Source: Deltaproteobacteria bacterium (lineage in GTDB: Bacteria; Desulfobacterota; Binatia; UTPRO1). From it: a stretch of DNA of 58,238 bases. The translations under genes and the position numbers were made by a program. Below the pieces are notes generated by a model, which saw only the letters and a list, made by a program, of their open reading frames with translations, made no database searches and was not told the origin of the DNA. Location of the stretch: assembly GCA_020848745.1 (NCBI GenBank), contig JADLHM010000134.1:1-58238 (forward strand), read 5' to 3'. Positions within the stretch are counted from its first letter, which is position 1. Each line of letters begins with the position of its first letter. Shown here piece by piece: positions 1 to 58,238 of this stretch.

Positions 1-1
1 C

Positions 2-127
2 GGACGCAACAAGAGCGGCGAGATCTTCTTCTACGACACCGGCGGCGACATCGTCGAAGACCTCGGCACCCTCGAGTACCTGAAGCAGCGGATCATCCGC
101 GCCCACTTCGGCGACGAGCCGGAGTGA
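2..127 (+). CDS. C-terminal end of an unrecognised protein (partial)
   Basis: An open frame enters from the left edge and stops with TGA at 125-127, giving 41 residues that end in AHFGDEPE. The piece is charged, with no membrane segment or recognisable motif. The codon choice (mostly G or C in third position) fits a real gene. It converges with the Rieske gene six bases downstream. No function is assigned. Confidence 0.55.
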   Translation, partial: GRNKSGEIFFYDTGGDIVEDLGTLEYLKQRIIRAHFGDEPE

Positions 128-133
128 TCACCG

Positions 134-490
134 CTACAGATCCTCGGGCACCGTCGCGATCACGCGATCGCCGTCGACGCGCAGCGGAACGCGGATGAGG
201 AAACGTCCGAACGGCGGGCCGGAGACGCACTTTCCGGTATCCGGCTCGTACAGGGCGCCGTGCGTGGAGCACACCACGTAGCGGCCGCTCTCGTCGAGGA
301 AGCGTCCCTCGACCCAGTCCATCGTGATCTCGACGTGCTGGCAGCGGTTCACCCACGCGTGCAGCGTGCCGTCGAGGTTCACGAGGAAGGCCTCGGTCGG
401 ATCGCCCGCGGTCGGCAGCAGGAATTTTCGCGTCGTGCCCGGCGCGAGATCGCCGACGGTCGCGACGACGACCTCGCGTGATTGCTCCAT
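134..490 (-). CDS. Small Rieske [2Fe-2S] domain protein
   Basis: This 118-residue protein is essentially one Rieske domain. The iron-sulfur ligands are visible as C50-Q-H52 and C74-S-T-H77, the usual CxH and CxxH pair about 20 residues apart, followed by GxLYEPDTGKC. Such single-domain proteins act as soluble electron carriers, often ferredoxins of dioxygenases or nitrite reductase small subunits; no oxygenase partner lies nearby, so the partner is unknown. The start at 490 (MEQSREVV) is preferred over 529, because the longer form adds a basic non-homologous stretch that overlaps the divergent NUDIX gene. The divergent intergenic space is about 38 bp. Confidence 0.85.
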   Translation of the reverse strand: MEQSREVVVATVGDLAPGTTRKFLLPTAGDPTEAFLVNLDGTLHAWVNRCQHVEITMDWVEGRFLDESGRYVVCSTHGALYEPDTGKCVSGPPFGRFLIRVPLRVDGDRVIATVPEDL

Positions 491-528
491 GCGCGCGCCT
501 TGCCTAGCATGCCGGTGCCGCGTCACCA

Positions 529-1131
529 ATGGACACGCCGCTTCCGAAGCTCCGCGTCGGCGAGATCCGGCGTCGCCTCGGCGCGCACGCGCCGAGCATC
601 CTCGTGCCGAGCGCGAAGCACGCGGCGGTCGCCGCGGTGCTGCACGGCACCGACACCGGCAGCGAGCTGCTCTTCATCGAGCGCGCCGAGCACCCGCGCG
701 ATCCGTGGTCGGGCCACATGGCGTTCCCGGGCGGCCGCGTCGATCCGGGCGACGCGTCGGCGCGCCACGCCGCCGAGCGCGAGACGCTCGAGGAGGTCGG
801 CCTGGATCTCGCGGGCGCCGAGCTCCTGGGGCGCCTCGACGACGTCGAGGGCGCGCCGCCCGGGTTCGACTCGCTGGTGGTGTCGGCGTTCGTCTACCAT
901 CTCGATCGCCGCGTCGCGGCGACGCCGAACTCCGAGGTGCGCAACGTGCTCTGGGTCCCGATGGCGCACCTCGAGGACCGAGAGCGCCGCGTCCCCTTCT
1001 ACTGGCCGCGGCAGCAGCACGACGTGCACTATCCCGGCATCCTCGTCGGCCAGCCCGACCGCCACGTCGTGTGGGGGCTCACGTACCGCTTCCTCGAGCT
1101 CTTCTTCGTGGCGCTCGGCCGGCAGCTCTAG
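529..1131 (+). CDS. NUDIX hydrolase, NudL-like (probable CoA pyrophosphatase)
   Basis: The 200-residue protein has a NUDIX box at about residues 68-92 (GGRVDPGD...RETLEEVGL). It shows the variant GGxxDPGDAS start typical of the NudL/coenzyme A pyrophosphatase branch, which cleaves CoA and derivatives in a Mg-dependent reaction. The preceding segment HPRDPWSGHMAFPGG is also characteristic of that branch. The substrate is inferred from the subfamily pattern only. The start ATG at 529 lies 38 bp from the divergent Rieske start. It converges with the VWA gene 13 bp downstream. Confidence 0.85.
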   Translation: MDTPLPKLRVGEIRRRLGAHAPSILVPSAKHAAVAAVLHGTDTGSELLFIERAEHPRDPWSGHMAFPGGRVDPGDASARHAAERETLEEVGLDLAGAELLGRLDDVEGAPPGFDSLVVSAFVYHLDRRVAATPNSEVRNVLWVPMAHLEDRERRVPFYWPRQQHDVHYPGILVGQPDRHVVWGLTYRFLELFFVALGRQL

Positions 1132-1144
1132 CCCGGGTCAGGAG

Positions 1145-2416
1145 CTACACGACCGCGAGCGCGCGCTCGAGCTCGGCGAGCGTACCGCACGCGACGACCG
1201 CGTCGACGTGCCGCGCATAGGCCGCGACCACGCTGTCGCCGGTGTTCCAGCGCTCGCGCGGCTCGGGGTTCAGCCAGAGCGCGCGCCGGACGCGCGCCCG
1301 AGCGGCCGCCAGCAGGTCCGCCCGCGGCGGGCGGCGGTTGTTGCGCGCGTCCCCGAGGATCAGGAGCACGGTGTCCGCCCCGAGCGCGTCCGCTTCCCGC
1401 TCCGCGAGGTCGCGCAGCACCCGGCCGAAGTCGGAGCGGGCCATGAGGTCGATATGCGCCGCCGGGCGCACCTGTCCCTCCACGAACTCGATCTCGACCA
1501 GACGATCGACGAAACCGAAGAAGCGGACCCGGCGGAAGCACGGGGCCGCCGGGGCGAGGAGTGCGAGGAAGAAGTCGGTCGCGGTCGCCGCCGACGCCGA
1601 GAGATCGCAGAGCGCGACGAGGTCCGGCGCGCCGGGGCGCCGGCCGCGCCAGCGCCGATCGAACGGTACGCCGCCGCGCGGAACCGCGGCGCGGATGGTG
1701 CGTCGGAAGTCGAGGCGGCCCCGCGGGCGGGCCCGCAAGCGGCGCCGGAGGCGCGCCGTGATCCGCGCGGCGATCGTACGCGCGAGCTCGGCGCAGGCTT
1801 CCACGTCGGCGGCGCTCATCGCGCGGAACGGAAGGCGGAGGAGCCGGCGCTCGCGGTCGAGGCGGGCAAGCGTCGCGCCGCCGCCGGGCGCGGTCGAGGC
1901 GTCGTCCGCCGACGCGCGGCGCGCGGCGGCGGGAGCCGCGGATGCCGCAGCGGTCCGGTCGTCGCCCTCTCGTCGCGGCTCCGCGTCGCGCTCGCGCGGC
2001 TCCGCGTGCACGGACCGCGCGTCCTCCTCGCGACCTTCCGTTCCGCGCGCGCCGCGCGCCGGCCCCGAGCGAGGCTCCCGCTCCGCGGCCGGCCGCCGTT
2101 CGTCGCGCCGCCCGCCGCCCGCCGACGTCGGCGCCCCACCGCCCGTTCCTCCTCCCTCTCCCGCGCCGCGCGCGCGCCGCCGCCTCGCCGCCTCGGCGGC
2201 GGCGCCGCGCGCGGGGAAGACCGCCTCGAACGCGGCGACGTAGGTCGCGCGGTCGCGCTCGTCCTTCACGAGCGCCGCGGCGAGCGCTTCGCGGAGCGCC
2301 GTCCGGTCGACTCCCACCACCGCCGCCGCCCGCGCGGCATCCATGGCTTCTGCGATGCTGACGGCGACGCCGTCGCGGCGAAGAGCCGCCACGAGCGCCT
2401 CGATCCGCGTCCTCAT
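1145..2416 (-). CDS. VWA domain protein, CoxE-like
   Basis: The 423-residue protein has an N-terminal helical part, a long low-complexity Arg/Ala/Glu/Gly-rich middle (about residues 75-200) and a C-terminal von Willebrand A domain. The metal-site motif D-L-S-A-S lies in LVALCDLSASAATATD. CoxE-type VWA proteins act with MoxR-family AAA ATPases to mature or remodel metalloenzymes and other complexes. Here the MoxR gene lies just upstream on the same strand, with only a small plus-strand gene between them. The start MRTRIEALV at 2416 is chosen because upstream frame extensions are non-homologous in composition. The client protein is unknown. Confidence 0.8.
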   Translation of the reverse strand: MRTRIEALVAALRRDGVAVSIAEAMDAARAAAVVGVDRTALREALAAALVKDERDRATYVAAFEAVFPARGAAAEAARRRRARGAGEGGGTGGGAPTSAGGGRRDERRPAAEREPRSGPARGARGTEGREEDARSVHAEPRERDAEPRREGDDRTAAASAAPAAARRASADDASTAPGGGATLARLDRERRLLRLPFRAMSAADVEACAELARTIAARITARLRRRLRARPRGRLDFRRTIRAAVPRGGVPFDRRWRGRRPGAPDLVALCDLSASAATATDFFLALLAPAAPCFRRVRFFGFVDRLVEIEFVEGQVRPAAHIDLMARSDFGRVLRDLAEREADALGADTVLLILGDARNNRRPPRADLLAAARARVRRALWLNPEPRERWNTGDSVVAAYARHVDAVVACGTLAELERALAVV

Positions 2417-2533
2417 TTCTTGCGACGAGGCGGGCGCGCACCCGCGATCGTGCGCCGCTGCGGCACCCGCCTCCCAGAGAATTCGAGGATTTCCACCAAC
2501 CTGCGTGGCACCGGCGTTGCTCTCCCGAGGGAC

Positions 2534-2836
2534 GTGCACGGCAGCATCCAGCTCGCGATCCTCGTCGTCCTGAACCTGGCGCTCCAGCTCTTCGACGGCG
2601 TCGCCACGTACGTCGGCTGGCAGCAGCACGGCGAGATGAATCCGATCCTGCTCGCGGGATTCGGCCGCTTCGGAGCCGGTCCGACGCTCGTGGCGGCGAA
2701 GGCGCTCGCGATCGTGCTCGTGCTCGTGCTCGCCGCGACGCCACGCCGCCGGCTCGCCGTGTTCGGCCTCGCCCTCACGCTCACGGCGTACACGACGCTC
2801 TCGTTCGTGCCGTGGACGCAGCGCCTCTTCGGCTGA
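2534..2836 (+). CDS. Small membrane protein, DUF5658-like
   Basis: This 100-residue protein starts with GTG and has three hydrophobic segments: about residues 5-22, then about 42-65, then about 68-90. The motif FDGVATYVGWQQHGEMNPIL between the first two resembles DUF5658 family proteins, where an Asp/Thr near the end of helix 1 and an N-P pair precede helix 2. The function is unknown. The gene sits on the opposite strand between the MoxR and VWA genes and starts about 120 bp upstream of the VWA start. A GAGGGA stretch just before the GTG may serve as ribosome binding site, although the spacing is tight. Confidence 0.6.
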   Translation: MHGSIQLAILVVLNLALQLFDGVATYVGWQQHGEMNPILLAGFGRFGAGPTLVAAKALAIVLVLVLAATPRRRLAVFGLALTLTAYTTLSFVPWTQRLFG

Positions 2837-2842
2837 TCCGCC

Positions 2843-3721
2843 TCAACGTTTGGCCGGCGGCGTCCTGCCGAGGCCGGCGATCGCGGGCTCCGCCTTGCGG
2901 AAGTCCTCCTCGTGCTTCAACAACACGGCGAGCGTCCGCCGCACCGGCTCCGGCTCGAGCTCGCGGATGCCGAGCGCGAGGAGCGCACGCGCCCAGTCGA
3001 GCGTCTCGGCGATGCTCGGCGACTTCTTGAGCCCGAGCCTGCGGAGCTGCGCCACGAACTCCGCGACCCGCATCCGCAGCTGCGCGTCGAGCGCCGGCAC
3101 CTTGAGCGCGATGATCTCGCGCTCCTTCTCGACGCCGGGGAAGTCCAGATAGAGGTGCAGACAGCGCCGCTTGAGCGCCTCCGAGAGCTCGCGCCGCTGG
3201 TTCGACGTGAGGACCACCACCGGACGCTCGCGAGCGACGATCGTTCCGAGCTCCGGCACCGTCACCTGGGACTCGGCCAGCACCTCGAGGAGGAACGCCT
3301 CGAGCTCCTCGTCGGCCTTGTCGATCTCGTCGATCAGGAGCACCGTCCGTCGCGGCGCGCTGATGGCCTTGAGGAGCGGACGCTCGAGCAGGTACTCGCG
3401 CGAGAAGATGTGGTCCTTGAGCTCGTCCCAGCCCGCGTGCTCGCGGTCGGCCTGCAGCCGCATGAGCTGCTTCTGGTAGTTCCACTCGTAGAGCGCGTGC
3501 GAGGCGTCGAGGCCCTCGTAGCATTGCAGGCGGATGACCTCGGTCCCGAGCATCGCGGCGACGACCTTCGCGAGCTCGGTCTTGCCCGCGCCCGCGGGTC
3601 CTTCGACCAGGAGCGGCTTCTCGAGCACGAGCGCCAGGTACACGACGGTCTCGACCCGCGGCGTGGTGACGTAGCGGGCCGCCGTCATGCCCGCCCGCAC
3701 CGCCTCGGCCGTGATGTCCAT
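2843..3721 (-). CDS. MoxR-family AAA+ ATPase
   Basis: The 292-residue protein shows the AAA+ Walker A motif GPAGAGKTELAK (about residue 40), a Walker B LLIDEIDKAD and a sensor-1 TSNQRRELSEALKRRC, in the MoxR order. MoxR ATPases work with VWA proteins in complex maturation; the CoxE-like VWA gene lies downstream on the same strand. The start at 3721 (MDITAEAV) has AAAGG eight bases upstream. That same ribosome site and the first five codons are copied in the upstream 53-bp repeat, so ribosomes from the DUF1015 gene could reach this start through three small cistrons. Longer frame extensions upstream are repeat sequence rather than protein. Confidence 0.9.
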   Translation of the reverse strand: MDITAEAVRAGMTAARYVTTPRVETVVYLALVLEKPLLVEGPAGAGKTELAKVVAAMLGTEVIRLQCYEGLDASHALYEWNYQKQLMRLQADREHAGWDELKDHIFSREYLLERPLLKAISAPRRTVLLIDEIDKADEELEAFLLEVLAESQVTVPELGTIVARERPVVVLTSNQRRELSEALKRRCLHLYLDFPGVEKEREIIALKVPALDAQLRMRVAEFVAQLRRLGLKKSPSIAETLDWARALLALGIRELEPEPVRRTLAVLLKHEEDFRKAEPAIAGLGRTPPAKR

Positions 3722-3729
3722 GGTGCCTT

Positions 3730-3774
3730 TCAATCGTCGAGGCCGTAGACGGCAAGGACGGCCATGAGGTCCAT
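3730..3774 (-). CDS. Repeat-encoded 14-residue minicistron 3
   Basis: It encodes MDLMAVLAVYGLDD. The two changes (VY for FS) make this the most diverged copy. Its stop codon overlaps the ribosome binding site of the MoxR gene, whose ATG is eight bases further on. Confidence 0.35.
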   Translation of the reverse strand: MDLMAVLAVYGLDD

Positions 3775-3782
3775 GGTACCTT

Positions 3783-3827
3783 TCAATCGTCGAGGCCGGA
3801 GAAGGCAAGGACGGCCGTGATGTCCAT
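3783..3827 (-). CDS. Repeat-encoded 14-residue minicistron 2
   Basis: It encodes MDITAVLAFSGLDD, starting with the same five residues as the MoxR protein. It has its own AAAGG site overlapping the stop of minicistron 1. It is a repeat product and expression is unproven. Confidence 0.35.
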   Translation of the reverse strand: MDITAVLAFSGLDD

Positions 3828-3835
3828 GGTGCCTT

Positions 3836-3880
3836 TCAATCGTCGAGGCCGGAGAAGGCAAGGACGGCCATGAGGTCCAT
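3836..3880 (-). CDS. Repeat-encoded 14-residue minicistron 1
   Basis: It encodes MDLMAVLAFSGLDD. Its ATG lies eight bases after the DUF1015 stop codon, and the AAAGG ribosome site overlaps that stop, so translation could be coupled. There is no evidence that the peptide itself has a function; it may only relay ribosomes toward the MoxR gene. Confidence 0.35.
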   Translation of the reverse strand: MDLMAVLAFSGLDD

Positions 3881-3888
3881 GGTACCTT

Positions 3889-5196
3889 TCAATCGTCGAG
3901 GCAGTAGAAGACGAGCCCGGTCAGGAGCTTCGGGAAGAAGTAGGTCGACTTCTCGGGCATCGTGAGGCCGGCGAGACCGACCGCGCGGAGATCGCCGACG
4001 CTCGTCGCGGGAAGGAAGAACGCGGCGGCCGCCTCGCCGCGGTCGACGAGGCCGAGGGCGCGCCGCGCGTCCTGCGTGTACGTGAGGCCGGGCGCGCCGC
4101 CGCGCTCGCCGATCGGCAGCCGGAGGATGCCGGCGAGCACGATCTGGTGCAGCACGGTCACGTCGAGGACGCGCAGCGCGGGCGGCACCGTCGTCGCGAA
4201 CGGCAGCGCGTGCGTCGGCGCCGTGCAGAACCAGAGCTGCGTCGCGCCGCGCACCGCGACGCCGAGGTGCGCCCTGTCGCTGGTGCGGTCGCCAGCCGCC
4301 GCGTCGAGGCGGCGGAGCATGGCCGCGAGGCCGTCCTCGGACCACGGCAGCTCCTCCACCGTGAAATGCTCGGCGAGGGCGCCGCGCAGCGCCTCCGGCA
4401 CGAGCGGCAGCGTCGCCAGCACGCGATGGGTCGGGAAGATCACGAGCCCCGCGTTCTCCATGGTCGTGAGATAGCAGAGCACGTAGTCGTAGGGCGCCTC
4501 GCCGAGCGGCGGCGCGCCGGCGCCGGCGGCCGCGCGGCGCTCGTCACGGTAGCGGAGCGCCGTCTCGTAGCGATGGTGACCGTCGGCGATGAAGACCTCG
4601 TGCGGCGCGACGCGCGCCTCGATCTCGGCGATCACCCGCGGGTCGTCGAGACGCCACATGCGGTCGTGGGAGCCGTCTTTGCCGCGCACGTCGACGTCGG
4701 GCGGCCGGGTCGTCGGGACGAGCGCCGCGAGATCGAGCCCGGGCGCCGACACGAGCCCGAAGATCGGCGAGAGCGAGACGCCGGTCGCTTGCAGCAGCGC
4801 GAAGCGGTCGTCCTTGGCCTTCTGCAGCGTCCGCTCGTGCGGCCGCACCTTCCCGGACTCGAAGCTCTCGACCCGGAGCGCGCCGATCACGCCGACGCGG
4901 TCGCGCGTCGAGCCGTCGGGAAGCGGGAACTTCTGCGCGTAGAGATAGAGCGAAGGGTTCGCGTCGACAGCGACGGCGCCCTCCTCGCGCCAGGCGGCGA
5001 GGGTCGCCGCGGCGCCGCCGTAGGGATCCGGATCGCGACAGAGGTCGATGCGCACGACGTTGTAGTCGCTCTGCGCGTACAGGCGATCGCGCTGCGCGCC
5101 GTCAATGACGTCGTACGGAGGCGCAGTGACGGCCGCGGGATCGCCGACGACGCCGGCGTCGTAGCGCAGTCCTGGAAACGATCGAAAAGTAGCCAC
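3889..5196 (-). CDS. DUF1015 family protein
   Basis: The 435-residue protein matches the DUF1015 family over its full length. Visible marks are the N-terminal PPYDVID, the central KVRPHERTLQKAKDDR segment, and IADGHHRYETALRYRDE, which looks like a catalytic or metal site. The family is widespread, sometimes found near serine or one-carbon metabolism genes, and has no settled function. It is 10 bp downstream of the TsaC/Sua5 gene, so VTT, TsaC-like, DUF1015 and MoxR probably form one transcription unit. The C-terminal CLDD is echoed in the GLDD ends of the repeat-encoded minicistrons that follow. Confidence 0.85.
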   Translation of the reverse strand: MATFRSFPGLRYDAGVVGDPAAVTAPPYDVIDGAQRDRLYAQSDYNVVRIDLCRDPDPYGGAAATLAAWREEGAVAVDANPSLYLYAQKFPLPDGSTRDRVGVIGALRVESFESGKVRPHERTLQKAKDDRFALLQATGVSLSPIFGLVSAPGLDLAALVPTTRPPDVDVRGKDGSHDRMWRLDDPRVIAEIEARVAPHEVFIADGHHRYETALRYRDERRAAAGAGAPPLGEAPYDYVLCYLTTMENAGLVIFPTHRVLATLPLVPEALRGALAEHFTVEELPWSEDGLAAMLRRLDAAAGDRTSDRAHLGVAVRGATQLWFCTAPTHALPFATTVPPALRVLDVTVLHQIVLAGILRLPIGERGGAPGLTYTQDARRALGLVDRGEAAAAFFLPATSVGDLRAVGLAGLTMPEKSTYFFPKLLTGLVFYCLDD

Positions 5197-5206
5197 GGGA
5201 TCTTCC

Positions 5207-5824
5207 TTAGACGTTCGAGAGTGGCGTCGTTCCGAGCACGCCTCGGAGCGCGTCGATCGGCGTCGCGCCGCGACGGATGACCCGCGCCGCGTCGCCGACG
5301 ACGAGTAGCACGGTGGACCCGAGGCCGCCAGCGAGACGGCCGCCGTCCACGTACGCGACGGCGTCGCCGAAGTACCCCCGCGCCTCCGCGACGTCGAGCG
5401 CCGGCCCCGCGCCGCCCGGATTGGCGCTCGTCGCCGTGAGCGGCTCGCCGAGCGCCGTCACCAGCGCCCGCGCGATCGGATGGCTCGACACGCGGACGCC
5501 GATCATGCCGGTCCCGCCGGTGAGCGCGGGCGGCAGATCGGCGTGCGCGGGCATCACGAGCGTGAGGGGTCCGGGCCAGAACGCGTCGACGAGACGGCGC
5601 GCCGGCGCCGGAACGTGCGCCACGACGCGGCCGAGCATCCCCGCGTCGGCGACGACGAGCGCGATCGGCTTCCCCGCATCGCGGCCTTTGAGCCGCGCGA
5701 TCCCGGCGACCGCCTCGTAGGAAAGGGCGCGCGCGCCGAGCCCGTAGAACGTCTCGGTCGGGTATACGACCGCGCCGCCGCGGCGGAGCATCGCGAGCGC
5801 CGCGTCGATCTCGCGCGCCGCCAT
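5207..5824 (-). CDS. TsaC/Sua5/YrdC family threonylcarbamoyl-AMP synthase
   Basis: The 205-residue protein carries the YrdC fold signatures: YPTETFYGLG near residue 21, KGRDAGKPIALVV near 46, and TATSANPGG near 131. The family makes threonylcarbamoyl-AMP from threonine, bicarbonate and ATP for the t6A modification of tRNAs that read ANN codons. Its length fits the short TsaC/YrdC/YciO type without the Sua5 C-terminal domain. The start ATG overlaps the stop of the upstream VTT gene by one base, which fixes the start and implies coupled translation. Longer upstream frames are shadows of the VTT gene. A non-tRNA YciO-type role cannot be excluded. Confidence 0.88.
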   Translation of the reverse strand: MAAREIDAALAMLRRGGAVVYPTETFYGLGARALSYEAVAGIARLKGRDAGKPIALVVADAGMLGRVVAHVPAPARRLVDAFWPGPLTLVMPAHADLPPALTGGTGMIGVRVSSHPIARALVTALGEPLTATSANPGGAGPALDVAEARGYFGDAVAYVDGGRLAGGLGSTVLLVVGDAARVIRRGATPIDALRGVLGTTPLSNV

Positions 5825-6516
5825 CAGTCGCTCGGCGTCGCCGGCCACTCGAAGAGCCGGCGGCGAAGGCGCGGCACGGCGAGCGGCACGATCACGGCCG
5901 CCAGCAGCACCCCGGTCATCAGCAGGGACTCGGACGACCCCCATTCGCCGATCGTCGACCCGAACGTGGCCAGCGCCGCCGCCCGCGCGTAGCTCGCCGG
6001 CACGACGACGGCGAGGAAGGTCGAGGTGGCAAGCGTCGAGCAGCCCGCCGTCCAATGGGCCGCCATCAACGGACCGACGGGATGGAGGGTCGCGACCCCC
6101 GTGAAGAGCGCGACCGGCGTCGCGCCGCGCGTCGTCAGGTAGCGCAGCCGCGCCCGCCATTCCGCCGGAACCATCGTGTCGCCGATGCGGCGCGCGAGCC
6201 CGAAGTTGACCACGCCCGAGATGATGATCGCGGTGCCGCCGAGCATCGTGCCGAGGGGACCGCCGAAGATGAAGCCGCCCGCCGTGAGCAGCACGACCGC
6301 CGGCAGCAGAATCAGCTGCCGTAGGACGACCAGGACGAAGAAGGCCGCCGGCGCGTGCCAGCCGAGGGCCTCGGCCCACGCGCGCACGGCGTCGACCGAC
6401 GGATGCAGGCCGAGCTCGCTCCGGAGCCATTGCCCCGCGACGACGAGCGCCGTAACGAGGAGCGCGAGGCGCCACCCGGCGCGCGACCTCACGGCGCCGC
6501 TCCACGAGCGGGGCAA
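5824..6516 (-). CDS. VTT (TVP38/TMEM64, DedA-like) membrane protein
   Basis: The 230-residue protein has about six hydrophobic segments. The VTT-domain signature GGFIFGGPLGTMLGG lies at about residues 79-93, and a second conserved block, GVATLHPVGPLMAAHW, follows. Such inner-membrane proteins are lipid scramblases or transporters of undetermined substrate. An N-terminal basic stretch precedes the first segment at about residues 15-30. The gene is the first of a probable minus-strand unit and is divergent from kup, with 143 bp between them for two promoters. Confidence 0.82.
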   Translation of the reverse strand: MPRSWSGAVRSRAGWRLALLVTALVVAGQWLRSELGLHPSVDAVRAWAEALGWHAPAAFFVLVVLRQLILLPAVVLLTAGGFIFGGPLGTMLGGTAIIISGVVNFGLARRIGDTMVPAEWRARLRYLTTRGATPVALFTGVATLHPVGPLMAAHWTAGCSTLATSTFLAVVVPASYARAAALATFGSTIGEWGSSESLLMTGVLLAAVIVPLAVPRLRRRLFEWPATPSD

Positions 6517-6659
6517 CGCGGCTCGGCCAGAATGATCGCGCTCGGGATCATCGCGCAGCGCGCAATCTAGAGAATCACACGGGCGAGGCCAAGGTCGCCA
6601 CGCGCTCCGGCCCCCGCTTTGTCGGCGGGACGGAAAGGCGATAGATCGGCCCGACTCGC

Positions 6660-8606
6660 ATGTCCGCGCCGGTTACGGACTCTTCCTCCGAAGACGGATC
6701 CACTCCGCACACCGCCAGGCACGGGACCGGCGTGCTGGTGCTCGGCCTCGCCGCCCTCGGCGTGGTCTACGGCGACCTCGGCACGTCGCCGCTCTACGCC
6801 ATCAAGGAGTGCTTCGGCATCGAGCACGGCCTGCACCCGTCGCACGCGAACGTCCTCGGCATCCTGTCGCTCGTGTTCTGGTCGCTGCTGATCGTCGTCG
6901 TCGTCAAGTACCTGACGTTCATCATGCGGGCCGACAACCGCGGCGAGGGCGGCATCCTGGCGCTCCTGGCGCTCTTACGACCCGCCGACCAGCCGCGGTC
7001 GCACTTGATCACGCTCGGCCTCTTCGGCGCCGCCCTCCTGTACGGCGACGGCGTCATCACGCCGGCGATCTCGGTGTTGAGCGCGGTCGAGGGCCTGGAG
7101 GTGGGCGCCCCGAGCCTCGAGCCGTTCGTGGTGCCGATCACCGTCCTCATCCTGGCCGCGCTGTTCTTCGTACAACGTCGGGGCACCGCGAACGTCGGCG
7201 CGGTGTTCGGTCCGGTGACCCTCGTCTGGTTCATCAGCATCGCGGCGGCGGGCGCGCCGTGGATCGCGCGCGAGCCCGGCGTGCTGCTGGCGCTCGACCC
7301 CCGCCACGCGGCGACCTTCCTCTTCGCGCACGGCTACCATGGCTTCCTCGTGCTCGGCGCCGTCGTGCTCTGCATCACCGGCGGCGAGGCGCTCTACGCC
7401 GACATGGGTCATTTCGGCCGCCAACCGATCCGCGCCGCCTGGTACACGGTCGTGCTCCCCGCGTTGCTCCTCAACTACCTCGGGCAGGGCGCGCTCCTGA
7501 TCCACAGTTGCGACGGACCGGAAGGCACCGCGGCGGCCGTATGCCGCGCGGCCGTCGAGCGGCCCTTCTACGAGCTCGTCCCGTCGATGCTGCTCTATCC
7601 CATGGTACTGATCGCGACGGTCGCGACCGTGGTCGCCTCCCAGGCGCTGATCTCGGGCGCCTTCTCGCTCACGCAGCAGGCCGTGCAGCTCGGCTTCATC
7701 CCCCGTGTCCAGATCGTCCACACCTCGGCGACTACCGAAGGACAGATCTTCGTGCCGAGCGTGAACGGCGCGCTCGCGCTCGCGTGCATTGCGGTCGTGA
7801 TGGTCGCCGGCAGCTCGTCGAAGCTGGCGGCGGCCTACGGTATCGCCGTGACCGGCACGATGGCGGTCACCTCCGTCCTGTTCTACGCGGTCGCCCACAC
7901 GCATTGGGGGTGGTCGCGTCTGCGCGCGGGAAGCCTCGTCGCGCTCTTCCTCACGGTCGATCTCGCTTTCTTCGGCGCGAATCTCGCGAAGATCTTCCAC
8001 GGCGGCTGGTTCCCGATGGTGGCAGCGCTCGGCGTGTTCAGCATCATGACCACCTGGCGCATGGGCGCGCGCTGGCGCTACCGCGAGCTCTCGAAGGTGC
8101 GCATCAAGTTCGAGGACTTCTTCACGAGCATGAAGCTGCAGCCGCCGGCGCGCGTGAAGGGCACGGCGGTGTTCATGACGCAGGACGCGGAGGGCACGCC
8201 GATGGCCCTCCTCCACCAGCTCAAGCACAATCAGGTGTTGCACGAGCAGGTCGTGCTGCTCACCATCGTCACGCTCAACGAGCCGACGGTGCCCGACGAC
8301 CAGCGCGTGCAGGTGGCGCAGCTGCACGCCGGCTTCTGGCGCGTCATCGCGCGCTACGGCTTCATGGAGACGCCCAACGTTCCCGAGGTCATGACGCTCG
8401 CCGCCGGGCAGGGCCTCGCCATCTATCGCGGCCGCACGAGCTACTTCCTCGGCCGCGAGACCTTCATCGCGACCGGCCGCTCGAACATGCCGCGCTGGCG
8501 GCGCGTGCTCTTCGCCTTCCTCGCGAAGAACGCCCGGTCGCCGACCGAGTTCTTCGGCATCCCCGCCAACGAGGTCGTCGAGCTCGGCGCGCAGATCGAG
8601 ATCTGA
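6660..8606 (+). CDS. kup: Kup-type potassium uptake protein
   Basis: The 648-residue protein is the full length of the KUP/HAK/KT family. The entry motif VYGDLGTSPLYAIKECFG lies near residue 36, followed by LLRPADQP, GDGVITPAISVLSAVEGL and about twelve hydrophobic segments. A soluble C-terminal part starts near residue 470 (FFTSMKLQPPARVKGTAVFMT). It imports K+ by H+ symport in characterised members. No strong ribosome site precedes the ATG at 6660; the start is supported by a short N-terminal tail before the first membrane segment. It stands alone on the plus strand. Confidence 0.95.
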   Translation: MSAPVTDSSSEDGSTPHTARHGTGVLVLGLAALGVVYGDLGTSPLYAIKECFGIEHGLHPSHANVLGILSLVFWSLLIVVVVKYLTFIMRADNRGEGGILALLALLRPADQPRSHLITLGLFGAALLYGDGVITPAISVLSAVEGLEVGAPSLEPFVVPITVLILAALFFVQRRGTANVGAVFGPVTLVWFISIAAAGAPWIAREPGVLLALDPRHAATFLFAHGYHGFLVLGAVVLCITGGEALYADMGHFGRQPIRAAWYTVVLPALLLNYLGQGALLIHSCDGPEGTAAAVCRAAVERPFYELVPSMLLYPMVLIATVATVVASQALISGAFSLTQQAVQLGFIPRVQIVHTSATTEGQIFVPSVNGALALACIAVVMVAGSSSKLAAAYGIAVTGTMAVTSVLFYAVAHTHWGWSRLRAGSLVALFLTVDLAFFGANLAKIFHGGWFPMVAALGVFSIMTTWRMGARWRYRELSKVRIKFEDFFTSMKLQPPARVKGTAVFMTQDAEGTPMALLHQLKHNQVLHEQVVLLTIVTLNEPTVPDDQRVQVAQLHAGFWRVIARYGFMETPNVPEVMTLAAGQGLAIYRGRTSYFLGRETFIATGRSNMPRWRRVLFAFLAKNARSPTEFFGIPANEVVELGAQIEI

Positions 8607-8630
8607 CGGGAACTTCTCTTGCATTCGCTA

Positions 8631-8654
8631 GCCAGGTAACGATTGACACCTGGC
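8631..8654. promoter_or_regulatory. Inverted repeat over a TTGACA box upstream of the molybdate operon
   Basis: GCCAGGT and ACCTGGC form perfect 7-bp arms with a 10-bp spacer. The sequence TTGACA at 8644-8649 overlaps the right arm, so a bound protein could block a promoter for the operon starting at 8706. It could instead be a weak kup transcription end, but no T-run follows. Confidence 0.4.
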
Positions 8655-8681
8655 CTTTGCGGGGCTCGTTGCGTCTGAAGC

Positions 8682-8693
8682 TCGCATATGCGA
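8682..8693. promoter_or_regulatory. Palindrome TCGCATATGCGA, possible ModE-like operator
   Basis: This is a perfect 12-bp palindrome 12 bp before the ATG at 8706 of the HTH-TOBE regulator gene. Its ends (TCG...CGA) and AT core resemble the half-sites bound by ModE, but without the usual spacer. It includes an alternative ATG at 8688, which is another reason to prefer the start at 8706. Confidence 0.4.
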
Positions 8694-8705
8694 AGAAGCG
8701 GCCCC

Positions 8706-9131
8706 ATGCCTACACGCGCTTCGACGTTTCGCATCGGTGAGGTGGCGACCATCCTCGGCGCCAGCGCGGACACCGTCCGCCGGCTCGCCGACACCGGGAA
8801 GCTCCGCACCAGGCGCACCGCCGCGGGCCACCGCGTCGTCGCCGGCGCCGAGCTCGCGCGCTTCCTCGTGACCAACCTCGGCGCACCCGAAGCCGACGTC
8901 ATCGTCGCCCGCTCGGCGCGCAACCGCTTCCCGGGGATCGTCACGCGCGTCGTCAAGGACAAGGTGGCCGCCCAGGTGGAGATCCACGCCGGCCCGCATC
9001 GCATCGTCTCGCTGATGACGCGCGAGGCCGCGGACGAGCTCGGGCTCGCGCCCGGCGTGCGGGCGGTCGCCGCCGTCAAGGCCACCAACGTCGTCATCGA
9101 GCTTCCCGGCTCCCGGTCGAAAAACACATGA
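8706..9131 (+). CDS. HTH-TOBE molybdate-responsive regulator or molybdate-binding protein
   Basis: The 141-residue protein joins an N-terminal excisionase/MerR-like helix-turn-helix (RIGEVATILGASADTVRRLADTGKL, about residues 8-33) to a C-terminal TOBE/Mop domain (about residues 70-136: ARNRFPGIVTRVVKDKVAAQVEI...). TOBE domains bind molybdate or tungstate oxyanions. The gene starts a cluster with modABC, so it probably senses molybdate and controls the operon. This HTH-Mop arrangement occurs in several deltaproteobacterial and actinobacterial mod loci. Its stop overlaps the start of the porin gene (ATGA). Confidence 0.82.
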   Translation: MPTRASTFRIGEVATILGASADTVRRLADTGKLRTRRTAAGHRVVAGAELARFLVTNLGAPEADVIVARSARNRFPGIVTRVVKDKVAAQVEIHAGPHRIVSLMTREAADELGLAPGVRAVAAVKATNVVIELPGSRSKNT

Positions 9132-10531
9132 GCCACCGACGCACGATCGGGGCCGTCCTGCTCGTCTGGGCGTTGGCGGCGGCGCCGCCGCCGGCCCCGG
9201 CCCAGATCGCGACGCCGCCGCCGTCCGGCCCCCTGCACCGCCTGCTCGCCACCCCCGACTGGCTCTCGCTCCGGCTCGAGCACCGGTCGCGCTTCGAGCA
9301 CCTCCAGAACGACTTCCGCTCCGGCTCCGCGGGCAAGGACGAAACCGCGGCCGTCCTGCGGACGCTCCTCGCGGCCGAGCTCCATATCCAGCGCCTCTCT
9401 GCCGGCGTCGAGATCGAGGACTCCCGCGCCTACGCCGACGATCAGACGCCGCTCAACACGACCGCCGTGGATGCGCTCGAGGTCCTCCAGGCCTACCTCG
9501 GATGGCGTCAGGCGAACGCCTTCCGCGCCGGCGATCAGCTGGCGCTCACCGCGGGACGCATGACCATCGACCTCGGCAGCCGGCGGCTCGTCGCCCGCAA
9601 CGAGTTCCGCAACACCATCAACGCCTTCACGGGTCTCGACTTGCAGTGGACGAGCCCCGGACGGCACGTGATCCGCGGCTTCGCGACGATGCCGGTCGTC
9701 CGCCTCCCGACGGATCCCGAGCGGCTGGAGGACAATGAAATCGAGCTCGATCAGGAAAACGACCGCACGGCGCTCTGGGGGCTCTTCTATGCCTCGCCGG
9801 CGCTCTACGCCGACGCGCGTCTCGAGGCCTACGTCGTCGGCATCATGGAGGGGGACCGCCACGACGCGCCGTCGGCGAACCGCCGCCTCGCGACACCGGG
9901 CTTCCGCATCCTCCGGCCGCCCGCGACCGGTCGCCTCGACTTCCAGCTCGAGTCGATGCTGCAGGCCGGCGAGTCGCGCGCATCGACCGCGGCGAAGGAC
10001 ACCAGGGACCTCGATCATCTCGCCTTCTCCATCCACGCCTCGACGGGGTACCGTTTCGACGCGCCGTGGACGCCGCGGCTCGTGCTCCAGTACGACGTCG
10101 CGAGCGGCGACTCCTCCCCGAACGACCGCGACAACAACCGCTTCGATCCCCTGTTCGGCGCCCGCCGCTTCGAACTCGGGCCGACGAGCCTCTACGGCGC
10201 GCTCGCGCGCAGCAACCTGAACAGCCCGGGCCTCCGCCTCGAGGTCGCGCCGCGATCCGACGTCGACGCGTTCGTGGCCTATCGCCCCACGTGGCTCGAA
10301 GCCGACCGCGACGCCTGGACGACAGCGGGCCTCCGCGACCCCGCGGGGAACTCCGGCGCCTTCCTCGGGCATCAGATCGAAGGGCGCGTCCGCTGGCACG
10401 TGCGACCGAGCCGGCTCGTGCTCGACCTCGGCTGCGCCTACCTCGCCAAGGGCGAGTTCTCCAAGGACGCGCCCGGCGCCGTCGACGCGTCACCGCTCTA
10501 CTTCTACACGCAGCTCACGGTGACCCTGTGA
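9128..10531 (+). CDS. Alginate-export-domain outer-membrane porin in the mod operon
   Basis: The 467-residue protein has an N-terminal signal peptide (VLLVWALAAAPPPAPAQ, cleavage near residue 25) followed by alternating beta-strand-like sequence. The features of the alginate_exp family include WLSLRLEHRSRFEHL, LTAGRMTIDLGSRRLVARNEFRNTINAFTGLDLQW and a C-terminal strand ending YFYTQLTVTL. Members are beta-barrels that pass anions such as alginate. It overlaps the regulator upstream and modA downstream by 4 and 4 bp, so it is cotranscribed with molybdate uptake genes. A role in bringing molybdate across the outer membrane is an inference from position. Confidence 0.8.
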   Translation: MSHRRTIGAVLLVWALAAAPPPAPAQIATPPPSGPLHRLLATPDWLSLRLEHRSRFEHLQNDFRSGSAGKDETAAVLRTLLAAELHIQRLSAGVEIEDSRAYADDQTPLNTTAVDALEVLQAYLGWRQANAFRAGDQLALTAGRMTIDLGSRRLVARNEFRNTINAFTGLDLQWTSPGRHVIRGFATMPVVRLPTDPERLEDNEIELDQENDRTALWGLFYASPALYADARLEAYVVGIMEGDRHDAPSANRRLATPGFRILRPPATGRLDFQLESMLQAGESRASTAAKDTRDLDHLAFSIHASTGYRFDAPWTPRLVLQYDVASGDSSPNDRDNNRFDPLFGARRFELGPTSLYGALARSNLNSPGLRLEVAPRSDVDAFVAYRPTWLEADRDAWTTAGLRDPAGNSGAFLGHQIEGRVRWHVRPSRLVLDLGCAYLAKGEFSKDAPGAVDASPLYFYTQLTVTL

Positions 10532-11307
10532 CCACGACCGCCCGCCTCCTGACCGCGCTGCTGCTCGCCTGGACCTCCGTCGCGACCTCGTCGGTAAGGG
10601 CGCACGCCGCCGACCCATCGCCCCGGCCGCGGACGCGCGAGGTCGTCGTCTTCGCCGCCGCCTCGCTGACCGCCTCCTTCCGCGCCGCCGCAACCGCGTT
10701 CGAGGCGGCGCACCCGGACACCAAGGTCACCCTCAACTTCGCGGGCTCGCCGACCCTCGTGCAGCAGATCCGCGAGGGCGCCCCGGCCGACGTGTTCGCG
10801 GCCGCCGACGAAGCGAACATGCGGAAGCTCGTCGACGCGGGCGCCGTCGCCGGGGCGCCGCGCGTCTTCGCGCGCAACGTGCTGCAGATCGCCGTCGCCA
10901 AGGGGAATCTGCACCGCATCGCCGGCCTCGCCGACCTCGTCCGTCCGGGGCTCGTCGTGGTGCTGTGCGGGGAGACCGTACCGTGCGGGAAATACGCCCT
11001 CGAGGCGTTCGGCAAGGCCGCGCTCGCACCGCCCCCCGGCAGCCGCGAGACCGACGTGAAAGCGGTGGTCACGAAGGTCGCCCTCGGCGAGGCCGACGCC
11101 GGCATCGTCTACGCGACCGATGTCCGGGCCGCCGCCGACAAGATCACGGGGGTCGATCTCGCGCCCGCACACGCCGTCGGCGCCGAGTATCCGATCGCCA
11201 TCCTCCGCGAGGCGACGCACGCCGAGACGGCGCGGGCTTTCGTGGCGTTCGTGCTATCCGGTCCCGGGACGACGATCCTGGGAGCGCACGGATTCCTGCC
11301 ACCCTGA
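10528..11307 (+). CDS. modA: Periplasmic molybdate-binding protein ModA
   Basis: The 259-residue protein starts with GTG in a GTGA overlap with the porin gene. A signal peptide (LLTALLLAWTSVATSSVRAHAAD) is followed by the ModA blocks VVVFAAASLTASF, FAGSPTLVQQIREGAPADVFAAAD and VPCGKYALEAFGKA, and ends near GHGFLPP-like GAHGFLPP. The serines in AAS and GSP are the usual oxyanion contacts. It delivers molybdate (or tungstate) to ModBC. Length and motif order are normal for the family. Confidence 0.93.
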   Translation: MTTTARLLTALLLAWTSVATSSVRAHAADPSPRPRTREVVVFAAASLTASFRAAATAFEAAHPDTKVTLNFAGSPTLVQQIREGAPADVFAAADEANMRKLVDAGAVAGAPRVFARNVLQIAVAKGNLHRIAGLADLVRPGLVVVLCGETVPCGKYALEAFGKAALAPPPGSRETDVKAVVTKVALGEADAGIVYATDVRAAADKITGVDLAPAHAVGAEYPIAILREATHAETARAFVAFVLSGPGTTILGAHGFLPP

Positions 11308-11342
11308 CAAAGCATCATCGCGAGCGGCCGCCGCTCGCCGTC

Positions 11343-12101
11343 GTGTCGTTGGCGGCGACGGCGACGGCGTTCTTCGCTCTGCCCCTCGTCGGGCTGCTCT
11401 GGCGCGCGCCCCTCGCCACGCTCTGGAGCGAGCTCACCGCCCCGCCGATCCTGGCCGCGCTCCGGCTGTCGCTCGTGTGCTCGGTCGCGGCGACCGGGCT
11501 CGCCGTCGCCTTCGGCCTGCCGCTCGCCTGGATCCAGGCCCGCACGACCTTCCCGGGCCAGGGGCTCCTGCGCGCCGCGACCACGCTCCCGATCGTGCTG
11601 CCGCCGGTCGTCGCGGGGGTCGCGCTGCTGGTCGTGTTCGGCCGCCGCGGCATGCTGGGGGCGTGGCTCGACGCCTGGTTTGGCATCCGGCTGCCGTTCA
11701 CGGTCGCCGGCGCAACGCTCGCCGAGACGTTCGTCGCGATGCCCTTCTTCGTGCTCACCATGGAGGGCGCGTTCCGCTCGGCAGACCGGCGGCTCGAGGA
11801 GGTCGCCCGCACGCTCGGGGCGTCGCGCTGGACCGTCTTCCGGCGCGTGACGCTGCCGCTGGTCCGGCCGTCGCTGCAGGCCGGAGCCATCCTGGCGTGG
11901 GCCCGCGCGCTCGGCGAGTTCGGCGCGACGATCACGTTCGCCGGCAACGTCGAGGGTCGCACGCAGACCTTGCCGCTGGCGGTGTACCTCGCGCTCGAGA
12001 CGCGACCGGAATCGGCCTTCGTCCTGAGCCTCGTGTTGCTGGCGGTGTCGCTCGCCGTGCTGGTGGGCCTGCGGCGCCGCTGGCTCGGAGGCCTCACGTG
12101 A
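11343..12101 (+). CDS. modB: Molybdate ABC transporter permease ModB
   Basis: The permease has about five to six membrane segments and the EAA loop EEVARTLGASRWTVFRRVTLP that docks on the ATPase. The start is uncertain. No ATG is available: GTG at 11343 gives 252 residues, while a CTG at 11304 that overlaps the modA stop (CTGA) would give 265 residues and preserve the overlap pattern seen elsewhere in this operon. Neither has a clear ribosome site. I give the GTG because it is a canonical start codon. Confidence 0.9.
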   Translation: MSLAATATAFFALPLVGLLWRAPLATLWSELTAPPILAALRLSLVCSVAATGLAVAFGLPLAWIQARTTFPGQGLLRAATTLPIVLPPVVAGVALLVVFGRRGMLGAWLDAWFGIRLPFTVAGATLAETFVAMPFFVLTMEGAFRSADRRLEEVARTLGASRWTVFRRVTLPLVRPSLQAGAILAWARALGEFGATITFAGNVEGRTQTLPLAVYLALETRPESAFVLSLVLLAVSLAVLVGLRRRWLGGLT

Positions 12102-13150
12102 GCCTCGACGCCGCGATCGTGGTGCGCCGCGACCGCTTCACGCTCGACATCGGCCTGCGCATCGCGAGCGGCGAGGTCGTCGCGGTGCTCGGCCCGAGCG
12201 GCGCCGGCAAGACGACGCTCCTCCGCGCTATCGCCGGGCTCGCCAGGCTGAGCGCGGGGCGCATCGCGATCGACGGCGTGGTCTACGAGGACACCGCGAC
12301 CGGAACGTGGATTCCGCCCGAGCGCCGGTGTCTCGGGGTCGTCTTCCAGGACGCCCTCCTCTTCCCGCACCTGAGCGTGCTCGACAACATCGCGTCGGGG
12401 CTCCGCTTCACGGGCGTCTCCCGCATGGTGGCGCGGAAACGCGCGCGTGAATGGCTGGCGCGCCTCGGGCTCGAGGCGCTCGCCGACGCCCGCCCGGCGT
12501 CGCTTTCGGGCGGCCAGGCGCAGCGCATCGCCCTGGCGCGCGCGCTCGCGCCGAAGCCGCGCCTCCTCCTGCTCGACGAGCCGCTCTCGGCCCTCGACGT
12601 CGCGACGCGGGCCGAGGTCCGGCGCGAGCTGCGCCGCCAGCTCGCGTCCTTCGGCGGCATCCGCCTCATCGTGACCCACGATCCGATCGACGCGCTCGCC
12701 CTCGCCGATCGCCTGGTGGTGGTGGAGGCGGGCCGGGTCGTCCAGGCGGGTGCGCCGCTCGAGGTCACGGCGCGCCCGCGCTCGCGCTACGTCGCGGACT
12801 TCGTCGGAGTGAACTGGTTCTGCGGACGGGCGCACGGGGACGTGGTCACGCTCGACGCCGGCGCCGCGCTGACAGTGCCGGACGCCGAGGCCGGCGAGGT
12901 GTTCGTCGTCGTCCATCCGCGCGCCGTGGCGCTCCACCGCGCGAAGCCGGAGGGAAGCCCGCGAAACGTGCTGGCGAGCACGGTGGTCGCGGTCGACGAC
13001 GAAGGGACCCGCGTCCGCGTCCACCTGGCGGTGCCCTTCCCGCTCGTCGCCGAGGTCACACGTACCGCCGCCGCCGAACTCGAGCTCGACCGCGGCGGCG
13101 CACTCTGGGTCACCGTCAAAGCGACCGAGATCACGACCTATCCGGCGTGA
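12098..13150 (+). CDS. modC: Molybdate ABC transporter ATPase ModC
   Basis: The 350-residue protein begins with GTG in a GTGA overlap with modB. It has Walker A GPSGAGKTT (about residue 31), Q-loop VFQDALLFPHLSV, signature LSGGQAQRIALARAL, Walker B LLLLDEPLSALD and the switch His in IVTHD. The C-terminal 110 residues (VNWFCGRAHGDVVTL...VTVKATEITTYP) form the accessory TOBE-like oxyanion-sensing part. It powers molybdate import and closes the operon. The 142 bp after it, before the convergent purE end, shows no gene and no clear terminator. Confidence 0.93.
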   Translation: MSLDAAIVVRRDRFTLDIGLRIASGEVVAVLGPSGAGKTTLLRAIAGLARLSAGRIAIDGVVYEDTATGTWIPPERRCLGVVFQDALLFPHLSVLDNIASGLRFTGVSRMVARKRAREWLARLGLEALADARPASLSGGQAQRIALARALAPKPRLLLLDEPLSALDVATRAEVRRELRRQLASFGGIRLIVTHDPIDALALADRLVVVEAGRVVQAGAPLEVTARPRSRYVADFVGVNWFCGRAHGDVVTLDAGAALTVPDAEAGEVFVVVHPRAVALHRAKPEGSPRNVLASTVVAVDDEGTRVRVHLAVPFPLVAEVTRTAAAELELDRGGALWVTVKATEITTYPA

Positions 13151-13292
13151 AACCCGGGACGCCCGGACGAGCGCCGCGACCCCGTCGCGTCTGCCGGGAG
13201 CCGGGAGCGCCTCGTCGGGACGCTGTCGCAGCTCGCGGACGGGGTCGGCGACTCCGGAGGATGCCGCCGATCTCGCCGTGCTGCACGCGGCG

Positions 13293-13853
13293 TTACTTCC
13301 TGGACGAACGCTTGGCGGCGATCGCCTCCTGGAGCCGGTGATCCTTCTCGGCGACGCCCTCGGCGAGTCCGACCTTGTGGCCCTCGAGCTCGGCCGCGAG
13401 ATGCGGGTCGGAGAGGGCGAGGATCTGCACCGCGAGGATCGCGGCGTTGTCGGCGCCGGCCTTGCCGATCGCGAGCGTGCCGACCGGGATGCCGGCCGGC
13501 ATCTGCACCGTCGCGAGGAGCGCGTCGAGCCCGCCGAGCCCCGACGCGTCGAGCGGCACGCCGAGAACGGGCAGCGTCGTCTGCGCCGACACCGCGCCCG
13601 CGAGGTGCGCGGCCGCGCCGGCCCCGCAGATGAAGACGGCGAGGCCGCGCTTCTTCGCGTCGCGAGCGAAGCGCGCGGTCTCTTCCGGCGCGCGATGCGC
13701 CGAGAGGACGTGGGCCTCGTGCGCGACGCCGAAGCTCGCGAGCCGATCCGACGCCGCCGACATGACGCCCCAATCGCTGTCGCTCCCCATGAGGATCGCG
13801 ACCCGCGGCGCCGCCGGCGCCTTCTTCACCTTCCCGTTCGCCGTCTTCTTCAT
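13293..13853 (-). CDS. purE: N5-carboxyaminoimidazole ribonucleotide mutase
   Basis: The 186-residue protein is a class I PurE. A short Lys/Ala-rich N-terminal tail (residues 1-16) precedes VAILMGSDSDWGVM, then SAHRAPEETARFA, FICGAGAAAHLAG and the mid-chain block PVLGVPLDASGLGGLDALLATVQMP. It converts N5-CAIR to CAIR in purine synthesis. Its ATG overlaps the purD stop by four bases (ATGA), so it is the last gene of an alr-purH-purD-purE unit. The partner purK is not in the window. Confidence 0.95.
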   Translation of the reverse strand: MKKTANGKVKKAPAAPRVAILMGSDSDWGVMSAASDRLASFGVAHEAHVLSAHRAPEETARFARDAKKRGLAVFICGAGAAAHLAGAVSAQTTLPVLGVPLDASGLGGLDALLATVQMPAGIPVGTLAIGKAGADNAAILAVQILALSDPHLAAELEGHKVGLAEGVAEKDHRLQEAIAAKRSSRK

Positions 13854-15136
13854 CTCGCCCCTCCGACGCGCGCGAGCGCGCGGTATCCGATGTCCTTCCG
13901 ATAGTGCATGCCGCGAAAGCCGACGCTCGCGACGACCTCGTACGCGTTGGCGATCGCGCTCGCGAAATCGGCACCGAGCGCGCACGCCGTCAGCACGCGT
14001 CCGCCGCTCGTCACGACCTCGGCGCCGCGCCGCGCGGTGCCGGCGTGGAAGAGCGCCCGCTCGGTCGACGCCGGCCGCCCGGCGGCGCCCGCGATCGCAT
14101 CGCCCTTCGCCGGATCTCCGGGGTAGCCTTCCGCCGCGAGCACGACGCCGGCCGCGGGCCGCGGGTCCCACTCCGCCCGGCAGCCCGCGAGGCGGCCAGC
14201 GATCGCGGCCTCGACGAGATCGACGAGATCCGAGCGCAGCCGCATCATCAGCACCTGGCACTCGGGATCGCCGAAGCGGACGTTGAACTCGAGCACCTTC
14301 GGACGCCCGTGCGCGATCATGAGCCCCGCGTAGAGCACGCCGCGGTAGACGATTCCGTCGGCGGCGAGCCCGGCGACGACCGGGTGCACGATGGTCTCCA
14401 TCACCTCCGCCTCGAGGGCGGGCGTGAGCACCGGCGCCGGCGAATACGCGCCCATGCCGCCGGTGTTGGGACCCGTATCGCCGTCGCCGACGCGCTTGTG
14501 GTCCTGCGACGACGCGAGCGGCAGAACCGTCGTGCCGTCGGTGAGCGCCATGAACGACAGCTCCTCGCCCGGCAGGAACTCCTCGACGACCACGTGCTCG
14601 CCGGCGGCGCCGAAGGCGCGCCGCACCATGATCTCCTCGAGGCCGGCGCGCGCGCTCGCGAGGTCGTCGCAGACCAGCACGCCCTTGCCCGCCGCGAGGC
14701 CGTCGGCCTTGAGCACGACCGGCGCGCCGACCGTCTCGAGGTACCGCACGGCGTCCGCGTGCTCGCGGAACGTCCGGTGCGCGGCGGTCGGCACGCCGAG
14801 GCGCGCCAGCAGCGACTTCATGAACGCCTTGCTGCCCTCGAGCTCGGCGGCGCGGCGACTCGGCCCGAAGATGCGCCGACCGTTCGCCTCGAAGGCGTCG
14901 ACGATTCCCGCGGTGAGCGGCAGCTCCGGACCGACGATCGTGAGATCGACGTCGCGCGATTCGGCGAGCGCAACGAGCCCCGCGACGTCGTCCGCGGCGA
15001 CGGCACAGTTTTCCGCGAGCTCGGCGGTTCCGGCGTTTCCGGGCGCGCAGAGAAGCTCCGGCTTCCGCGCGCTCTGCGCGAGCTTCCAGAGGAGCGCGTG
15101 CTCGCGGCCGCCGCCGCCGACCACCAGGATCCGCAT
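13850..15136 (-). CDS. purD: Phosphoribosylamine-glycine ligase
   Basis: The 428-residue protein has the GAR synthetase order. It starts MRILVVGGGGREHALLWKL, continues with the ATP-grasp block VVLKADGLAAGKGVLVC, then SFMALTDGTTVLPLASSQDHKR and GGMGAYSPAP, and has the metal-binding LEFNVRFGDPECQ near the C-terminal third. It joins phosphoribosylamine and glycine with ATP. It lies 3 bp after purH and overlaps purE by four bases. Length is normal. Confidence 0.96.
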   Translation of the reverse strand: MRILVVGGGGREHALLWKLAQSARKPELLCAPGNAGTAELAENCAVAADDVAGLVALAESRDVDLTIVGPELPLTAGIVDAFEANGRRIFGPSRRAAELEGSKAFMKSLLARLGVPTAAHRTFREHADAVRYLETVGAPVVLKADGLAAGKGVLVCDDLASARAGLEEIMVRRAFGAAGEHVVVEEFLPGEELSFMALTDGTTVLPLASSQDHKRVGDGDTGPNTGGMGAYSPAPVLTPALEAEVMETIVHPVVAGLAADGIVYRGVLYAGLMIAHGRPKVLEFNVRFGDPECQVLMMRLRSDLVDLVEAAIAGRLAGCRAEWDPRPAAGVVLAAEGYPGDPAKGDAIAGAAGRPASTERALFHAGTARRGAEVVTSGGRVLTACALGADFASAIANAYEVVASVGFRGMHYRKDIGYRALARVGGAR

Positions 15137-15139
15137 GGT

Positions 15140-16747
15140 CTAGTGCCGGAAGTGACGCCGGCCGGTCAGGATCATCGTCATGCCGTGCTCGTTCGCCGCG
15201 GCGATCACCTCGCCGTCACGGACGCTGCCGCCCGGCTGGATGACGGCGCGCACACCCGCCGCCGCGAGCACGTCGAGCCCGTCACGGAAGGGAAAGAACG
15301 CGTCCGACGCCGCGACCGTGTTCGCCGTCGCGAGCCCGGCCTGGCCCGCGCGCAGGATCGAGAGCCGGGCCGAGTCGACCCGGCTCATCTGGCCGGCGCC
15401 GACGCCGATCACCTGATCGCGGCTCGTCACGACGATCGCGTTCGATTTGACGTGCTTGCAGATGCGCCAGGAGAAATCGAGCGCCGCGAGGTCGTCGGCC
15501 GACGGCGCCCGCGTCGTCGCGACCTCGCACTTGGTGACGTCGACCTCGGCCAGATCGCGGTCCTGTACGAGAAAGCCGCCGACCACGCGCTTCACGTCGC
15601 GGCTGCGTCCCGCCGGGCCGCGCCAGGCCTCGCGGGCGGCATCGAAGAGGTCGACCTCCTCGTCCAGGTCGAGCGAGAGCACGCGGACGTTGGCGAGCTT
15701 CTTCGACGACTGGAACACGTCCATCGCCGCCGGCGCGACGCGCGGCGCGATCACCACCTCGAGGAAGAGATCCTGCATCGCCTCGGCGGTCGCGCGGTCG
15801 AGCACCCGGTTCACGGCGACGATGCCGCCGAAGATCGAGACGGGATCGGACGCCCGCGCCTTGGCGAACGCGTCGACGAGCTCGGCGGCGATGGCGACGC
15901 CACAGGGGTTCATGTGCTTGATCGCGACCGCCGCCGGCACCCGGAACTCCTTCACCAACTCGAGCGCGGCGTTGGCGTCGACGAGGTTGTTGAAGGACAG
16001 CTCTTTGCCGTGGATCTGGCGGGCGTTCGTCACCGACGGCTCGTCGACCGGCGCCGCGTCACGATAGAACGCCGCCCGCTGGTGCGGGTTCTCGCCGTAG
16101 CGGAGATCCTGCACCTTGACGCCGACGAGACGCGCGCTCGGCCCGAAGGGCTTGTCGTTCGTCGCCGCCGCGAGGTAGTCGGCGATCGCGGCATCGTAGC
16201 GTGCGGTCAGCGCAAACGCCTTCTGCGCGAGCCGGCGATTGGTCGCCGCCGATACCCCGCCGTCACGCGCGAGCTCGGCCATGACCTCCTCGTAGTCGGC
16301 CGGATCGGTGAGCACCGTGACGTCGGCGTGGTTCTTCGCGGCCGACCGCACCATCGACGGGCCGCCGATGTCGATGTTCTCGATCGCCTCGGCGAGCTTC
16401 GTGTTGGGCCGCGCGACGGTCTGCTCGAACGGATAGAGGTTCACGACCACCAGGTCGATCGGGCCGATGCCGTGGCGCGCCATCTGCTCGCGATGGCTCG
16501 GCTCGCCGCGGATGCCGAGGATGCCGCCGTGGATCTTCGGGTGCAACGTCTTCACGCGTCCGTCGAGGATCTCCGGCTGCCCGGTGTAGTCGCTGACCGC
16601 GGTGACCGGGATGCCCCAGGCGACGAGCGCCTTCGCGGTGCCCCCGGTCGAGAGGATCTCGACGCCGGCCGCGGCGAGCGCGCGGGCCAGGCCCTCCAAC
16701 CCCGTCTTGTCGCTGACGCTCACGAGCGCGCGCGCGATGCGTGCCAT
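15140..16747 (-). CDS. purH: Bifunctional AICAR transformylase / IMP cyclohydrolase
   Basis: The 535-residue protein has the N-terminal MGS-like cyclohydrolase domain (residues 1-200: [38 protein letters not shown]) and the C-terminal transformylase domain with [14 protein letters not shown] and KHMNPCGVA. It carries out the last two steps of IMP synthesis. A strong AGGAGG lies about six bases before the ATG. Three bases separate its stop from the purD start. Confidence 0.97.
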
Positions 16748-16759
16748 GTGAACCTCCTC

Positions 16760-17878
16760 CTATTGCTCGGCTGCGACCCGCGGGACGCGGGCCCCGACGC
16801 GGGTCACGAGCTCGTAGGGAATGGTACCGACGGCCGCGGCGACCTCCTCGACCGGCACGTCGCGCCCCCACAGCTCGACCTCGTCGCCGATCGCGACGCC
16901 CGGGACGTCGGTCACGTCGATCATGATCTGGTCCATGCAGACGCGCCCCGCGATCGGCACCCGGCCGCCGCGCAGGCTCACCTGCGCCCGATTCGAGAGC
17001 GCGCGCGGATAGCCGTCGGCATAACCGACCGGCAGCGTCGCGATCACGCTCGGCCGCGGCGCGACGAACGTGGCGCCGTAGCCGACCGCATCGCCGGCGC
17101 CGATCAGGCGGAGCGCGATCACGCGGGTGACGAAGCGCATCACCGGGCGCAGGCGGGCGCGGGCGCGGAGCTCCGGCGCGGGGTGGATGCCGTAGAGCGC
17201 GATCCCGGGACGCACGAGATCGAAGTGCGCCGCCGGCGCGACCAGCGTCGCCGCGCTGTTCGCCGCGTGCACGAAGCGGGGCCTGAGACGCGCCGCCTCG
17301 AGCGCGCGCACCAGGGCGGTGAAGCGCTCCAGCTGCCGCCGCGTCTCGGGGCCCTCCACGCTCTCCGCGTCGCAGAAATGCGTCATCAGGCCCTCGACGG
17401 TGACGCCGTCGATCCCGGCGAGGCTCGCGAGGAGATCCGCCGTATCGGCGGGCGCGATGCCGAGCCGGCTCATGCCGGTATCGACCTTCACGTGGAGCGA
17501 GACCACGCGGCCGGCGGCGCGCGCCGCCTCCGCGAGCGCCCGCGGCGTCTCGGCTTCCCAGACGACGGGCGCCAAGCGCGACTCGACGACGGTCGCGTAA
17601 TCCGCCGGATACACGCCGCCGAGCACGACGATCGTCCCCTGCACGCCGGCCGCCCGCAGATCGCGCCCTTCAGCGGCGGTCGCGACGGCGAAGCGTTCCG
17701 CGCCCGCGTCGCGCAGCAGGCGACCGACGAGCGTCAGGCCGTGACCGTACGCGTCGGATTTCACCACGGGCAGCACCCCGACCGTGCCCGCAATCCGCCC
17801 GAGCTCGGCGAAATTGTCGGCGAGCGCGCGCCCGTCGATTTCGGCGACGGTCGGCCTCGCCTGCAGCTCGGGTCCCAT
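16760..17878 (-). CDS. alr: Alanine racemase
   Basis: The 372-residue protein has the PLP-binding lysine in VVKSDAYGHGL (about residue 40) and the fold-type III barrel blocks LHVKVDTGMSRLGI, GLMTHFCDAE and FDLVRPGIALYG. The C-terminal catalytic Tyr lies in AVGYGATFVA, with VGYADGYPRALSNRA and GRVCMDQIMIDVT after it. It makes D-alanine for peptidoglycan. It is the first gene of the minus-strand unit leading into purH, 12 bp downstream. The start MGPELQA at 17878 is used because the upstream frame runs into the divergent thiS promoter region. About 130 bp separate it from thiS. Confidence 0.94.
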   Translation of the reverse strand: MGPELQARPTVAEIDGRALADNFAELGRIAGTVGVLPVVKSDAYGHGLTLVGRLLRDAGAERFAVATAAEGRDLRAAGVQGTIVVLGGVYPADYATVVESRLAPVVWEAETPRALAEAARAAGRVVSLHVKVDTGMSRLGIAPADTADLLASLAGIDGVTVEGLMTHFCDAESVEGPETRRQLERFTALVRALEAARLRPRFVHAANSAATLVAPAAHFDLVRPGIALYGIHPAPELRARARLRPVMRFVTRVIALRLIGAGDAVGYGATFVAPRPSVIATLPVGYADGYPRALSNRAQVSLRGGRVPIAGRVCMDQIMIDVTDVPGVAIGDEVELWGRDVPVEEVAAAVGTIPYELVTRVGARVPRVAAEQ

Positions 17879-18008
17879 CTGGAGTGTCGTCGCGAGTCGG
17901 AAAACGAAGAACGGACCTCGTAGCCCAGGGTCGGCGGGTTGTAAAGGATTCCTCCCCGCGACGCCGGATTTTGCGCGCACCGCGCCGGCATGGCACGCTC
18001 GGGCATCG

Positions 18009-18221
18009 ATGTCGCCCTCGCTGTCTCTCACCGTCAACGGCGAGCCGTACGATCTGCCGGAGCCGATGACGGTCGGCGCGCTCCTCGCGCGCCTCGGCGT
18101 CGCCGCCGCGCGCGTCGCCGTCGAGGTGAACGAGGACGTCGTTCCGCGCGGCTCGTACGACACACATCGACTCGCCGCCGGCGACCGCGTCGAGATCGTC
18201 CATTTCGTCGGCGGCGGCTGA
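18009..18221 (+). CDS. thiS: Sulfur carrier protein ThiS
   Basis: The 70-residue ubiquitin-fold protein starts SLSLTVNGEPYDLPEPMTVGALL and ends in the diagnostic VHFVGGG, whose C-terminal Gly-Gly is thiocarboxylated to give sulfur for the thiazole of thiamine. It is followed by thiG after 18 bp and thiE, a thiamine operon. The 130-bp leader shows no conserved TPP riboswitch core that I can recognise. Confidence 0.93.
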   Translation: MSPSLSLTVNGEPYDLPEPMTVGALLARLGVAAARVAVEVNEDVVPRGSYDTHRLAAGDRVEIVHFVGGG

Positions 18222-18239
18222 GCCGCAAAGGAGCACTCC

Positions 18240-19013
18240 GTGCACGATCCGTTCGTTCTCGCAGGCAGGAGCTACACGTCGCGCCTCATCGTCGGCACGG
18301 GGAAGTACCGCGACTTCGAGGAGACCCGCCGCGCCGTCGAGATCGCGGGCGCCGAGATCGTCACGGTCGCGGTGCGACGGGTGAACATCACCGACCCGAA
18401 GGCCCCGAACCTGCTCGATCACCTCGACCCCAAGCGCTACACGATCCTGCCGAACACCGCCGGCTGCTACACCGCGGAGGACGCGATCCGCACGTGTCGG
18501 CTCGCACGCGACGCCGGCGTCGGCGACCTCGTGAAGCTCGAGGTGATCGGCGACGAACGGACGCTCTTCCCCGACGTCGCCGCAACGCTCGCGGCCGCCG
18601 AGAAGCTCGTCGGCGAGGGATTCCAGGTGTTGCCCTACGTCACCGACGACCCGGTCGCCTGCAAGCGCCTCGAGGAGATGGGCTGCGCGGCCGTGATGCC
18701 GCTCGCCGCGCCGATCGGCTCGGGCCTCGGCATCCGCAATCCCTACAACCTCCGCATCATCCTCGAGCACGCGAAGGTGCCGGTGATCGTCGACGCGGGC
18801 GTCGGCACCGCGTCCGACGCCGCGGCGGCGCTCGAGCTCGGGTGTGACGCCGTGCTCATGAACACCGCGATCGCCGGCGCCGCCGATCCGCTCCTCATGG
18901 CCGAAGCCATGCGGCTCGGCGTCGAGGCGGGACGGAAGGCGTTCAAGGCCGGCCGCATCGCGCGGAAGCTCTACGCCACCGCGTCGAGCCCCCTCTCCGG
19001 CCTGATCCAATGA
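18240..19013 (+). CDS. thiG: Thiazole synthase ThiG
   Basis: The 257-residue TIM-barrel protein starts with GTG seven bases after AAAGGAG. Family blocks are [10 protein letters not shown], the Schiff-base region [68 protein letters not shown] and [10 protein letters not shown]. It builds thiazole phosphate from deoxyxylulose phosphate, dehydroglycine and ThiS thiocarboxylate. Its stop overlaps thiE by four bases (ATGA). Confidence 0.96.
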
Positions 19014-19666
19014 CCGCGGGCGCGGCGACGCCGCGCGCGCCGCGCGTGATGTTGGTCGTCACCGTCGACGACGCGATGGCGCGGCGGGAGACCATCGCCG
19101 CGGCGCTCGCCGCCGGCGCCGACGCGCTCCAGCTCCGCGATCGGCGCGCGGGCGGCGGCGCGCTCCTCGTCGCCGCCCGCGCGCTGCGCGCGCTCACGCG
19201 CGCGCACGGCGCAGCGCTCGTCGTGAACGACCGCGCCGACGTCGCGCTCGCGGCCGCCGCCGACGGCATCCACCTCCCGGCGGCGGCGTTCCCGATCGCC
19301 GCCGCGCGCCGCCTCCTCGGACCGGAACCATGGGTCGGCCGCTCCACCCACACCCCCGAGGAAGCCGCCCGGGCCGCCGCCGACGGAGCGGACTACGTCG
19401 TTCTCGGCCCCGTCTTCGCGACCCCGTCGAAAGAGGCCTACGGTCCTCCGCTCGGGCTCGAAGCCCTCGCCACCGGGGTCGGGCGCGCGGCGTGCCCGGT
19501 GATCGCCATCGGGGGTATCACGAGCTCGAACGCGGCCGACGTCCGTCGTGCCGGCGCCCACGGTCTCGCCGTGATCCGCGCCGTCCTCGACGCGCCCGAT
19601 CCGGCAGCGGAGACGCGCGCGCTCGCGGCGGCGATGCGCGGGCGGGCGACATCGCGATCGCCTTAG
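19010..19666 (+). CDS. thiE: Thiamine phosphate synthase
   Basis: The 218-residue protein has the ThiE blocks [64 protein letters not shown] and [25 protein letters not shown]. It joins thiazole phosphate and HMP pyrophosphate to thiamine phosphate. It overlaps thiG and ends the operon. The kinase that follows in the pathway, ThiL, is encoded 14 kb away at 33.9 kb. Confidence 0.95.
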
Positions 19667-19786
19667 GGACCACGCAGGCGCCTGCCGTCGACTGGCACCT
19701 GCCGTCGAGCGGAGCCAACGTTCAGGGCGTGAAGGGAATACCTGCTTCGCGCCAGAAAGTTCCCTGACTCCATTGGTATTATTCCC

Positions 19787-19815
19787 TTGACTCGATCGTC
19801 GGCTACCGTCTAAGC
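19787..19815 (+). promoter_or_regulatory. Possible sigma-70-type promoter
   Basis: TTGACT at 19787-19792 is followed after 17 bp by CTAAGC at 19810-19815, about 55 bp before the secreted beta-helix gene. A similar TTGACG-17-CTAACG pair precedes the large secreted protein gene at 39784. The -10 boxes are far from consensus. Confidence 0.35.
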
Positions 19816-19868
19816 CCTGATCGTACTCTCACCTTACGCGGCGTCTTCGGGGCCCGCACCTGGAGGAA

Positions 19869-21068
19869 ATGCAGATGAAGCCAGTCCATTCGGTCACGCT
19901 GTTGGGTCTCGCGGTGGGCCTGTCGATGTCATTCGCGCCTGCCGCAGCGACGGCGGCCACGATCACGGTCAACCCCGGCGACTCGATCCAGGCGGCGGTC
20001 GACGCCGCGTCGCCCGGCGACACGGTCAAGGTCATGCCCGGCGACTATACCGAGCCTGCACTGTCCGGCCCGGCGGTGCGCATCACCAAGTCGATCAAGC
20101 TGCTCGCCAAGAGCAAGCTCAAGGACAACGTTCGGGTGCGCATCCTGGCGGGCCCCGGACAGAGCGACGGCATCCTCGTTGAGCCCGCCAATCCGGGCGA
20201 TCCGGACATCGTCGGCCTCAAGATCCAGGGCTTCACCGTCGAGGGGTTCCCGGGCAACGGCATCTGGCTGAAGCACGTGCAGAAGTTCACGATCCAGGGC
20301 AACGAATCGGTCAACAACCTGGAGAACGGCATCTGGCCGACCCTCTCGGCGAACGGCAACGTAAAGAAGAACGTGTCCTACGGCGCGCAGGACAGCGCGC
20401 TCTGGGTCGAGGCGTCGGAGAACGTCCGCGTCATGCAGAACGAGCTCTACGACAGCCCGACGGGCCTCGAGGTCACGATCTCCAAGGGCGTGAAGGCGAC
20501 GAAGAACTACATCCACGACAACACGGTCGGCGTCGGCCTGTACCATCCCAACGGGGCGGGTATGGTCGCTCCGCCGAACCTCCTCGCCGGCGGCGACTGG
20601 GTGTTCAAGAGCAACCGCATCGTCAACAACAACAAGCCGAACACGGCGCCGCCCGGGTCCATGTCGGCGGCGCTGCCGCCGGGCGTGGGCGTCCTGGTGC
20701 TCGGCGTGGACGGCGTCACCCTCGAGAAGAACGAGATCACGGGGAACGACTTCGTCGGGGTCGCCGCGCTCGACTGGTGTATCGCGGTGGACGATTCGGA
20801 TTTCGATTGCGACACCAATCCGCCGGCCTACCAGTCGGCACCGGACAACAACTTGATCAGGAAAAACGAGCTGGGGACCAACGGCGCCAATCCGCCCCCC
20901 GGCATTTTCGGGCTCCTCGCGGGGGATCTAGCGATGGCGGCGTTCCCCTTCCCCCCGTACGCGGCGATCGGCGGACACAACAATTGCTTCACCGACAACG
21001 AGCCGGTGCCGCCCCAAGCGAGCGTATCGTTCAACAAGATCGGCACGAATGGCATCGAGTGCAACTAG
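19869..21068 (+). CDS. Secreted right-handed parallel beta-helix repeat protein
   Basis: The 399-residue protein has a signal peptide (VTLLGLAVGLSMSFAPAAATAA, residues 9-30). The start of the mature chain is typical of NosD/pectate-lyase-like beta-helices: ITVNPGDSIQAAVDAASPGDTVKVMPGDYTE. Then come repeated N-rich rungs such as NENGIW-like NLENGIWPTLSANGNV, NVRVMQNELYDSP and GVTLEKNEITGNDFVGV. Two C-terminal cysteine pairs (WCIAVDDSDFDCDTN, HNNCFTD...GIECN) may form disulfides. The substrate is unknown. The ATG has TGGAGGAA upstream; a second ATG three codons in (20 bp from the same site) is possible. Confidence 0.82.
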   Translation: MQMKPVHSVTLLGLAVGLSMSFAPAAATAATITVNPGDSIQAAVDAASPGDTVKVMPGDYTEPALSGPAVRITKSIKLLAKSKLKDNVRVRILAGPGQSDGILVEPANPGDPDIVGLKIQGFTVEGFPGNGIWLKHVQKFTIQGNESVNNLENGIWPTLSANGNVKKNVSYGAQDSALWVEASENVRVMQNELYDSPTGLEVTISKGVKATKNYIHDNTVGVGLYHPNGAGMVAPPNLLAGGDWVFKSNRIVNNNKPNTAPPGSMSAALPPGVGVLVLGVDGVTLEKNEITGNDFVGVAALDWCIAVDDSDFDCDTNPPAYQSAPDNNLIRKNELGTNGANPPPGIFGLLAGDLAMAAFPFPPYAAIGGHNNCFTDNEPVPPQASVSFNKIGTNGIECN

Positions 21069-21084
21069 AGCGGCCTAGGCCGGC

Positions 21085-21107
21085 GGGCGCGCGTTCAGCG
21101 CGCGCCC
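21085..21107. terminator. GC-rich hairpin after the beta-helix gene
   Basis: GGGCGCGCG and CGCGCGCCC make a perfect 9-bp stem with a 5-base loop, 16 bp after the stop codon. No T-run follows, so it may be an intrinsic terminator of the high-GC type or only an mRNA-stabilising stem. Confidence 0.45.
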
Positions 21108-21123
21108 GAGGTGCCGCGCGGGG

Positions 21124-22308
21124 GTGACAGAGCCCCTGCGCGGCAGCTCGACCATCCTCCGACGCTTCGGTGGGCCGGAGGCGGACGAGCTGACGATCCT
21201 CTGTCGTGCCGAAGATCCGTGGAAGAATCCGGCGGCGGAGGCTGAGGCGGCCTACCAATCGCTGGCCGTCCGGCTCACCGGCGAGCAGGCGTCGTTTCGG
21301 GATCTCGTCACCGAGACGATCTTTCTGCGCGACATTCGCCGCGACCTGCCCTCGGTGCTCGACGCACGGGCACGTGTCCTGGCGGCGGTCGAGCACGGCG
21401 CCGATGCCCCGCCGCCGGCGTTCATGCAAGAAGCGCCGCTCGCCGGCGGGGACGTGGAAATCGCGGCGGCGGCGGTGGTTCCGCGTCGCCGCGACGCCTG
21501 GGCGGTGCGCGACGTCGCGGCGGCGCCGGCGTGCCCGTGTGCGGGGTGCGCTCGGTCGGCTGCGCGTCTGGTGCGCCTCGGCGACCAGACGTCGCTCCAC
21601 ACCACCAACGTGCACGGCACGGGCAGCGACGCCTTCGCGCAGGCGCTCGACATGTTCGACGCCGCCGAACGGTTGCTCGCGCGCTGCGGCATGGGGTTTC
21701 GCGATGTCGTCCGCACCTGGATTTACCTGCGCAACATCGATCGCGACTACGACGCGCTGAACCGCGCGCGGCGCGAGTTCTTCGAGCGCCACGGCCTCGA
21801 CCTGCGGCCGGCCAGCACCGGCGTCGCGGGCGTGCCGTTCCCCGACGTGCACGACTTCTCGATCCGCCTGCATGCGGTGCGATCGGCGCGCCCGCTCGCC
21901 ATCGCGCCGATGTCCACCCCGACGCTCAACGAGGCATGGAGCTACGGCGCCGACTTCTCGCGCGGCCTGCGGGTCGCCGAGGCGAACAAGGTCGCCCTCT
22001 ACGTCTCGGGCACCGCGAGCATCGACGAGGCCGGGCGGACCGTCCACGTCGGCGACGTCGCGGCCCAGGGCGAGCGCATGCTGCGCAACATCGCGACGCT
22101 GCTCGCCGGCCAGGGGGCTAGTTTTGCCGACGTGGCGTCCGGGGTGCTCTACCTGAAGCGACCCGAAGACGCGCCGGTGCTGCGCGCGCTCTGCCGCCAG
22201 CGCGGCTTCGACGGTTTTCCCTGCGCGCTGGTCGAGGCGCCGCTCTGCCGGCCCGAGCTGCTCTGCGAGGCGGAAGCGGTAGCCCTGCTCCCCTTCGACG
22301 TCGCGTAG
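21124..22308 (+). CDS. Three-part RidA/YjgF-like protein
   Basis: The 394-residue protein appears to contain three RidA-like segments. Residues about 1-95 hold SFRDLVTETIFLRDIRRDLPSVLDAR. Residues about 130-250 hold FDAAERLLARCGMGFRDVVRTWIYLRNIDRDYDALNRARREFF. Residues about 265-390 hold VALYVSGTASIDEAGRTVHVGDVAAQGERMLRNI. RidA proteins deaminate reactive enamines/imines as trimers; the fused form resembles the YjgF-like chorismatase (FkbO/Hyg5) group in layout, but the substrate is unknown. The middle part has a cysteine cluster (ACPCAGCA). The start is GTG with no clear ribosome site, so the N-terminus is uncertain. The next gene starts 15 bp downstream. Confidence 0.7.
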   Translation: MTEPLRGSSTILRRFGGPEADELTILCRAEDPWKNPAAEAEAAYQSLAVRLTGEQASFRDLVTETIFLRDIRRDLPSVLDARARVLAAVEHGADAPPPAFMQEAPLAGGDVEIAAAAVVPRRRDAWAVRDVAAAPACPCAGCARSAARLVRLGDQTSLHTTNVHGTGSDAFAQALDMFDAAERLLARCGMGFRDVVRTWIYLRNIDRDYDALNRARREFFERHGLDLRPASTGVAGVPFPDVHDFSIRLHAVRSARPLAIAPMSTPTLNEAWSYGADFSRGLRVAEANKVALYVSGTASIDEAGRTVHVGDVAAQGERMLRNIATLLAGQGASFADVASGVLYLKRPEDAPVLRALCRQRGFDGFPCALVEAPLCRPELLCEAEAVALLPFDVA

Positions 22309-22323
22309 GCGTAGATACCTACC

Positions 22324-24693
22324 ATGCTCAGATCGGATCAGTCGGCCGCGATCGCGGCCATCCTCGGGGTGGCGCTCCTGGCGCCGCCGTTCCTCGCCGG
22401 CTGCAATCGCGAGCCCCGTACGCAAGCGATCGTCGCCGCCGCCGACACGGCTACGGCGCAAATGAGGATCACCTACCCACAGGAGGGCACCCTCTTCCCG
22501 CCCGAGATCGTCGCCCCGACCGTGCTCTGGAACGACGAGACCGCCGGGGTCGATCGCTGGTACGTGGTGGTGCGCGACGACGCCGGCGTCGAGGTGCTGC
22601 GCGAGACGGTCGACGCGCCGCGCTGGCGCCCGACCGAGGCGCGCTGGCGCGAGATCAAACTTCGCAGCGCGGAGCGCGACGCCGAAGTCATCGTCGCGGG
22701 CGTCAACCAGGCCCGCCTGGGGGACGTGCTGTCCGCGGCGCGCGTTCGCATCCGGACCTCCAGGGATCCGGTCGACGACGCGCTCTTCTACCGCGAAGTG
22801 CCGTTGCCGTTCCTCACCGCCGTCCAGGATCCCTCCCGCATCCGCTGGCGCTTCGGCAGCATCGATCAGGAGGCCGGGCCGCCGATCGTGCTGCAGAATC
22901 TGCCGGTGTGCGGCAACTGCCACTCCTTCGCCGACAACGGCAGCGCGCTCGGGCTCGACGTCGACTACGGCAACGACAAGGGCGGCTACGGCATCCTGCC
23001 GGTGTCCTCGCACATGGTGATGAACGACGAGAAGATCATCACCTGGGCCGACTACAAGCGCGCCGACGGCGAGCTCACCTTCGGCCTGCTGTCGCGCATG
23101 TCGCCGACCGGGCGCTACGTGGTCAGCACGGTCAAGGATCGTTCGGTGTTCGTCGCCATCCCCGACCTGATGATCTCGCAGCTCTTCTTCCCCATCAAAG
23201 GCATCCTCGTCGTGTACGATCGGGAGGCGAAGACCTTCACCGCGCTGCCGGGCGCCGACGATCCGCAGTACGTGCAGACCAACGCGGTGTGGAGCCCGGA
23301 CGGCCGCGAGCTCGCGTTCGCCCGCGCCACCGCCTACCGCGCCGAGCGCCTCGAGCAGCAGAACAGCGCGCTCGTGGACGAGAAGGACGTGCCCGAGTTC
23401 ACCGTCGACAAGAAGCCGTTCCTCTACGACATCTACCGGATCCCCTTCAACGACGGGAAGGGCGGCACGGCGGTGCCGATCGAGGGCGCGTCGAACGACG
23501 GGATGAGCAACTACTTCCCGAAGTACTCGCCCGACGGGAAGTGGATCGTCTTCACCAAGTCGAAGAGCTATATGCTGCTCCAGCCCGACAGCGAGCTCTG
23601 GATCATCCCCGCCGCGGGCGGCGCGGCGCGGCGCCTGCGCTACAACACGCCGCGCATGAACTCCTGGCACAGCTGGTCGTCGAACAGCCGCTGGCTGGTC
23701 TTCTCCTCGAAGGTGAACGGACCGTACACCCAGCTCTTCCTCACCCACATCGACGACGACGGCAACGACAGCCCGCCGGTGCTGCTCGAGCGCTTCACCT
23801 CACCGGATCGGGCGGCGAACATCCCCGAGTTCGCGCACCTGCCCGGCAACGCCATCGCCGACATCCGCGAGCAGTTCCTGGACGCCTATTCGTTCCTGCG
23901 CGCCGGCCTCGCCAATCAGAACACCGGCGACCGCAAGGGGGCGGAGCGCGCCTACCGGCGCGGTCTGGAAGTCGCGCCCGACAACGCCGAGTTACGCAAC
24001 GCGCTCGGCTGGGTGCTCTACCAGGACGGGCGGACCGCGGAGGCGGTCGCCGAGTACGAGCGTGCGGTCGCCGCGGACCCCAAGAACGCCAAGGCGCACA
24101 ACAACCTGGCGCTGGCGCTGGTCGAGCTCGGCAAGCTCGACGATGCCGCCACGCACTTCTCGGCCTCGCTCGCGATCGAGCCCAAGGCGGAGATCCACAG
24201 CGACCTCGGATTCGTCCTGGCGCGTCAGGGCCGCACGGAGGACGCGCAAGCCCACTACCGCCAGGCGCTGGCGCTCGATCCGAACTGCGCCTCGGCGCAC
24301 CTGAACCTGGCCGTGACCGCCGTGCAGGCCGGCGATCTGGCAGGGGCCGAGTCCCACTACCGCCTGGCGCTGCCGGGACGGCCGACCGCCGAGACCCACA
24401 ACGGGCTCGGTTTCGTGCTCGCCCGCCAGGGACGCGCCGACGAGGCCATTGCCGAGTTCCGCAAGGCGATCACCGTCGAGCCGAAGTTCACCCCGGCGTA
24501 CAACAACCTGGCGGAGGCGCTGGCCAAGCAGGGCAAGCTCGAGGAGGCGGTGGACTACTACCGGCGCTCGCTCGCGCAGCGGCCGAACCCGACCGTTCAC
24601 AACGCGCTCGGCGTCATCCTGCGCCAGCTCGGCCGAGAGGACGAAGCGGCGCAGCAGTTCAGCAAGGCCAAGGCCCTACAGTTTGCGCGGTAG
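22324..24693 (+). CDS. Lipoprotein with a CxxCH site, TolB-like beta-propeller and TPR repeats
   Basis: The 789-residue protein starts with a lipoprotein signal (LLAPPFLAGC, lipid-modified Cys at about residue 26). An Ig-like segment (about 45-140) is followed by one heme-c attachment motif CGNCH near residue 199. PD40/TolB-type propeller blades follow (VWSPDGRELAFARA, KYSPDGKWIVFTKS, WSSNSRWLVFSSK), then at least six TPR units from about residue 525 (GDRKGAERAYRRGLEVAPDN, NLALALVELGKLDDAATHF and so on). Such proteins sit in the periplasm or on the outer membrane. The combination suggests a redox-linked scaffold or sensor; no direct function is known. A multiheme gene follows 140 bp downstream. 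Confidence 0.8.
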   Translation: MLRSDQSAAIAAILGVALLAPPFLAGCNREPRTQAIVAAADTATAQMRITYPQEGTLFPPEIVAPTVLWNDETAGVDRWYVVVRDDAGVEVLRETVDAPRWRPTEARWREIKLRSAERDAEVIVAGVNQARLGDVLSAARVRIRTSRDPVDDALFYREVPLPFLTAVQDPSRIRWRFGSIDQEAGPPIVLQNLPVCGNCHSFADNGSALGLDVDYGNDKGGYGILPVSSHMVMNDEKIITWADYKRADGELTFGLLSRMSPTGRYVVSTVKDRSVFVAIPDLMISQLFFPIKGILVVYDREAKTFTALPGADDPQYVQTNAVWSPDGRELAFARATAYRAERLEQQNSALVDEKDVPEFTVDKKPFLYDIYRIPFNDGKGGTAVPIEGASNDGMSNYFPKYSPDGKWIVFTKSKSYMLLQPDSELWIIPAAGGAARRLRYNTPRMNSWHSWSSNSRWLVFSSKVNGPYTQLFLTHIDDDGNDSPPVLLERFTSPDRAANIPEFAHLPGNAIADIREQFLDAYSFLRAGLANQNTGDRKGAERAYRRGLEVAPDNAELRNALGWVLYQDGRTAEAVAEYERAVAADPKNAKAHNNLALALVELGKLDDAATHFSASLAIEPKAEIHSDLGFVLARQGRTEDAQAHYRQALALDPNCASAHLNLAVTAVQAGDLAGAESHYRLALPGRPTAETHNGLGFVLARQGRADEAIAEFRKAITVEPKFTPAYNNLAEALAKQGKLEEAVDYYRRSLAQRPNPTVHNALGVILRQLGREDEAAQQFSKAKALQFAR

Positions 24694-24832
24694 CCTGGCT
24701 GATCAGGACCTATCCGCCAGCGGAAAAATCCCTTGACTCAGCGAAAGCCGGGAAGGGAAGATGCGGCGGTGGCGCGCCCACGGCCCGCGATGCGCCGATC
24801 CCAATCCATAGCCCGCTAGACAGAGGAACCTC

Positions 24833-26041
24833 ATGACCAGACTCGAAGCGAGGACGGCGACGGCCGTGAAGACGATCACCCGACTGACCGGCGGCGCGCT
24901 CGCCCTCCTGGCGATGATGCTGCTGTGGATGCCCGACGCGCACGCGTATCCATCGTACAACGACGGGGCCGGCAACGGCTGCGTATCGTGCCACACCGGC
25001 TTCACGAATGCCGGTGCGCTCCACTTCCAGCACTACAGCCAGTTCGGCATTCAAGACTGCAACCTCTGCCACCAGAACGGCGGCGGCACCAAGCCCGTGC
25101 TGACGTACTGGAGCGGTCCCGGCGGCGGCTACGGCTGCGCCGGGTGTCACGGGCAGGACTACGGCGAGATCTCGCCGAACAGCGGCCTGCCGAAGGCCAC
25201 CGCCTACGGCCTGCGCCAGTTCCACATCAGCAACGGCTTCGCGACATGCGGGTGCCACCAGCCCGGCACGCTCGGCCATCCGAATCCGTTCCCGGCGCTC
25301 TTCGGCGAAAACGTCGCACCGCCGTACTTCCAGCCCATGTTCAGCGGGTTGAGCGACCCGTGCTCGAGCCAGCAAGAGGATATCCCCTACGATCTCGACA
25401 GCGTCGGCCTCGACAACGACGGCGACGGCGCGGCCGACTACCCGGCCGACAGCGATTGCCCGGTGCCGGCGACCCCGACGCCCACTCCGACACCCGCCGC
25501 CGCCTGCGGCCCGGCGCCCGCCTTGGGCTGCATCGCATCCGGCAAGGGCAGCCTGCTGGTCGACGAAAAGAAGGTCGGGAAGGAGAAGCTGAAAGTCTCG
25601 CTCGGCAAGTTGCAGCCGGCCGTCGCGCAAGGGCAGTTCGGCGACCCGGTGAACGGCACCAGCGTCTACGCGGTCTGTATCTACGACGCCGCGAACCAGC
25701 TCAGGGGCGCGTACTCGCTCGTGCCGCCGGGGCCGTTGTGCGGCACGAAGCCGTGCTGGAAGACGGTGTCCGACAAGGGCTACATGTACAAGGACAAGGA
25801 CGCCACGTCGGACGGCCTCGTGCAGGCAAAGCTGACCGGCGGCGACGCCGGCAAGGGCGCGGTCAAGATCCAGGGCAAGAACTCGGGCGGCAATCTGCCG
25901 ACCGGGGTGGTCGCGGGTCTGCTGAACAACCCGAGCAGCGCGACGGTCCAGATTCTGTCGAGCGACGCCGCCTGCTTCAACCTCGGCCTCACGGAGATCA
26001 AGAAGGCCGAGAGCACGGTCTTCCAGGCTGCCGGCCCCTGA
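24833..26041 (+). CDS. Secreted multiheme c-type protein with a Thr/Pro linker and a C-terminal Binatota-type domain
   Basis: The 402-residue protein has an N-terminal signal segment (LALLAMMLLWMPDAHAYP). Three canonical heme sites lie within residues 45-110: CVSCH, CNLCH and CAGCH. A fourth element, CGCHQ, has only one residue between the cysteines and is not a standard site. A short PTPTPTP linker (about residue 215) precedes a 170-residue C-terminal domain (KGSLLVDEKKVGKEKLKVSL, FGDPVNGTSVYAVCIYD, KGYMYKDKDATSDGL) that recurs in secreted proteins of Binatota-like genomes. It probably carries electrons in the periplasm or at the cell surface. AGAGGAACC precedes the ATG. Confidence 0.8.
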   Translation: MTRLEARTATAVKTITRLTGGALALLAMMLLWMPDAHAYPSYNDGAGNGCVSCHTGFTNAGALHFQHYSQFGIQDCNLCHQNGGGTKPVLTYWSGPGGGYGCAGCHGQDYGEISPNSGLPKATAYGLRQFHISNGFATCGCHQPGTLGHPNPFPALFGENVAPPYFQPMFSGLSDPCSSQQEDIPYDLDSVGLDNDGDGAADYPADSDCPVPATPTPTPTPAAACGPAPALGCIASGKGSLLVDEKKVGKEKLKVSLGKLQPAVAQGQFGDPVNGTSVYAVCIYDAANQLRGAYSLVPPGPLCGTKPCWKTVSDKGYMYKDKDATSDGLVQAKLTGGDAGKGAVKIQGKNSGGNLPTGVVAGLLNNPSSATVQILSSDAACFNLGLTEIKKAESTVFQAAGP

Positions 26042-26118
26042 GCGTTCGCGACCGCGCTTCGGTAGACCATCGTAAGCCGATGCACGGTGGGCCATCGCAT
26101 CGGAGATCGGGGAGACGC

Positions 26119-26913
26119 ATGCGGAACTCGCGGGAACGGCGCGGAACGGCGCGGACGCTCGGCATCGTCGCGGGCCTGCTGATCCTCGCGGCGAGGTCCG
26201 CTGCCGCGCTCGACGGCGAGTCGCTGCGGCTCCTCCTGCTCGGGGCGCAGGACATGAACACGCCGCAGGTCACCATGCGGGCCGACATCGCGATCGCCCT
26301 GGAGACCCATACGGGACCGCGCGCGACCCGGGCGATCGCCTTCTTCGCGCCCGGGAAGGACGCCCGCTGGTACCTCCAACTGGAGGATCCGGCCCTCGCG
26401 GCGCTCGTCCGCGGTGCCGAGCGGAAGGTGATGACGCGCACCGCCGGCAGCATCGTGACGAGCGCGATCGGCGAGCCGATCGACGACCTCGGGATCAGCT
26501 ACGAGGATGTGAGCCGCTTCGTCGCCGACGACTTCAAGCTCTGGCAGATCGCGGACGAAGGCACCGACGTCGTGCTCGCCGGGGGCCATCCTCAGGTGGA
26601 GTCCGCGTACGTCTACCGCGCGTACACCTTCGACAAGACGCGAACGATCCCCCTCAAGGTGCAGTTCTACGCGAAGACCCTGAACAATCTGGTGAAGCTC
26701 CGGACCGACTCGGACCACATCCTGATCGGCAAGAAGTGGTTCCCGGGCAGGATCGAGATCCAGAACTTCCTCGACAACTCCAAGACGACGCTCACCATCC
26801 GCTGGTCCCAGGCGGCCTCGGTTCCGCCCGAGCTGCTCGCGCCCGAGAGCTTCGGAGGCGCCGCACCGGTGTCGTGGAGCACCCCCGTTCCCGCCGCGAC
26901 CACGACGCCGTAG
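26119..26913 (+). CDS. Outer-membrane lipoprotein-sorting-like (LolA/TP0789 fold) secreted protein
   Basis: The 264-residue protein has a signal peptide (GIVAGLLILAARSAAALDGE). Then comes the pattern of the TP_0789-type outer-membrane lipoprotein-sorting family: ARWYLQLEDPALAALVRGAERKVM, LGISYEDVSRFVADDFKLWQ, YRAYTFDKTRTIPLKVQFYA, ILIGKKWFPGRIEIQNFLDNSKTTLTI. These proteins bind lipids or are lipid-transport accessories, often beside RND exporters; none is seen here. GGAGA lies six bases before the ATG at 26119, which decides the start over an ATG 39 bases upstream. Confidence 0.75.
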   Translation: MRNSRERRGTARTLGIVAGLLILAARSAAALDGESLRLLLLGAQDMNTPQVTMRADIAIALETHTGPRATRAIAFFAPGKDARWYLQLEDPALAALVRGAERKVMTRTAGSIVTSAIGEPIDDLGISYEDVSRFVADDFKLWQIADEGTDVVLAGGHPQVESAYVYRAYTFDKTRTIPLKVQFYAKTLNNLVKLRTDSDHILIGKKWFPGRIEIQNFLDNSKTTLTIRWSQAASVPPELLAPESFGGAAPVSWSTPVPAATTTP

Positions 26914-26929
26914 CCGACCGACCGCGCCG

Positions 26930-27550
26930 TCAGATCCGGCGCCGGTCGTCCGCGGAGTAGGGATACTCCATGTGACGCGCGGTCTCGCGCGCGACGCGCT
27001 CGCCATGGAGCCGCGCCACCACGCGGAGCGCCATGTCGATGCCGGCCGAGATGCCGGCCGAGGTGACGACGTGCCCGTCCTCGACGACGCGCCGGGCGTC
27101 CTCGACGACGGCGCGCGGTGCGACCTCGCGCAAGAGATCGAGCGCGTGCCAGTGGGTCGTGGCGCGCCGGCCGTCCAGGAGCCCGACCTTGCCGAGCAGC
27201 AACGCGCCGGTGCAGACCGACGTGAGCGTCGGAACGACGGCGCCGCGCGCCGCGATCCAGTCGAGGACCGGCGGGCGTTCGAGAAGCCGGCGCGTCCCCC
27301 ACCCGCCCGGAACGACCAGCAGGTCGAGCGGCGGGCACTCGGTGAGCGTGCAATCGGGGAGCACGCGCAAGCCGCCGGTCGCGACGACGACGTCGCCGGT
27401 CTCGGCGACGAGCCGCACTTCGAAAGGCGACGGCTCCTCGCGGCGCCGCGCCTCGTCGAGCCGTGTCACCGAGAACACCTCGAACGGTCCACAGAAGTCG
27501 AGGACCTCGACGTCCGGGAAGACGACGATGCCGACCCTCGTGCGGTCCAT
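26930..27550 (-). CDS. DJ-1/PfpI family protein (isonitrile hydratase-like)
   Basis: The 206-residue single-domain protein has the DJ-1/PfpI fold. It shows VGIVVFPDVEVLDFCGPFEVF, DLLVVPGGWG, the nucleophile elbow TSVCTGALLL (Cys near residue 110) with DGRRATTHWHAL after it, and TSAGISAGIDMALRVV. This GlxA/InhA branch includes isonitrile hydratases, but most members have unknown substrates. It lies 3 bp after a paralogue with the same motifs and is the last of three DJ-1-domain genes. It converges with the LolA-like gene. Confidence 0.85.
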   Translation of the reverse strand: MDRTRVGIVVFPDVEVLDFCGPFEVFSVTRLDEARRREEPSPFEVRLVAETGDVVVATGGLRVLPDCTLTECPPLDLLVVPGGWGTRRLLERPPVLDWIAARGAVVPTLTSVCTGALLLGKVGLLDGRRATTHWHALDLLREVAPRAVVEDARRVVEDGHVVTSAGISAGIDMALRVVARLHGERVARETARHMEYPYSADDRRRI

Positions 27551-27553
27551 GGC

Positions 27554-28204
27554 TCAGGCCCGCGAACCGGCGGCGCGGCCCCCGGCGCCGAAGGCGCGAA
27601 CCATTTCCACGATCTCGGGCGCCACCTTCTCGGGTGACCCGGCGTCGAACGGCGGGTCCGGATCGTATTCGATACCGAGCTGCACGGCGCGCGCGAAGTC
27701 GTCCCCGACGATACGCTGCGCGAGCCTGAGCGCCATGTCGATGCCGGCGGAGACCCCGGCGGCCGTGACGATCTTGCCGCTCTCGACCGACCGCGCCTTC
27801 ACGGGCTCCGCGCCGTACTCGCGAAGCACCTCGAGCGACGCCCAGTGCGTCGTTGCGCGGCGCCCGCGCAGCAAACCGGCGGCGGCGAGGATCAACGCCC
27901 CGGTGCACACCGATGTCGTCCACGTCGTGCGCTCGTGGATGCGGCGCAACCACTCGAGCGTCGCCGTATGGCGCTGCACGTTGACGTCCCCCGGGCCGCC
28001 CGGAACCAGCACGAGGTCGGCGGCCTCCACGTCGGCGACGGCCGCCGTCGCTTCGATCCCGAGAAAGCCGGTGTCGCTCGTGACGATGCCGGCACGCGAT
28101 GCCACGAATGCGAGCTCGGCGCCGGGCAGCCGCGACAGCACCTCGTAGGGCCCAATCGCGTCGAGCGCCGTGAACCCCTCGTACAGCAGGATGGCGATCT
28201 TCAT
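27554..28204 (-). CDS. DJ-1/PfpI family protein (isonitrile hydratase-like)
   Basis: The 216-residue paralogue of the downstream gene has IAILLYEGFTALDAIGPYEVL, DLVLVPGGPGDVN, TSVCTGALILAAAGLLRGRRATTHW with the reactive Cys, and TAAGVSAGIDMALRLAQ. The match to isonitrile hydratase-type sequences is closer than for its neighbour. It lies 18 bp after the GlxA-type regulator, with AGGGAGGAACG upstream of its ATG, and 3 bp before the next gene. The three are therefore one operon, with the regulator probably sensing a related metabolite. Confidence 0.87.
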   Translation of the reverse strand: MKIAILLYEGFTALDAIGPYEVLSRLPGAELAFVASRAGIVTSDTGFLGIEATAAVADVEAADLVLVPGGPGDVNVQRHTATLEWLRRIHERTTWTTSVCTGALILAAAGLLRGRRATTHWASLEVLREYGAEPVKARSVESGKIVTAAGVSAGIDMALRLAQRIVGDDFARAVQLGIEYDPDPPFDAGSPEKVAPEIVEMVRAFGAGGRAAGSRA

Positions 28205-28222
28205 CCTCGTTCCTCCCTTTCT

Positions 28223-29239
28223 TCAATGAAGCGTGGCGCGGAAGCGATGGCGATACGCCGCCGGCGGCACCCGCACCGTCCGCAGGAACGCTCGCCGCAT
28301 CGACTCGGCGGTACCGAAGCCGCACGCGCTCGCGATCGAGTCGACGCCGTGCATCGACTCCTCGAGCCGGCGACGCGCGGCCTCGACGCGCACCGACTCG
28401 ACGAAACGCGCCGGAGTCATGCCGACTTCGCGCGTGAAGACACGGGCGAAGTTCCGCGGGCTCATGGCGACGCGGAGGGCGAGGGCCGGCACCGAGAGAT
28501 CGGCGTCGGGGTGGTCGCCGATCCAGACCTGCAGGTCGCGCAGCGGCTCCCGATCGGCGACCTGCGCGGCGAGCTGCGCGCTGAACTGCGACTGCCCGCC
28601 GGGTCGGCGCAGGAACATCACGAGCTGACGCGCCACCTCGAGCGCGAGCCCGCGCCCGTGGTCGTCCTCGACCAGATGGAGCGCGAGGTCCATGCCCGCC
28701 GTCACGCCGGCCGAGGTATAGACGCGTCCGTCGCGCACGAAGATCGGGTCGGGCGCGACCGTGACCCGCGGGTACTGCTTGGCGAGGGTGGCGCACCACG
28801 CCCAATGCGTCGTCGCGCGCCGGCCGTCGAGGAGACCCGCCTCGGCCAGCACGAAGCTCCCGCTGCAGACCGACCCGTAGCGGCGCGCGCGGGGAGCGAA
28901 GGCGCGGAGCCAGCGCAGGAGATCCGGGTCGCGGACGGCTGCGGCCGTACCGCGGCCGCCGGCGACGAGGAGCGTATCGACGCCCATCCGCACCGCCCGG
29001 ATCGAGCGCGTCGCGACGATCCGCATGCCCGAGGAGCACGTGAGCGCGCCGGCACGGCGGGCGACCACCTCGACCTCGTACGCCGGAGCCCCGCCGCCGC
29101 CGCACTCGGCCAGCAGGCGGGAAGCGCACCCGAACACCTCGAGCGGACCGGTGACGTCGAGGATCTGCACGTCCGGGAAGGCGACCATGACGATGCGGCG
29201 CGTGGCCGGATACCGTGACATGCGCCGAGACTCGGCCAT
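28223..29239 (-). CDS. GlxA-type transcriptional regulator (DJ-1 domain plus AraC HTH)
   Basis: The 338-residue protein has an N-terminal DJ-1/PfpI domain (residues 15-215: VAFPDVQILDVTGPLEVFG, VCSGSFVLAEAGLLDGRRATTHW, TSAGVTAGMDLALHLV) and a C-terminal AraC-family double helix-turn-helix (LRVAMSPRNFARVFTREVGMTPARFVESVRVEAARRRLEES; SIASACGFGTAESMRRAF). It is the first gene before two free-standing DJ-1 proteins that share its N-terminal motifs. It probably regulates this operon. An alternative ATG lies six codons inside. Confidence 0.87.
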   Translation of the reverse strand: MAESRRMSRYPATRRIVMVAFPDVQILDVTGPLEVFGCASRLLAECGGGGAPAYEVEVVARRAGALTCSSGMRIVATRSIRAVRMGVDTLLVAGGRGTAAAVRDPDLLRWLRAFAPRARRYGSVCSGSFVLAEAGLLDGRRATTHWAWCATLAKQYPRVTVAPDPIFVRDGRVYTSAGVTAGMDLALHLVEDDHGRGLALEVARQLVMFLRRPGGQSQFSAQLAAQVADREPLRDLQVWIGDHPDADLSVPALALRVAMSPRNFARVFTREVGMTPARFVESVRVEAARRRLEESMHGVDSIASACGFGTAESMRRAFLRTVRVPPAAYRHRFRATLH

Positions 29240-29321
29240 TCCCGCTTTGGCCGCAAGGTCATTGACCCAACGAATCCTGCCAATCCATGCGGCCGCGATC
29301 CCGCGGCGCGCCGGCGGGAGA

Positions 29322-30740
29322 TCAGCGACGGGACGGCCGGGCGCGCCGCTTCGGCGCCCGCGCCGCGTTCACGCACTCCCCGAACGCGCGCCGCCAGTTC
29401 GTGACCGTGCCGAGCTGCTGGATGTACGACTCCAGGCCGACGAGCGCGCGCACCAGGAACACGCGGTGCCCCGGCGCCTTGAAGATTCGGTGCTCGACCG
29501 CGATCTGCGCGACCTCCATCGCGCGCTCGAGCGATTGGTACCGCTTCGGATCGTAGTCCGCGTCGACGAGCGCGGGCTCGAACACGATGCGCATGATGCG
29601 GATCATCGCCGCCGGGTCGTCGGTGGGGTCGAGGAATCCGAGGCGCACGAAGCACTCGCCCATCGCCGCCGCGTCATCGGCGAGGAGCGCCACGGCGAGG
29701 TCGAGGTACGCGCGCCGGATCGGCTCCTCGAAGACGCGCACGCTGCCGAGATCGAGCATGCAGAGCCGTGGATGGTGGGTGACCATGTAGTTCCCGGGAT
29801 GCGGATCGGTGTGGAGGATCCCGAACTCGAACACCTGGCGCCACAGCACACGGAAGTACTTGAGCGCGACCCAGTCCTTGAGGCTCTGGTCGACCCCCGG
29901 CGCCAGGATGTCGGCGAGGGGATAGCCTTCGATCGCCTCCATCGTCAGCACGCGGCGCGACGAGAACTCCGGGACCGGCCGCGGAATCGCCACCTCCGGA
30001 TCGTCGGCGAAGAGCGCGCGGAAACGCACCAGGTTCTTCGCCTCGTTCACGTAGTCGAGCTCCTCGCGCAGCCGGTCTTCCAGCTCGCGCGCGACCTCGG
30101 TCGCGTCGATCTTCTGCTTCATCACGTCGCGCCCGATGCGCACGAGGGTCGCGATGAGGGTCCGGATGTTCTTCAGGTCCTGGACGACCGTGTCCTCGAC
30201 GCCCGGATACTGGATCTTCACCACCACCGCCTCGCCACTCGGAAGCCGCGCGCGGTGCACCTGACCGAGGGACGCCGCCGCGAACGCCTCCGGCTCGAAC
30301 TCGGCGAAGAGCTTCTCCGGCGGTCTGCCGAGCTCGCGCACCACCTGCGCGCGAATGACGGCGGCGTCCATCGGCGGGACCGACGACTGAACCGTCGAGA
30401 GCACGGCGAGCGCCTCCGCCGGCAGGAGATCGTTCCGCATGCTCAACATCTGCACGAGCTTCATGAAGGCGCCCTTGAGCTCGGTCGATCCTTCGACGAT
30501 GCGGACGGCGTTCCGGACGTGCGCGTCGAGGAGATCGCGCTCCGTGCGCTCCGACGATTGGAACGGACGCTTCAACGCCTGCCAGAGGTAGCTCCCCCCG
30601 ACCGAAGTCGTGAGGCTCCCGACCTTGAGCACGCGGCGCGCGCGTCCCGTCGTGAGCGCGGGGCCGCGCCCGCCCGCCGGCGCGGCGCGCTTCCGAGGGC
30701 GTGGAGCATCCGGCGGCGGCTGCGGCGCGCGCGGGCTCAT
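29322..30740 (-). CDS. ABC1/UbiB/AarF family atypical kinase
   Basis: The 472-residue protein has the ABC1 kinase-like blocks: GSTELKGAFMKLVQMLSMR (the KxGQ helix, here KLVQ), AAASLGQVHRARLPSGEAVVVKIQYPG, LDYVNEAKNLVRFR, FEFGILHTDPHPGNYMV and MLDLGSVR (the DFG position, here DLG). Family members have ATPase/kinase activity linked to isoprenoid-quinone or lipid homeostasis. The first 35 residues are Pro/Arg-rich and poorly conserved. The start ATG overlaps the larB stop by four bases. KLVQ in place of KLGQ is a deviation from the most common form. Confidence 0.88.
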   Translation of the reverse strand: MSPRAPQPPPDAPRPRKRAAPAGGRGPALTTGRARRVLKVGSLTTSVGGSYLWQALKRPFQSSERTERDLLDAHVRNAVRIVEGSTELKGAFMKLVQMLSMRNDLLPAEALAVLSTVQSSVPPMDAAVIRAQVVRELGRPPEKLFAEFEPEAFAAASLGQVHRARLPSGEAVVVKIQYPGVEDTVVQDLKNIRTLIATLVRIGRDVMKQKIDATEVARELEDRLREELDYVNEAKNLVRFRALFADDPEVAIPRPVPEFSSRRVLTMEAIEGYPLADILAPGVDQSLKDWVALKYFRVLWRQVFEFGILHTDPHPGNYMVTHHPRLCMLDLGSVRVFEEPIRRAYLDLAVALLADDAAAMGECFVRLGFLDPTDDPAAMIRIMRIVFEPALVDADYDPKRYQSLERAMEVAQIAVEHRIFKAPGHRVFLVRALVGLESYIQQLGTVTNWRRAFGECVNAARAPKRRARPSRR

Positions 30741-31489
30741 GCGATCCGATTGATGCGGCTCGCGGCGACGCCGGCTCCGAACCCGTTGTCGACGTTCACG
30801 ACCGTGACGCCGGCGGCGCAGCTGTTCATCATCGCGAGGAGCGCGGCCAGCCCCCCGAAGCTCGCACCGTAGCCGACGCTGGTCGGCACCGCGATCACGG
30901 GACGCTCCACGAGCCCGCCGACGACGCTCGGCAGAGCGCCCTCCATGCCGGCCACGACGACCGTGACGCGGGCGGCGCGCAGCCGCTCGCCGTGCGCAAG
31001 CAGGCGGTGAAGGCCCGCGACGCCGACGTCGTAGACCCGCTCGACGCGGTTCCCCATGAGCTCCGCGGTGCAGGCCGCCTCTTCGGCGACCGGGAGATCG
31101 GCGGTGCCCGCCGAGGCCACCACGATCGTCCCCCTCTCCTCCACCGCGGCGGGCGACGCCACGCGCACCGCGAGGCGCGCGTCGGCGTGGTACGCGAAGC
31201 CCGGGAGTCGCGCCGCGAGCGCGGCCGCGCGCTCGGCGTCGAGGCGGGTCACGATGGCGCTTTGACCCGCGTCCGCGAGCCGCGCCGCGATCGCGACGAT
31301 CTGCTCGAGCGTCTTGCCCTCGCCGAAGACGACCTCCGGCATGCCGGTGCGGAGCTCGCGGTGCAGATCGGGCTTCGCGAAGTCGAGATCAGCAAACGGC
31401 AGGTCGCGCAACGCCGCGACGGCGCCGGCCACCGTCTCCTCCCCGCGCCGTACTCGCGTCAACAGCTCTTCGAGGCCGCGGAGGTTCAC
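30737..31489 (-). CDS. larB: Nickel-pincer cofactor biosynthesis protein LarB
   Basis: The 250-residue protein has the LarB layout. An N-terminal helical part (LEELLTRVRRGEETVAGAVAALRDLPF) precedes a PurE/AIR-carboxylase-like domain: VASAGTADLPVAEEAACTAELMG, VVVAGMEGALPSVVGGLV, PVIAVPTSVGYGASFGG and VVNVDNGFGAG. LarB carboxylates nicotinic acid adenine dinucleotide to start nickel-pincer nucleotide synthesis for LarA-type racemases. larC, larE and larA are not in the window. The start is GTG at 31489, placed by the family N-terminus; no strong ribosome site is seen. It overlaps the ABC1 gene. Confidence 0.92.
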   Translation of the reverse strand: MNLRGLEELLTRVRRGEETVAGAVAALRDLPFADLDFAKPDLHRELRTGMPEVVFGEGKTLEQIVAIAARLADAGQSAIVTRLDAERAAALAARLPGFAYHADARLAVRVASPAAVEERGTIVVASAGTADLPVAEEAACTAELMGNRVERVYDVGVAGLHRLLAHGERLRAARVTVVVAGMEGALPSVVGGLVERPVIAVPTSVGYGASFGGLAALLAMMNSCAAGVTVVNVDNGFGAGVAASRINRIA

Positions 31490-31500
31490 GATCGGGGAAG

Positions 31501-32661
31501 CTAACCCGCGGCGATCGGGTGCACAATGACCTCGCGCACCGCGCGCGCGTCGGCGCGCGTTACCTCGATCGTCACGCGCGCGAGCTTCACCCGCACGCCC
31601 GCGCGCGGCACGCGCCCGAGGTGCGTGACGACGAGCCCCGCGATCGTCTCGTAGTCGCCGGTGGGCAGGCGCCACGGGAAGATCTCGTTCAGCCGGTCGA
31701 CCTCCATCGCGCCCTCGACGCGCGCCGTGCCGTCGCTACGCGGCTCGAAGAGGATCTCGCGCTCGTCGTACTCGTCCTCGATCTCCCCGACGATCTCCTC
31801 GAGCAGGTCCTCGACGGTGACGATTCCGATCGTCCCGCCGTGCTCGTCGACGACGACCGCCATGTTGATGCCGCGCCGTTGCATGAGGCGCAGCTGTTGG
31901 TGCGCGAGCCGGTTCTCGGGCACGTAGAGCGGCGGCCGCATGATCGCGCGCACCGGCTCGCCGAGCCGCGTCTCGCCGAGGAGGTCGAAGGCATGGACGA
32001 CCCCGATGATGTTGTACATGCGCTGATGGAAGACCGGCACGCGCGAGACCTTCTCGCGCGCCGCGAGCGCGAGGGCCTCCTCGATTGGCGCGTCGTCGCG
32101 AACCGCGTAGATGTGGATGAGCGGAACCATGACTTCGTGCACGCGGGTCTCGCGGAACTGGAAGATACGGCGGATGACCTGCGGCGACGAGAGCGGGACC
32201 TCCTCGCCGGGACGCTCGCGACGCAGGAGATCCGACAACACCTGGCCGAGCGTGGGAATCCAGCGGTCGTCGCGCCCGCCGGTCACGACCACCGCGCCCG
32301 ACTCTATCCACCGCAGCGGCGTGCAGGCGAGCGCGAGCGTGCGATGCGCGAACGTCCGGATCGGCGCGGGCAGCACCCGGCGCTGCGCTTGCGCGAGCGC
32401 GCGCGGCAGGAGATCGGCCACCAGGACCGCGACCGGAGCGGCGACCAGCACGGGCAGCGCGACGACGCTCATGCCGTCGGTCGAGACGAGGAGTGCCAGG
32501 CCGCTCGCGCCGGCGGCGACCACCGCGGCCACCGCCGCGCCGGCCTCGAGGCTCGCCGCGGTCCGCGGAGCGAGCGGCGCGTAGAGCGCCGCCGAGCCGC
32601 CGGCCGCGATCGCGCGCAAGCCGAGCGCGAGAAGCGCTACCGCGAGGAGGACGACGACCAT
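31501..32661 (-). CDS. CNNM/CorC-type CBS-pair membrane protein
   Basis: The 386-residue protein has about three N-terminal hydrophobic segments (residues 1-95). Two CBS domains follow (REKVSRVPVFHQRMYNIIGVVHAFDLL; RGINMAVVVDEHGGTIGIVTVEDLLEEIVGEIEDEYDE), and a C-terminal CorC_HlyC domain ends the chain (YETIAGLVVTHLGRVPRAGVRVKL). Such proteins are linked to magnesium or cobalt efflux; older annotations call them hemolysins. The CNNM transmembrane region is shorter than usual. It overlaps the upstream paralogue by 25 bp, so the two probably work as a pair. Confidence 0.85.
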   Translation of the reverse strand: MVVVLLAVALLALGLRAIAAGGSAALYAPLAPRTAASLEAGAAVAAVVAAGASGLALLVSTDGMSVVALPVLVAAPVAVLVADLLPRALAQAQRRVLPAPIRTFAHRTLALACTPLRWIESGAVVVTGGRDDRWIPTLGQVLSDLLRRERPGEEVPLSSPQVIRRIFQFRETRVHEVMVPLIHIYAVRDDAPIEEALALAAREKVSRVPVFHQRMYNIIGVVHAFDLLGETRLGEPVRAIMRPPLYVPENRLAHQQLRLMQRRGINMAVVVDEHGGTIGIVTVEDLLEEIVGEIEDEYDEREILFEPRSDGTARVEGAMEVDRLNEIFPWRLPTGDYETIAGLVVTHLGRVPRAGVRVKLARVTIEVTRADARAVREVIVHPIAAG

Positions 32662-33911
32662 CGCTGCACGCGCACCAGGGCCACGGCCGGACCGTCGAGC
32701 TCCTCGACCGTCATGCGGCAACCGTCCATGTCCACCGACTCGCCGACTGCCGGCACCCTCCCCATGCGGTCCATCACCATGCCCGCGATCGTCGTCCCGT
32801 CCTCGGACGGCGGGAGCGCGAGCTTCAAGCGAGCATTCAGCTCCTCGACCGAGACGCGGCCGCTCACCAGGAACGTCCCGGGCCCACGCCGCCGAATCGC
32901 CGGCTCCTCGTTCTCGTCGAGCTCGTCGCGCATCTCGCCGAAGAGCTCCTCGAGCAGGTCCTCCATCGTGACGAGGCCGACGAGGCTACCGTACTCGTCG
33001 AGGACGAGCGCGATGTGGACCTTGCGGGCGCGGAACTCGCGGAAGAGCTCGCCGACCGGCTTCTCGGCCTGCACGACATAGGGCTGGCGGAGCAGCGGCC
33101 CGATGCCGTCGGCGCCGAGGGCCACGCCGAGGACGTCCTTCACGTAGAGGAAGCCGACGACGTCCTCTTTCTCGCCGCGATGAACGGGCAGGCGCGAAAA
33201 ACCGTACGCGCGCATCACGGTGAGCAGGTCAGCGGGCGCGATGTCGGCCGGCACCGACACGATATCGCGGCGCGGAGTGAGCACGTGGCGCACCGAGCGC
33301 TCCCCGAACCTGACCGCCTTGGCGACGAGCGCCCGCTCGGCATCGACCAGCTCCGATTCGCTCTCGCGGCTGAGCGCGGCCATCTCCTCGGGCGCGAAGA
33401 CGTTGTCACCCGACGGCGCCTCGCCGAGAAAGCCGTGTGCGAGCGCGCGCCCGACCGTCTTGAGCGCGGCGGCGAGCCCCCGGAGCGGCGCCAGCATCCA
33501 CCCGAGCGCCGGGCCGATCGTAGCGTGGCCGCGCGCGAGCCGCCGCTTGGCGATGCCCGCCGCCGCGCCGCGGAGCACGAGGATCGCGATCGCCGTAGCG
33601 ACGACGACCGCGACACCGCCGCGCAGACCGTCGTACCGATATCCCGCCGACGCGCCGAGCGCCGCCGCCGTGACCAGTGCGAGCTCGCGGCCGAGCGCGA
33701 GCGCGATGACGAGCCGGCGCGGATGGCGGTGCAGCTCGTAGAAGAGCTCGCCGAGCTGGCGCGGGCCCGCGGCGGTGCGCGCCACGTCGCGCGCCGCCGC
33801 GAGCGTCGCCTCGGCGCCGGCGAGAAGCGTCCACGCCAGGAGCGCCAGCGCGAAGGGACCCAGCACGGTCCACTCCGACGCCGACGACAGATGCGCGAGT
33901 ACGTCGCTCAC
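32637..33911 (-). CDS. CNNM/CorC-type CBS-pair membrane protein (paralogue)
   Basis: The 424-residue protein has a CNNM-type membrane domain (residues 1-190, including EATLAAARDVARTAAGPRQLGELFYELHRHPRRLV). The CBS pair (MRAYGFSRLPVHRGEKEDVVGFLYVKDVL; IALVLDEYGSLVGLVTMEDLLEELFGEM) and the CorC_HlyC domain (TTIAGMVMDRMGRVPAVGESV) follow. It starts with GTG in a GTGA overlap with thiL and overlaps its downstream paralogue. The two differ in the membrane part, suggesting a heteromer or division of labour rather than a recent duplication. Confidence 0.85.
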   Translation of the reverse strand: MSDVLAHLSSASEWTVLGPFALALLAWTLLAGAEATLAAARDVARTAAGPRQLGELFYELHRHPRRLVIALALGRELALVTAAALGASAGYRYDGLRGGVAVVVATAIAILVLRGAAAGIAKRRLARGHATIGPALGWMLAPLRGLAAALKTVGRALAHGFLGEAPSGDNVFAPEEMAALSRESESELVDAERALVAKAVRFGERSVRHVLTPRRDIVSVPADIAPADLLTVMRAYGFSRLPVHRGEKEDVVGFLYVKDVLGVALGADGIGPLLRQPYVVQAEKPVGELFREFRARKVHIALVLDEYGSLVGLVTMEDLLEELFGEMRDELDENEEPAIRRRGPGTFLVSGRVSVEELNARLKLALPPSEDGTTIAGMVMDRMGRVPAVGESVDMDGCRMTVEELDGPAVALVRVQRWSSSSSR

Positions 33912-34897
33912 GGCCGGAAGTGTTCGTGGCCCGGAGCGCCCGAGAGCGCGAGCGGCCGCCCGGCGGCGTCGACGACCGCGACGCCGCTGCCGGCCGCGAC
34001 CGTACCGATGCGGGTGATCGCGACGCCGAGCCGGAGCCGTGCGAGCGCGGCGCGCTTCCGCGGCGATGCCGTGAAGAGCAGCTCGTAGTCCTCGCCGCCC
34101 GTGAGCGCGAGCTGCCGAGCGGCCGCGGGCGCGAGCCCGGCGAGGCAGCGGGCGAGCGGCAGGCGCTCCGCCTCGAACGCCAAGTGCCGGCGGCTCGCGC
34201 GCGCGAGCCGTTCGGCATCGATCGCGAGGCCGTCGCTGACGTCCATCATCGCCGTCGCAATGCCGCCCGCCGCGAGCGCTTCCCCGGCCCGCAAGCGCGC
34301 GACCGGTCGACGCCACCGCCGTCGTGCGGTCTCACCCGCGGAAACACTACGGGCGCCCAGGAGCAGGCGCAACCCGAAGGCCGCGCCGCCGAGCGCCCCC
34401 GTCACCCAGACGTCGTCGCCGACACGCGCCCCACTCCGCAGGGCCGGCCGCGCCGGCGCCTCGCCGAGAACGCTCACCGTGAGCGAGAGCTCCCGCGCCT
34501 TCGCGAGATTGCCGCCCGCGAGCGCCGCGCCCGCGCGCCTCGCCGCCGCATGGACGCCGCGCACCACGCCGCGGAGCTCCGCGACCGGCCACGACGGCGG
34601 CGCCGCGAGCGCGAGCAGCACCGCCCGCACCCTCCCCCCCATCGCCGCCACGTCGCTCGCCGCGACATGGAACCCCCGCCACCCGAGCTCCCACGCCGAA
34701 AGCCAGGAACGCCGGAAGTGCACGTGCTCGACGAGCGCATCGGTGGTCAGCAGGAGCGGATGGCGCGATCTCGCGACGACCGCCGCATCGTCCCCCGGCC
34801 CGACGGCAACACCATGCACCGGCCGAACGAGCCGCGAGATCTCTTCGAGTAGCGCGACCTCACCAACGTCGCGCAAGCGGCGCGACTTCTTCCTCAA
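33908..34897 (-). CDS. thiL: Thiamine-monophosphate kinase
   Basis: The 329-residue protein belongs to the AIR synthase-like superfamily, with the ThiL blocks GVAVGPGDDAAVV, LLTTDALVEHVHFRRSW, AASDVAAMGG, GGNLAKA, MMDVSDGLAIDAERLARAS and LTGGEDYELLF. It phosphorylates thiamine phosphate to the active diphosphate. It completes the pathway started by thiSGE at 18-19.7 kb. The gene is followed by the two CNNM-type genes in one overlapping unit. Upstream lies a large inverted repeat. Confidence 0.94.
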   Translation of the reverse strand: MRKKSRRLRDVGEVALLEEISRLVRPVHGVAVGPGDDAAVVARSRHPLLLTTDALVEHVHFRRSWLSAWELGWRGFHVAASDVAAMGGRVRAVLLALAAPPSWPVAELRGVVRGVHAAARRAGAALAGGNLAKARELSLTVSVLGEAPARPALRSGARVGDDVWVTGALGGAAFGLRLLLGARSVSAGETARRRWRRPVARLRAGEALAAGGIATAMMDVSDGLAIDAERLARASRRHLAFEAERLPLARCLAGLAPAAARQLALTGGEDYELLFTASPRKRAALARLRLGVAITRIGTVAAGSGVAVVDAAGRPLALSGAPGHEHFRP

Positions 34898-34914
34898 AAG
34901 GAATCGGCAACCCC

Positions 34915-35058
34915 GGCCGGTCGTTCAAAAAGGGTCAGATGCAAGGCGCGAGGGAGCGAGCGCGGAGGCGTAGCGGAGCTACGCCGCACAAGCGAGTCGA
35001 CCACCCTCACGGGTGCAAGCGAGCAACGCAGCAGATGGCCCTTTTTCAACGACCGGCC
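34915..35058. repeat. 144-bp extragenic imperfect inverted repeat
   Basis: The outer arms 34915-34937 and 35036-35058 (23 bases; core GGCCGGTCGTT, then an A-run and GGG) match with about two mismatches. The centre has a perfect stem GGCGTAGC/GCTACGCC at 34967-34985. The inner arms match loosely (GAGGGAGCGAGCG against CGCTTGCACC). The whole element can fold into one long cruciform-like hairpin between the end of dnaJ and the start of thiL. Similar 'AAAAAGGGTCAGATGC...GCAGATGG' elements are, to my knowledge, scattered repeats in deltaproteobacterial genomes. Confidence 0.85.
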
Positions 35059-36174
35059 TCAGCCGAACATTTCCTTGACTTTGTCGAAGAATCCCCGCGA
35101 CATCGGATGCACCTCCTGCCCCGAGCTCTTCGCGAACTCCTCGAGCAGCTCCTGCTGGCGCTTGGTGAGCTTGCGCGGCGTCTCGACCACGACGCGCACG
35201 ACGTGGTCGCCCCGTCCGTAGCCGCGGAGATCGGCGATGCCCTTGCCCTTCAGCCGGAAGAGCGCACCCGATTGCGTGCCGGGCGGGATGCGCATCTTGT
35301 GCTTGCCGTCGATCGTCGGCACCTCGATGTCGGCGCCGAGCGCGGCCTGCGGAAAGCTGAGCGGGATGTCGCAGATGACGTCGCTGTCCTCGCGCCGGAA
35401 GAGCGCGTGCTCGCGGACGCGGATCACGACGTAGAGATCGCCCGACGGTCCACCGCCACCGCCCGCTTCACCCTCGCCGCGGAGCTTCAGCCGGGAGCCG
35501 GTATCGACGCCGGGCGGGATCTTCACGCTGAGGTTCTGCGTCCGGCGCACCGCACCCTGCCCCTGGCACTTCGGACACGGCTCGCCGATGACGCTGCCCT
35601 GCCCGCTGCACTGGCCGCACGTCTTCGCGATGCTGAAGAAACCTTGCTGGAACCTGACCTGGCCCGACCCACGGCACGCCTGGCAGGTCTTCGGCTTGGT
35701 GCCGGGCTTGGCGCCCTGGCCGTCACAGGTCTCGCACGTCGCCATCCGCGGGACGGTGATCGTCTTCTCGCAGCCGAAGGCGGCTTCCTCGAAGGCGAGG
35801 TCGAGATTGTAACGGAGGTCGTCGCCGCGCCGCGCGCGGCTCCGGCCCCGGCCGTTGCCGCGCGCCTGGCCGAAGAAGTCGCCGAAGATGCCGCTGAAGA
35901 TATCCTCGAAGCCGGCGCCGAAGTCGAATCCGCCGCCGGGACCCTCGAACGCGGCCGCGCCGAACCGGTCGTACTGCGCGCGCTTCTCGGGATCGGAGAG
36001 GATCTGGTAGGCGGCCGAGCACTCTTTGAAGCGCTCCTCCGCCTCCTTGTCCCCCGGGTTGCGATCGGGGTGGTACTTGAGCGCCTGCTTGCGGTAGGCC
36101 CGCTTGATGTCCTCGTCGCCCGCGTCCCGGGAGACCTCGAGCACCTCGTAGAAGTCGCGTCGCGCGGCGGGCAT
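35059..36174 (-). CDS. dnaJ: Chaperone DnaJ
   Basis: The 371-residue class A DnaJ has a J domain with the HPD triad ([19 protein letters not shown]) and a Gly/Phe-rich stretch ([16 protein letters not shown]). Four zinc-binding repeats follow ([32 protein letters not shown]), and then C-terminal substrate-binding domains. It stimulates DnaK ATPase activity. It lies 33 bp after dnaK in a grpE-dnaK-dnaJ cluster. The long inverted repeat starts directly at its stop codon. Confidence 0.96.
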
Positions 36175-36207
36175 CAGGCGGCGTTATAGCGGAAGCGGCC
36201 GAACCGT

Positions 36208-38127
36208 CTACTCCTTGACCTCTTCGAAATCGGCGTCGACCGCGTCGTCCCGACCCGGCTGCGTCCCGGCGCCCTCGCCGCCCGCGCTCGTCCCGTCGCC
36301 GCCGCCGGCCGCGCCCTGCTGCGACGCCTTGGCGTACATCGCCTCGGCGAACTTGTGGGCGGCCTGCTCGAGCGCCGTCCGGGCCGACTGCATCTGGCCG
36401 GAGTCGCCACCCTCCAGCGCCTTCTTCGCGCTGTCGACCGCCGACTGCAGCGCGCCCTTCGCGGCCGCATCGACGTCGGCCGGTGCGTCCGCGATCGACT
36501 TCTCGGCGCGATACACCACCTGATCGAGCTGGATGCGCGCCTCGACCTCCTCGCGCCGCTTCTTGTCCTCGGCGGCGTTCGCTTCTGCTTCCTTCACCAT
36601 CTTCTTGATCTCGTCCTCGGAGAGACCGCTCGACGCCGTGATCTGGATCGACTGCTCCTTGCCCGTGCCGAGGTCCTTGGCGTGGACGTGGACGATGCCG
36701 TTCGCGTCGATGTCGAAGGTGACCTCGACCTGCGGCATGCCGCGCGGCGCCGGCGGGATCCCGACGAGATCGAACTGGCCGAGCAGCTTGTTGTTGGCCG
36801 CCATCTCGCGCTCGCCCTGGAAGACCCGGATCGTGACCGCGTTCTGATTGTCCTGCGCCGTCGAGAAGACCTGGCTCTTCTTGGTCGGGATCGTGGTGTT
36901 CTTCTCGATGAGCTTGGTGAACACGCCGCCCAGGGTCTCGATGCCGAGCGAGAGCGGGGTCACGTCGAGGAGCAGGACGTCCTTCACCTCGCCCTTCAGC
37001 ACCGCGCCCTGGATGCCGGCGCCGATCGCGACCACCTCGTCGGGGTTCACGCCCCTGTGCGGGTCCTTCCCGAAGAGCTTCTTCACGCGCTCCTGCACCG
37101 CCGGCATGCGGATCATGCCGCCGACGAGGATCACCTCGTCGATGTCCTTCACGCCGAGCCCGGCGTCGCGGAGCGCGGTCGTGCACGGCCCCTCGAGGCG
37201 ATCGAGCAGATCCGCGACCAGCACCTCCAGCTTGGCGCGGCTGAGCTTCATGTTGAGGTGCTTCGGACCCGTCTGGTCGGCGGTGACGAACGGCAGGTTG
37301 ATGTCCGTCTCCATCGCCGTCGAGAGCTCGCACTTCGCCTTCTCGGCGGCTTCCTTCAGACGCTGGAGCGCCATGCGGTCGTTGCGCAGGTCGATCCCCT
37401 GATCCTTCTTGAACTCGTCGGCCAGGTAATCGATGATGCGCTGGTCGAAGTCCTCGCCGCCGAGGAAGGTATCGCCGTTGGTCGCCTTCACCTCGAAGAC
37501 GCCGTCGCCGAGTTCCAGGATCGATACGTCGAACGTGCCGCCGCCGAGGTCGAAGACCGCGATCTTCTCGTCTTTCTTCTTGTCGAGGCCGTAGGCGAGC
37601 GCGGCCGCGGTCGGCTCGTTGATGATGCGGAGCACGTTCAAGCCGGCGATGCGACCGGCGTCCTTGGTGGCCTGGCGCTGGCTGTCGTTGAAGTAGGCCG
37701 GGACCGTGACAACGGCCTCGCTGACCGGCTCGCCGAGATGGTCCTCGGCGGTCTGCTTCATCTTCTGGAGGATGAAGGCGGAGATCTCCGCGGGGCTGTA
37801 CTTCTTGCCGCGAATCTCGACCCAGGCGTCGCCGTTGTCGGCCTTGACGATCTTGTAGGGGGAGATCTTGAGGGCCTTCTGGACCTCCGGGTCCTCGAAG
37901 CGGCGGCCGATGAGGCGCTTCACCGCGAAGATGGTGTTTTCCGGGTTCGTGATGGCCTGCCGGCGCGCGATCTGGCCGACGAGACGCTCACCGCCCTCCG
38001 TGAACGCCACCGTCGACGGCGTGATGCGACTGCCTTCGGCGTTGGTGATCACGACGGGGTCGCCCGCCTCGACGATCGCGACGCAGGAATTGGTGGTACC
38101 GAGATCTATGCCGATGACTTTCGCCAT
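36208..38127 (-). CDS. dnaK: Hsp70 chaperone DnaK
   Basis: The 639-residue protein is full length. It starts [20 protein letters not shown], has [26 protein letters not shown]-type [33 protein letters not shown] and [14 protein letters not shown] in the ATPase domain, and [20 protein letters not shown] in the substrate domain. It ends in an Asp/Glu-rich tail ([13 protein letters not shown]). AAAGGAG lies nine bases before the ATG. It is 27 bp after grpE. Confidence 0.97.
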
Positions 38128-38154
38128 TATCGTGGCTCCTTTGTGAGGCCCTCG

Positions 38155-38775
38155 TTAAGCATCCTTCGCATCCTTGGCAACGTTCTCGCCGCGCTCGGGC
38201 CCGCCGCCGTCGGCGGCGCGGGCGGGGCCCTTGCCGACCGTGACGAGCGCGGGCCGCAGCAAGCGATCGTGCAGGACGTAACCGCGCAGATGCTCGTCGA
38301 TGACGGTGTTCGGCGGGTGCTCGCTCTCGACGTGGCTGATCGCCTCGTGGAGGTTCGGATCGAATGTCGCGCCGCGGGCCGACACCACCTTCACCCCGTG
38401 GCGCTCGAAGACCTCGTCGAAGCCGCGCAACACCATCTGGACGCCGGCGACGATCGGATCGTCGCTCCCGGCGTGCGCGAGCGCGCGATGCAGGTTGTCG
38501 ATCACGGGCAGCAGGTCTCGGAGGAGGTGCTCGGAGCCGAAACGCAGCGCGTCCTGCTTTTCGCGCGCCGCGCGGCGCTTGAAGTTCTCGAGATCGGCCT
38601 GCGTCCGCAGCCAGCGATCCTTGACCTCGCAGAGCTCGGCTCGGAGCTGGAGGCGCTCCTGCTCCTCGAGGGTCGCCTCACGGGTGCCCTCCCCGGATTC
38701 CGCCGGATCATCGTCGGCGCCGCTGCCGTTCGACGTCTCGGCGCTCTTCGGGCGCGTCGCGTCCTCGTCCGACAT
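38155..38775 (-). CDS. grpE: Nucleotide exchange factor GrpE
   Basis: The 206-residue protein has an acidic disordered N-terminus, a coiled-coil (EQERLQLRAELCEVKDRWLRTQADLENFKRRAAREKQD) and the GrpE C-terminal signature (NLHRALAHAG, GVQMVLRGFDEVFERHGVKVVSARGATFDPNLHEAI). It releases ADP from DnaK. No hrcA and no CIRCE element is seen upstream. A TTGACA promoter candidate lies about 60 bp upstream of the ATG. The start MSDEDATR at 38775 is chosen over an extension that would run through that promoter. Confidence 0.94.
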   Translation of the reverse strand: MSDEDATRPKSAETSNGSGADDDPAESGEGTREATLEEQERLQLRAELCEVKDRWLRTQADLENFKRRAAREKQDALRFGSEHLLRDLLPVIDNLHRALAHAGSDDPIVAGVQMVLRGFDEVFERHGVKVVSARGATFDPNLHEAISHVESEHPPNTVIDEHLRGYVLHDRLLRPALVTVGKGPARAADGGGPERGENVAKDAKDA

Positions 38776-38831
38776 CCGTCTACAGCCCCCTTCTGATTGG
38801 ATTCGTTGCGGAAATCCTGAAGACCCGCGCG

Positions 38832-38859
38832 AACCTAAGGCCGATTCGCGCGCTGTCAA
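38832..38859 (-). promoter_or_regulatory. Possible promoter of grpE-dnaK-dnaJ
   Basis: On the minus strand TTGACA (38859-38854) is followed after 16 bases by TAGGTT (38837-38832), about 57 bases before the grpE start. The TTGACA is a perfect -35 box; the -10 is weak. No heat-shock (sigma-32) boxes are evident. Confidence 0.45.
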
Positions 38860-38913
38860 CCAACCGAGCGCGAGATTTGCGAGTCGCGATGGCGACCGCT
38901 ACTACAGGAAGCG

Positions 38914-39687
38914 GTGCCCGCCTCGATCATCCCGCCCGAGGAGATCGTGACCCCGGCGGTCGTCGTCCGCACCCGCGCCTTCGGCGAGTCCGACAAGATC
39001 GTGACCTTCCTCACCCGCGATCGAGGCAAGATCGCCGGGATCGCCAAGGGAGCCCGGCGCTCGAAGCGACGCTTCGTGAACGTGCTCGAGCCCTTCACCC
39101 ACGTCGACGTCACCCTCCGCCTCCGACCGCACCGCGACCTGGCGTTCGTGAGCGCGTGCGTGCTGCGCGACGCGCCGATCGCCCTCGCGCGCGACCTCGT
39201 GAAGTTCGCCTATGGGAGCTACGTGCTCGAGCTCGCCGACCGCATGGTCCGCGAGCACGAAGCCGGTCCCGAGACCTACGAGCTCGTCCGCGACGTGATC
39301 GCCCTCCTCGAGCAGGGCGATGCGGAGCCCGGCGTGCTGCGCGCCTTCGAGCTGCATCTCCTGCGGCTCACCGGCTACGAGCCCGAGCTCGACCGTTGCC
39401 GCCGCTGCGGCACGCCGGCCGGGTCGGAGACGATGATGTACGTACACCCGGCGCGCGGCGGCGTGCTCTGCGTCCGCTGCCGCGGCGAGGGACGCGCGTA
39501 CCAGGCGTCGCCGCCGGTACTGGAGCGCCTGATCGCGTTTCAGCGCACCGCGTTCAGCGACCGCGCCGGGGAGCACTTCCGGCTCGCCCCGGGCATGGCA
39601 GCCGAGGCCCGGGCTCTCGTCCGCTGTTTCTTCGCAGCGAACCTCACCGCCCCGCTCGCGTCCGAGAAGCTCCTCGAATCCCTCTGA
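38914..39687 (+). CDS. recO: DNA repair protein RecO
   Basis: The 257-residue protein has an OB-fold N-terminus (TPAVVVRTRAFGESDKIVTFLTRDRGKIAGIAKGARRSKRRF) and a zinc finger with CRRCGTP...CVRC (about residues 166-190). It also has the RecO C-terminal helical part. It loads RecA with RecR at gaps and ends. It starts with GTG at 38914, divergent from grpE, with 138 bp between them; AGGAAG lies upstream of the GTG. Confidence 0.93.
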   Translation: MPASIIPPEEIVTPAVVVRTRAFGESDKIVTFLTRDRGKIAGIAKGARRSKRRFVNVLEPFTHVDVTLRLRPHRDLAFVSACVLRDAPIALARDLVKFAYGSYVLELADRMVREHEAGPETYELVRDVIALLEQGDAEPGVLRAFELHLLRLTGYEPELDRCRRCGTPAGSETMMYVHPARGGVLCVRCRGEGRAYQASPPVLERLIAFQRTAFSDRAGEHFRLAPGMAAEARALVRCFFAANLTAPLASEKLLESL

Positions 39688-39691
39688 CACA

Positions 39692-39721
39692 CGGCGGCCG
39701 CGCACGCGGCGGCCGCGCACG
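39692..39721. repeat. 15-bp direct repeat, two copies
   Basis: CGGCGGCCGCGCACG occurs twice in tandem right after the recO stop. Each copy contains a GCGGCCGC palindrome, so the pair can also pair with itself and may work as a weak terminator for recO. Confidence 0.6.
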
Positions 39722-39722
39722 C

Positions 39723-39751
39723 TTGACGACGGAGGGCGCGCCGAGCTAACG
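39723..39751 (+). promoter_or_regulatory. Possible promoter of the Thr/Pro-linker protein gene
   Basis: TTGACG at 39723-39728 and CTAACG at 39746-39751 are 17 bp apart and lie about 33 bp before the ATG at 39784. The layout repeats that seen before the beta-helix gene at 19869. Confidence 0.35.
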
Positions 39752-39783
39752 ACCGCCATCCGCTCCCCCACCGGAGGTGCCGT

Positions 39784-41841
39784 ATGCGGCGCTCATCATC
39801 GACGCCCTGGAAGCTCTGCACCCGCGTCGCCGCGACTGCCGTCGCGGTCACCTGCGCCGCCATCCTTCACGGCGCCGGCTCCTGGGAGGCCGCCAGAGCC
39901 CAGAGCGGTCCAGGGCTCGATCACTTCACCTGCTACCAGGCGAAGCCGTCGAAGGGGTTCCCGAACTTCGCACCGCTCGGGGGCTTGCCGCTCGTCGACG
40001 GGCTCGGCGGCGCGCTCGTCGACGTCAAGAAGCCGCGCGCGCTCTGCAACCCCAGCAACGTGAACGGCCAGGATCCGAGCGCCCCCACCCACGACGAGCA
40101 CCTCGCGAGCTACCAGATCAAGCGCTCCGCAGGGCAGCCGAAGTTCGCCAGGCTCAGGAATCAGACCGTGGTGGACGCGTTCGGCACGCTGACCCTCGAC
40201 GTCAAGAAGCCGGTGCGTCTCATGGTCCCGAGCGCGAAAATGGTCCTCGCGCCACCCCCGCCGCTGGCGGCGCCGGTTACCGATCACTTCACGTGCTACG
40301 CGGTGAGCATCAGCCGCGGCGCGCCGAAGTTCACGCCGATCCAGAACATCCAGGCGATCGACCAGTTCGGAAACCTCACCGTGGGCGCGAAGAAGCCGAC
40401 GGCGCTCTGTCTCGCAACCGACAAGAACGGCGAGGAACCGGGCGCCGAGACCCACCCCGACCACCTCATGTGCTACCAGATCAGGCGCGGCTCTTCCTTC
40501 ACGCCGGTCCTCCAAACCTACGTCGACAACCAGTTCGGCCTCGAGACACTCGACGTGACGAAGCCGGCCGAGCTCTGCGTGCCCGCGCTCCTGAACCCGG
40601 TCCCGACGCCGACGCCGACGCCGAGCGCGACGCCCGATCCGACCAGCACCGCGACCGCGACGACGACCCCGACGGCGACGTTCACCGCCACGCCAACCGC
40701 GACCGCGACCCCGACCGCAACGTCCACCGCCACGCCGACCGTAACCGCGACCCCGACCGGCACGACCCCGACCCCGACGCTGAGCGCGACCCCGACGCCG
40801 ACGCTGAGCGCGACCCCGACGCCGACCGTCACCGCGACCGCAACCGCGACGCCGACCGCGACGGAAACGCCGACGCCCACCGCGACCGCGACGGCGACGG
40901 CGACGGCGACGATCACGGCGACCCCGACCGCCACCCTCACGCCGACTCCCACGCCCACGCCGCTCAGCCGCACGTGCACGATCGGCGGTCCATCGAGCCT
41001 CGTCGGACTGCAGTTCAAGGGCGTCCCGCTCTTCGGCAACCTGCGCCTCACCGGCGCCCTGACCGGCTCGCAGACGATGCAGCTCCAGTCGGCGGACGGC
41101 AACGGCGTCCGCCAGATCACCGTCCCGGCGAGTTCCATCGTGTTCAACCCGATCGTGATCACTCCGCCGATCGGGTCCCCGATCCGCCTCTGCGTCTCGC
41201 CGACCGGGCCCGACGGCGCGGGCACGATCGACTGCGACGGCGGCGAGCCGAACGTCAACATCACGGCGCGGCAAGACCACAACACGAACAACGCGCCCGG
41301 CGGCAACGGCGGTCTGCCGCAGGATCCCGAGTGCGACGACACGCGCACGGCCCCGGACGGCAGCGTGTCCGCGGCGTGCCTGGAGTCCTCGGTCACCGGC
41401 TGCAACAGCAGCGATCCGCACATGGGCGTCTGCAACAGCCCGGTCGAGCACATCGAGAGCGGCACCTTCGCGAGCGGCAGCTTGCGGGTGGTCGAGTACC
41501 TGCGTCTGCGCCAGGTGAGCAACGTCGGCGGGGACGGCGTGCAGTGCACCGGCGACGACACCTACGCCGCGACGACCGACCTCACCGTCTTCCTCACGAC
41601 CGGCGCGGCGCGCGGCACGATTTACGACGCCAAGAACTCCGCCAACAGCCTCCTCGACCACCAAGCAACCGGGTGCACGAACTGCACGACGCAAGTCACC
41701 GGAGCCCCGCGCGCCTGCAGCGCGATCGACGGTCCGAGCGGCAGCCTGACAGGTTTGAAGATCGGTGCCGGCTTCCCCGCCCTCGACCTCGATGCGACCG
41801 CCGGCGACGGCGCGGTGACCATCGAGGTGACCTGCCAGTAA
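39784..41841 (+). CDS. Large secreted protein: repeated DHFTCY modules, Thr/Pro linker, C-terminal domain
   Basis: The 685-residue protein has a signal peptide (VAATAVAVTCAAILHGAGSWEAARAQ). The N-terminal half holds four related units of about 75 residues. Each has a start like LDHFTCYQAKPSKG, a middle such as LVDGLGGALVDVKKP and an end such as ALCNPSN. The pattern is recurrent in Binatota-type secreted proteins (DUF7450-like, by my reading). Residues about 275-398 are a Thr/Pro/Ala repeat, probably an extended linker. The last 285 residues contain several Cys and a GLQFKGVPLFGNLRLTGAL start; I do not recognise this domain. AGGAGG-like ACCGGAGG precedes the ATG. The location is probably the cell surface or outside the cell. 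Confidence 0.78.
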   Translation: MRRSSSTPWKLCTRVAATAVAVTCAAILHGAGSWEAARAQSGPGLDHFTCYQAKPSKGFPNFAPLGGLPLVDGLGGALVDVKKPRALCNPSNVNGQDPSAPTHDEHLASYQIKRSAGQPKFARLRNQTVVDAFGTLTLDVKKPVRLMVPSAKMVLAPPPPLAAPVTDHFTCYAVSISRGAPKFTPIQNIQAIDQFGNLTVGAKKPTALCLATDKNGEEPGAETHPDHLMCYQIRRGSSFTPVLQTYVDNQFGLETLDVTKPAELCVPALLNPVPTPTPTPSATPDPTSTATATTTPTATFTATPTATATPTATSTATPTVTATPTGTTPTPTLSATPTPTLSATPTPTVTATATATPTATETPTPTATATATATATITATPTATLTPTPTPTPLSRTCTIGGPSSLVGLQFKGVPLFGNLRLTGALTGSQTMQLQSADGNGVRQITVPASSIVFNPIVITPPIGSPIRLCVSPTGPDGAGTIDCDGGEPNVNITARQDHNTNNAPGGNGGLPQDPECDDTRTAPDGSVSAACLESSVTGCNSSDPHMGVCNSPVEHIESGTFASGSLRVVEYLRLRQVSNVGGDGVQCTGDDTYAATTDLTVFLTTGAARGTIYDAKNSANSLLDHQATGCTNCTTQVTGAPRACSAIDGPSGSLTGLKIGAGFPALDLDATAGDGAVTIEVTCQ
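40603..40966 (+). repeat. Low-complexity Thr/Pro/Ala-coding repeat within the secreted protein
   Basis: Short units such as CCGACGCCG and ACCGCGACC recur for about 360 bp. A longer repeat CTGAGCGCGACCCCGACG occurs twice close together. All stay in frame and code for (TP)n, TAT and TPT. Such tracts gain and lose units by slippage. Confidence 0.85.
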
Positions 41842-41894
41842 GCACGACCGGCGGCGAGTTCGAGGGCGCGGCTCGTCCGTCAAATTGACCCTCC

Positions 41895-43286
41895 ATGGGT
41901 GGGGTGATATCGACCCCCCTCTTGGAAACCCCCACCGATAGCGGCTCCGGCGGCCGGCGCGCCGTCACGATGGAGAAGATCGCGAGCCTCTGCAAACGCC
42001 GCGGCTTCGTCTTCCAATCGAGCGAGATCTACGGAGGTCTCGGCAGCTGCTGGGACTACGGTCCGCTCGGCGTCGAGCTGAAGCGCAACATCACCGAGGC
42101 CTGGTGGCGCGACATGATCACGTCGCGCGAGGACATGGTCGGCCTCGACGCGGCGATCCTGATGCACCCGCGCGTCTGGGAGGCGTCGGGGCACCTCGCC
42201 GGCTTCACCGACCCGCTCGTCGACTGCAAGAAGTGCAAGCAGCGCTTCCGCGCCGATCAGCTCTCCACGGAGCAGTGCCCCGAGTGCGGCGGCGAGCTCA
42301 CCGAGGCCCGCAACTTCAACCTCATGTTCAAGACCTTCATGGGTCCGGTCGAGGACACGGCGAGCGTCGTCTACATGCGCCCCGAGACCGCGCAGGGCAT
42401 CTTCGTCAACTTCCAGAACGTGCTGAACGCCTCGCGCCAGAAGATCCCATTCGGCATCGGCCAGATCGGCAAGTCCTTCCGGAACGAGATCACGCCCGGC
42501 AACTTCCTCTTCCGGACCCGCGAGTTCGAGCAGATGGAGATCGAGTTCTTCGTCAAGCCGGGCGAGGACGAGAAGTGGCACCAATACTGGAAACAGACGC
42601 GATTCGATTGGTACCTGAAGTACGGCATCGATCCGGCGCGGCTGCGCCTCCGGGAGCACGGCGCGGACGAGCTCGCGCACTACGCCAAGGGATGCGCGGA
42701 CGTCGAGTACGAGTTCCCCTTCGGCTGGTCCGAGCTCGAGGGCATCGCGAACCGCAGCGACTTCGACCTGAAGCAGCACGCGGAGTTCAGCGGCAAGGAC
42801 CTCTCGTTCTTCGACGAGGAGAGCCGCGAGCGCTTCGTCCCCTGCGTGATCGAGCCGTCGGCGGGGGTCGGTCGGCCGCTCCTCGCCTTCCTCGTCGACG
42901 CGTACGACGAGGAAGTCGTGCAAGACGAGACCCGCGTCGTCTTGCGTCTCGACCCGCGCCTCGCGCCCGTCAAAGCCGCCGTCTTCCCGCTCATGCGCAA
43001 GGAAGGCCAGCCCGAGAAGGCGCTCGCCATCCGCGACCTGCTGAAGCAGCACTTCGCCGTCACCTACGACCAGGCCGGCGCGATCGGCCGGCGCTACCGG
43101 CGGCAAGACGAGATCGGCACGCCGTTCGGCATCACCGTCGACCACGAGACCATGCAGAACGACACGGTGACGGTGCGCGAACGCGATTCCATGCAGCAAG
43201 TGCGCATGCCCGTCGATCGCCTGGTCGACGAGCTGCGCGCGCGCGTGGCCGCCGGTCGCGCGGGCGTCGTAGCCACAACGCTCTGA
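41895..43286 (+). CDS. glyS: Glycyl-tRNA synthetase, dimeric (class II, archaeal/eukaryotic-like type)
   Basis: The 463-residue protein has the class II core of the alpha2 Gly[33 protein letters not shown], a zinc-knuckle insertion (CKKCKQRF...CPECGGEL), motif 2 in [29 protein letters not shown], and motif 3 region [16 protein letters not shown]-terminal anticodon-binding domain ends the chain. It charges tRNA-Gly. The start is uncertain: ATG 41895 has no clear ribosome site, and an internal ATG at 41970 ([12 protein letters not shown]) would match the usual N-terminus better. Confidence 0.93.
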
Positions 43287-43359
43287 AACGAGCACACGAA
43301 CGCGCGTGCCGCATGCCCCGACGCGCGGCGCGCCCCAGATCGAAACGGAGTTCCTCGAC

Positions 43360-46215
43360 ATGGCCAAGAGTTCCCGCGGCAAGAGCAAGACGAAGAGCAC
43401 GAAGCGGCCCGCGAAGAAGGTCGTCGCGAAGCGCGCGGCCGTGAAGACGCGCGCCGGGGCGAGGTCGAAGGCCGGGAAGGCCGCGAGTGCCGGGCGCGGA
43501 AAGAAATACGTCTACGCGTTCGGGGGCGGCCGCGCCGACGGCAAGGCCGAGATGAAGAACCTCCTCGGCGGCAAGGGCGCGAACCTCGCCGAGATGGCGG
43601 GCATGGGTCTGCCGGTGCCCCCGGGCTTCACGATCTCGACCGACGTCTGCGCCTACTACTACGACAACCGCCGCGCCTACCCGGCGGAGTTGAAGAAGCA
43701 GGTCGCGGAGCACCTCGCGCGTGTCGAGAGTCTGGTCGGCCGGAAGTTCGGCGATGCAACCAAGCCGCTCCTGGTTTCGGTGCGCTCGGGCGCGCGCGCG
43801 TCGATGCCGGGCATGATGGACACGGTGCTCAACCTCGGCCTCAACGACGAAACCGTCCGGGGCCTGATCACGGGTTCGAACAACGAGCGCTTCGCCTGGG
43901 ACTCGTACCGCCGCTTCGTGCAGATGTACGGCGACGTCGTCCTCGGACTCAAGCCCGAGGACAAGCTCGAAGCCGATCCCTTCGAGGTCGTGCTCGAGCA
44001 CAAGAAGCACGCGCGCGGCGTGAAGCTGGACACCGAGCTCACCGCCGACGACCTCCGCGAGCTCGTCCACGAGTTCAAGGCACTCATCAAGCGCAAGCTC
44101 GGCGTCGACTTCCCGAGCGACCCGCACGCCCAGCTGTGGGGCGCGATCGGCGCCGTGTTCGGCTCGTGGCAGAACGCCCGCGCCATCACCTACCGGAAGC
44201 TCTACGGCATCCCCGACGAATGGGGCACGGCCGTGAACGTCCAGGCGATGGTGTTCGGCAACCTCGGCGACGACTGCGCGACCGGCGTCGGCTTCTCGCG
44301 CGACCCCGCGACCGGCGAGCGCCAGTTCTACGGCGACTTCCTGGTGAACGCGCAGGGCGAGGACGTCGTGGCCGGCATCCGGACCCCGCAGCCGCTCAGC
44401 AGGAAGGCCGCGATCGACGACGCGCGGGCGCAGGGCATCGCCGAGGGCGACCGCTTGCCGTCGCTCGAGGAGGTCATGCCCGGCCTCTACAAGCAGCTCA
44501 CGCAGATCGCCGCGCGGCTCGAAAAGCACTACCGGGACATGCAGGACATCGAGTTCACGATCGAGGGCGGCAAGCTCTACATGCTGCAGACGCGGAACGG
44601 AAAGCGCACCGCGCACGCCGCGATCAAGATCGCGGTCGACATGGTGAAGGAGAAGCTGATCGACCGCGACACCGCGCTCATGCGCGTCGAGGCGGGCTCG
44701 ATCGACCAGCTCCTGCACCCCGGCCTCGATCCCCGGGCGGAGAAGCGGCTCATCGCCAAGGGCGTCGCCGCCTCCCCGGGCGCCGCCGCCGGCGAGGTCG
44801 TCTTCAGCGCCGACGACGCCGAGGCCGCGGCCGGCGAAGGCAAGACGGTGATCCTGGTGCGCGTCGAGACGTCGCCCGAGGACATCCACGGCATGAACGT
44901 CGCCGAGGGCATCCTGACCGCGCGCGGCGGCAAGGCGTCGCATGCGGCGGTCGTCGCGCGCGGCATGGGCAAGACCTGCGTCGCTGGCTGCAGCGACCTC
45001 GAGATCCACTACGAGGGCGAGTACTTCCTCGCCAGGGACGGCGTGCGCGTCGGCCGCGGCGATTGGATCACCCTCGACGGCTCGACCGGCGAGGTCTTCC
45101 TCGGGAAGGTCGCGACCGTGCGCCCCGAGGGCGAGACCGGCGACTTCGCGACCCTCATGGGCTGGGCCGACAAGACCCGGACGCTCAAGGTGCGCACCAA
45201 CGCCGACACGCCGAAGGACGCGAAGGTCGCCCGCCAGTTCGGCGCCGAAGGCATCGGCCTCTGCCGTACCGAGCACATGTTCTTCGACGCCGAGCGCATC
45301 GACGTGGTGCGCGAGATGATCCTCGCGACCGACCTCGCCGGCCGCGAGCGCGCGCTCCAGAAGCTCCTGCCGATACAACGCGGCGACTTCGAGGCGATCT
45401 TCCGCGAGATGCACGGGCTCCCGGTGACGATCCGGCTGCTCGACCCGCCGCTCCACGAGTTCCTGCCGCAGACCGATGCCGACACCGACGAGCTCGCCGC
45501 CAAGATCGGCGTCGACCCGGCCAAGATGCGGGCGCGCCGCGAGCAGCTGCACGAGATCAACCCGATGCTCGGCATGCGCGGGTGCCGGCTTGGCATCGTG
45601 TATCCCGAGATCTACCTCATGCAGGTGCGCGCCATCATGGAGGCGGCCTGCACGGTCGCCCGCGACGGCGTCAAGGTGGTCCCGGAGATCATGATCCCGC
45701 TCATCGGCCATGTGAACGAGCTCGCCCGGCTCCGCAGGGAGGCAAATGATCTCTGCCAGGCGGTCATCAAAACGGCCGGCCAGAAGGTCGCGTACACGAT
45801 CGGCACCATGATCGAGGTGCCGCGCGCCGCGCTCACCGCCGACGAGGTCGCCCGCGAGGCCGAGTTCTTCTCGTTCGGCACCAACGACCTGACCCAGATG
45901 GGCTTCGGCCTCTCGCGCGACGACGCCGCCATGTTCCTCCCGCAGTACGTCGACAGCGGCATCCTCCCGGTCGACCCGTTCGCGAGCCTCGACCAGACCG
46001 GCATCGGTCAGCTGATGGAGATCGCCGTCCGCAAGGGCCGGAGCGTCCGCGCCAACTTGAAGATCGGGATCTGCGGCGAGCACGGCGGCGACCCGAGCTC
46101 GGTCGACTTCTGCCACCGCACCGGGCTCGACTACGTCTCGTGCTCGCCCTATCGCGTGCCGGTCGCGCGCCTCGCGGCCGCGCAGGCGGCGCTCGCGAGC
46201 AAGAAGAAGAAATGA
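43360..46215 (+). CDS. ppdK: Pyruvate, phosphate dikinase with a basic N-terminal extension
   Basis: The 951-residue enzyme has the ATP-binding domain (NLLGGKGANLAEMAGMGLPVPPGF; SVRSGARASMPGMMDTVLNLG) and the phosphohistidine domain (TARGGKASHAAVVARGMGKTCVAG). The PEP/pyruvate barrel follows (EGIGLCRTEHMFF, GTNDLTQMGFGLSRDD, CGEHGGDPSSV). It interconverts pyruvate, ATP and phosphate with PEP, AMP and diphosphate. Before the usual KYVYAFGGG start lies a Lys/Arg/Ala/Ser-rich tail of about 47 residues, similar to histone H1-like tails. The ATG at 43360 is used; one 54 bases upstream is also open. Its stop overlaps aroE by four bases. Confidence 0.95.
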   Translation: MAKSSRGKSKTKSTKRPAKKVVAKRAAVKTRAGARSKAGKAASAGRGKKYVYAFGGGRADGKAEMKNLLGGKGANLAEMAGMGLPVPPGFTISTDVCAYYYDNRRAYPAELKKQVAEHLARVESLVGRKFGDATKPLLVSVRSGARASMPGMMDTVLNLGLNDETVRGLITGSNNERFAWDSYRRFVQMYGDVVLGLKPEDKLEADPFEVVLEHKKHARGVKLDTELTADDLRELVHEFKALIKRKLGVDFPSDPHAQLWGAIGAVFGSWQNARAITYRKLYGIPDEWGTAVNVQAMVFGNLGDDCATGVGFSRDPATGERQFYGDFLVNAQGEDVVAGIRTPQPLSRKAAIDDARAQGIAEGDRLPSLEEVMPGLYKQLTQIAARLEKHYRDMQDIEFTIEGGKLYMLQTRNGKRTAHAAIKIAVDMVKEKLIDRDTALMRVEAGSIDQLLHPGLDPRAEKRLIAKGVAASPGAAAGEVVFSADDAEAAAGEGKTVILVRVETSPEDIHGMNVAEGILTARGGKASHAAVVARGMGKTCVAGCSDLEIHYEGEYFLARDGVRVGRGDWITLDGSTGEVFLGKVATVRPEGETGDFATLMGWADKTRTLKVRTNADTPKDAKVARQFGAEGIGLCRTEHMFFDAERIDVVREMILATDLAGRERALQKLLPIQRGDFEAIFREMHGLPVTIRLLDPPLHEFLPQTDADTDELAAKIGVDPAKMRARREQLHEINPMLGMRGCRLGIVYPEIYLMQVRAIMEAACTVARDGVKVVPEIMIPLIGHVNELARLRREANDLCQAVIKTAGQKVAYTIGTMIEVPRAALTADEVAREAEFFSFGTNDLTQMGFGLSRDDAAMFLPQYVDSGILPVDPFASLDQTGIGQLMEIAVRKGRSVRANLKIGICGEHGGDPSSVDFCHRTGLDYVSCSPYRVPVARLAAAQAALASKKKK

Positions 46216-47084
46216 GCGGAGCGGGTCGACGGGGCTCGACGGCGGGCGTGCGTGGCACGACGCGCGTTTACGGCATCCTCGGCGACCCGGTCGCGCACAG
46301 CCTCTCGCCGGCCATGCAGAACGCGGCCTTCGCCGCCGCCGCCATCGACGGCGTCTACGTCCCCTTCCCGGTTGCGCGCGACGACCTGGCGGCCACCGTG
46401 GGTGGCCTCTTCGCCGCCGGCGTCGCGGGGCTGAACGTGACGGTCCCGCACAAGGAGGCCGCCGCCCGCCTCTGCGTCGCCCTTCGTCCGCGTGCGCGCG
46501 CCTGCGGCGCCGCCAACACGCTGATCCGTACGGCGCGCGGTTGGGTCGGCGACAACACCGACGGCGCGGGACTCCTGGCGTCGCTCGCCGAGCGCCGCTT
46601 CGACCCGCGCGGCAAGAACGTGCTCCTGATCGGCGCCGGAGGCTCGGCGCGGAGCGTCGCGCACGCGCTCACGCGCGCCGGGACCCGCCTCCTGATCGTC
46701 GCCAATCGCACACCGCAGCGCGCCGCCGACCTGGTCGCGACGCTCCGCCGGCGCGATGCCTACGCCGCCGACCTCCGCGTGCTCGCGAACCCGGAGGTGC
46801 TCGGCCGTCTGGATCTCCTCGTCGACTGCACGTCGCTAGGCCTCGGCTCCGGCGCGCCGCCGGCGATCCGCTTCGCCGACACCCGCCGCGACGTGCTGTG
46901 CTGCGACCTCACGTACGGGAAGACGTCGCGCTTCCTCGCCGCAGCCCGCCACGCCGGTCGGCGCGCCGTCGACGGCAGCGGCATGCTGCTGCACCAGGGG
47001 GCCCTCGCCTTCACCCTCTGGACCGGAAGGCCGGCGCCGGTCGGCATGATGCGGCGGGCGCTCCGCCGCGCGTCGCGTCGGTAG
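46212..47084 (+). CDS. aroE: Shikimate dehydrogenase
   Basis: The 290-residue protein has the substrate-binding blocks GDPVAHSLSPAMQNAAF and NVTVPHKEAA (catalytic Lys), then GDNTDGAGLL. The NADP-binding GAGGSARSVAHAL and a C-terminal GSGMLLHQGALAFTLWTG complete the fold. It reduces 3-dehydroshikimate to shikimate. The start overlaps the ppdK stop (ATGA). The first 17 residues are a non-conserved Gly/Arg/Ser tail. Confidence 0.94.
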   Translation: MSGAGRRGSTAGVRGTTRVYGILGDPVAHSLSPAMQNAAFAAAAIDGVYVPFPVARDDLAATVGGLFAAGVAGLNVTVPHKEAAARLCVALRPRARACGAANTLIRTARGWVGDNTDGAGLLASLAERRFDPRGKNVLLIGAGGSARSVAHALTRAGTRLLIVANRTPQRAADLVATLRRRDAYAADLRVLANPEVLGRLDLLVDCTSLGLGSGAPPAIRFADTRRDVLCCDLTYGKTSRFLAAARHAGRRAVDGSGMLLHQGALAFTLWTGRPAPVGMMRRALRRASRR

Positions 47085-47226
47085 CTCCACGGGACCCGGC
47101 CTTCTTTCGCGGCCGTGCGACGACTCCGTCCCAAAGATTCTCGACGCTGCGCAGCACGCCGCGAACATGCTCGGCAATCTCCCGGCATGCTTCTTGTTGC
47201 AGTGTGTCGTCCAGGAGGGATCGATC

Positions 47227-47538
47227 ATGACAACCCACAAGAAGACGCTGATCGGTCGCGTCCAAGAACAGGTCGAGAAGAGCGCCACAGCCGCCGAGGA
47301 GATCCACAAGGCGATCGCCGACCTTCCGCTGAAGATGCTCGAAGGGAGCCGGATGCTGCGGAAACCGGCCAAGCGGATGAGACGGGCGCAGGATCGCGCC
47401 ATCGGCGCGCTGTACGAAATGATCCGCAAGGTGACGCACACGGTCGGGGAGTTCGCTTCGGAGCGGTTGGCAGCGACCAGGCGGGCGGCGGCGCACGCGG
47501 AGCGGGTCGTCAAGTCGGACCACGCGCACGCCGCCTGA
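47227..47538 (+). CDS. Small helical phasin-like protein
   Basis: The 103-residue protein is almost entirely predicted helix, with heptad-like spacing (VQEQVEKSATAAEEIHKAI, MIRKVTHTVGEFASERLAATRRAAAHAERVV). It has no membrane segment, resembling phasin or apolipoprotein-like small proteins that coat granules. A strong AGGAGGG lies seven to eight bases before the ATG at 47227, which decides the start over an upstream ATG at 47167. No polyhydroxyalkanoate gene is nearby, so the function is unassigned. Confidence 0.6.
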   Translation: MTTHKKTLIGRVQEQVEKSATAAEEIHKAIADLPLKMLEGSRMLRKPAKRMRRAQDRAIGALYEMIRKVTHTVGEFASERLAATRRAAAHAERVVKSDHAHAA

Positions 47539-47681
47539 GTGCTCCGGAGCCCTACAACGCCGCTCGCCGCCGGCGCGATCGCGCCGAGCGGACGAGCGGC
47601 GTCGAGTCTCAGCGCACGGCGCGTGCGCTGTCGCCGGGCGCGATCCCCAACCCGCTATTCGGACTCTTGCGGTCACCCCGG

Positions 47682-47695
47682 GGTTACATGTAACC
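47682..47695. promoter_or_regulatory. Palindrome GGTTACATGTAACC before mazE, probable autoregulatory operator
   Basis: This perfect 14-bp palindrome lies nine bases before the mazE start. Type II toxin-antitoxin operons are normally repressed by the antitoxin at such a site. The region from 47539 to 47681 shows no gene. Confidence 0.6.
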
Positions 47696-47704
47696 AGGAA
47701 TCGT

Positions 47705-47950
47705 ATGCCCACGACATCGAGACGCCCTTCGCGAACATCGAAGTCCGCCACTTCGCGCGACAAGGTGCAAGCGCACCGCAGACGTCTGCGGGCGCAGGGT
47801 CTTCGACCCATCCAGATTTGGGTACCTGACGTGCGGTCGCCCAAGTTCGCCGCCCAAGCATCGCGCCAGTCACGCCTCGTCGCCGCCAGTTCGCACGCAG
47901 CCCAGGATCAAGCCTTCATCGATGCCGTATCGACCGGATCCAACGAGTGA
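47705..47950 (+). CDS. MazE-like antitoxin (DUF3018-type)
   Basis: The 81-residue protein matches the antitoxin family with the pattern VQAHRRRLRAQGLRPIQIWVPDVRSPKFAAQASRQSRLVA followed by AAQDQAFIDAVS. The basic N-terminus probably binds DNA and the C-terminal part neutralises the toxin. Its stop overlaps the start of the toxin gene (GTGA), the usual coupling for an antitoxin-toxin pair. Confidence 0.82.
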   Translation: MPTTSRRPSRTSKSATSRDKVQAHRRRLRAQGLRPIQIWVPDVRSPKFAAQASRQSRLVAASSHAAQDQAFIDAVSTGSNE

Positions 47951-48276
47951 ACCGCGGAGAGATCTGGACTGCCGCCGGTGGCATGGATTACGCCGGAAAG
48001 CCGCGTCCCGTCGTCGTCGTCCAAGACGATCGATTCGGCGGAACCAACTCCATCACAATCTGCGCCTTCACGAGTGATCCGACCGACGCCCCCCTGTTTC
48101 GTATTGCCGTCGAGCCGAGCGAAACCAACGGCCTGAAGGCACCGTCGCGGCTCATGGTGGACAAGATCACCACGATGTCGAAGCACAAGCTCGCGACACG
48201 GGTCGGCAGGCTTGCAGACGACGACGTGCTCCGACTGAATCGTGCGGTGATGATCTTTCTCGGTCTCGCCGGCTGA
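47947..48276 (+). CDS. PemK/MazF-family mRNA interferase toxin
   Basis: The 109-residue protein has the MazF start RGEIWTAAGG...GKPRPVVVVQDD (catalytic Arg), the strand NSITICAFTSDP and the core SRLMVDKITTMSKHKL with the conserved Asp-Lys-Ile. It ends with the dimer helix. It would cleave mRNA at short sequence motifs. It starts with GTG overlapping the antitoxin gene. It appears intact. Confidence 0.87.
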   Translation: MNRGEIWTAAGGMDYAGKPRPVVVVQDDRFGGTNSITICAFTSDPTDAPLFRIAVEPSETNGLKAPSRLMVDKITTMSKHKLATRVGRLADDDVLRLNRAVMIFLGLAG

Positions 48277-48296
48277 GACGACTCTCGTCTAGCTAG

Positions 48297-48713
48297 ATGC
48301 CGGCTCGCTTCTTGGCAGACAAGAGCGCCCTGGCGCGGCTACCGCATACCGGCGTCGACTAGCGCCTGTCGCCGCTGCTCCTCGCGGGGGATGTCGCCGG
48401 CTACGGCATCATCGAGCTCGAGCTGCTGTTCAGCGCGCGCAGCCATCGCGACTTCGTCCAGATCCAGACCGATCGGCACGCACTCCCGGTCGTCCACATG
48501 GAGCAGGCGGACTTCGACCGAGCCATCGGGATGATGGAACGGCTCGCGCGCCAGGGCAAGCATCGCGCCGCGAGCATCCCGGATCTGCTGACCGCTGCCG
48601 TAGCCGAGCGCGCCGGTCTCGTCGTGCTCCACCGTGATCGCGACTTCGACGTCATTGCTTCGGTGACGAAGCAACCCGTCGAGGGGATCGTGCCAGCCGG
48701 CACGGTACCCTGA
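48297..48713 (+). pseudogene. VapC-like PIN toxin gene interrupted by an amber stop
   Basis: The frame starts MPARFLADKSALARL with the first PIN-domain Asp, then meets TAG at 48360-48362 (codon 22). It continues open for 116 codons that match a VapC: GYGIIELELLFSARS, MEQADFDRAIGMMERLA, RAASIPDLLTAAVAERAGLVVLHRDRDFDVIA. All catalytic acids are present in the continuous reading, so the single stop is probably the inactivating change. No antitoxin partner precedes it; mazF ends 21 bp upstream. A shorter product from a downstream start would lack the first catalytic Asp. Confidence 0.75.
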
Positions 48714-48768
48714 CCAGTTGATAGGGATCTTCAACCGATCTTAGCCGATCATCGAAGCGGATTGTCGC

Positions 48769-48789
48769 CCGTAGCACGCCGTGCTACGG
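48769..48789. promoter_or_regulatory. Inverted repeat before the phd/vapC pair, probable operator
   Basis: CCGTAGCAC and GTGCTACGG form perfect 9-bp arms around a 3-bp centre and end seven bases before the antitoxin ATG. Phd/YefM antitoxins typically bind such GTAGCAC-type repeats to repress their own operon. Confidence 0.6.
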
Positions 48790-48796
48790 TCTTTCC

Positions 48797-49051
48797 ATGG
48801 CGACAGCAATCACCCAGCGAGAGCTTCGCAATGACAGCGGAAACATCATGCGCCGCCTCGACCAGGGTGAAACTTTCATCGTGACCCGCAACGGCACGCC
48901 TGTGGGAGAACTCACCCCGCACCGGCGTCATCGCTTCGTCGCGGCGGACGCCGTGGTCGCGATGTTCCGCAATGCTCCCGGCATCGATGTCGCCCGTTTC
49001 CGCGCGGATCTCGACGCCGTCGTTACACAGGGCATCGATCCTCGTGGCTGA
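48797..49051 (+). CDS. Phd/YefM-family antitoxin
   Basis: The 84-residue protein has the Phd N-terminus TAITQRELRNDSGNIMRRLDQGETFIVTRNGTPVGELTPH, which dimerises and binds DNA. Its C-terminal part AVVAMFRNAPGIDVARFRADLDAVV should bind the PIN toxin. Its stop overlaps the vapC start by eight bases. A near-palindromic operator lies directly upstream. Confidence 0.87.
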   Translation: MATAITQRELRNDSGNIMRRLDQGETFIVTRNGTPVGELTPHRRHRFVAADAVVAMFRNAPGIDVARFRADLDAVVTQGIDPRG

Positions 49052-49454
49052 GACTCGCCGCGCTCGCGGAATTCTCGACACCTCGGTCGTCATCGATCTG
49101 GAGCGCCTCGACCCGGAACAGTTGCCGCTCGAGATCGCCATCAGTGCGATCACCATGGCCGAACTTGCCGCAGGCCCCCATGCCACAGCGGACCCCGAAG
49201 AGAGATCGCGCCGTCAGGACCGGCTTCAGCGTGCGGAGGCGGTGTTCGATCCGCTGCCGTTCGACTCCGAGGCATCACGCGCCTACGGGCGCGTCTATTC
49301 GGCCGTCGTCGCCGCCGGACGCAAGGCGCGTGTCGCAAGAGCGCTCGATCTCCTGATTGCCGCCACGGCGTGTTCGGCGGGACTGCCGCTCTACACCCGC
49401 AATCCGGAGGACTTTCAGGCGCTGGCCGACCTCGTCGAAGTCATCCGCGTCTAA
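49044..49454 (+). CDS. VapC-type PIN-domain ribonuclease toxin
   Basis: The 136-residue protein has the PIN acids in GILDTSVVIDLERL (first Asp), TMAELAAG (Glu) and ARALDLLIAATACSAG (Asp), and ends LYTRNPEDFQALADLVEVI. It starts with GTG inside the end of the antitoxin gene. It appears intact, in contrast to the amber-interrupted vapC 330 bp upstream. VapC toxins cleave tRNA or rRNA. Confidence 0.87.
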   Translation: MAETRRARGILDTSVVIDLERLDPEQLPLEIAISAITMAELAAGPHATADPEERSRRQDRLQRAEAVFDPLPFDSEASRAYGRVYSAVVAAGRKARVARALDLLIAATACSAGLPLYTRNPEDFQALADLVEVIRV

Positions 49455-49484
49455 ACCGCGGACGGACTGTGCTGGATCGAAGGG

Positions 49485-50057
49485 TCATGCTGGGTGCACC
49501 TGCCGTGCCTTCCACGCCAGCACTCTCGTCACGAGGGCATTGAGATAGCCGCGGTCCTTCCGTGTGAGTTTGGCACGCAGCGCGTTGGCGTCGCCGGTCT
49601 TCAGGAACTCCTCGACAGCACTCAATTCGGCGGCTGAAGGCTGGATGGTCACGCGCGCTTGTTTGCCGGGGAGCGTCGTGTGGATCGCCGTGAACTCGTC
49701 TGCTGTCCGTCCCATCTGCTCCAGTACGGCGTGGACCTTTGGCAGGCCCAGAAGCTTGGGGCGCTTGCGGGGTAGTGGCGGCTCGGATCGTCCGATCCTT
49801 GCCAAGTAGCCCGCGACCCTCGTGACGAGACCATTGACGGCAGTTCGGTTCGTCGTGCCGATCCGCTTCATCAGCACGCCCACGTTGCCGTCCTCGACGA
49901 ATTGCTTCACCGCGTCGATCTCGTTCGGAGTGAAGCCGCACTGCTTCCGCAGCTCGCGTACGACGGCGCCGTTGCAACCAAGCAGGGTCTTCTCTGCCAC
50001 GCCGACTCGTAGAGCATCGGCCGCGAGCTGAGGCCAGAGCCCGTCAGGGTGAATCAC
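49485..50057 (-). CDS. Unrecognised protein with two related helical repeats
   Basis: The 190-residue protein is not recognised. It contains two similar segments of about 45 residues: EIDAVKQFVEDGNVGVLMKR...NGLVTRVAGYLARIG (about residues 46-89) and ELSAVEEFLKTGDANALRAK...LNALVTRVLAWKARQ (about 144-186). They share the pattern AVxxFxxxGxxxxLxxxxxxxxxxxxNxLVTRV. There is no signal peptide or membrane segment; both units are probably helical hairpins. It lies in the accessory island between a Phd/VapC pair and the RT-Cas1 module, on the opposite strand to both. Confidence 0.6.
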   Translation of the reverse strand: MIHPDGLWPQLAADALRVGVAEKTLLGCNGAVVRELRKQCGFTPNEIDAVKQFVEDGNVGVLMKRIGTTNRTAVNGLVTRVAGYLARIGRSEPPLPRKRPKLLGLPKVHAVLEQMGRTADEFTAIHTTLPGKQARVTIQPSAAELSAVEEFLKTGDANALRAKLTRKDRGYLNALVTRVLAWKARQVHPA

Positions 50058-50117
50058 ATCCGAACCGGTTGAGACGCCCTGCGTTGAGCGTCTCGAGGTC
50101 GTGACTGCCTCGCGCCT

Positions 50118-50213
50118 CTATGGCGTGCCGACCGCGGGCATGAGCAGCTCGCTGAAGCGCCCGAAGTCTTTGCGGTCGAAGGTGTAGACCCGCCGGATAT
50201 CGTGGGCCAGCAT
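50118..50213 (-). pseudogene. C-terminal remnant of a PIN-domain toxin
   Basis: On the minus strand the frame reads LAHDIRRVYTFDRKDFGRFSELLMP and stops at 50118. This matches the VYTFDRxDF end of VapC-type proteins. Upstream in this frame the similarity is lost by about 50250, just before the RT-Cas1 gene, and the catalytic N-terminal part is absent. It probably marks a boundary where the RT-Cas1 segment joined older sequence. Confidence 0.42.
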
Positions 50214-50330
50214 GACGACGATGAGAGAAGGAGCGCGCGACAAGTCCCCGTTGCCGCAGCGCTCGTGAACTGTGCGTGAGCCGCGCGAACCGCACGTGAG
50301 CTGCGACGGACGGCGCGGTCTCGGCTACGA

Positions 50331-50356
50331 ATCCGGCAGCAACGGAGCTGCCGGAT
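50331..50356 (+). promoter_or_regulatory. Hairpin covering the ribosome site and start of the RT-Cas1 gene
   Basis: ATCCGGCAGC (50331-50340) and GCTGCCGGAT (50347-50356) are perfect 10-base arms with a 6-base loop. The only plausible ribosome site, GGAG at 50344-50347, lies in the loop and first stem base, and the right arm includes the first two bases of the ATG at 50355. Folding of the mRNA would hide the start, so translation may be low or conditional. Confidence 0.6.
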
Positions 50357-52715
50357 GGTGGTCGAGAATCCCCCAACGATCGACGCCGAACTGAGCGCGG
50401 ACTTCCTCCACGAGGTGTCCGACATCGGACGCTTGCGGGTGGGATGGTCGCATACGCGGGCGGCTCGTGGCGCGCCGGGGGTCGATCGGGTGACCGTGGC
50501 CCGGATCATCTCCCAGGCGGAGCAGGTGCTCGCGAGCCTCCAGCGACAGCTCCGCAGCGGGCGCTATCGGCCGCCGCCGCTCCGGCGCACGTTCATGCCC
50601 AAGGCCGACGGCACCTTCAGGGTGGTCGGCATCCCGACCGTCACCGATCGGATCGTGCAGGGTGCCGCGACGCTGGCGCTGCACGATCGCCTCGGGCCGA
50701 AGTTCTCCGATGCGAGCTTCGCCTATCGCCCACTGCTCGGCCCGAAGCGAGCGGCCGAGCAGCTCGCGACGTTGTTGCGACCGGGATCCTGGGCCGTCAT
50801 CGCCGACGTCGAACGCTTCTTCGACGCCGTCGATCACGGGCGTCTCCTCGCGCTCGTGTCGGAGGCGGGGGTCGACGCGGCGGGCGTGAAACTGATCGAG
50901 GCCTGGTTGCGGGCGCCGGTCGAGGATGGGCAGTTTCGTCTGCAGCCCGTGAAGGGTCTGCCCCAGGGCGGGCCGATCTCGCCGATCCTGACCAATCTCT
51001 ATCTCACCGGATTCGATCGCGCGCTCGAGCAGCGTGGGGACCCGCACGTGCGGTTCGCCGACGACTTCGTGATCGTCGCGCGCTCCGGGGAGCATGCGCG
51101 GGAGATCCTGACGTTCATCACCGATTGGCTCCGCCGCGAGCGCATGCTGGCGATCAAGGCAGCCAAGACCCTGTTTACTCCGGTCGAGCAGGGCTTCGTC
51201 TTCGTCGGGTTGCTCTTCACTGCGACGACGCGGACGTTGCCGGCGGAGAAGGCCGAGGGCTTCAAGACCCGGGTCGCGACCCTACTCACCGACCCGCCGA
51301 CGCTCGAGGTTGCCGAGGTCGTGCGGCGGCACAACGATCTGGTGCGTGGTTGGCGCAACTACTACGGGGCGGTGACGCCGGAGCTGGACGCTCAGCTGCA
51401 CGCATTGGAGCGCTGGCGGCATGCGCGCGCCACGGCGTTCTGGAAGGCGCGGAACGTCGACGAGCGGCTCGGCAGGGCCGCGCTCGAGTCGTTGAGCGTC
51501 GATCCCGAGCGGACGGCCGAGCCCATAGTCGAGTACGCGCGGTGGCCGGAGGCGCCCGACCCGCCACATGCGATCCCCGGCGACGATCCCGATCCGTGGC
51601 AGCTCGTGCACTGGCCCCGGGGGGCGCGACCGGCACGTGTCTTCTCGACGAGGTCGGCGCTCCGGAACCATGCGATCGGCGAGCGGCAACGGCCGCTCCT
51701 GACCGCGGATCGCGTGCTGCACGTGCCGACCCACGGCTCGTACCTCACGCGGCGGAAGGGCGTGCTCGTCGTCCGGCGGAAGAAGCAGCCGGTCTTCGAA
51801 TGCGCGCGCCGCGAGGTCGGCCTCGTCACGGTCAGCGGTCAGGGCGTGGCGCTCTCCAGTACCGCGCTTCTCGAGCTCGCGCAGCGCCGTGTCAGTGTCA
51901 TCCTGACGTCCGCCGGGGGTGCACCGGTGGCGCGCGTGGTGCCCGTGCGGTCGGAGCGGCGCGTCCGGTTGCTGGAGGCGCAGCTTCACGCCCGGAGCGA
52001 CGTGCGTGGGGCGACCCTGGCGCGCGCGATCGTCGCCGCCAAGATCCGGAATCAGCGCGCGCTGCTGCTCTACCACGCCAAGTACCGCCGGCGGCCAGCC
52101 GCCGTCATCCGCGAGCTGGAGCGCGCGGCGGCGGCGATCGGCGAGTGCGTCGTCGCGGTCCATGGTCTGCTCGGGGCGACGCTCGCCGATACGCGGCGCC
52201 CGCTCTTCCTGATCGAAGCCCGGGCGGCGGGTCACTACTGGCGCGCGATCGACCGGCTGGTGCCTCCGGACTGGGAGTTTCCGGGTCGGCGTGGACGGGG
52301 AGCCCACGATCCAATGAATGCGCTCCTGAACTACGGCTACGCGCTGCTCGCCAATCGGGTGTGGTGGGCGATCGAGCGCCAGGGGCTGCATCCGTATCTC
52401 GGGTTCCTTCATACCAGTCGCCGCGCGCGTCCTGGTCTGGTGTTCGACCTGATGGAGGAGTTCCGGCAGCCGCTGGTCGATCGCGCGATCCTCGGTTTGA
52501 TCGGGCGCGGGAGCCGCGTGGTGATGCGGCAACACGGCCGCCTCGCGATGCGAACTCTCCGCCGCGTCGACCGTGCCATCGAGCGCGGGCTCGAACGGCG
52601 GCTGCGACGCCGAGCCGGGAACACGTTGGCCGGCGAGATCGTCGGGAGCGCCCGCGCGATCCGCCGAACGCTGATGGAGGGTGGCTCCTATCGTGGCCAC
52701 CGGATGGCATGGTGA
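50355..52715 (+). CDS. Reverse transcriptase-Cas1 fusion protein
   Basis: The 786-residue protein has a group II intron-like reverse transcriptase (about residues 40-350) fused to Cas1 (about 440-775). RT motifs: RVVGIPTVTDRIVQ, SFAYRP, the first catalytic Asp in WAVIADVERFFDAVD (D151), GLPQGGPISPILTNLYL, and F234-A-D-D237. The Cas1 beta-sandwich starts near LTADRVLHVPTHGSYL, and the catalytic acids and His are E621, H686 and D698 (ARAAGHYWRAI; GFLHTSRRARPGLVFDLMEEFRQPLVD). RT-Cas1 proteins acquire CRISPR spacers from RNA or DNA, usually with type III systems. No Cas6 domain is fused here. A Cas2-like gene overlaps the end. All catalytic residues are intact. Confidence 0.95.
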   Translation: MVVENPPTIDAELSADFLHEVSDIGRLRVGWSHTRAARGAPGVDRVTVARIISQAEQVLASLQRQLRSGRYRPPPLRRTFMPKADGTFRVVGIPTVTDRIVQGAATLALHDRLGPKFSDASFAYRPLLGPKRAAEQLATLLRPGSWAVIADVERFFDAVDHGRLLALVSEAGVDAAGVKLIEAWLRAPVEDGQFRLQPVKGLPQGGPISPILTNLYLTGFDRALEQRGDPHVRFADDFVIVARSGEHAREILTFITDWLRRERMLAIKAAKTLFTPVEQGFVFVGLLFTATTRTLPAEKAEGFKTRVATLLTDPPTLEVAEVVRRHNDLVRGWRNYYGAVTPELDAQLHALERWRHARATAFWKARNVDERLGRAALESLSVDPERTAEPIVEYARWPEAPDPPHAIPGDDPDPWQLVHWPRGARPARVFSTRSALRNHAIGERQRPLLTADRVLHVPTHGSYLTRRKGVLVVRRKKQPVFECARREVGLVTVSGQGVALSSTALLELAQRRVSVILTSAGGAPVARVVPVRSERRVRLLEAQLHARSDVRGATLARAIVAAKIRNQRALLLYHAKYRRRPAAVIRELERAAAAIGECVVAVHGLLGATLADTRRPLFLIEARAAGHYWRAIDRLVPPDWEFPGRRGRGAHDPMNALLNYGYALLANRVWWAIERQGLHPYLGFLHTSRRARPGLVFDLMEEFRQPLVDRAILGLIGRGSRVVMRQHGRLAMRTLRRVDRAIERGLERRLRRRAGNTLAGEIVGSARAIRRTLMEGGSYRGHRMAW

Positions 52716-53062
52716 CGCGCCTCATCATCTACGACGTTGCCGACGCCAAGCTGCGGGCGTGGTGCGAGGCGCTGCTCGAATCCCGCGGCGCCGTCCGCGT
52801 GTTTCGGAACGTGATGAGGTTGAGTTGCTCGCCCGAGGTCTGGGCGGGCGCACGGAGGATGATGCGGCGGCGGCTCGCGTCGTACCCACACCGCGTGCTG
52901 GCCGTCGAGACGACGCCGCGTCAGCTCGCGCAAACCTGCTGGCTCATCGGACCAGTACGAACGGAGGAGGCCGAAGATGCTCTTACACGTCATTGCGGCG
53001 TATTCCGCCGACATTCCCGAGTTGCAGGGGAGGCAAGGGGTCATCGTCCGCCGCGCCCGTGA
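52709..53062 (+). CDS. Divergent Cas2-like protein
   Basis: The 117-residue frame starts MVTRLIIYDVADAKLRAWCEALL. The early Y-D pair (Y8-D9) after a hydrophobic strand and the following helix fit the Cas2 ferredoxin fold, and strands follow at AVRVFRNVMRLSCS and HRVLAVETTP. The usual aromatic/Ser segment (QYSVF) is replaced by VFRNVM. The start overlaps the Cas1 stop (ATG 52709 or GTG 52712), as expected of a Cas1-Cas2 pair. The last 37 residues overlap the next gene and are probably run-on sequence. Cas2 identity is inferred from position and fold-like pattern. Confidence 0.72.
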   Translation: MVTRLIIYDVADAKLRAWCEALLESRGAVRVFRNVMRLSCSPEVWAGARRMMRRRLASYPHRVLAVETTPRQLAQTCWLIGPVRTEEAEDALTRHCGVFRRHSRVAGEARGHRPPRP

Positions 53063-53696
53063 CGGCATCGTCACCGCGGTCGAGTGCGCGATCGTGACCG
53101 AACAGGGTCGGTCGTTCGCGCGGCCAAAGCAGGTCGTACCCGAGGGGCTGCCAGCCCCCGCGTTTACCCTACGGTTCGCGGTGTTCCGCCGTGAGATTGC
53201 CACGCACGGTGTCGGGATCGTCGTCCAACCCGACGATCGCAAGACCAACCTCGATCCTGAGCAGCGGCTGATGGCGCCGCGCTATGCCGGCGACCAGCGC
53301 ATCTACTACGAGTTCCAGCGCGGCGAGGTGATGTTCGTGTCGCCGAAAGGCGACGTCGAGGTCCGATTGGTCGCGGTGGACTCGCAGACCGGGGAGGTCG
53401 GTACGCGGACCGTCGCCCATTTCCACACGCGCTACTTCGGGCTGGTTGCTCGCTGTGAGGCCGAGCTGCGTGGCACCGGGCAGCTGTTTCCCCCGCCCTC
53501 TCGGACGAGCGCCAAACGCTTTGCCGTGCCCAAAGGCGAGGTCAATCTCCGGTTCGGCCGCGAGCCGCGCGAGCTGCCGGACGACGAGATCGAAGGCGAC
53601 GGCCGGGCCGAACATTTCGACCCCTCCGGCGAAGCGGCCGCGCCATCGCCGGCATTCGCCGGCGATCCGGACGGCAACTTCAGCGGGCCGTCGTAG
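52977..53696 (+). CDS. Unrecognised third gene of the RT-Cas1 module
   Basis: The 239-residue protein is not recognised. A strong GGAGGAGG lies about six bases before the ATG, inside the end of the Cas2-like frame, so it is cotranscribed with the RT-Cas1 genes. The sequence is beta-rich in the first two thirds (LLHVIAAYSADIPELQGRQGVIV, FTLRFAVFRREIATHGVGIVV, YYEFQRGEVMFVSPKGDVEVRLVAVDSQTGEVGTRTV). It ends in an acidic, Pro/Gly/Ala-rich tail from about residue 195. There is no signal peptide, no nuclease motif I can name and no Cys cluster. Its place directly after cas2 suggests a link to adaptation. Confidence 0.7.
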   Translation: MLLHVIAAYSADIPELQGRQGVIVRRARDGIVTAVECAIVTEQGRSFARPKQVVPEGLPAPAFTLRFAVFRREIATHGVGIVVQPDDRKTNLDPEQRLMAPRYAGDQRIYYEFQRGEVMFVSPKGDVEVRLVAVDSQTGEVGTRTVAHFHTRYFGLVARCEAELRGTGQLFPPPSRTSAKRFAVPKGEVNLRFGREPRELPDDEIEGDGRAEHFDPSGEAAAPSPAFAGDPDGNFSGPS

Positions 53697-53838
53697 ATCG
53701 ACGGCGCCCACATTTCCTGAGCGGACTTCTCCGGGCAGAGTACGATGCTCGTTGAGAAGTTGCTCGACACGGCGCTCGTATTTCTTCCATCTCAAGCGAT
53801 AGTCCAGCGGGAATCGTCGTGGTGGGACGACGGCGTAC

Positions 53839-54171
53839 ATGTCGTCGGGCTCGACCGACACCGTCTTCAAGATCACCGACGACGGTACGGTTTCAGTGTT
53901 CATGGACGCGACCGGGGATGGCGCGGGCCACGCTCTCGACCGTCCGGGATCGATCGACGCGGATGTGAACGGCAACGTCTACGTCGCGGGGGTCGTTTCC
54001 AACAACGCCTTCAAGATCACGCCGAGCGGGGTGATCACGCAGCTGATCGACCAGACTGGCGACGGCAAGCCGAACCACACGCTGAGCGGGCCACCGGGAA
54101 TCGCGGTCGACCCGCAGGGCAACGTCTTCGTGACGAGCCTCCACAACCGCGCGTTCAAGATCTCCCCCTGA
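53839..54171 (+). pseudogene. Fragment of an NHL/SMP-30-like beta-propeller protein
   Basis: The 110-residue frame carries two blade repeats, TDTVFKITDDGTVSVFMDATGDG...GSIDADVNGNVYVAG and NNAFKITPSGVITQLIDQTGDG...GIAVDPQGNVFVTS. It ends after the start of a third blade. Complete proteins of this kind have five or more blades and a signal peptide; both are missing. It is probably the 3' piece of a secreted propeller gene cut by whatever brought in the sequence to its left. Confidence 0.65.
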
Positions 54172-54543
54172 TCGCGCGCCGAGAGCTTCGTCGGCCGAGC
54201 GGCGCCCGCCGATCTGCGCATGAGCCCGCGGCCTCGAACGGGCCGCCACTACCGAAATTTTCCGATCGCTATGGCAAACGGCTGTAACGAACGCGAACGT
54301 CCAAGTTTGGTGACTATGTAGCCACCCGGTGAGCGAGCAGGCAGCAAAGACGCTCGCGATGCGGACTGTGTGACTCCGGCGATGGCGTTCTCATCACGTG
54401 TCGCCGGGCCAGCGCGGCTGCTCAATCAGCCGAAGGCGTATGCCTCGGTACGGGACCGTCCCTACCAGGCGATGATCGAGCTCCTGTCGGCCGAGTCATT
54501 GCAGCGACGGCGGCGGCCTGAATGGGAGCTCCGTCGTGACGTA
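54172..54543. other. 372-bp stretch without a supported gene
   Basis: Short open frames occur but none has a family match, ribosome site or consistent codon bias. I looked here for CRISPR repeats (23-50 bp direct repeats with regular spacing) and saw none. Confidence 0.6.
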
Positions 54544-55695
54544 TCAGGTTCCGATCGCCTTCAGGTAGGCCGGGAGGTCGAGCGACCAACGCTCCTTGCC
54601 GATGACCGTTTCCGTGGTTCGGCTGATGAGCACCTGGCGTCGCGCGCCGATGAGTGCCGCGACTTTGGCGAGCGCCGTCATGTGTGCGGGTGACGGCGCG
54701 GAGGTGAGCTTGATCTCGATGAGCTCGCGCATGCCGTCCGCATCGATCACCAGATCGACTTCCAGGCCGTCGTGGGCTCGGAAGAAATGGGCACTGAGCG
54801 ACTCTCCTCGTGCCTGTCTCGCGGCGAGGATCTGCTCGATGACCCACCCCTCGAAGCTTGCGCCCACCCATGGTTGGCTCGGGAGATCGCCGTCGTTGGC
54901 GAATCCCAGGAGCGCGTGCAGCAGGCCGCTGTCTCGCCAATACAGCTTGGGTGCCTTGACCAGCCGCTTCTTGAGATTGGCTTCGAGGGGAGGAAGCAGC
55001 CGTACGAGATACGCACCCTCGAGGTGGTCGAGGTACGATCGCACGGTGTGGTACGACAGCCCGAGACTTTGCCCCAGAGCCGAGGCGTTGAGCGTGCCGC
55101 CATGCACCGCGGCCGTCATGCGAAACAGACGCTCGGTCAGCGCCGGCTTGGACGGCAGTCCCCAATTCGGGAGGTCACGGCTCGCGAGCAGACGGAGGTA
55201 GCTCTCGTGCCAGGCAGGGTAGGTGCTGCGGCCGAGGACGCCGGCGTCGGGATAGCCACCCAGACGCCAGAGGCGGTCTGCCTTGTCCGCCCCGACCTCT
55301 CCGAGGTGGAACGGTGTTAATTCCACCAGTGCGAGCCGTCCGGCGAGCGATTCGGAAACCTGGGTCATCAACGCCGGCGAGACGGATCCGAGCAGCAGGA
55401 ACCGCCCCATCGCCCGTCGCCGCTCATCGATGGCCCCACGCAGGCGCGGGAACACCTCCGGCCATTCCTGGGCCTCGTCCAAGATGACGAGCTTCGAGCC
55501 CGAAACCAGCTTGTCCCAGGACAGATCGAGTCGGGTGCGATCGGCGGGACGCTCGAGATCGAAGTAGTGGCCACCGATCGCGCGCGCGAGCGTGGTCTTT
55601 CCGGATTGTCGTGCACCCAGGAGGGCAACCGCCGGAAATTCACCGAGACGTCGCCGCACCAATCGCAAGGAGCTTCGTCGGGTCAGTTGCGACAT
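54544..55695 (-). CDS. ATP-binding protein with AAA_14 and DUF4143 domains
   Basis: The 383-residue protein has a P-loop GARQSGKTTLARAIGGHYFDL (about residue 27), Walker B KLVILDEAQEWPEVF, and sensor-like FLLLGSVSPAL. A winged-helix segment (LGQSLGLSYHTVRSYLDHLEGAYLVRLLPP) precedes the C-terminal DUF4143 domain, where VDLVIDADGMRELIEIKLT resembles the D...ExK core of PD-(D/E)xK nucleases. Such ATPases are common in accessory regions, and the function is unsettled; some are suggested toxins or defence factors. A plausible AT-rich promoter ends a few bases before its ATG, so the transcript may be nearly leaderless. Confidence 0.87.
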   Translation of the reverse strand: MSQLTRRSSLRLVRRRLGEFPAVALLGARQSGKTTLARAIGGHYFDLERPADRTRLDLSWDKLVSGSKLVILDEAQEWPEVFPRLRGAIDERRRAMGRFLLLGSVSPALMTQVSESLAGRLALVELTPFHLGEVGADKADRLWRLGGYPDAGVLGRSTYPAWHESYLRLLASRDLPNWGLPSKPALTERLFRMTAAVHGGTLNASALGQSLGLSYHTVRSYLDHLEGAYLVRLLPPLEANLKKRLVKAPKLYWRDSGLLHALLGFANDGDLPSQPWVGASFEGWVIEQILAARQARGESLSAHFFRAHDGLEVDLVIDADGMRELIEIKLTSAPSPAHMTALAKVAALIGARRQVLISRTTETVIGKERWSLDLPAYLKAIGT

Positions 55696-55701
55696 CAGAT
55701 G

Positions 55702-55730
55702 AAAATAAGAAATACGTTTCTATTTTGCAA
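55702..55730 (-). promoter_or_regulatory. AT-rich promoter candidate of the DUF4143 ATPase gene
   Basis: On the minus strand TTGCAA (55730-55725) and TATTTT (55707-55702) are 17 bases apart in a stretch of about 40 bases that is strikingly AT-rich for this genome. The -10 box ends only seven bases before the ATG. Confidence 0.5.
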
Positions 55731-56005
55731 TCCCGGAAAAGATTGCGACGCACCTGGCCGCGGAGCACGGGCTCCAGGCGTCGGTCCAAGACCCGGTCAT
55801 CCGGCACGACTACGTGTACCAGCACAATCAAACCGACCTGGAATTATTCCTGCGCACCCGCGCCGCGCGCATCGGATTCGAGGTCCGTGTGGAGGATTCC
55901 ACGCTGGTGTTTGCGCCGGCCCCGCCTCTCGGCGGCCCCGTCGAACGGAGCGTGACACTCGTGAACCCCCGGACCTTCGCCGCCGACGTTGATAAGCATC
56001 TTTAG
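55709..56005 (+). pseudogene. Fragment of a phage gpD / contractile injection system baseplate-hub protein
   Basis: The frame is open from 55709 to TAG at 56003-56005. It reads EKIATHLAAEHGLQASV...HDYVYQHNQTDLELFLRTRAARIGFEVRVEDSTLVFAPA. This is the core pattern of late-control gene D/VgrG-like hub proteins ('QxNQTDLEFLxxRAxxIGYE'). Only about 65 of the usual 350 or more residues remain, there is no start codon in context, and the tail (VERSVTLVNPRTFAADVDKHL) is less typical. It is a relic of a phage tail or extracellular injection system cluster. Confidence 0.65.
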
Positions 56006-56051
56006 CTGCGTGTTCGCCGTGCCTTCGCCACAGGCGAGGCGACATATTATA

Positions 56052-56566
56052 TGCCTCCCTCCACAGCGCCACCCCACCGATCAAGCCCGCCACGTTCGAG
56101 ACGATCGTCACGTGCGTCGGCAGCTCGAACTCGAGGTGCTTGGCGTTGCCGCCGCCGATGTAGATCCGGCGCGGGTTCCACACCGGGTCGATCTGACGGA
56201 TGACGCGCGCGACGCGCTTGTTCCACTTGCGCTTGCCGACATCGTCGAGGGCGCGGGCGGAAACGTACGACTCGTAGGTGTCGCCGTTGCGGAAGGGATG
56301 GTGCGCGAGCTCGAGGTTCGGGACGTAGCGGCCGTCGAGGTAGAGGGCCAGCCCATGCCGGTGCCGAGAGCGATCACCATCTCGACGCCGCGCCCCTCGA
56401 TGACGCCGAAGCCCTGCACGCCGGCGTCGTTCAAGGGCGAACGGGCCGCTTCAAGCGGCGGCCGAGCTCGCACACGATCGGTGAGCGCCGTCCCTTCCAC
56501 GTCGAGGATCATGGCCTTGAGGCCACTGCCGCCGATGTCGATGGCGAGGGTACGCGGCGTCTTCAT
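56052..56566 (-). pseudogene. Broken polyphosphate glucokinase (ROK family) gene
   Basis: It starts MKTPRTLAIDIGGSGLKAMILDVEG at 56566, the phosphate-1 loop of ROK-type glucokinases. After about 40 residues it jumps directly to NDAGVQGFGVIEGRGVEMVIALGTGMG, so about 80 residues of the usual chain are missing. After GTGMG a one-base loss shifts the frame. The rest (LYLDGRYVPNLELAHHPFRNG, then IYIGGGNAKHLEF and VSNVAGLIGGVALWREA) is readable in other frames. It is inactive as written, unless the sequence contains an error. Confidence 0.8.
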
Positions 56567-56630
56567 TGGTTGCGACGTTGACGCACTCGGGCCGCGCGCG
56601 TCAACCCGCGAAAGCTTGTTGGTTTCCGGG

Positions 56631-57239
56631 CTAGCGGACGGCACCCGCCGGCACCGGCGGCGCAGCGAACACGCCGGTCAACGAGAGGTACGCGCTCACC
56701 CCGGCGTCGAAGTCGTACGAGCCGAGCACCTCGATCCGTACCGGCCAGCCGGACGGGCGGAAGGTGAGCCGCGTCCCGAAACCCATGAGGCGAGCCGCCG
56801 CGTCGCTGATGGCGTGATCCTCGTAGACGGTGAGCGAGAAGCGCCGGCCCGCGAAGAGGTCCGAAACGAGCGTCCGCTGCATGACGACCTCCTGTCCGTC
56901 GTCGGCGCGCGCCTGCACCCGCGTGAGGGAAACCAGCGTGCGGCCCTGCGCGCGCGCGACCAGCGCGACCGTCGGGAGCTCGGCGCGCCGGCCGTCCTCG
57001 GGCGGGGTCGGGACCAGCGCCACGAGCGGCCGTAGGCCGACGGGGTTCCGCTTGCAGTGCTCGATCAGCCGCGAGAGCGGGTCGGTGCTCGGAGCGGAAG
57101 GCCGTTCCTCCTCCAAACCGAGCCCGAGGTCGTCGCGACGCTCGAGCAACCAGCGCTCGGGACCGCGCGCGCCGTCCTCCGCCCGCGCCGCCGTCACGGC
57201 GGTGAACAGCAGGAGCACGAGCGCCGGAGCTCGGAGCAT
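56631..57239 (-). CDS. Secreted protein of unknown function
   Basis: The 202-residue protein starts with a clear signal peptide (LRAPALVLLLFTAVTAARAED). The mature part has a charged segment with a single Cys (LIEHCKRNPVG) and then beta-strand-like sequence (RTLVSLTRVQARADDGQEVVMQRTLVSDLF, RLTFRPSGWPVRIEVLGSYDFDAGVSAYLSLTGVF). No family is recognised. The start at 57239 is preferred over 57263 because it places the hydrophobic core directly after MLRAP. It lies 65 bp before the glucokinase pseudogene and is divergent from the pilB-like gene. Confidence 0.65.
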   Translation of the reverse strand: MLRAPALVLLLFTAVTAARAEDGARGPERWLLERRDDLGLGLEEERPSAPSTDPLSRLIEHCKRNPVGLRPLVALVPTPPEDGRRAELPTVALVARAQGRTLVSLTRVQARADDGQEVVMQRTLVSDLFAGRRFSLTVYEDHAISDAAARLMGFGTRLTFRPSGWPVRIEVLGSYDFDAGVSAYLSLTGVFAAPPVPAGAVR

Positions 57240-57514
57240 GCAGCGGTCCGCCTTCCCGACCACTACGCCCGCGCCTGAACCGTAGGCAAGACAATTCTGC
57301 GCGGCGGCCGGGGCTACTCACGGAATCCGACGCGCCTGCCGATATGGCGAGACGAGGCGAGAGGGCGGCGGATGCGCATGCGAGGTCCATGGAGGTCTCG
57401 CATGCGTCGCAACCGCTGCTCGTAGCCGTTGAGCCCGGCGCACGGCGCCCATACGACGACCAGCATGCGACCTTCGAACCGACGCTCCACCCCCGTACAC
57501 GGAGGCTCCGCCGC

Positions 57515-58238
57515 GTGACGACCATGTCCCGTCTCGGCGAGCTCCTGGTGCGGCGCGGCCAGATCGAAGCCGCCCACCTCGAGCGGGCGATGACCGAGCA
57601 GCGGAACCTCGGCGGCGCGCTCGCGAGCCATCTCGTCAAGCTCGGCTTCATCAACGAGGACGCGCTCCTCTCGTATCTCCAGAAGGAATACCGCCTCCCG
57701 GTCGTCGATCCGTCGAACCTCGACATCCCGCCCGAGGTGCTCGGCCTCGTGCCGGCGGCGATGGCGCAGAAGCACCACCTCATCCCGGTGAACCTCGTGC
57801 GGTCGAACCTCACGATCGCGATGGCCGACCCGTCGAACCTGGTCGCCATCAACGAGGTGAAGTTCCTGACCGGCTACGACGTGAAGATCGCCGTCGCCGG
57901 CGCCACCGCGATCCAGCGGGCGCTCGACCGCTACTACGACGCCGCCGCGAACTACGACCAGATGCTGAACGAGCTCGGCGAGAACGGCGACGTCCAGCTG
58001 GTCCAGGGAGAGGAAGAGGTCAGTCTCCAGGACCTCGAGCGCGCCACCGAGGAAGCGCCGGTCGTTCGCCTCGTGAACGCCCTCCTCACCGACGCCATCA
58101 AGAAGCGCGCCAGCGACGTCCACATCGAGCCGTACGAGAAGATGCTGCGCGTGCGCTTCCGCATGGACGGCGTGCTCTACGAGATCATGCAGCCGCCGGT
58201 GAAGCTCAAGAACGCCATCACCTCGCGCGTGAAGGTCA
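57515..58238 (+). CDS. PilB/GspE-type secretion or pilus assembly ATPase (partial)
   Basis: The 241 visible residues hold the N-terminal MshEN-type domain (SRLGELLVRRGQIEAAHLERAMTEQRNLGG...LVKLGFINEDALLSYLQKEYRLPVV) and the start of the secretion ATPase core (ASDVHIEPYEKMLRVRFRMDGVLYEIM). The sequence runs off the right edge before Walker A. The GTG at 57515 lies nine bases after GGAGG, a better spacing than for the ATG at 57524. It would power type IV pilus extension or type II secretion. The 275 bp upstream hold no other gene that I can support. Confidence 0.9.
   Translation, partial: MTTMSRLGELLVRRGQIEAAHLERAMTEQRNLGGALASHLVKLGFINEDALLSYLQKEYRLPVVDPSNLDIPPEVLGLVPAAMAQKHHLIPVNLVRSNLTIAMADPSNLVAINEVKFLTGYDVKIAVAGATAIQRALDRYYDAAANYDQMLNELGENGDVQLVQGEEEVSLQDLERATEEAPVVRLVNALLTDAIKKRASDVHIEPYEKMLRVRFRMDGVLYEIMQPPVKLKNAITSRVKV

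Follow-up and report, generated by a model that had tools for sequence, protein, structure and literature searches.

The closest precedent for the tandem array described here is the mycobacterial MIRU. MIRUs are reported at 41 loci in H37Rv (PMC2734929), and the MIRU array of senX3-regX3 in M. tuberculosis is described as being composed of 77-bp and 53-bp units (PMC4213456). A second mycobacterial example is VNTR3239, which lies between rnc and fpg1 in the M. tuberculosis complex, where the gap between the two genes is given as 1-20 bp in most relatives versus 358 bp when tandem repeats are present (PMC2734929). Translational coupling between neighbouring genes is summarized in a review as efficient at stop-to-start spacings of -4 to +3 and as 3- to 10-fold lower towards +40, and a later study covered by the same review observed little coupling beyond 30 nt (PMC12548453).

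The window, which is the whole 58,238-nucleotide stretch of DNA that was analysed, carries a DUF1015 gene and a gene for a MoxR-type ATPase that are separated by three additional copies of a 53-bp unit, all on the minus strand. Of the two genes, the upstream one (3889..5196, minus strand) encodes a DUF1015 protein of 435 aa (PF06245, E 4.2e-74), and the downstream gene (2843..3721, minus strand) encodes a moxR-type AAA ATPase of 292 aa (PF07728, AAA_5, E 8.1e-14), for which the top NCBIfam match is MadB_ATPase at 292 bits, under the cut-off of 475. An N-terminal extension of MoxR from a TTG at 3808 was considered and rejected: although the frame is open, the homologous ATG is the start in congeners. 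On the far side of moxR, an ORF for a DUF5658 membrane protein (2534-2836, plus strand; PF18902, E 1.6e-6, above the cut-off) is convergent with moxR, and 6 nt separate its end from the moxR stop. Because this ORF runs against moxR, moxR is apparently the last gene of its unit. A VWA_CoxE ORF (1145-2629, minus strand) lies beyond the DUF5658 ORF and overlaps it.

Tandem Repeats Finder places the array at 3706-3910 on the minus strand, with a period of 53, 3.9 copies, 91% matches, no indels and a score of 340, which confirms the tandem junction repeat with three minicistrons that a preliminary description of this DNA had placed at 3711-3903. The two tandem scores of the array, 340 and 382, compare with a maximum of 72 among 40 block-shuffled windows. 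All three units have the content that had been claimed for every copy, namely a TGA, AAAGG, an ATG, 14 codons and a closing TGA; the first A of AAAGG is the last base of the TGA, and the site lies 4 nt before the ATG.

The stop-to-start spacing is +8 at all four junctions, and the DUF1015 stop is separated from the moxR start by 167 nt, which equals 3x53+8. At junction 1 (3878..3891, minus strand, as for all the parts that follow), the DUF1015 TGA is joined through AAGGTACC to an ATG at 3880, the start of minicistron 1 (3836..3880), which is of variant A and runs through 14 codons (MDLMAVLAFSGLDD) to a TGA that ends at 3836. At junction 2 (3825..3838), this TGA is joined through AAGGCACC to an ATG at 3827, the start of minicistron 2 (3783..3827), which is of variant B (MDITAVLAFSGLDD) and has a TGA that ends at 3783. 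Junction 3 (3772..3785) again carries AAGGTACC and connects the TGA of minicistron 2 to an ATG at 3774, where minicistron 3 (3730..3774) begins; it combines a variant A start with a different spacer (MDLMAVLAVYGLDD), and its TGA ends at 3730. Junction 4 (3719..3732) carries AAGGCACC between this last TGA and the moxR ATG at 3721.

The repeat unit is the operon junction itself, copied, and comprises the DUF1015 tail, the gap and the moxR start. This follows from the edges of the unit, which match both flanking genes and support the earlier proposal that the left edge copies the end of DUF1015 and the right edge the start of moxR. The source of the left part is the last ~30 nt of DUF1015, and that of the right part is the first ~16 nt of moxR. 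On the right, unit 2 (variant B) is identical to the moxR start over 16 nt from the ATG, and units 1 and 3 are identical to it for 6 nt from the ATG, with 2 mismatches within 16 nt. On the left, every unit ends as DUF1015 does over CCTCGACGATTGA, and in the 18 nt before CCTCGACGATTGA the units match the DUF1015 tail at 12 of 18 positions, a level equalled in only 2-3 of 2031 control windows taken from both genes.

Duplication was modelled at this junction for all lengths from 30 to 119 nt, with three positions of the right-hand breakpoint. For lengths of 2 (mod 3), the new start runs in frame to the copied stop in all 90 modelled duplications; for the other lengths, it does so in none of 180. 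Since 53 is 2 (mod 3) and the gap is 8 nt, the copied moxR start is in frame with the copied DUF1015 stop, and such closure of the frame is a 1-in-3 chance in a single duplication event. The preliminary description had argued from the length of the repeat, not a multiple of three, that each copy depends on stop and restart. It remains true that ribosomes from DUF1015, if they are to reach moxR, would do so only by stop and restart, but the length is not independent evidence for this, because a length of 2 (mod 3) is what makes the minicistron itself.

Six genomes of the order to which the genome belongs, all of one family, were compared, and all six possess DUF1015. The DUF1015-moxR pair is present in five genomes; the array is present in one of the five, and the other four have a plain single junction. 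The gap between the two genes is 167 nt in the array's own genome, 12 and 14 nt in the congeners G002 and G001, respectively, and 1 nt in each of the sister-genus genomes G003 and G004. In the class as a whole, 142 of 148 genomes have a DUF1015 match, and a survey of the gap was performed on 111 loci, for which only the best-scoring DUF1015 matches of the class were taken. The DUF1015 C-terminus is present at 35 of the 111 loci, which include some duplicated places and correspond to about 30 distinct genomes. Among these genomes, moxR lies directly after DUF1015 in five, a number to be read with short locus flanks that could hide a more distant moxR; among the 35 loci with the C-terminus, a tandem repeat at the DUF1015 stop is found in the array's own genome only. 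The regions upstream of moxR were viewed at 35 of 80 loci, and a DUF1015 tail is present in the first three only. In genome G003, DUF1015 contains a 24-bp repeat (1.9 copies) some 80-125 nt upstream of its stop; the gene is also split there into two pieces that overlap, and the match of one of them includes a TGA, which points to a frameshift or an assembly error. Among the genomes compared, an array of this anatomy, originating from the edges of two genes, is restricted to its own genome.

The copies differ at five sites in total. Three of these (one in the gap, one at codon 3 and one at codon 4) follow the order A, B, A, B. The B form is that of moxR and, for the two codon sites, that of the congeners as well. 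At the two remaining sites, in the spacer, unit 1 is the same as unit 2 and different from unit 3. The alternation agrees with the earlier suggestion that the unit duplicated as a pair, but the spacer sites group units 1 and 2 against unit 3. On the pattern of these sites, simple pair duplication is insufficient, and conversion between copies or further steps would be needed. Over its final 15 nt (3889-3903, minus strand), DUF1015 differs from the congener G002 at 5 positions. Of 1294 windows of this gene, 21 show at least as much divergence, and this divergence of the tail suggests conversion or exchange with the repeat units. All four coding differences among the minicistrons lie at codon positions 1 or 2 and so give no sign of peptide conservation; in the congener comparison, codon position 3 accounts for 82 of 129 differences in DUF1015 and 29 of 51 in moxR. 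The minicistron peptides themselves are probably unused. The lack of damaged units is weak evidence, given that only five sites vary.

The best explanation for the array is that a tight operon junction was duplicated in tandem specifically in this lineage, and that the duplication is tolerated because moxR stays coupled through the relay, a reading to which we give a probability of roughly two in three. The copied segment would have begun ~30 nt upstream of the DUF1015 stop, spanned the 8-nt gap and ended ~16 nt into moxR, and each copy would have placed a moxR start ahead of a DUF1015 stop in the same frame, giving a closed 14-codon minicistron. Ribosomes finishing DUF1015 would re-initiate at the ATG 8 nt further on, translate its 14 codons and terminate, do the same at the second and third minicistrons, and then begin moxR, with some ribosomes perhaps being lost at each step of the relay. 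The relay would hold the spacing at +8 per step despite the 167 nt that now separate moxR from the DUF1015 stop. By the published limits on spacing, moxR should be uncoupled by a 167-nt gap that is left untranslated, whereas a relay at +8 need not uncouple it. From this arrangement we infer cotranscription of the two genes, their coupling and the near-neutrality of the array.

If the array were instead a selected translational rheostat, the copy number would set the level of MoxR, with each stop and restart passing a fraction of the ribosomes and unequal recombination altering the number of copies. The stop, the SD-like site, the start and the length are intact in all units, as this would have it, but there is no signal of selection past these intact frames, which are common by descent, and no variation in copy number is seen in the one assembly of the species. 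The SD duplex energies, calculated against an anti-SD sequence, are -4.0 kcal/mol for variant A and -3.2 kcal/mol for variant B, compared with a median of -3.9 for the 545 minus-strand ATGs of the window. The idea of strong ribosome binding sites was thus rejected, AAAGG being average for the window. Folding of the array is also average, with a z of -0.36 against shuffles, and the single junctions have z values of -0.53, 0.73, -1.12 and 1.49; a structured RNA element was rejected, as the array and the junctions fold like shuffles. The predicted structure after the stop does differ between the variants, at -14.7 and -16.6 kcal/mol for the A junctions and -11.6 and -11.6 kcal/mol for the B junctions, and work on a synthetic operon in E. 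coli has been reported to show that structure just after a stop lowers re-initiation (PMC7518266). Longer repeats at rnc-fpg1 in M. tuberculosis are also reported to have gone with more fpg1 mRNA (PMC2734929); that effect, however, was on mRNA and towards more, not less. Tuning of MoxR by copy number, which the preliminary description had raised, is not supported, given the average SD, the ordinary RNA structure and the peptide differences at codon positions 1 and 2, and selection for such a rheostat is unlikely.

Variant A possesses GGTACCATGG and a predicted five-pair hairpin, CCATG-GACCT-CATGG, over the start codon, both of which are absent from variant B. With its ATG in this hairpin, variant A is predicted to be the more stable after the stop, a difference that may be functional, and on this folding prediction the hairpin could hinder restart. 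It is conceivable, though quite unlikely, that the array is a gene-junction VNTR that acts as a digital attenuator, in which the output of MoxR would be multiplied, for every unit added, by a constant passing efficiency and variants A and B would differ in this efficiency via the start-codon hairpin. Recombination between copies would then set the MoxR:DUF1015 stoichiometry in steps.

Coupling would be irrelevant if the array held a promoter or a processing site that gave moxR its own transcript. The senX3-regX3 MIRU array of M. tuberculosis is described as having promoter activity (PMC4213456), but the unit here consists of coding sequence from the ends of two genes, and a scan of 3500-5400 found no sigma-70-like promoter, with 0.2 expected, although such a scan carries little weight in an uncultured lineage with GC-rich DNA; a separate transcript of this kind is very unlikely. 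The genome is a draft of 155 contigs, in which an assembler might have made or miscounted the copies. Artefactual copies are expected to be identical, however, and these copies differ at five sites. The longest exact repeat within the array is 46 bp, and therefore ordinary reads could resolve it. An assembly artefact is accordingly very improbable.

A search of the 216-base array against its own 4.88-Mb, 155-contig genome gave no second strong match. The next-best match is weak (33 bp, 85%, E 0.003, at C10:3773-3805), and an exact 14-nt string taken from the unit is absent from its locus. The exact unit pattern occurs at three places in the 148 genomes of the class, all of which are the array's own units. 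With up to 3 mismatches allowed, the pattern is found in 20 of the 148 genomes; the other 21 places all have 3 mismatches and are scattered, compared with 8 for the reversed control, and by these counts look like background. A plasmid search returned only two weak matches of 32-34 nt, and a search for the unit as a mobile repeat in the six genomes of the order gave none that supports mobility. A MIRU-type mobile repeat inserted at the moxR start codon would share this architecture, in which tandem units carry an ORF positioned for coupling to the gene that follows (PMC12548453), but this origin is extremely unlikely given that there is no second copy in the genome, that no full match occurs elsewhere in the 148 class genomes, and that both halves of the unit match the flanking genes.

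That the genome is prone to such repeats was rejected for a sample of 339,220 bases, which consisted of the window and stretches of 20 of the 155 contigs. Eight Tandem Repeats Finder rows score at least 80 in this sample, and only the rows of period 53 and 106 have a period that is indivisible by three. On another contig of the same genome (L100, 2594-3143), a repeat with a period of 159 (3 x 53) is present in 3.5 copies; this is perhaps a protein repeat, with the 3 x 53 being a coincidence of number. A long degenerate repeat at 40603-40962 of the window has periods of 6, 24 and 42, all multiples of three, and is perhaps a repetitive coding linker.

The remaining alternative, that the 14-residue peptides act as a leader peptide or metabolite sensor, would fit three near-identical peptides with intact frames but is hardly credible when all their coding differences fall at codon positions 1 and 2 and the units are absent from congeners.

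By itself, the array is a curiosity of one uncultured lineage. As a duplication probably tolerated through its relay, it shows in a single step how a tandem duplication within an operon can become harmless, or can turn into a regulator, if the stop and the start that are copied share a frame. It is also a natural test of the number of successive reinitiations that a bacterial ribosome can make, a question for which synthetic operons are the usual system. In the literature searched, which was mostly without subscription papers, no title or abstract opening that was listed describes a junction duplication of local origin with relay ORFs.

The array resembles the coupled pairs trpE-trpD and galT-galK, as described in a review (PMC12548453), in its short stop-start spacing and its restart after termination, and differs from them in that a series of four junctions, one after another, links the two genes. 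Its likeness to VNTR3239 at rnc-fpg1 lies in a junction that is short in relatives and lengthened by tandem repeats in one lineage (PMC2734929). VNTR3239, however, is described as consisting of exact direct repeats, with an effect measured on mRNA (PMC2734929), whereas the copies of the array have diverged and contain relay ORFs. The likeness to MIRUs is closer, as these are described as short tandem units at an operon junction, each with a short ORF that is proposed to be coupled to the next gene (PMC12548453, PMC4213456). MIRU units are 40-100 bp in length and are found in tandem in operon junctions, as are those of the array (53 bp, 3.9 copies), and the three closed 14-codon ORFs of the array are, like the MIRU ORF, placed for a putative coupling to the next gene. 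The 53-bp length common to the array and to the senX3-regX3 form is taken as a coincidence. MIRUs, however, are dispersed over many loci, are seen as mobile and couple through a -4 nt overlap of start and stop at the insertion site, whereas the array lies at a single place in its own genome, is built from its two flanking genes and has a spacing of +8 at all four junctions. Compared by these described features, the array, which is confined to a single locus, locally derived and spaced at +8 rather than -4, is not a MIRU, but it may work like one.

Follow-up and report, generated by a model that had tools for sequence, protein, structure and literature searches.

A thumb-bearing RT-Cas1 module without an adjacent CRISPR array on a deltaproteobacterial genomic island

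Genes and domains of the module

The window (the whole 58,238-nt stretch of a Deltaproteobacteria genome analyzed here) encodes on its forward strand an RT-Cas1 fusion of 786 amino acids (50355–52715, stop codon at 52713–52715), recognized by profile matches and modeled by AF2 with a mean pLDDT of 83.8. The reverse transcriptase (RT) domain (RVT_1, residues 82–285; 50598–51209; Pfam 1e-27) is followed by a thumb/X (maturase) domain (residues 297–366; 51243–51452), a linker predicted to be disordered (residues 376–443; 51480–51683; pLDDT <50), and the Cas1 integrase domain (residues 455–786; 51717–52712), of which residues 455–719 match Pfam Cas_Cas1 (5e-65). The catalytic residues are intact in both halves: D151 and D236-D237 (FADD) in the RT, and E621, H686, and D698 in Cas1. 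Across an alignment of 74 Cas1 sequences, E621 and H686 are invariant, and D698 is present in 72, the remaining two having a gap at that position. The Pfam matches and the residue check bear out the first-pass annotation of an intact RT (ADD motif, D151) joined to an intact Cas1, and the order of domains, with the RT N-terminal to Cas1 and both active sites intact, is that of a CRISPR-associated RT-Cas1 fusion. The predicted fold is Cas1-like across residues 451–785, and the nearest solved Cas1 to this model is that of A. fulgidus (4n06; Z 41.9, rmsd 2.0, 333 residues, 31% identity).

A second forward-strand gene (52709–53062) shares 7 nt with RT-Cas1 and 86 nt with the following gene. Its product reaches only 17.3 bits against the NCBIfam cas2 profile, short of the curated threshold of 24.5, and its homologue in a genome of the same genus (G147) is 52% identical and lies in the same position, where the 86-nt overlap recurs. 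Assignment as Cas2 is supported by the gene's position, its overlaps, and its conservation despite the sub-threshold profile match, and the overlapping Cas2-like gene reported earlier is accordingly kept here as a divergent Cas2.

The third gene (52977–53696, forward strand; 239 amino acids) was likewise correctly described beforehand as unrecognized and as having a strong ribosome site: the motif GGAGGAGG (52963–52970), read from the sequence, stands 6 nt ahead of the ATG, and no family was found in Pfam, NCBIfam, or PHROGs (the PADLOC match is weak), nor any match among PDB sequences. The protein is weakly predicted to be all-beta, with a low-confidence structure model (pLDDT 39.7). Its homologue in G147 is 59% identical over 117 amino acids, where the contig ends; marginal matches apart, the gene is missing in 394 further genomes sampled from the phylum, and searches of viral contigs and plasmids found no relatives.

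The module, originally delimited as three genes, gains a fourth member on the reverse strand (49485–50057; 190 amino acids), which is divergent, apparently consists of two copies of a ∼90 amino acid unit, and has no confident family. A homologue in G147, also divergent and upstream of RT-Cas1, is 34% identical over 88 amino acids (E 1e-9), and the gene occurs in two of the 145 genomes of the class, the only two with this RT-Cas1. This gene and the third one are both conserved with RT-Cas1 as its partners.

A retained thumb and a Cas1 of separate origin

Known RT-Cas1 proteins are described as thumb-less, with fingers and palm joined straight to Cas1 and a linker in place of the thumb/X domain (PMC11014452; PMC8102632). 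The window protein departs from this description, a call that rests on a thumb HMM (i-E 1.7e-7), Pfam GIIM (residues 303–351; 23.5 bits against a cut-off of 23), the alignment, and the predicted fold together. Three helices are predicted in the domain (AF2; residues 297–312, 319–337, and 342–366), which contains the motif NDLVRGWRNYYG. Residues 16–376 of the model align to the GsI-IIC group II intron RT (6AR1; Z 33.4, rmsd 6.9, 360 residues), so that the likeness of the predicted fold extends through the thumb/X domain. In contrast to group II intron RT/maturases, the protein is fused to Cas1, scores below the NCBIfam cut-off for TIGR04416 (258.9 against 300 bits), and has no intron RNA nearby (no Rfam match to domain V between 47000 and 56700, E up to 1). 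The thumb is also present in the G147 copy; the thumb HMM matches none of the 63 further RT-Cas1 fusions that the initial searches retrieved, and a relative found later (L319, the RT-Cas1 of G506) matches weakly (i-E 3e-4).

In the Cas1 tree, stand-alone Cas1s from type I-A-like loci form the sister clade of the window Cas1 (support 100/99); they include those of Binatia-like class genomes, Deinococcus gobiensis, and the A. fulgidus protein noted above. Those stand-alone proteins differ in that their loci encode Cas7 and Cas5a, and several of the loci adjoin arrays, whereas the window Cas1 is fused to an RT and lacks these neighbors. The window Cas1 falls outside the Cas1 clade of other RT-Cas1 proteins, and a single clade for all RT-Cas1 Cas1 domains is rejected (AU p 0.0005) among the RT-Cas1 proteins sampled, all from outside Firmicutes clade 12. 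Within this sample, the Cas1 half of the window protein has an origin separate from that of other RT-Cas1 Cas1s.

Placing the RT in a tree, as had been proposed, groups it with CRISPR-associated RTs and apart from group II intron RTs (98/95), in a basal position on a long stem (1.22). Because the RT adjoins those of other RT-Cas1 proteins on such a stem, the fusion need not have arisen independently; the Cas1 domain may instead have been replaced. L319, from another class of the same phylum, also carries a Cas1 of the type I-A-like branch, but the fusion is 28% identical to the window protein and has YSDN in place of FADD; neither cas2 nor an array was found in the 4 kb around it. A quick RT tree including L319 places the pair of this protein and the window RT in no starred set beyond itself.

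The nearest RT domains in the tree are those of type III RT-Cas1 proteins (Marinomonas mediterranea Cas6-RT-Cas1, Azospirillum RT-Cas1; Toro clades 1–14), which share the N-terminal RT, the FADD motif, and a cas2 gene that follows. They have a linker where the window protein retains the thumb/X domain, and their Cas1 belongs to another branch; the window module additionally lacks an array and effectors and has two extra conserved genes. The clade 12 proteins of Firmicutes, which are reported to have a Cas1 of type I stock, type I-B rather than type III (PMC6753606), resemble the window protein in this respect. These come from another phylum, and the example from Fusicatenibacter saccharivorans is without a thumb (PMC11014452). 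With its retained group II intron thumb/X domain and a Cas1 from another branch, the window protein stands apart from the usual type III RT-Cas1, and the earlier framing, that RT-Cas1 normally sits in type III loci, does not suit it.

Genomic island and conservation of the module

The module lies on an island of ∼9.5 kb (47078–56626), delimited by comparison of its flanks with two genomes of the same genus. The flanking sequences (43001–47077 and 56627–58238) stand 645 bp apart in G147:C56 (89% and 88% identity) and only 35 bp apart in G146:C33, the island being absent at the corresponding site in both; it is a recent insertion. Also on the island are a PemK/MazF-like toxin (47947–48276, forward; Pfam), a Phd-like antitoxin (48797–49051) and a PIN-domain protein (48972–49454), both forward, and an AAA_14-DUF4143 ATPase (54544–55695, reverse). 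Since the G147 copy of the module lies elsewhere in its genome and is 70% identical, compared with a background of 88–92%, the comparison points to horizontal spread of the module.

This kind of RT-Cas1 has a narrow distribution, in two genomes, and only distant RT-Cas1 proteins were found in viral contigs, phages, and plasmids. The two copies are ∼30% apart in DNA, yet open frames, gene order, and overlaps are kept, and in both copies the RT and Cas1 active residues are intact and the protein sequence is under purifying selection. RT-Cas1, Cas2, and the third gene are real genes, because changes between the copies sit mostly at the third codon position (0.47–0.49, compared with 0.20–0.39 at the first and second), a contrast that is weak for Cas2; and because the whole gene set is conserved, chance is excluded. 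The comparison of neighborhoods suggested at first pass found the gene set conserved in G147, the fourth gene included; the 29 other RT-Cas1 loci with enough flanking sequence differ in having arrays.

CRISPR arrays and possible functions

No CRISPR array was found in the 58 kb window, which extends the earlier observation of neither array nor effector genes between 49.5 and 55.7 kb. A 53-nt tandem repeat (3706–3910) was rejected as an array, having near-identical units and no distinct spacers. The lack of an array here is atypical of adaptation genes: each of the 29 other RT-Cas1 loci whose flanks extend 2.5 kb or more in both directions has one within 5 kb. A genome-wide search for type III effectors found neither RAMP nor Cas10 (the same Cas10 search was positive in G012 and G015), and type I-A Cas7/DevR (PF01905) was not found over the cut-off in this genome or G147, with strong matches in G064. 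As for arrays, direct reading of 1.72 Mb (35% of the genome) yielded only one, of type I-G. A GAAAC-triple pattern, applied to six whole genomes with a sensitivity of 24 of 50 RT-Cas1 arrays, gave no excess over control in the window's own genome. The type I-G locus, on other contigs, comprises at least 60 repeats (36-nt repeat) along with Cas4-Cas1 and Cas2 of its own; among the matches listed, none of its spacers matched the genome sequence read at full length, and many matches were short and of low complexity. In G147 the I-G array is down to one repeat, RT-Cas1 is still intact, and it is the only Cas1 detected.

We favor, with a probability of roughly one in two, the reading that the module is an orphan serving CRISPR adaptation in trans, that it is intact and has spread horizontally, and that its RT-Cas1 represents a lineage of its own. 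RT-Cas1 proteins elsewhere acquire RNA spacers (PMC11014452; PMC5513706). Here, the group II intron-type RT with its thumb/X domain, fused to a type I-A-like Cas1, would work together with the adjacent Cas2: fragments of RNA (or DNA) would be captured by an integrase core of Cas1 and Cas2, copied into cDNA by the RT with its thumb, and finally joined by Cas1 to a repeat that lies away from the module. RNA as the spacer source, integration activity, and action in trans are each presumed in this scheme. The orphan module already proposed is supported locally (no nearby array or effector, and no RAMP, Cas10, or I-A Cas7 in the genome). Also in its favor are the intact and constrained active sites of both copies, the thumb and predicted fold, the placement of Cas1, the gene order shared with G147, the fourth gene restricted to the same two genomes, the island, and the lack of group II intron RNA nearby. 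Counted against it are the lack of a cognate array in the data read (35% directly), a sole array whose locus has its own Cas4-Cas1, retention of the module in G147 after collapse of the I-G array, the weak Cas2 profile match, the position of the RT beside other RT-Cas1 RTs, and a sample drawn from outside clade 12.

A role apart from CRISPR arrays is possible but on the unlikely side; the thumb-bearing RT and Cas1, partnered by the products of the third and fourth genes, would then serve RT-based defense, repair of DNA, or the insertion of RNA-derived DNA at other sites. The missing array, the intact module in G147, two conserved genes with no known link to CRISPR, and the toxin-antitoxin genes on the same island are in keeping with it, and domesticated group II intron-like RTs act in DNA repair (PMC12337344); retention of both Cas1 and Cas2 with intact Cas1 active residues, however, points to integration into repeats, and array reading covered 35% of the genome. 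More speculatively, and with a low probability, RT-Cas1-Cas2 may no longer serve CRISPR arrays; equipped with a full group II intron-type RT and two new partners, it would copy RNA and insert the cDNA elsewhere in the genome, forming a self-standing mobile unit of defense or recording. That the module instead feeds its own genome's I-G array, giving a type I system RNA-derived spacers, is improbable: this array is the only one found, but its locus has its own adaptation genes, G147 retains RT-Cas1 with a single I-G repeat left, and the two Cas1 proteins belong to different branches. A remnant in decay that no longer has a function, or the degenerate CRISPR locus once considered, might fit the missing array and the narrow distribution, but it is very improbable and already contradicted by the constraint on both copies, with their open frames, catalytic residues, third-position bias, gene order, and overlaps kept at ∼30% DNA divergence. 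Least probable, and already unlikely from the Cas1 branch, the thumb, and the lack of RAMP and Cas10 genes (neither these nor an array adjoin the adaptation genes), is an ordinary type III module whose array and effectors are lost or elsewhere, for which the best PADLOC profile (Cas1_IIIb) and the ∼half of RT-cas loci that lack effector genes, often with the array retained (PMC5513706), could be cited.

Whether the RT-Cas1 fusion arose once or several times is debated, and a thumb-bearing RT joined to a type I-A-like Cas1 is direct evidence in this debate, showing that the two halves were fused on a separate occasion or that Cas1 was exchanged. Retention of the thumb raises the question of whether it makes RNA-to-spacer writing more processive, which would help to record transcripts in DNA. 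The window protein allows study of what RT-Cas1 does without an adjoining array.

Gene content and conservation of the module

The gene for RT-Cas1 (50355-52715) lies on C134, the contig that makes up the whole window, within a 4.88 Mb draft genome (99.5% complete). Its product has RVT_1, maturase-specific GIIM, and Cas1 domains, and the RT and Cas1 catalytic residues listed in the first-pass annotation are present. Next come a divergent Cas2 gene (52709-53062), which overlaps both neighbors and scores below the Cas2 profile cut-off, and a third gene (52977-53696), which overlaps the Cas2 gene and encodes a 239-aa protein of unknown kind. Among 84,980 species, each represented by one genome, the only close relative is found in JADYZW010000010.1, a contig of the draft genome "Deltaproteobacteria SJ588" that appears to be C10 of the same-genus genome G147, where RT-Cas1 is 66% identical; the second-best relative is only 30% identical. 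The three-gene set recurs in G147 in identical order, although the third gene is truncated there by the contig end. Codon-position differences between the two copies indicate coding constraint on all three genes, least marked for Cas2. A fourth gene (49485-50057, minus strand) also has a homolog in G147, there too divergent from RT-Cas1. It occurs in only these two of the 145 genomes of the class, both times within 1.5 kb of RT-Cas1; its protein apparently comprises two copies of a ∼90-aa unit, and family searches returned no confident family match.

Thumb domain and ancestry of the two halves

When 102 RTs were aligned, the RT-Cas1 proteins of the window and G147 (hereafter, the pair) showed the signature typical of group II introns (NDLVRGWRNYYG), and all other RT-Cas1 fusions from the first searches had variable linkers at this position. 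An HMM of the thumb, built solely from 31 unfused RTs and searched without filters, matched the pair (i-E 1.7e-7 for the window, 1.5e-8 for G147) and none of the 63 other RT-Cas1 fusions from the first searches; among unfused RTs, 29 of 35 matched. The AlphaFold model places three helices at residues 297-366 with moderate confidence, and residues 16-376 superpose on the GsI-IIC RT (Z 33.4, rmsd 6.9, 360 aligned); a disordered linker and then Cas1 follow. While known RT-Cas1 proteins are described as missing the thumb (PMC11014452, PMC8102632), the window protein has retained it. A further RT-Cas1 from another class of the phylum (L319 364-2736; G506:C155) has a weak thumb match (i-E 3e-4), the active site YSDN instead of YADD/FADD, and a Cas1 that falls in the type I-A-like branch; neither cas2 nor an array lies within the 4 kb of sequence examined.

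In the RT tree (100 rows, thumb columns removed), the pair is the first branch of the RT-Cas1 clade, separated from group II intron RTs with 98/95 support, on a stem of 1.22. This clade also holds RTs that nevertheless lack a Cas1 fusion (L118 9827-11329; L050 9692-11335); at L050, a separate Cas1 frame directly follows the RT, so that the two may represent one fusion that was split or frameshifted.

The Cas1 tree (74 rows, clade 12 RT-Cas1 not among them) groups the pair with 17 stand-alone Cas1s, found in the host's class, Deinococcus gobiensis, and Herpetosiphon, as their sister (100/99), and puts the 46 other RT-Cas1s in their own clade (98/95). Forcing all RT-Cas1 into one clade was 51 log units worse (AU p 0.0005). 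Because the pair groups with stand-alone Cas1s and a single RT-Cas1 clade is rejected, the Cas1 half is of separate origin, through independent fusion or Cas1 exchange. Clade 12 RT-Cas1 is already published as carrying a type I-B Cas1 (PMC6753606), and independent Cas1 sources as such are therefore not new. Both stand-alone Cas1 neighborhoods inspected (L035, L169) contain the type I-A-like genes Cas7 and Cas5a, with Cas3 and Cas8a additionally at L035. The L035 Cas1 frame (8014-10302; 763 codons, genome G064) has its Cas1 domain at 456-717 only; the ∼450 residues ahead of it lack a Pfam match, possibly an unknown fusion or an overlong start.

The island and the type I-G locus

The window flanks 43001-47077 and 56627-58238 are separated by 645 bp in G147:C56 and by 35 bp in G146, another same-genus genome; the intervening 9.5 kb (47078-56626) is an insertion, on which the module sits together with toxin-antitoxin genes and a gene for an AAA_14-DUF4143 ATPase. 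The island's other genes, a PemK/MazF-like toxin, a Phd-PIN pair, an NHL-type repeat fragment (53839-54171), and this ATPase, are typical of defense islands. No group II intron RNA was found near the module. Since the G147 copy sits at a different site and is 70% identical in DNA, against a background of 88-92% in other regions, the two copies fit separate horizontal acquisitions.

The array reported missing near the module is absent from the entire 58 kb window, whereas one lies within 5 kb at every one of the 29 other RT-Cas1 loci for which 2.5 kb or more of sequence is available on each side. A tandem array of a 53-nt unit at 3706-3910 (3.9 copies, 91% alike, containing CTTTCAATCG) is not a CRISPR array. 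The genome has neither RAMP nor Cas10, and nothing scored above cut-off for DevR/Cas7. A type I-G system, however, is present elsewhere in the genome (L156, G000:C91, 62-9438; L168, G000:C80, 1-3492); no array besides this one was found in the 1.72 Mb (35%) of the genome read. The system comprises Cas3g, Cas2g, and Cas4-Cas1g on C91, and at least 60 identical copies of the repeat ATTTCCGCGCTCGTCAGAGCGCGGCCCCATTGAAGC, split over the C91 end and C80 start, with 58 complete spacers of 34-42 nt.

Proposed function

At the orthologous site in G147, where 9.2 kb of sequence is 91.6% identical, a single I-G repeat is left at the end (L167 9744-9779; G147:C14:24744-24779) with nothing beyond it, a collapsed CRISPR array; the sole Cas1 detected in that genome (89% complete) is RT-Cas1. 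Retention of the module with the I-G array gone argues against its dependence on that array. The lack of an array is the weak point of any reading that has the module act at distant repeats, and a role not involving arrays is possible. We consider it most likely, nonetheless, that the module works as an RNA-copying Cas1-Cas2 integrase acting at distant repeats: the complete RT within the integrase would convert RNA fragments to cDNA, which would be joined at repeats elsewhere.
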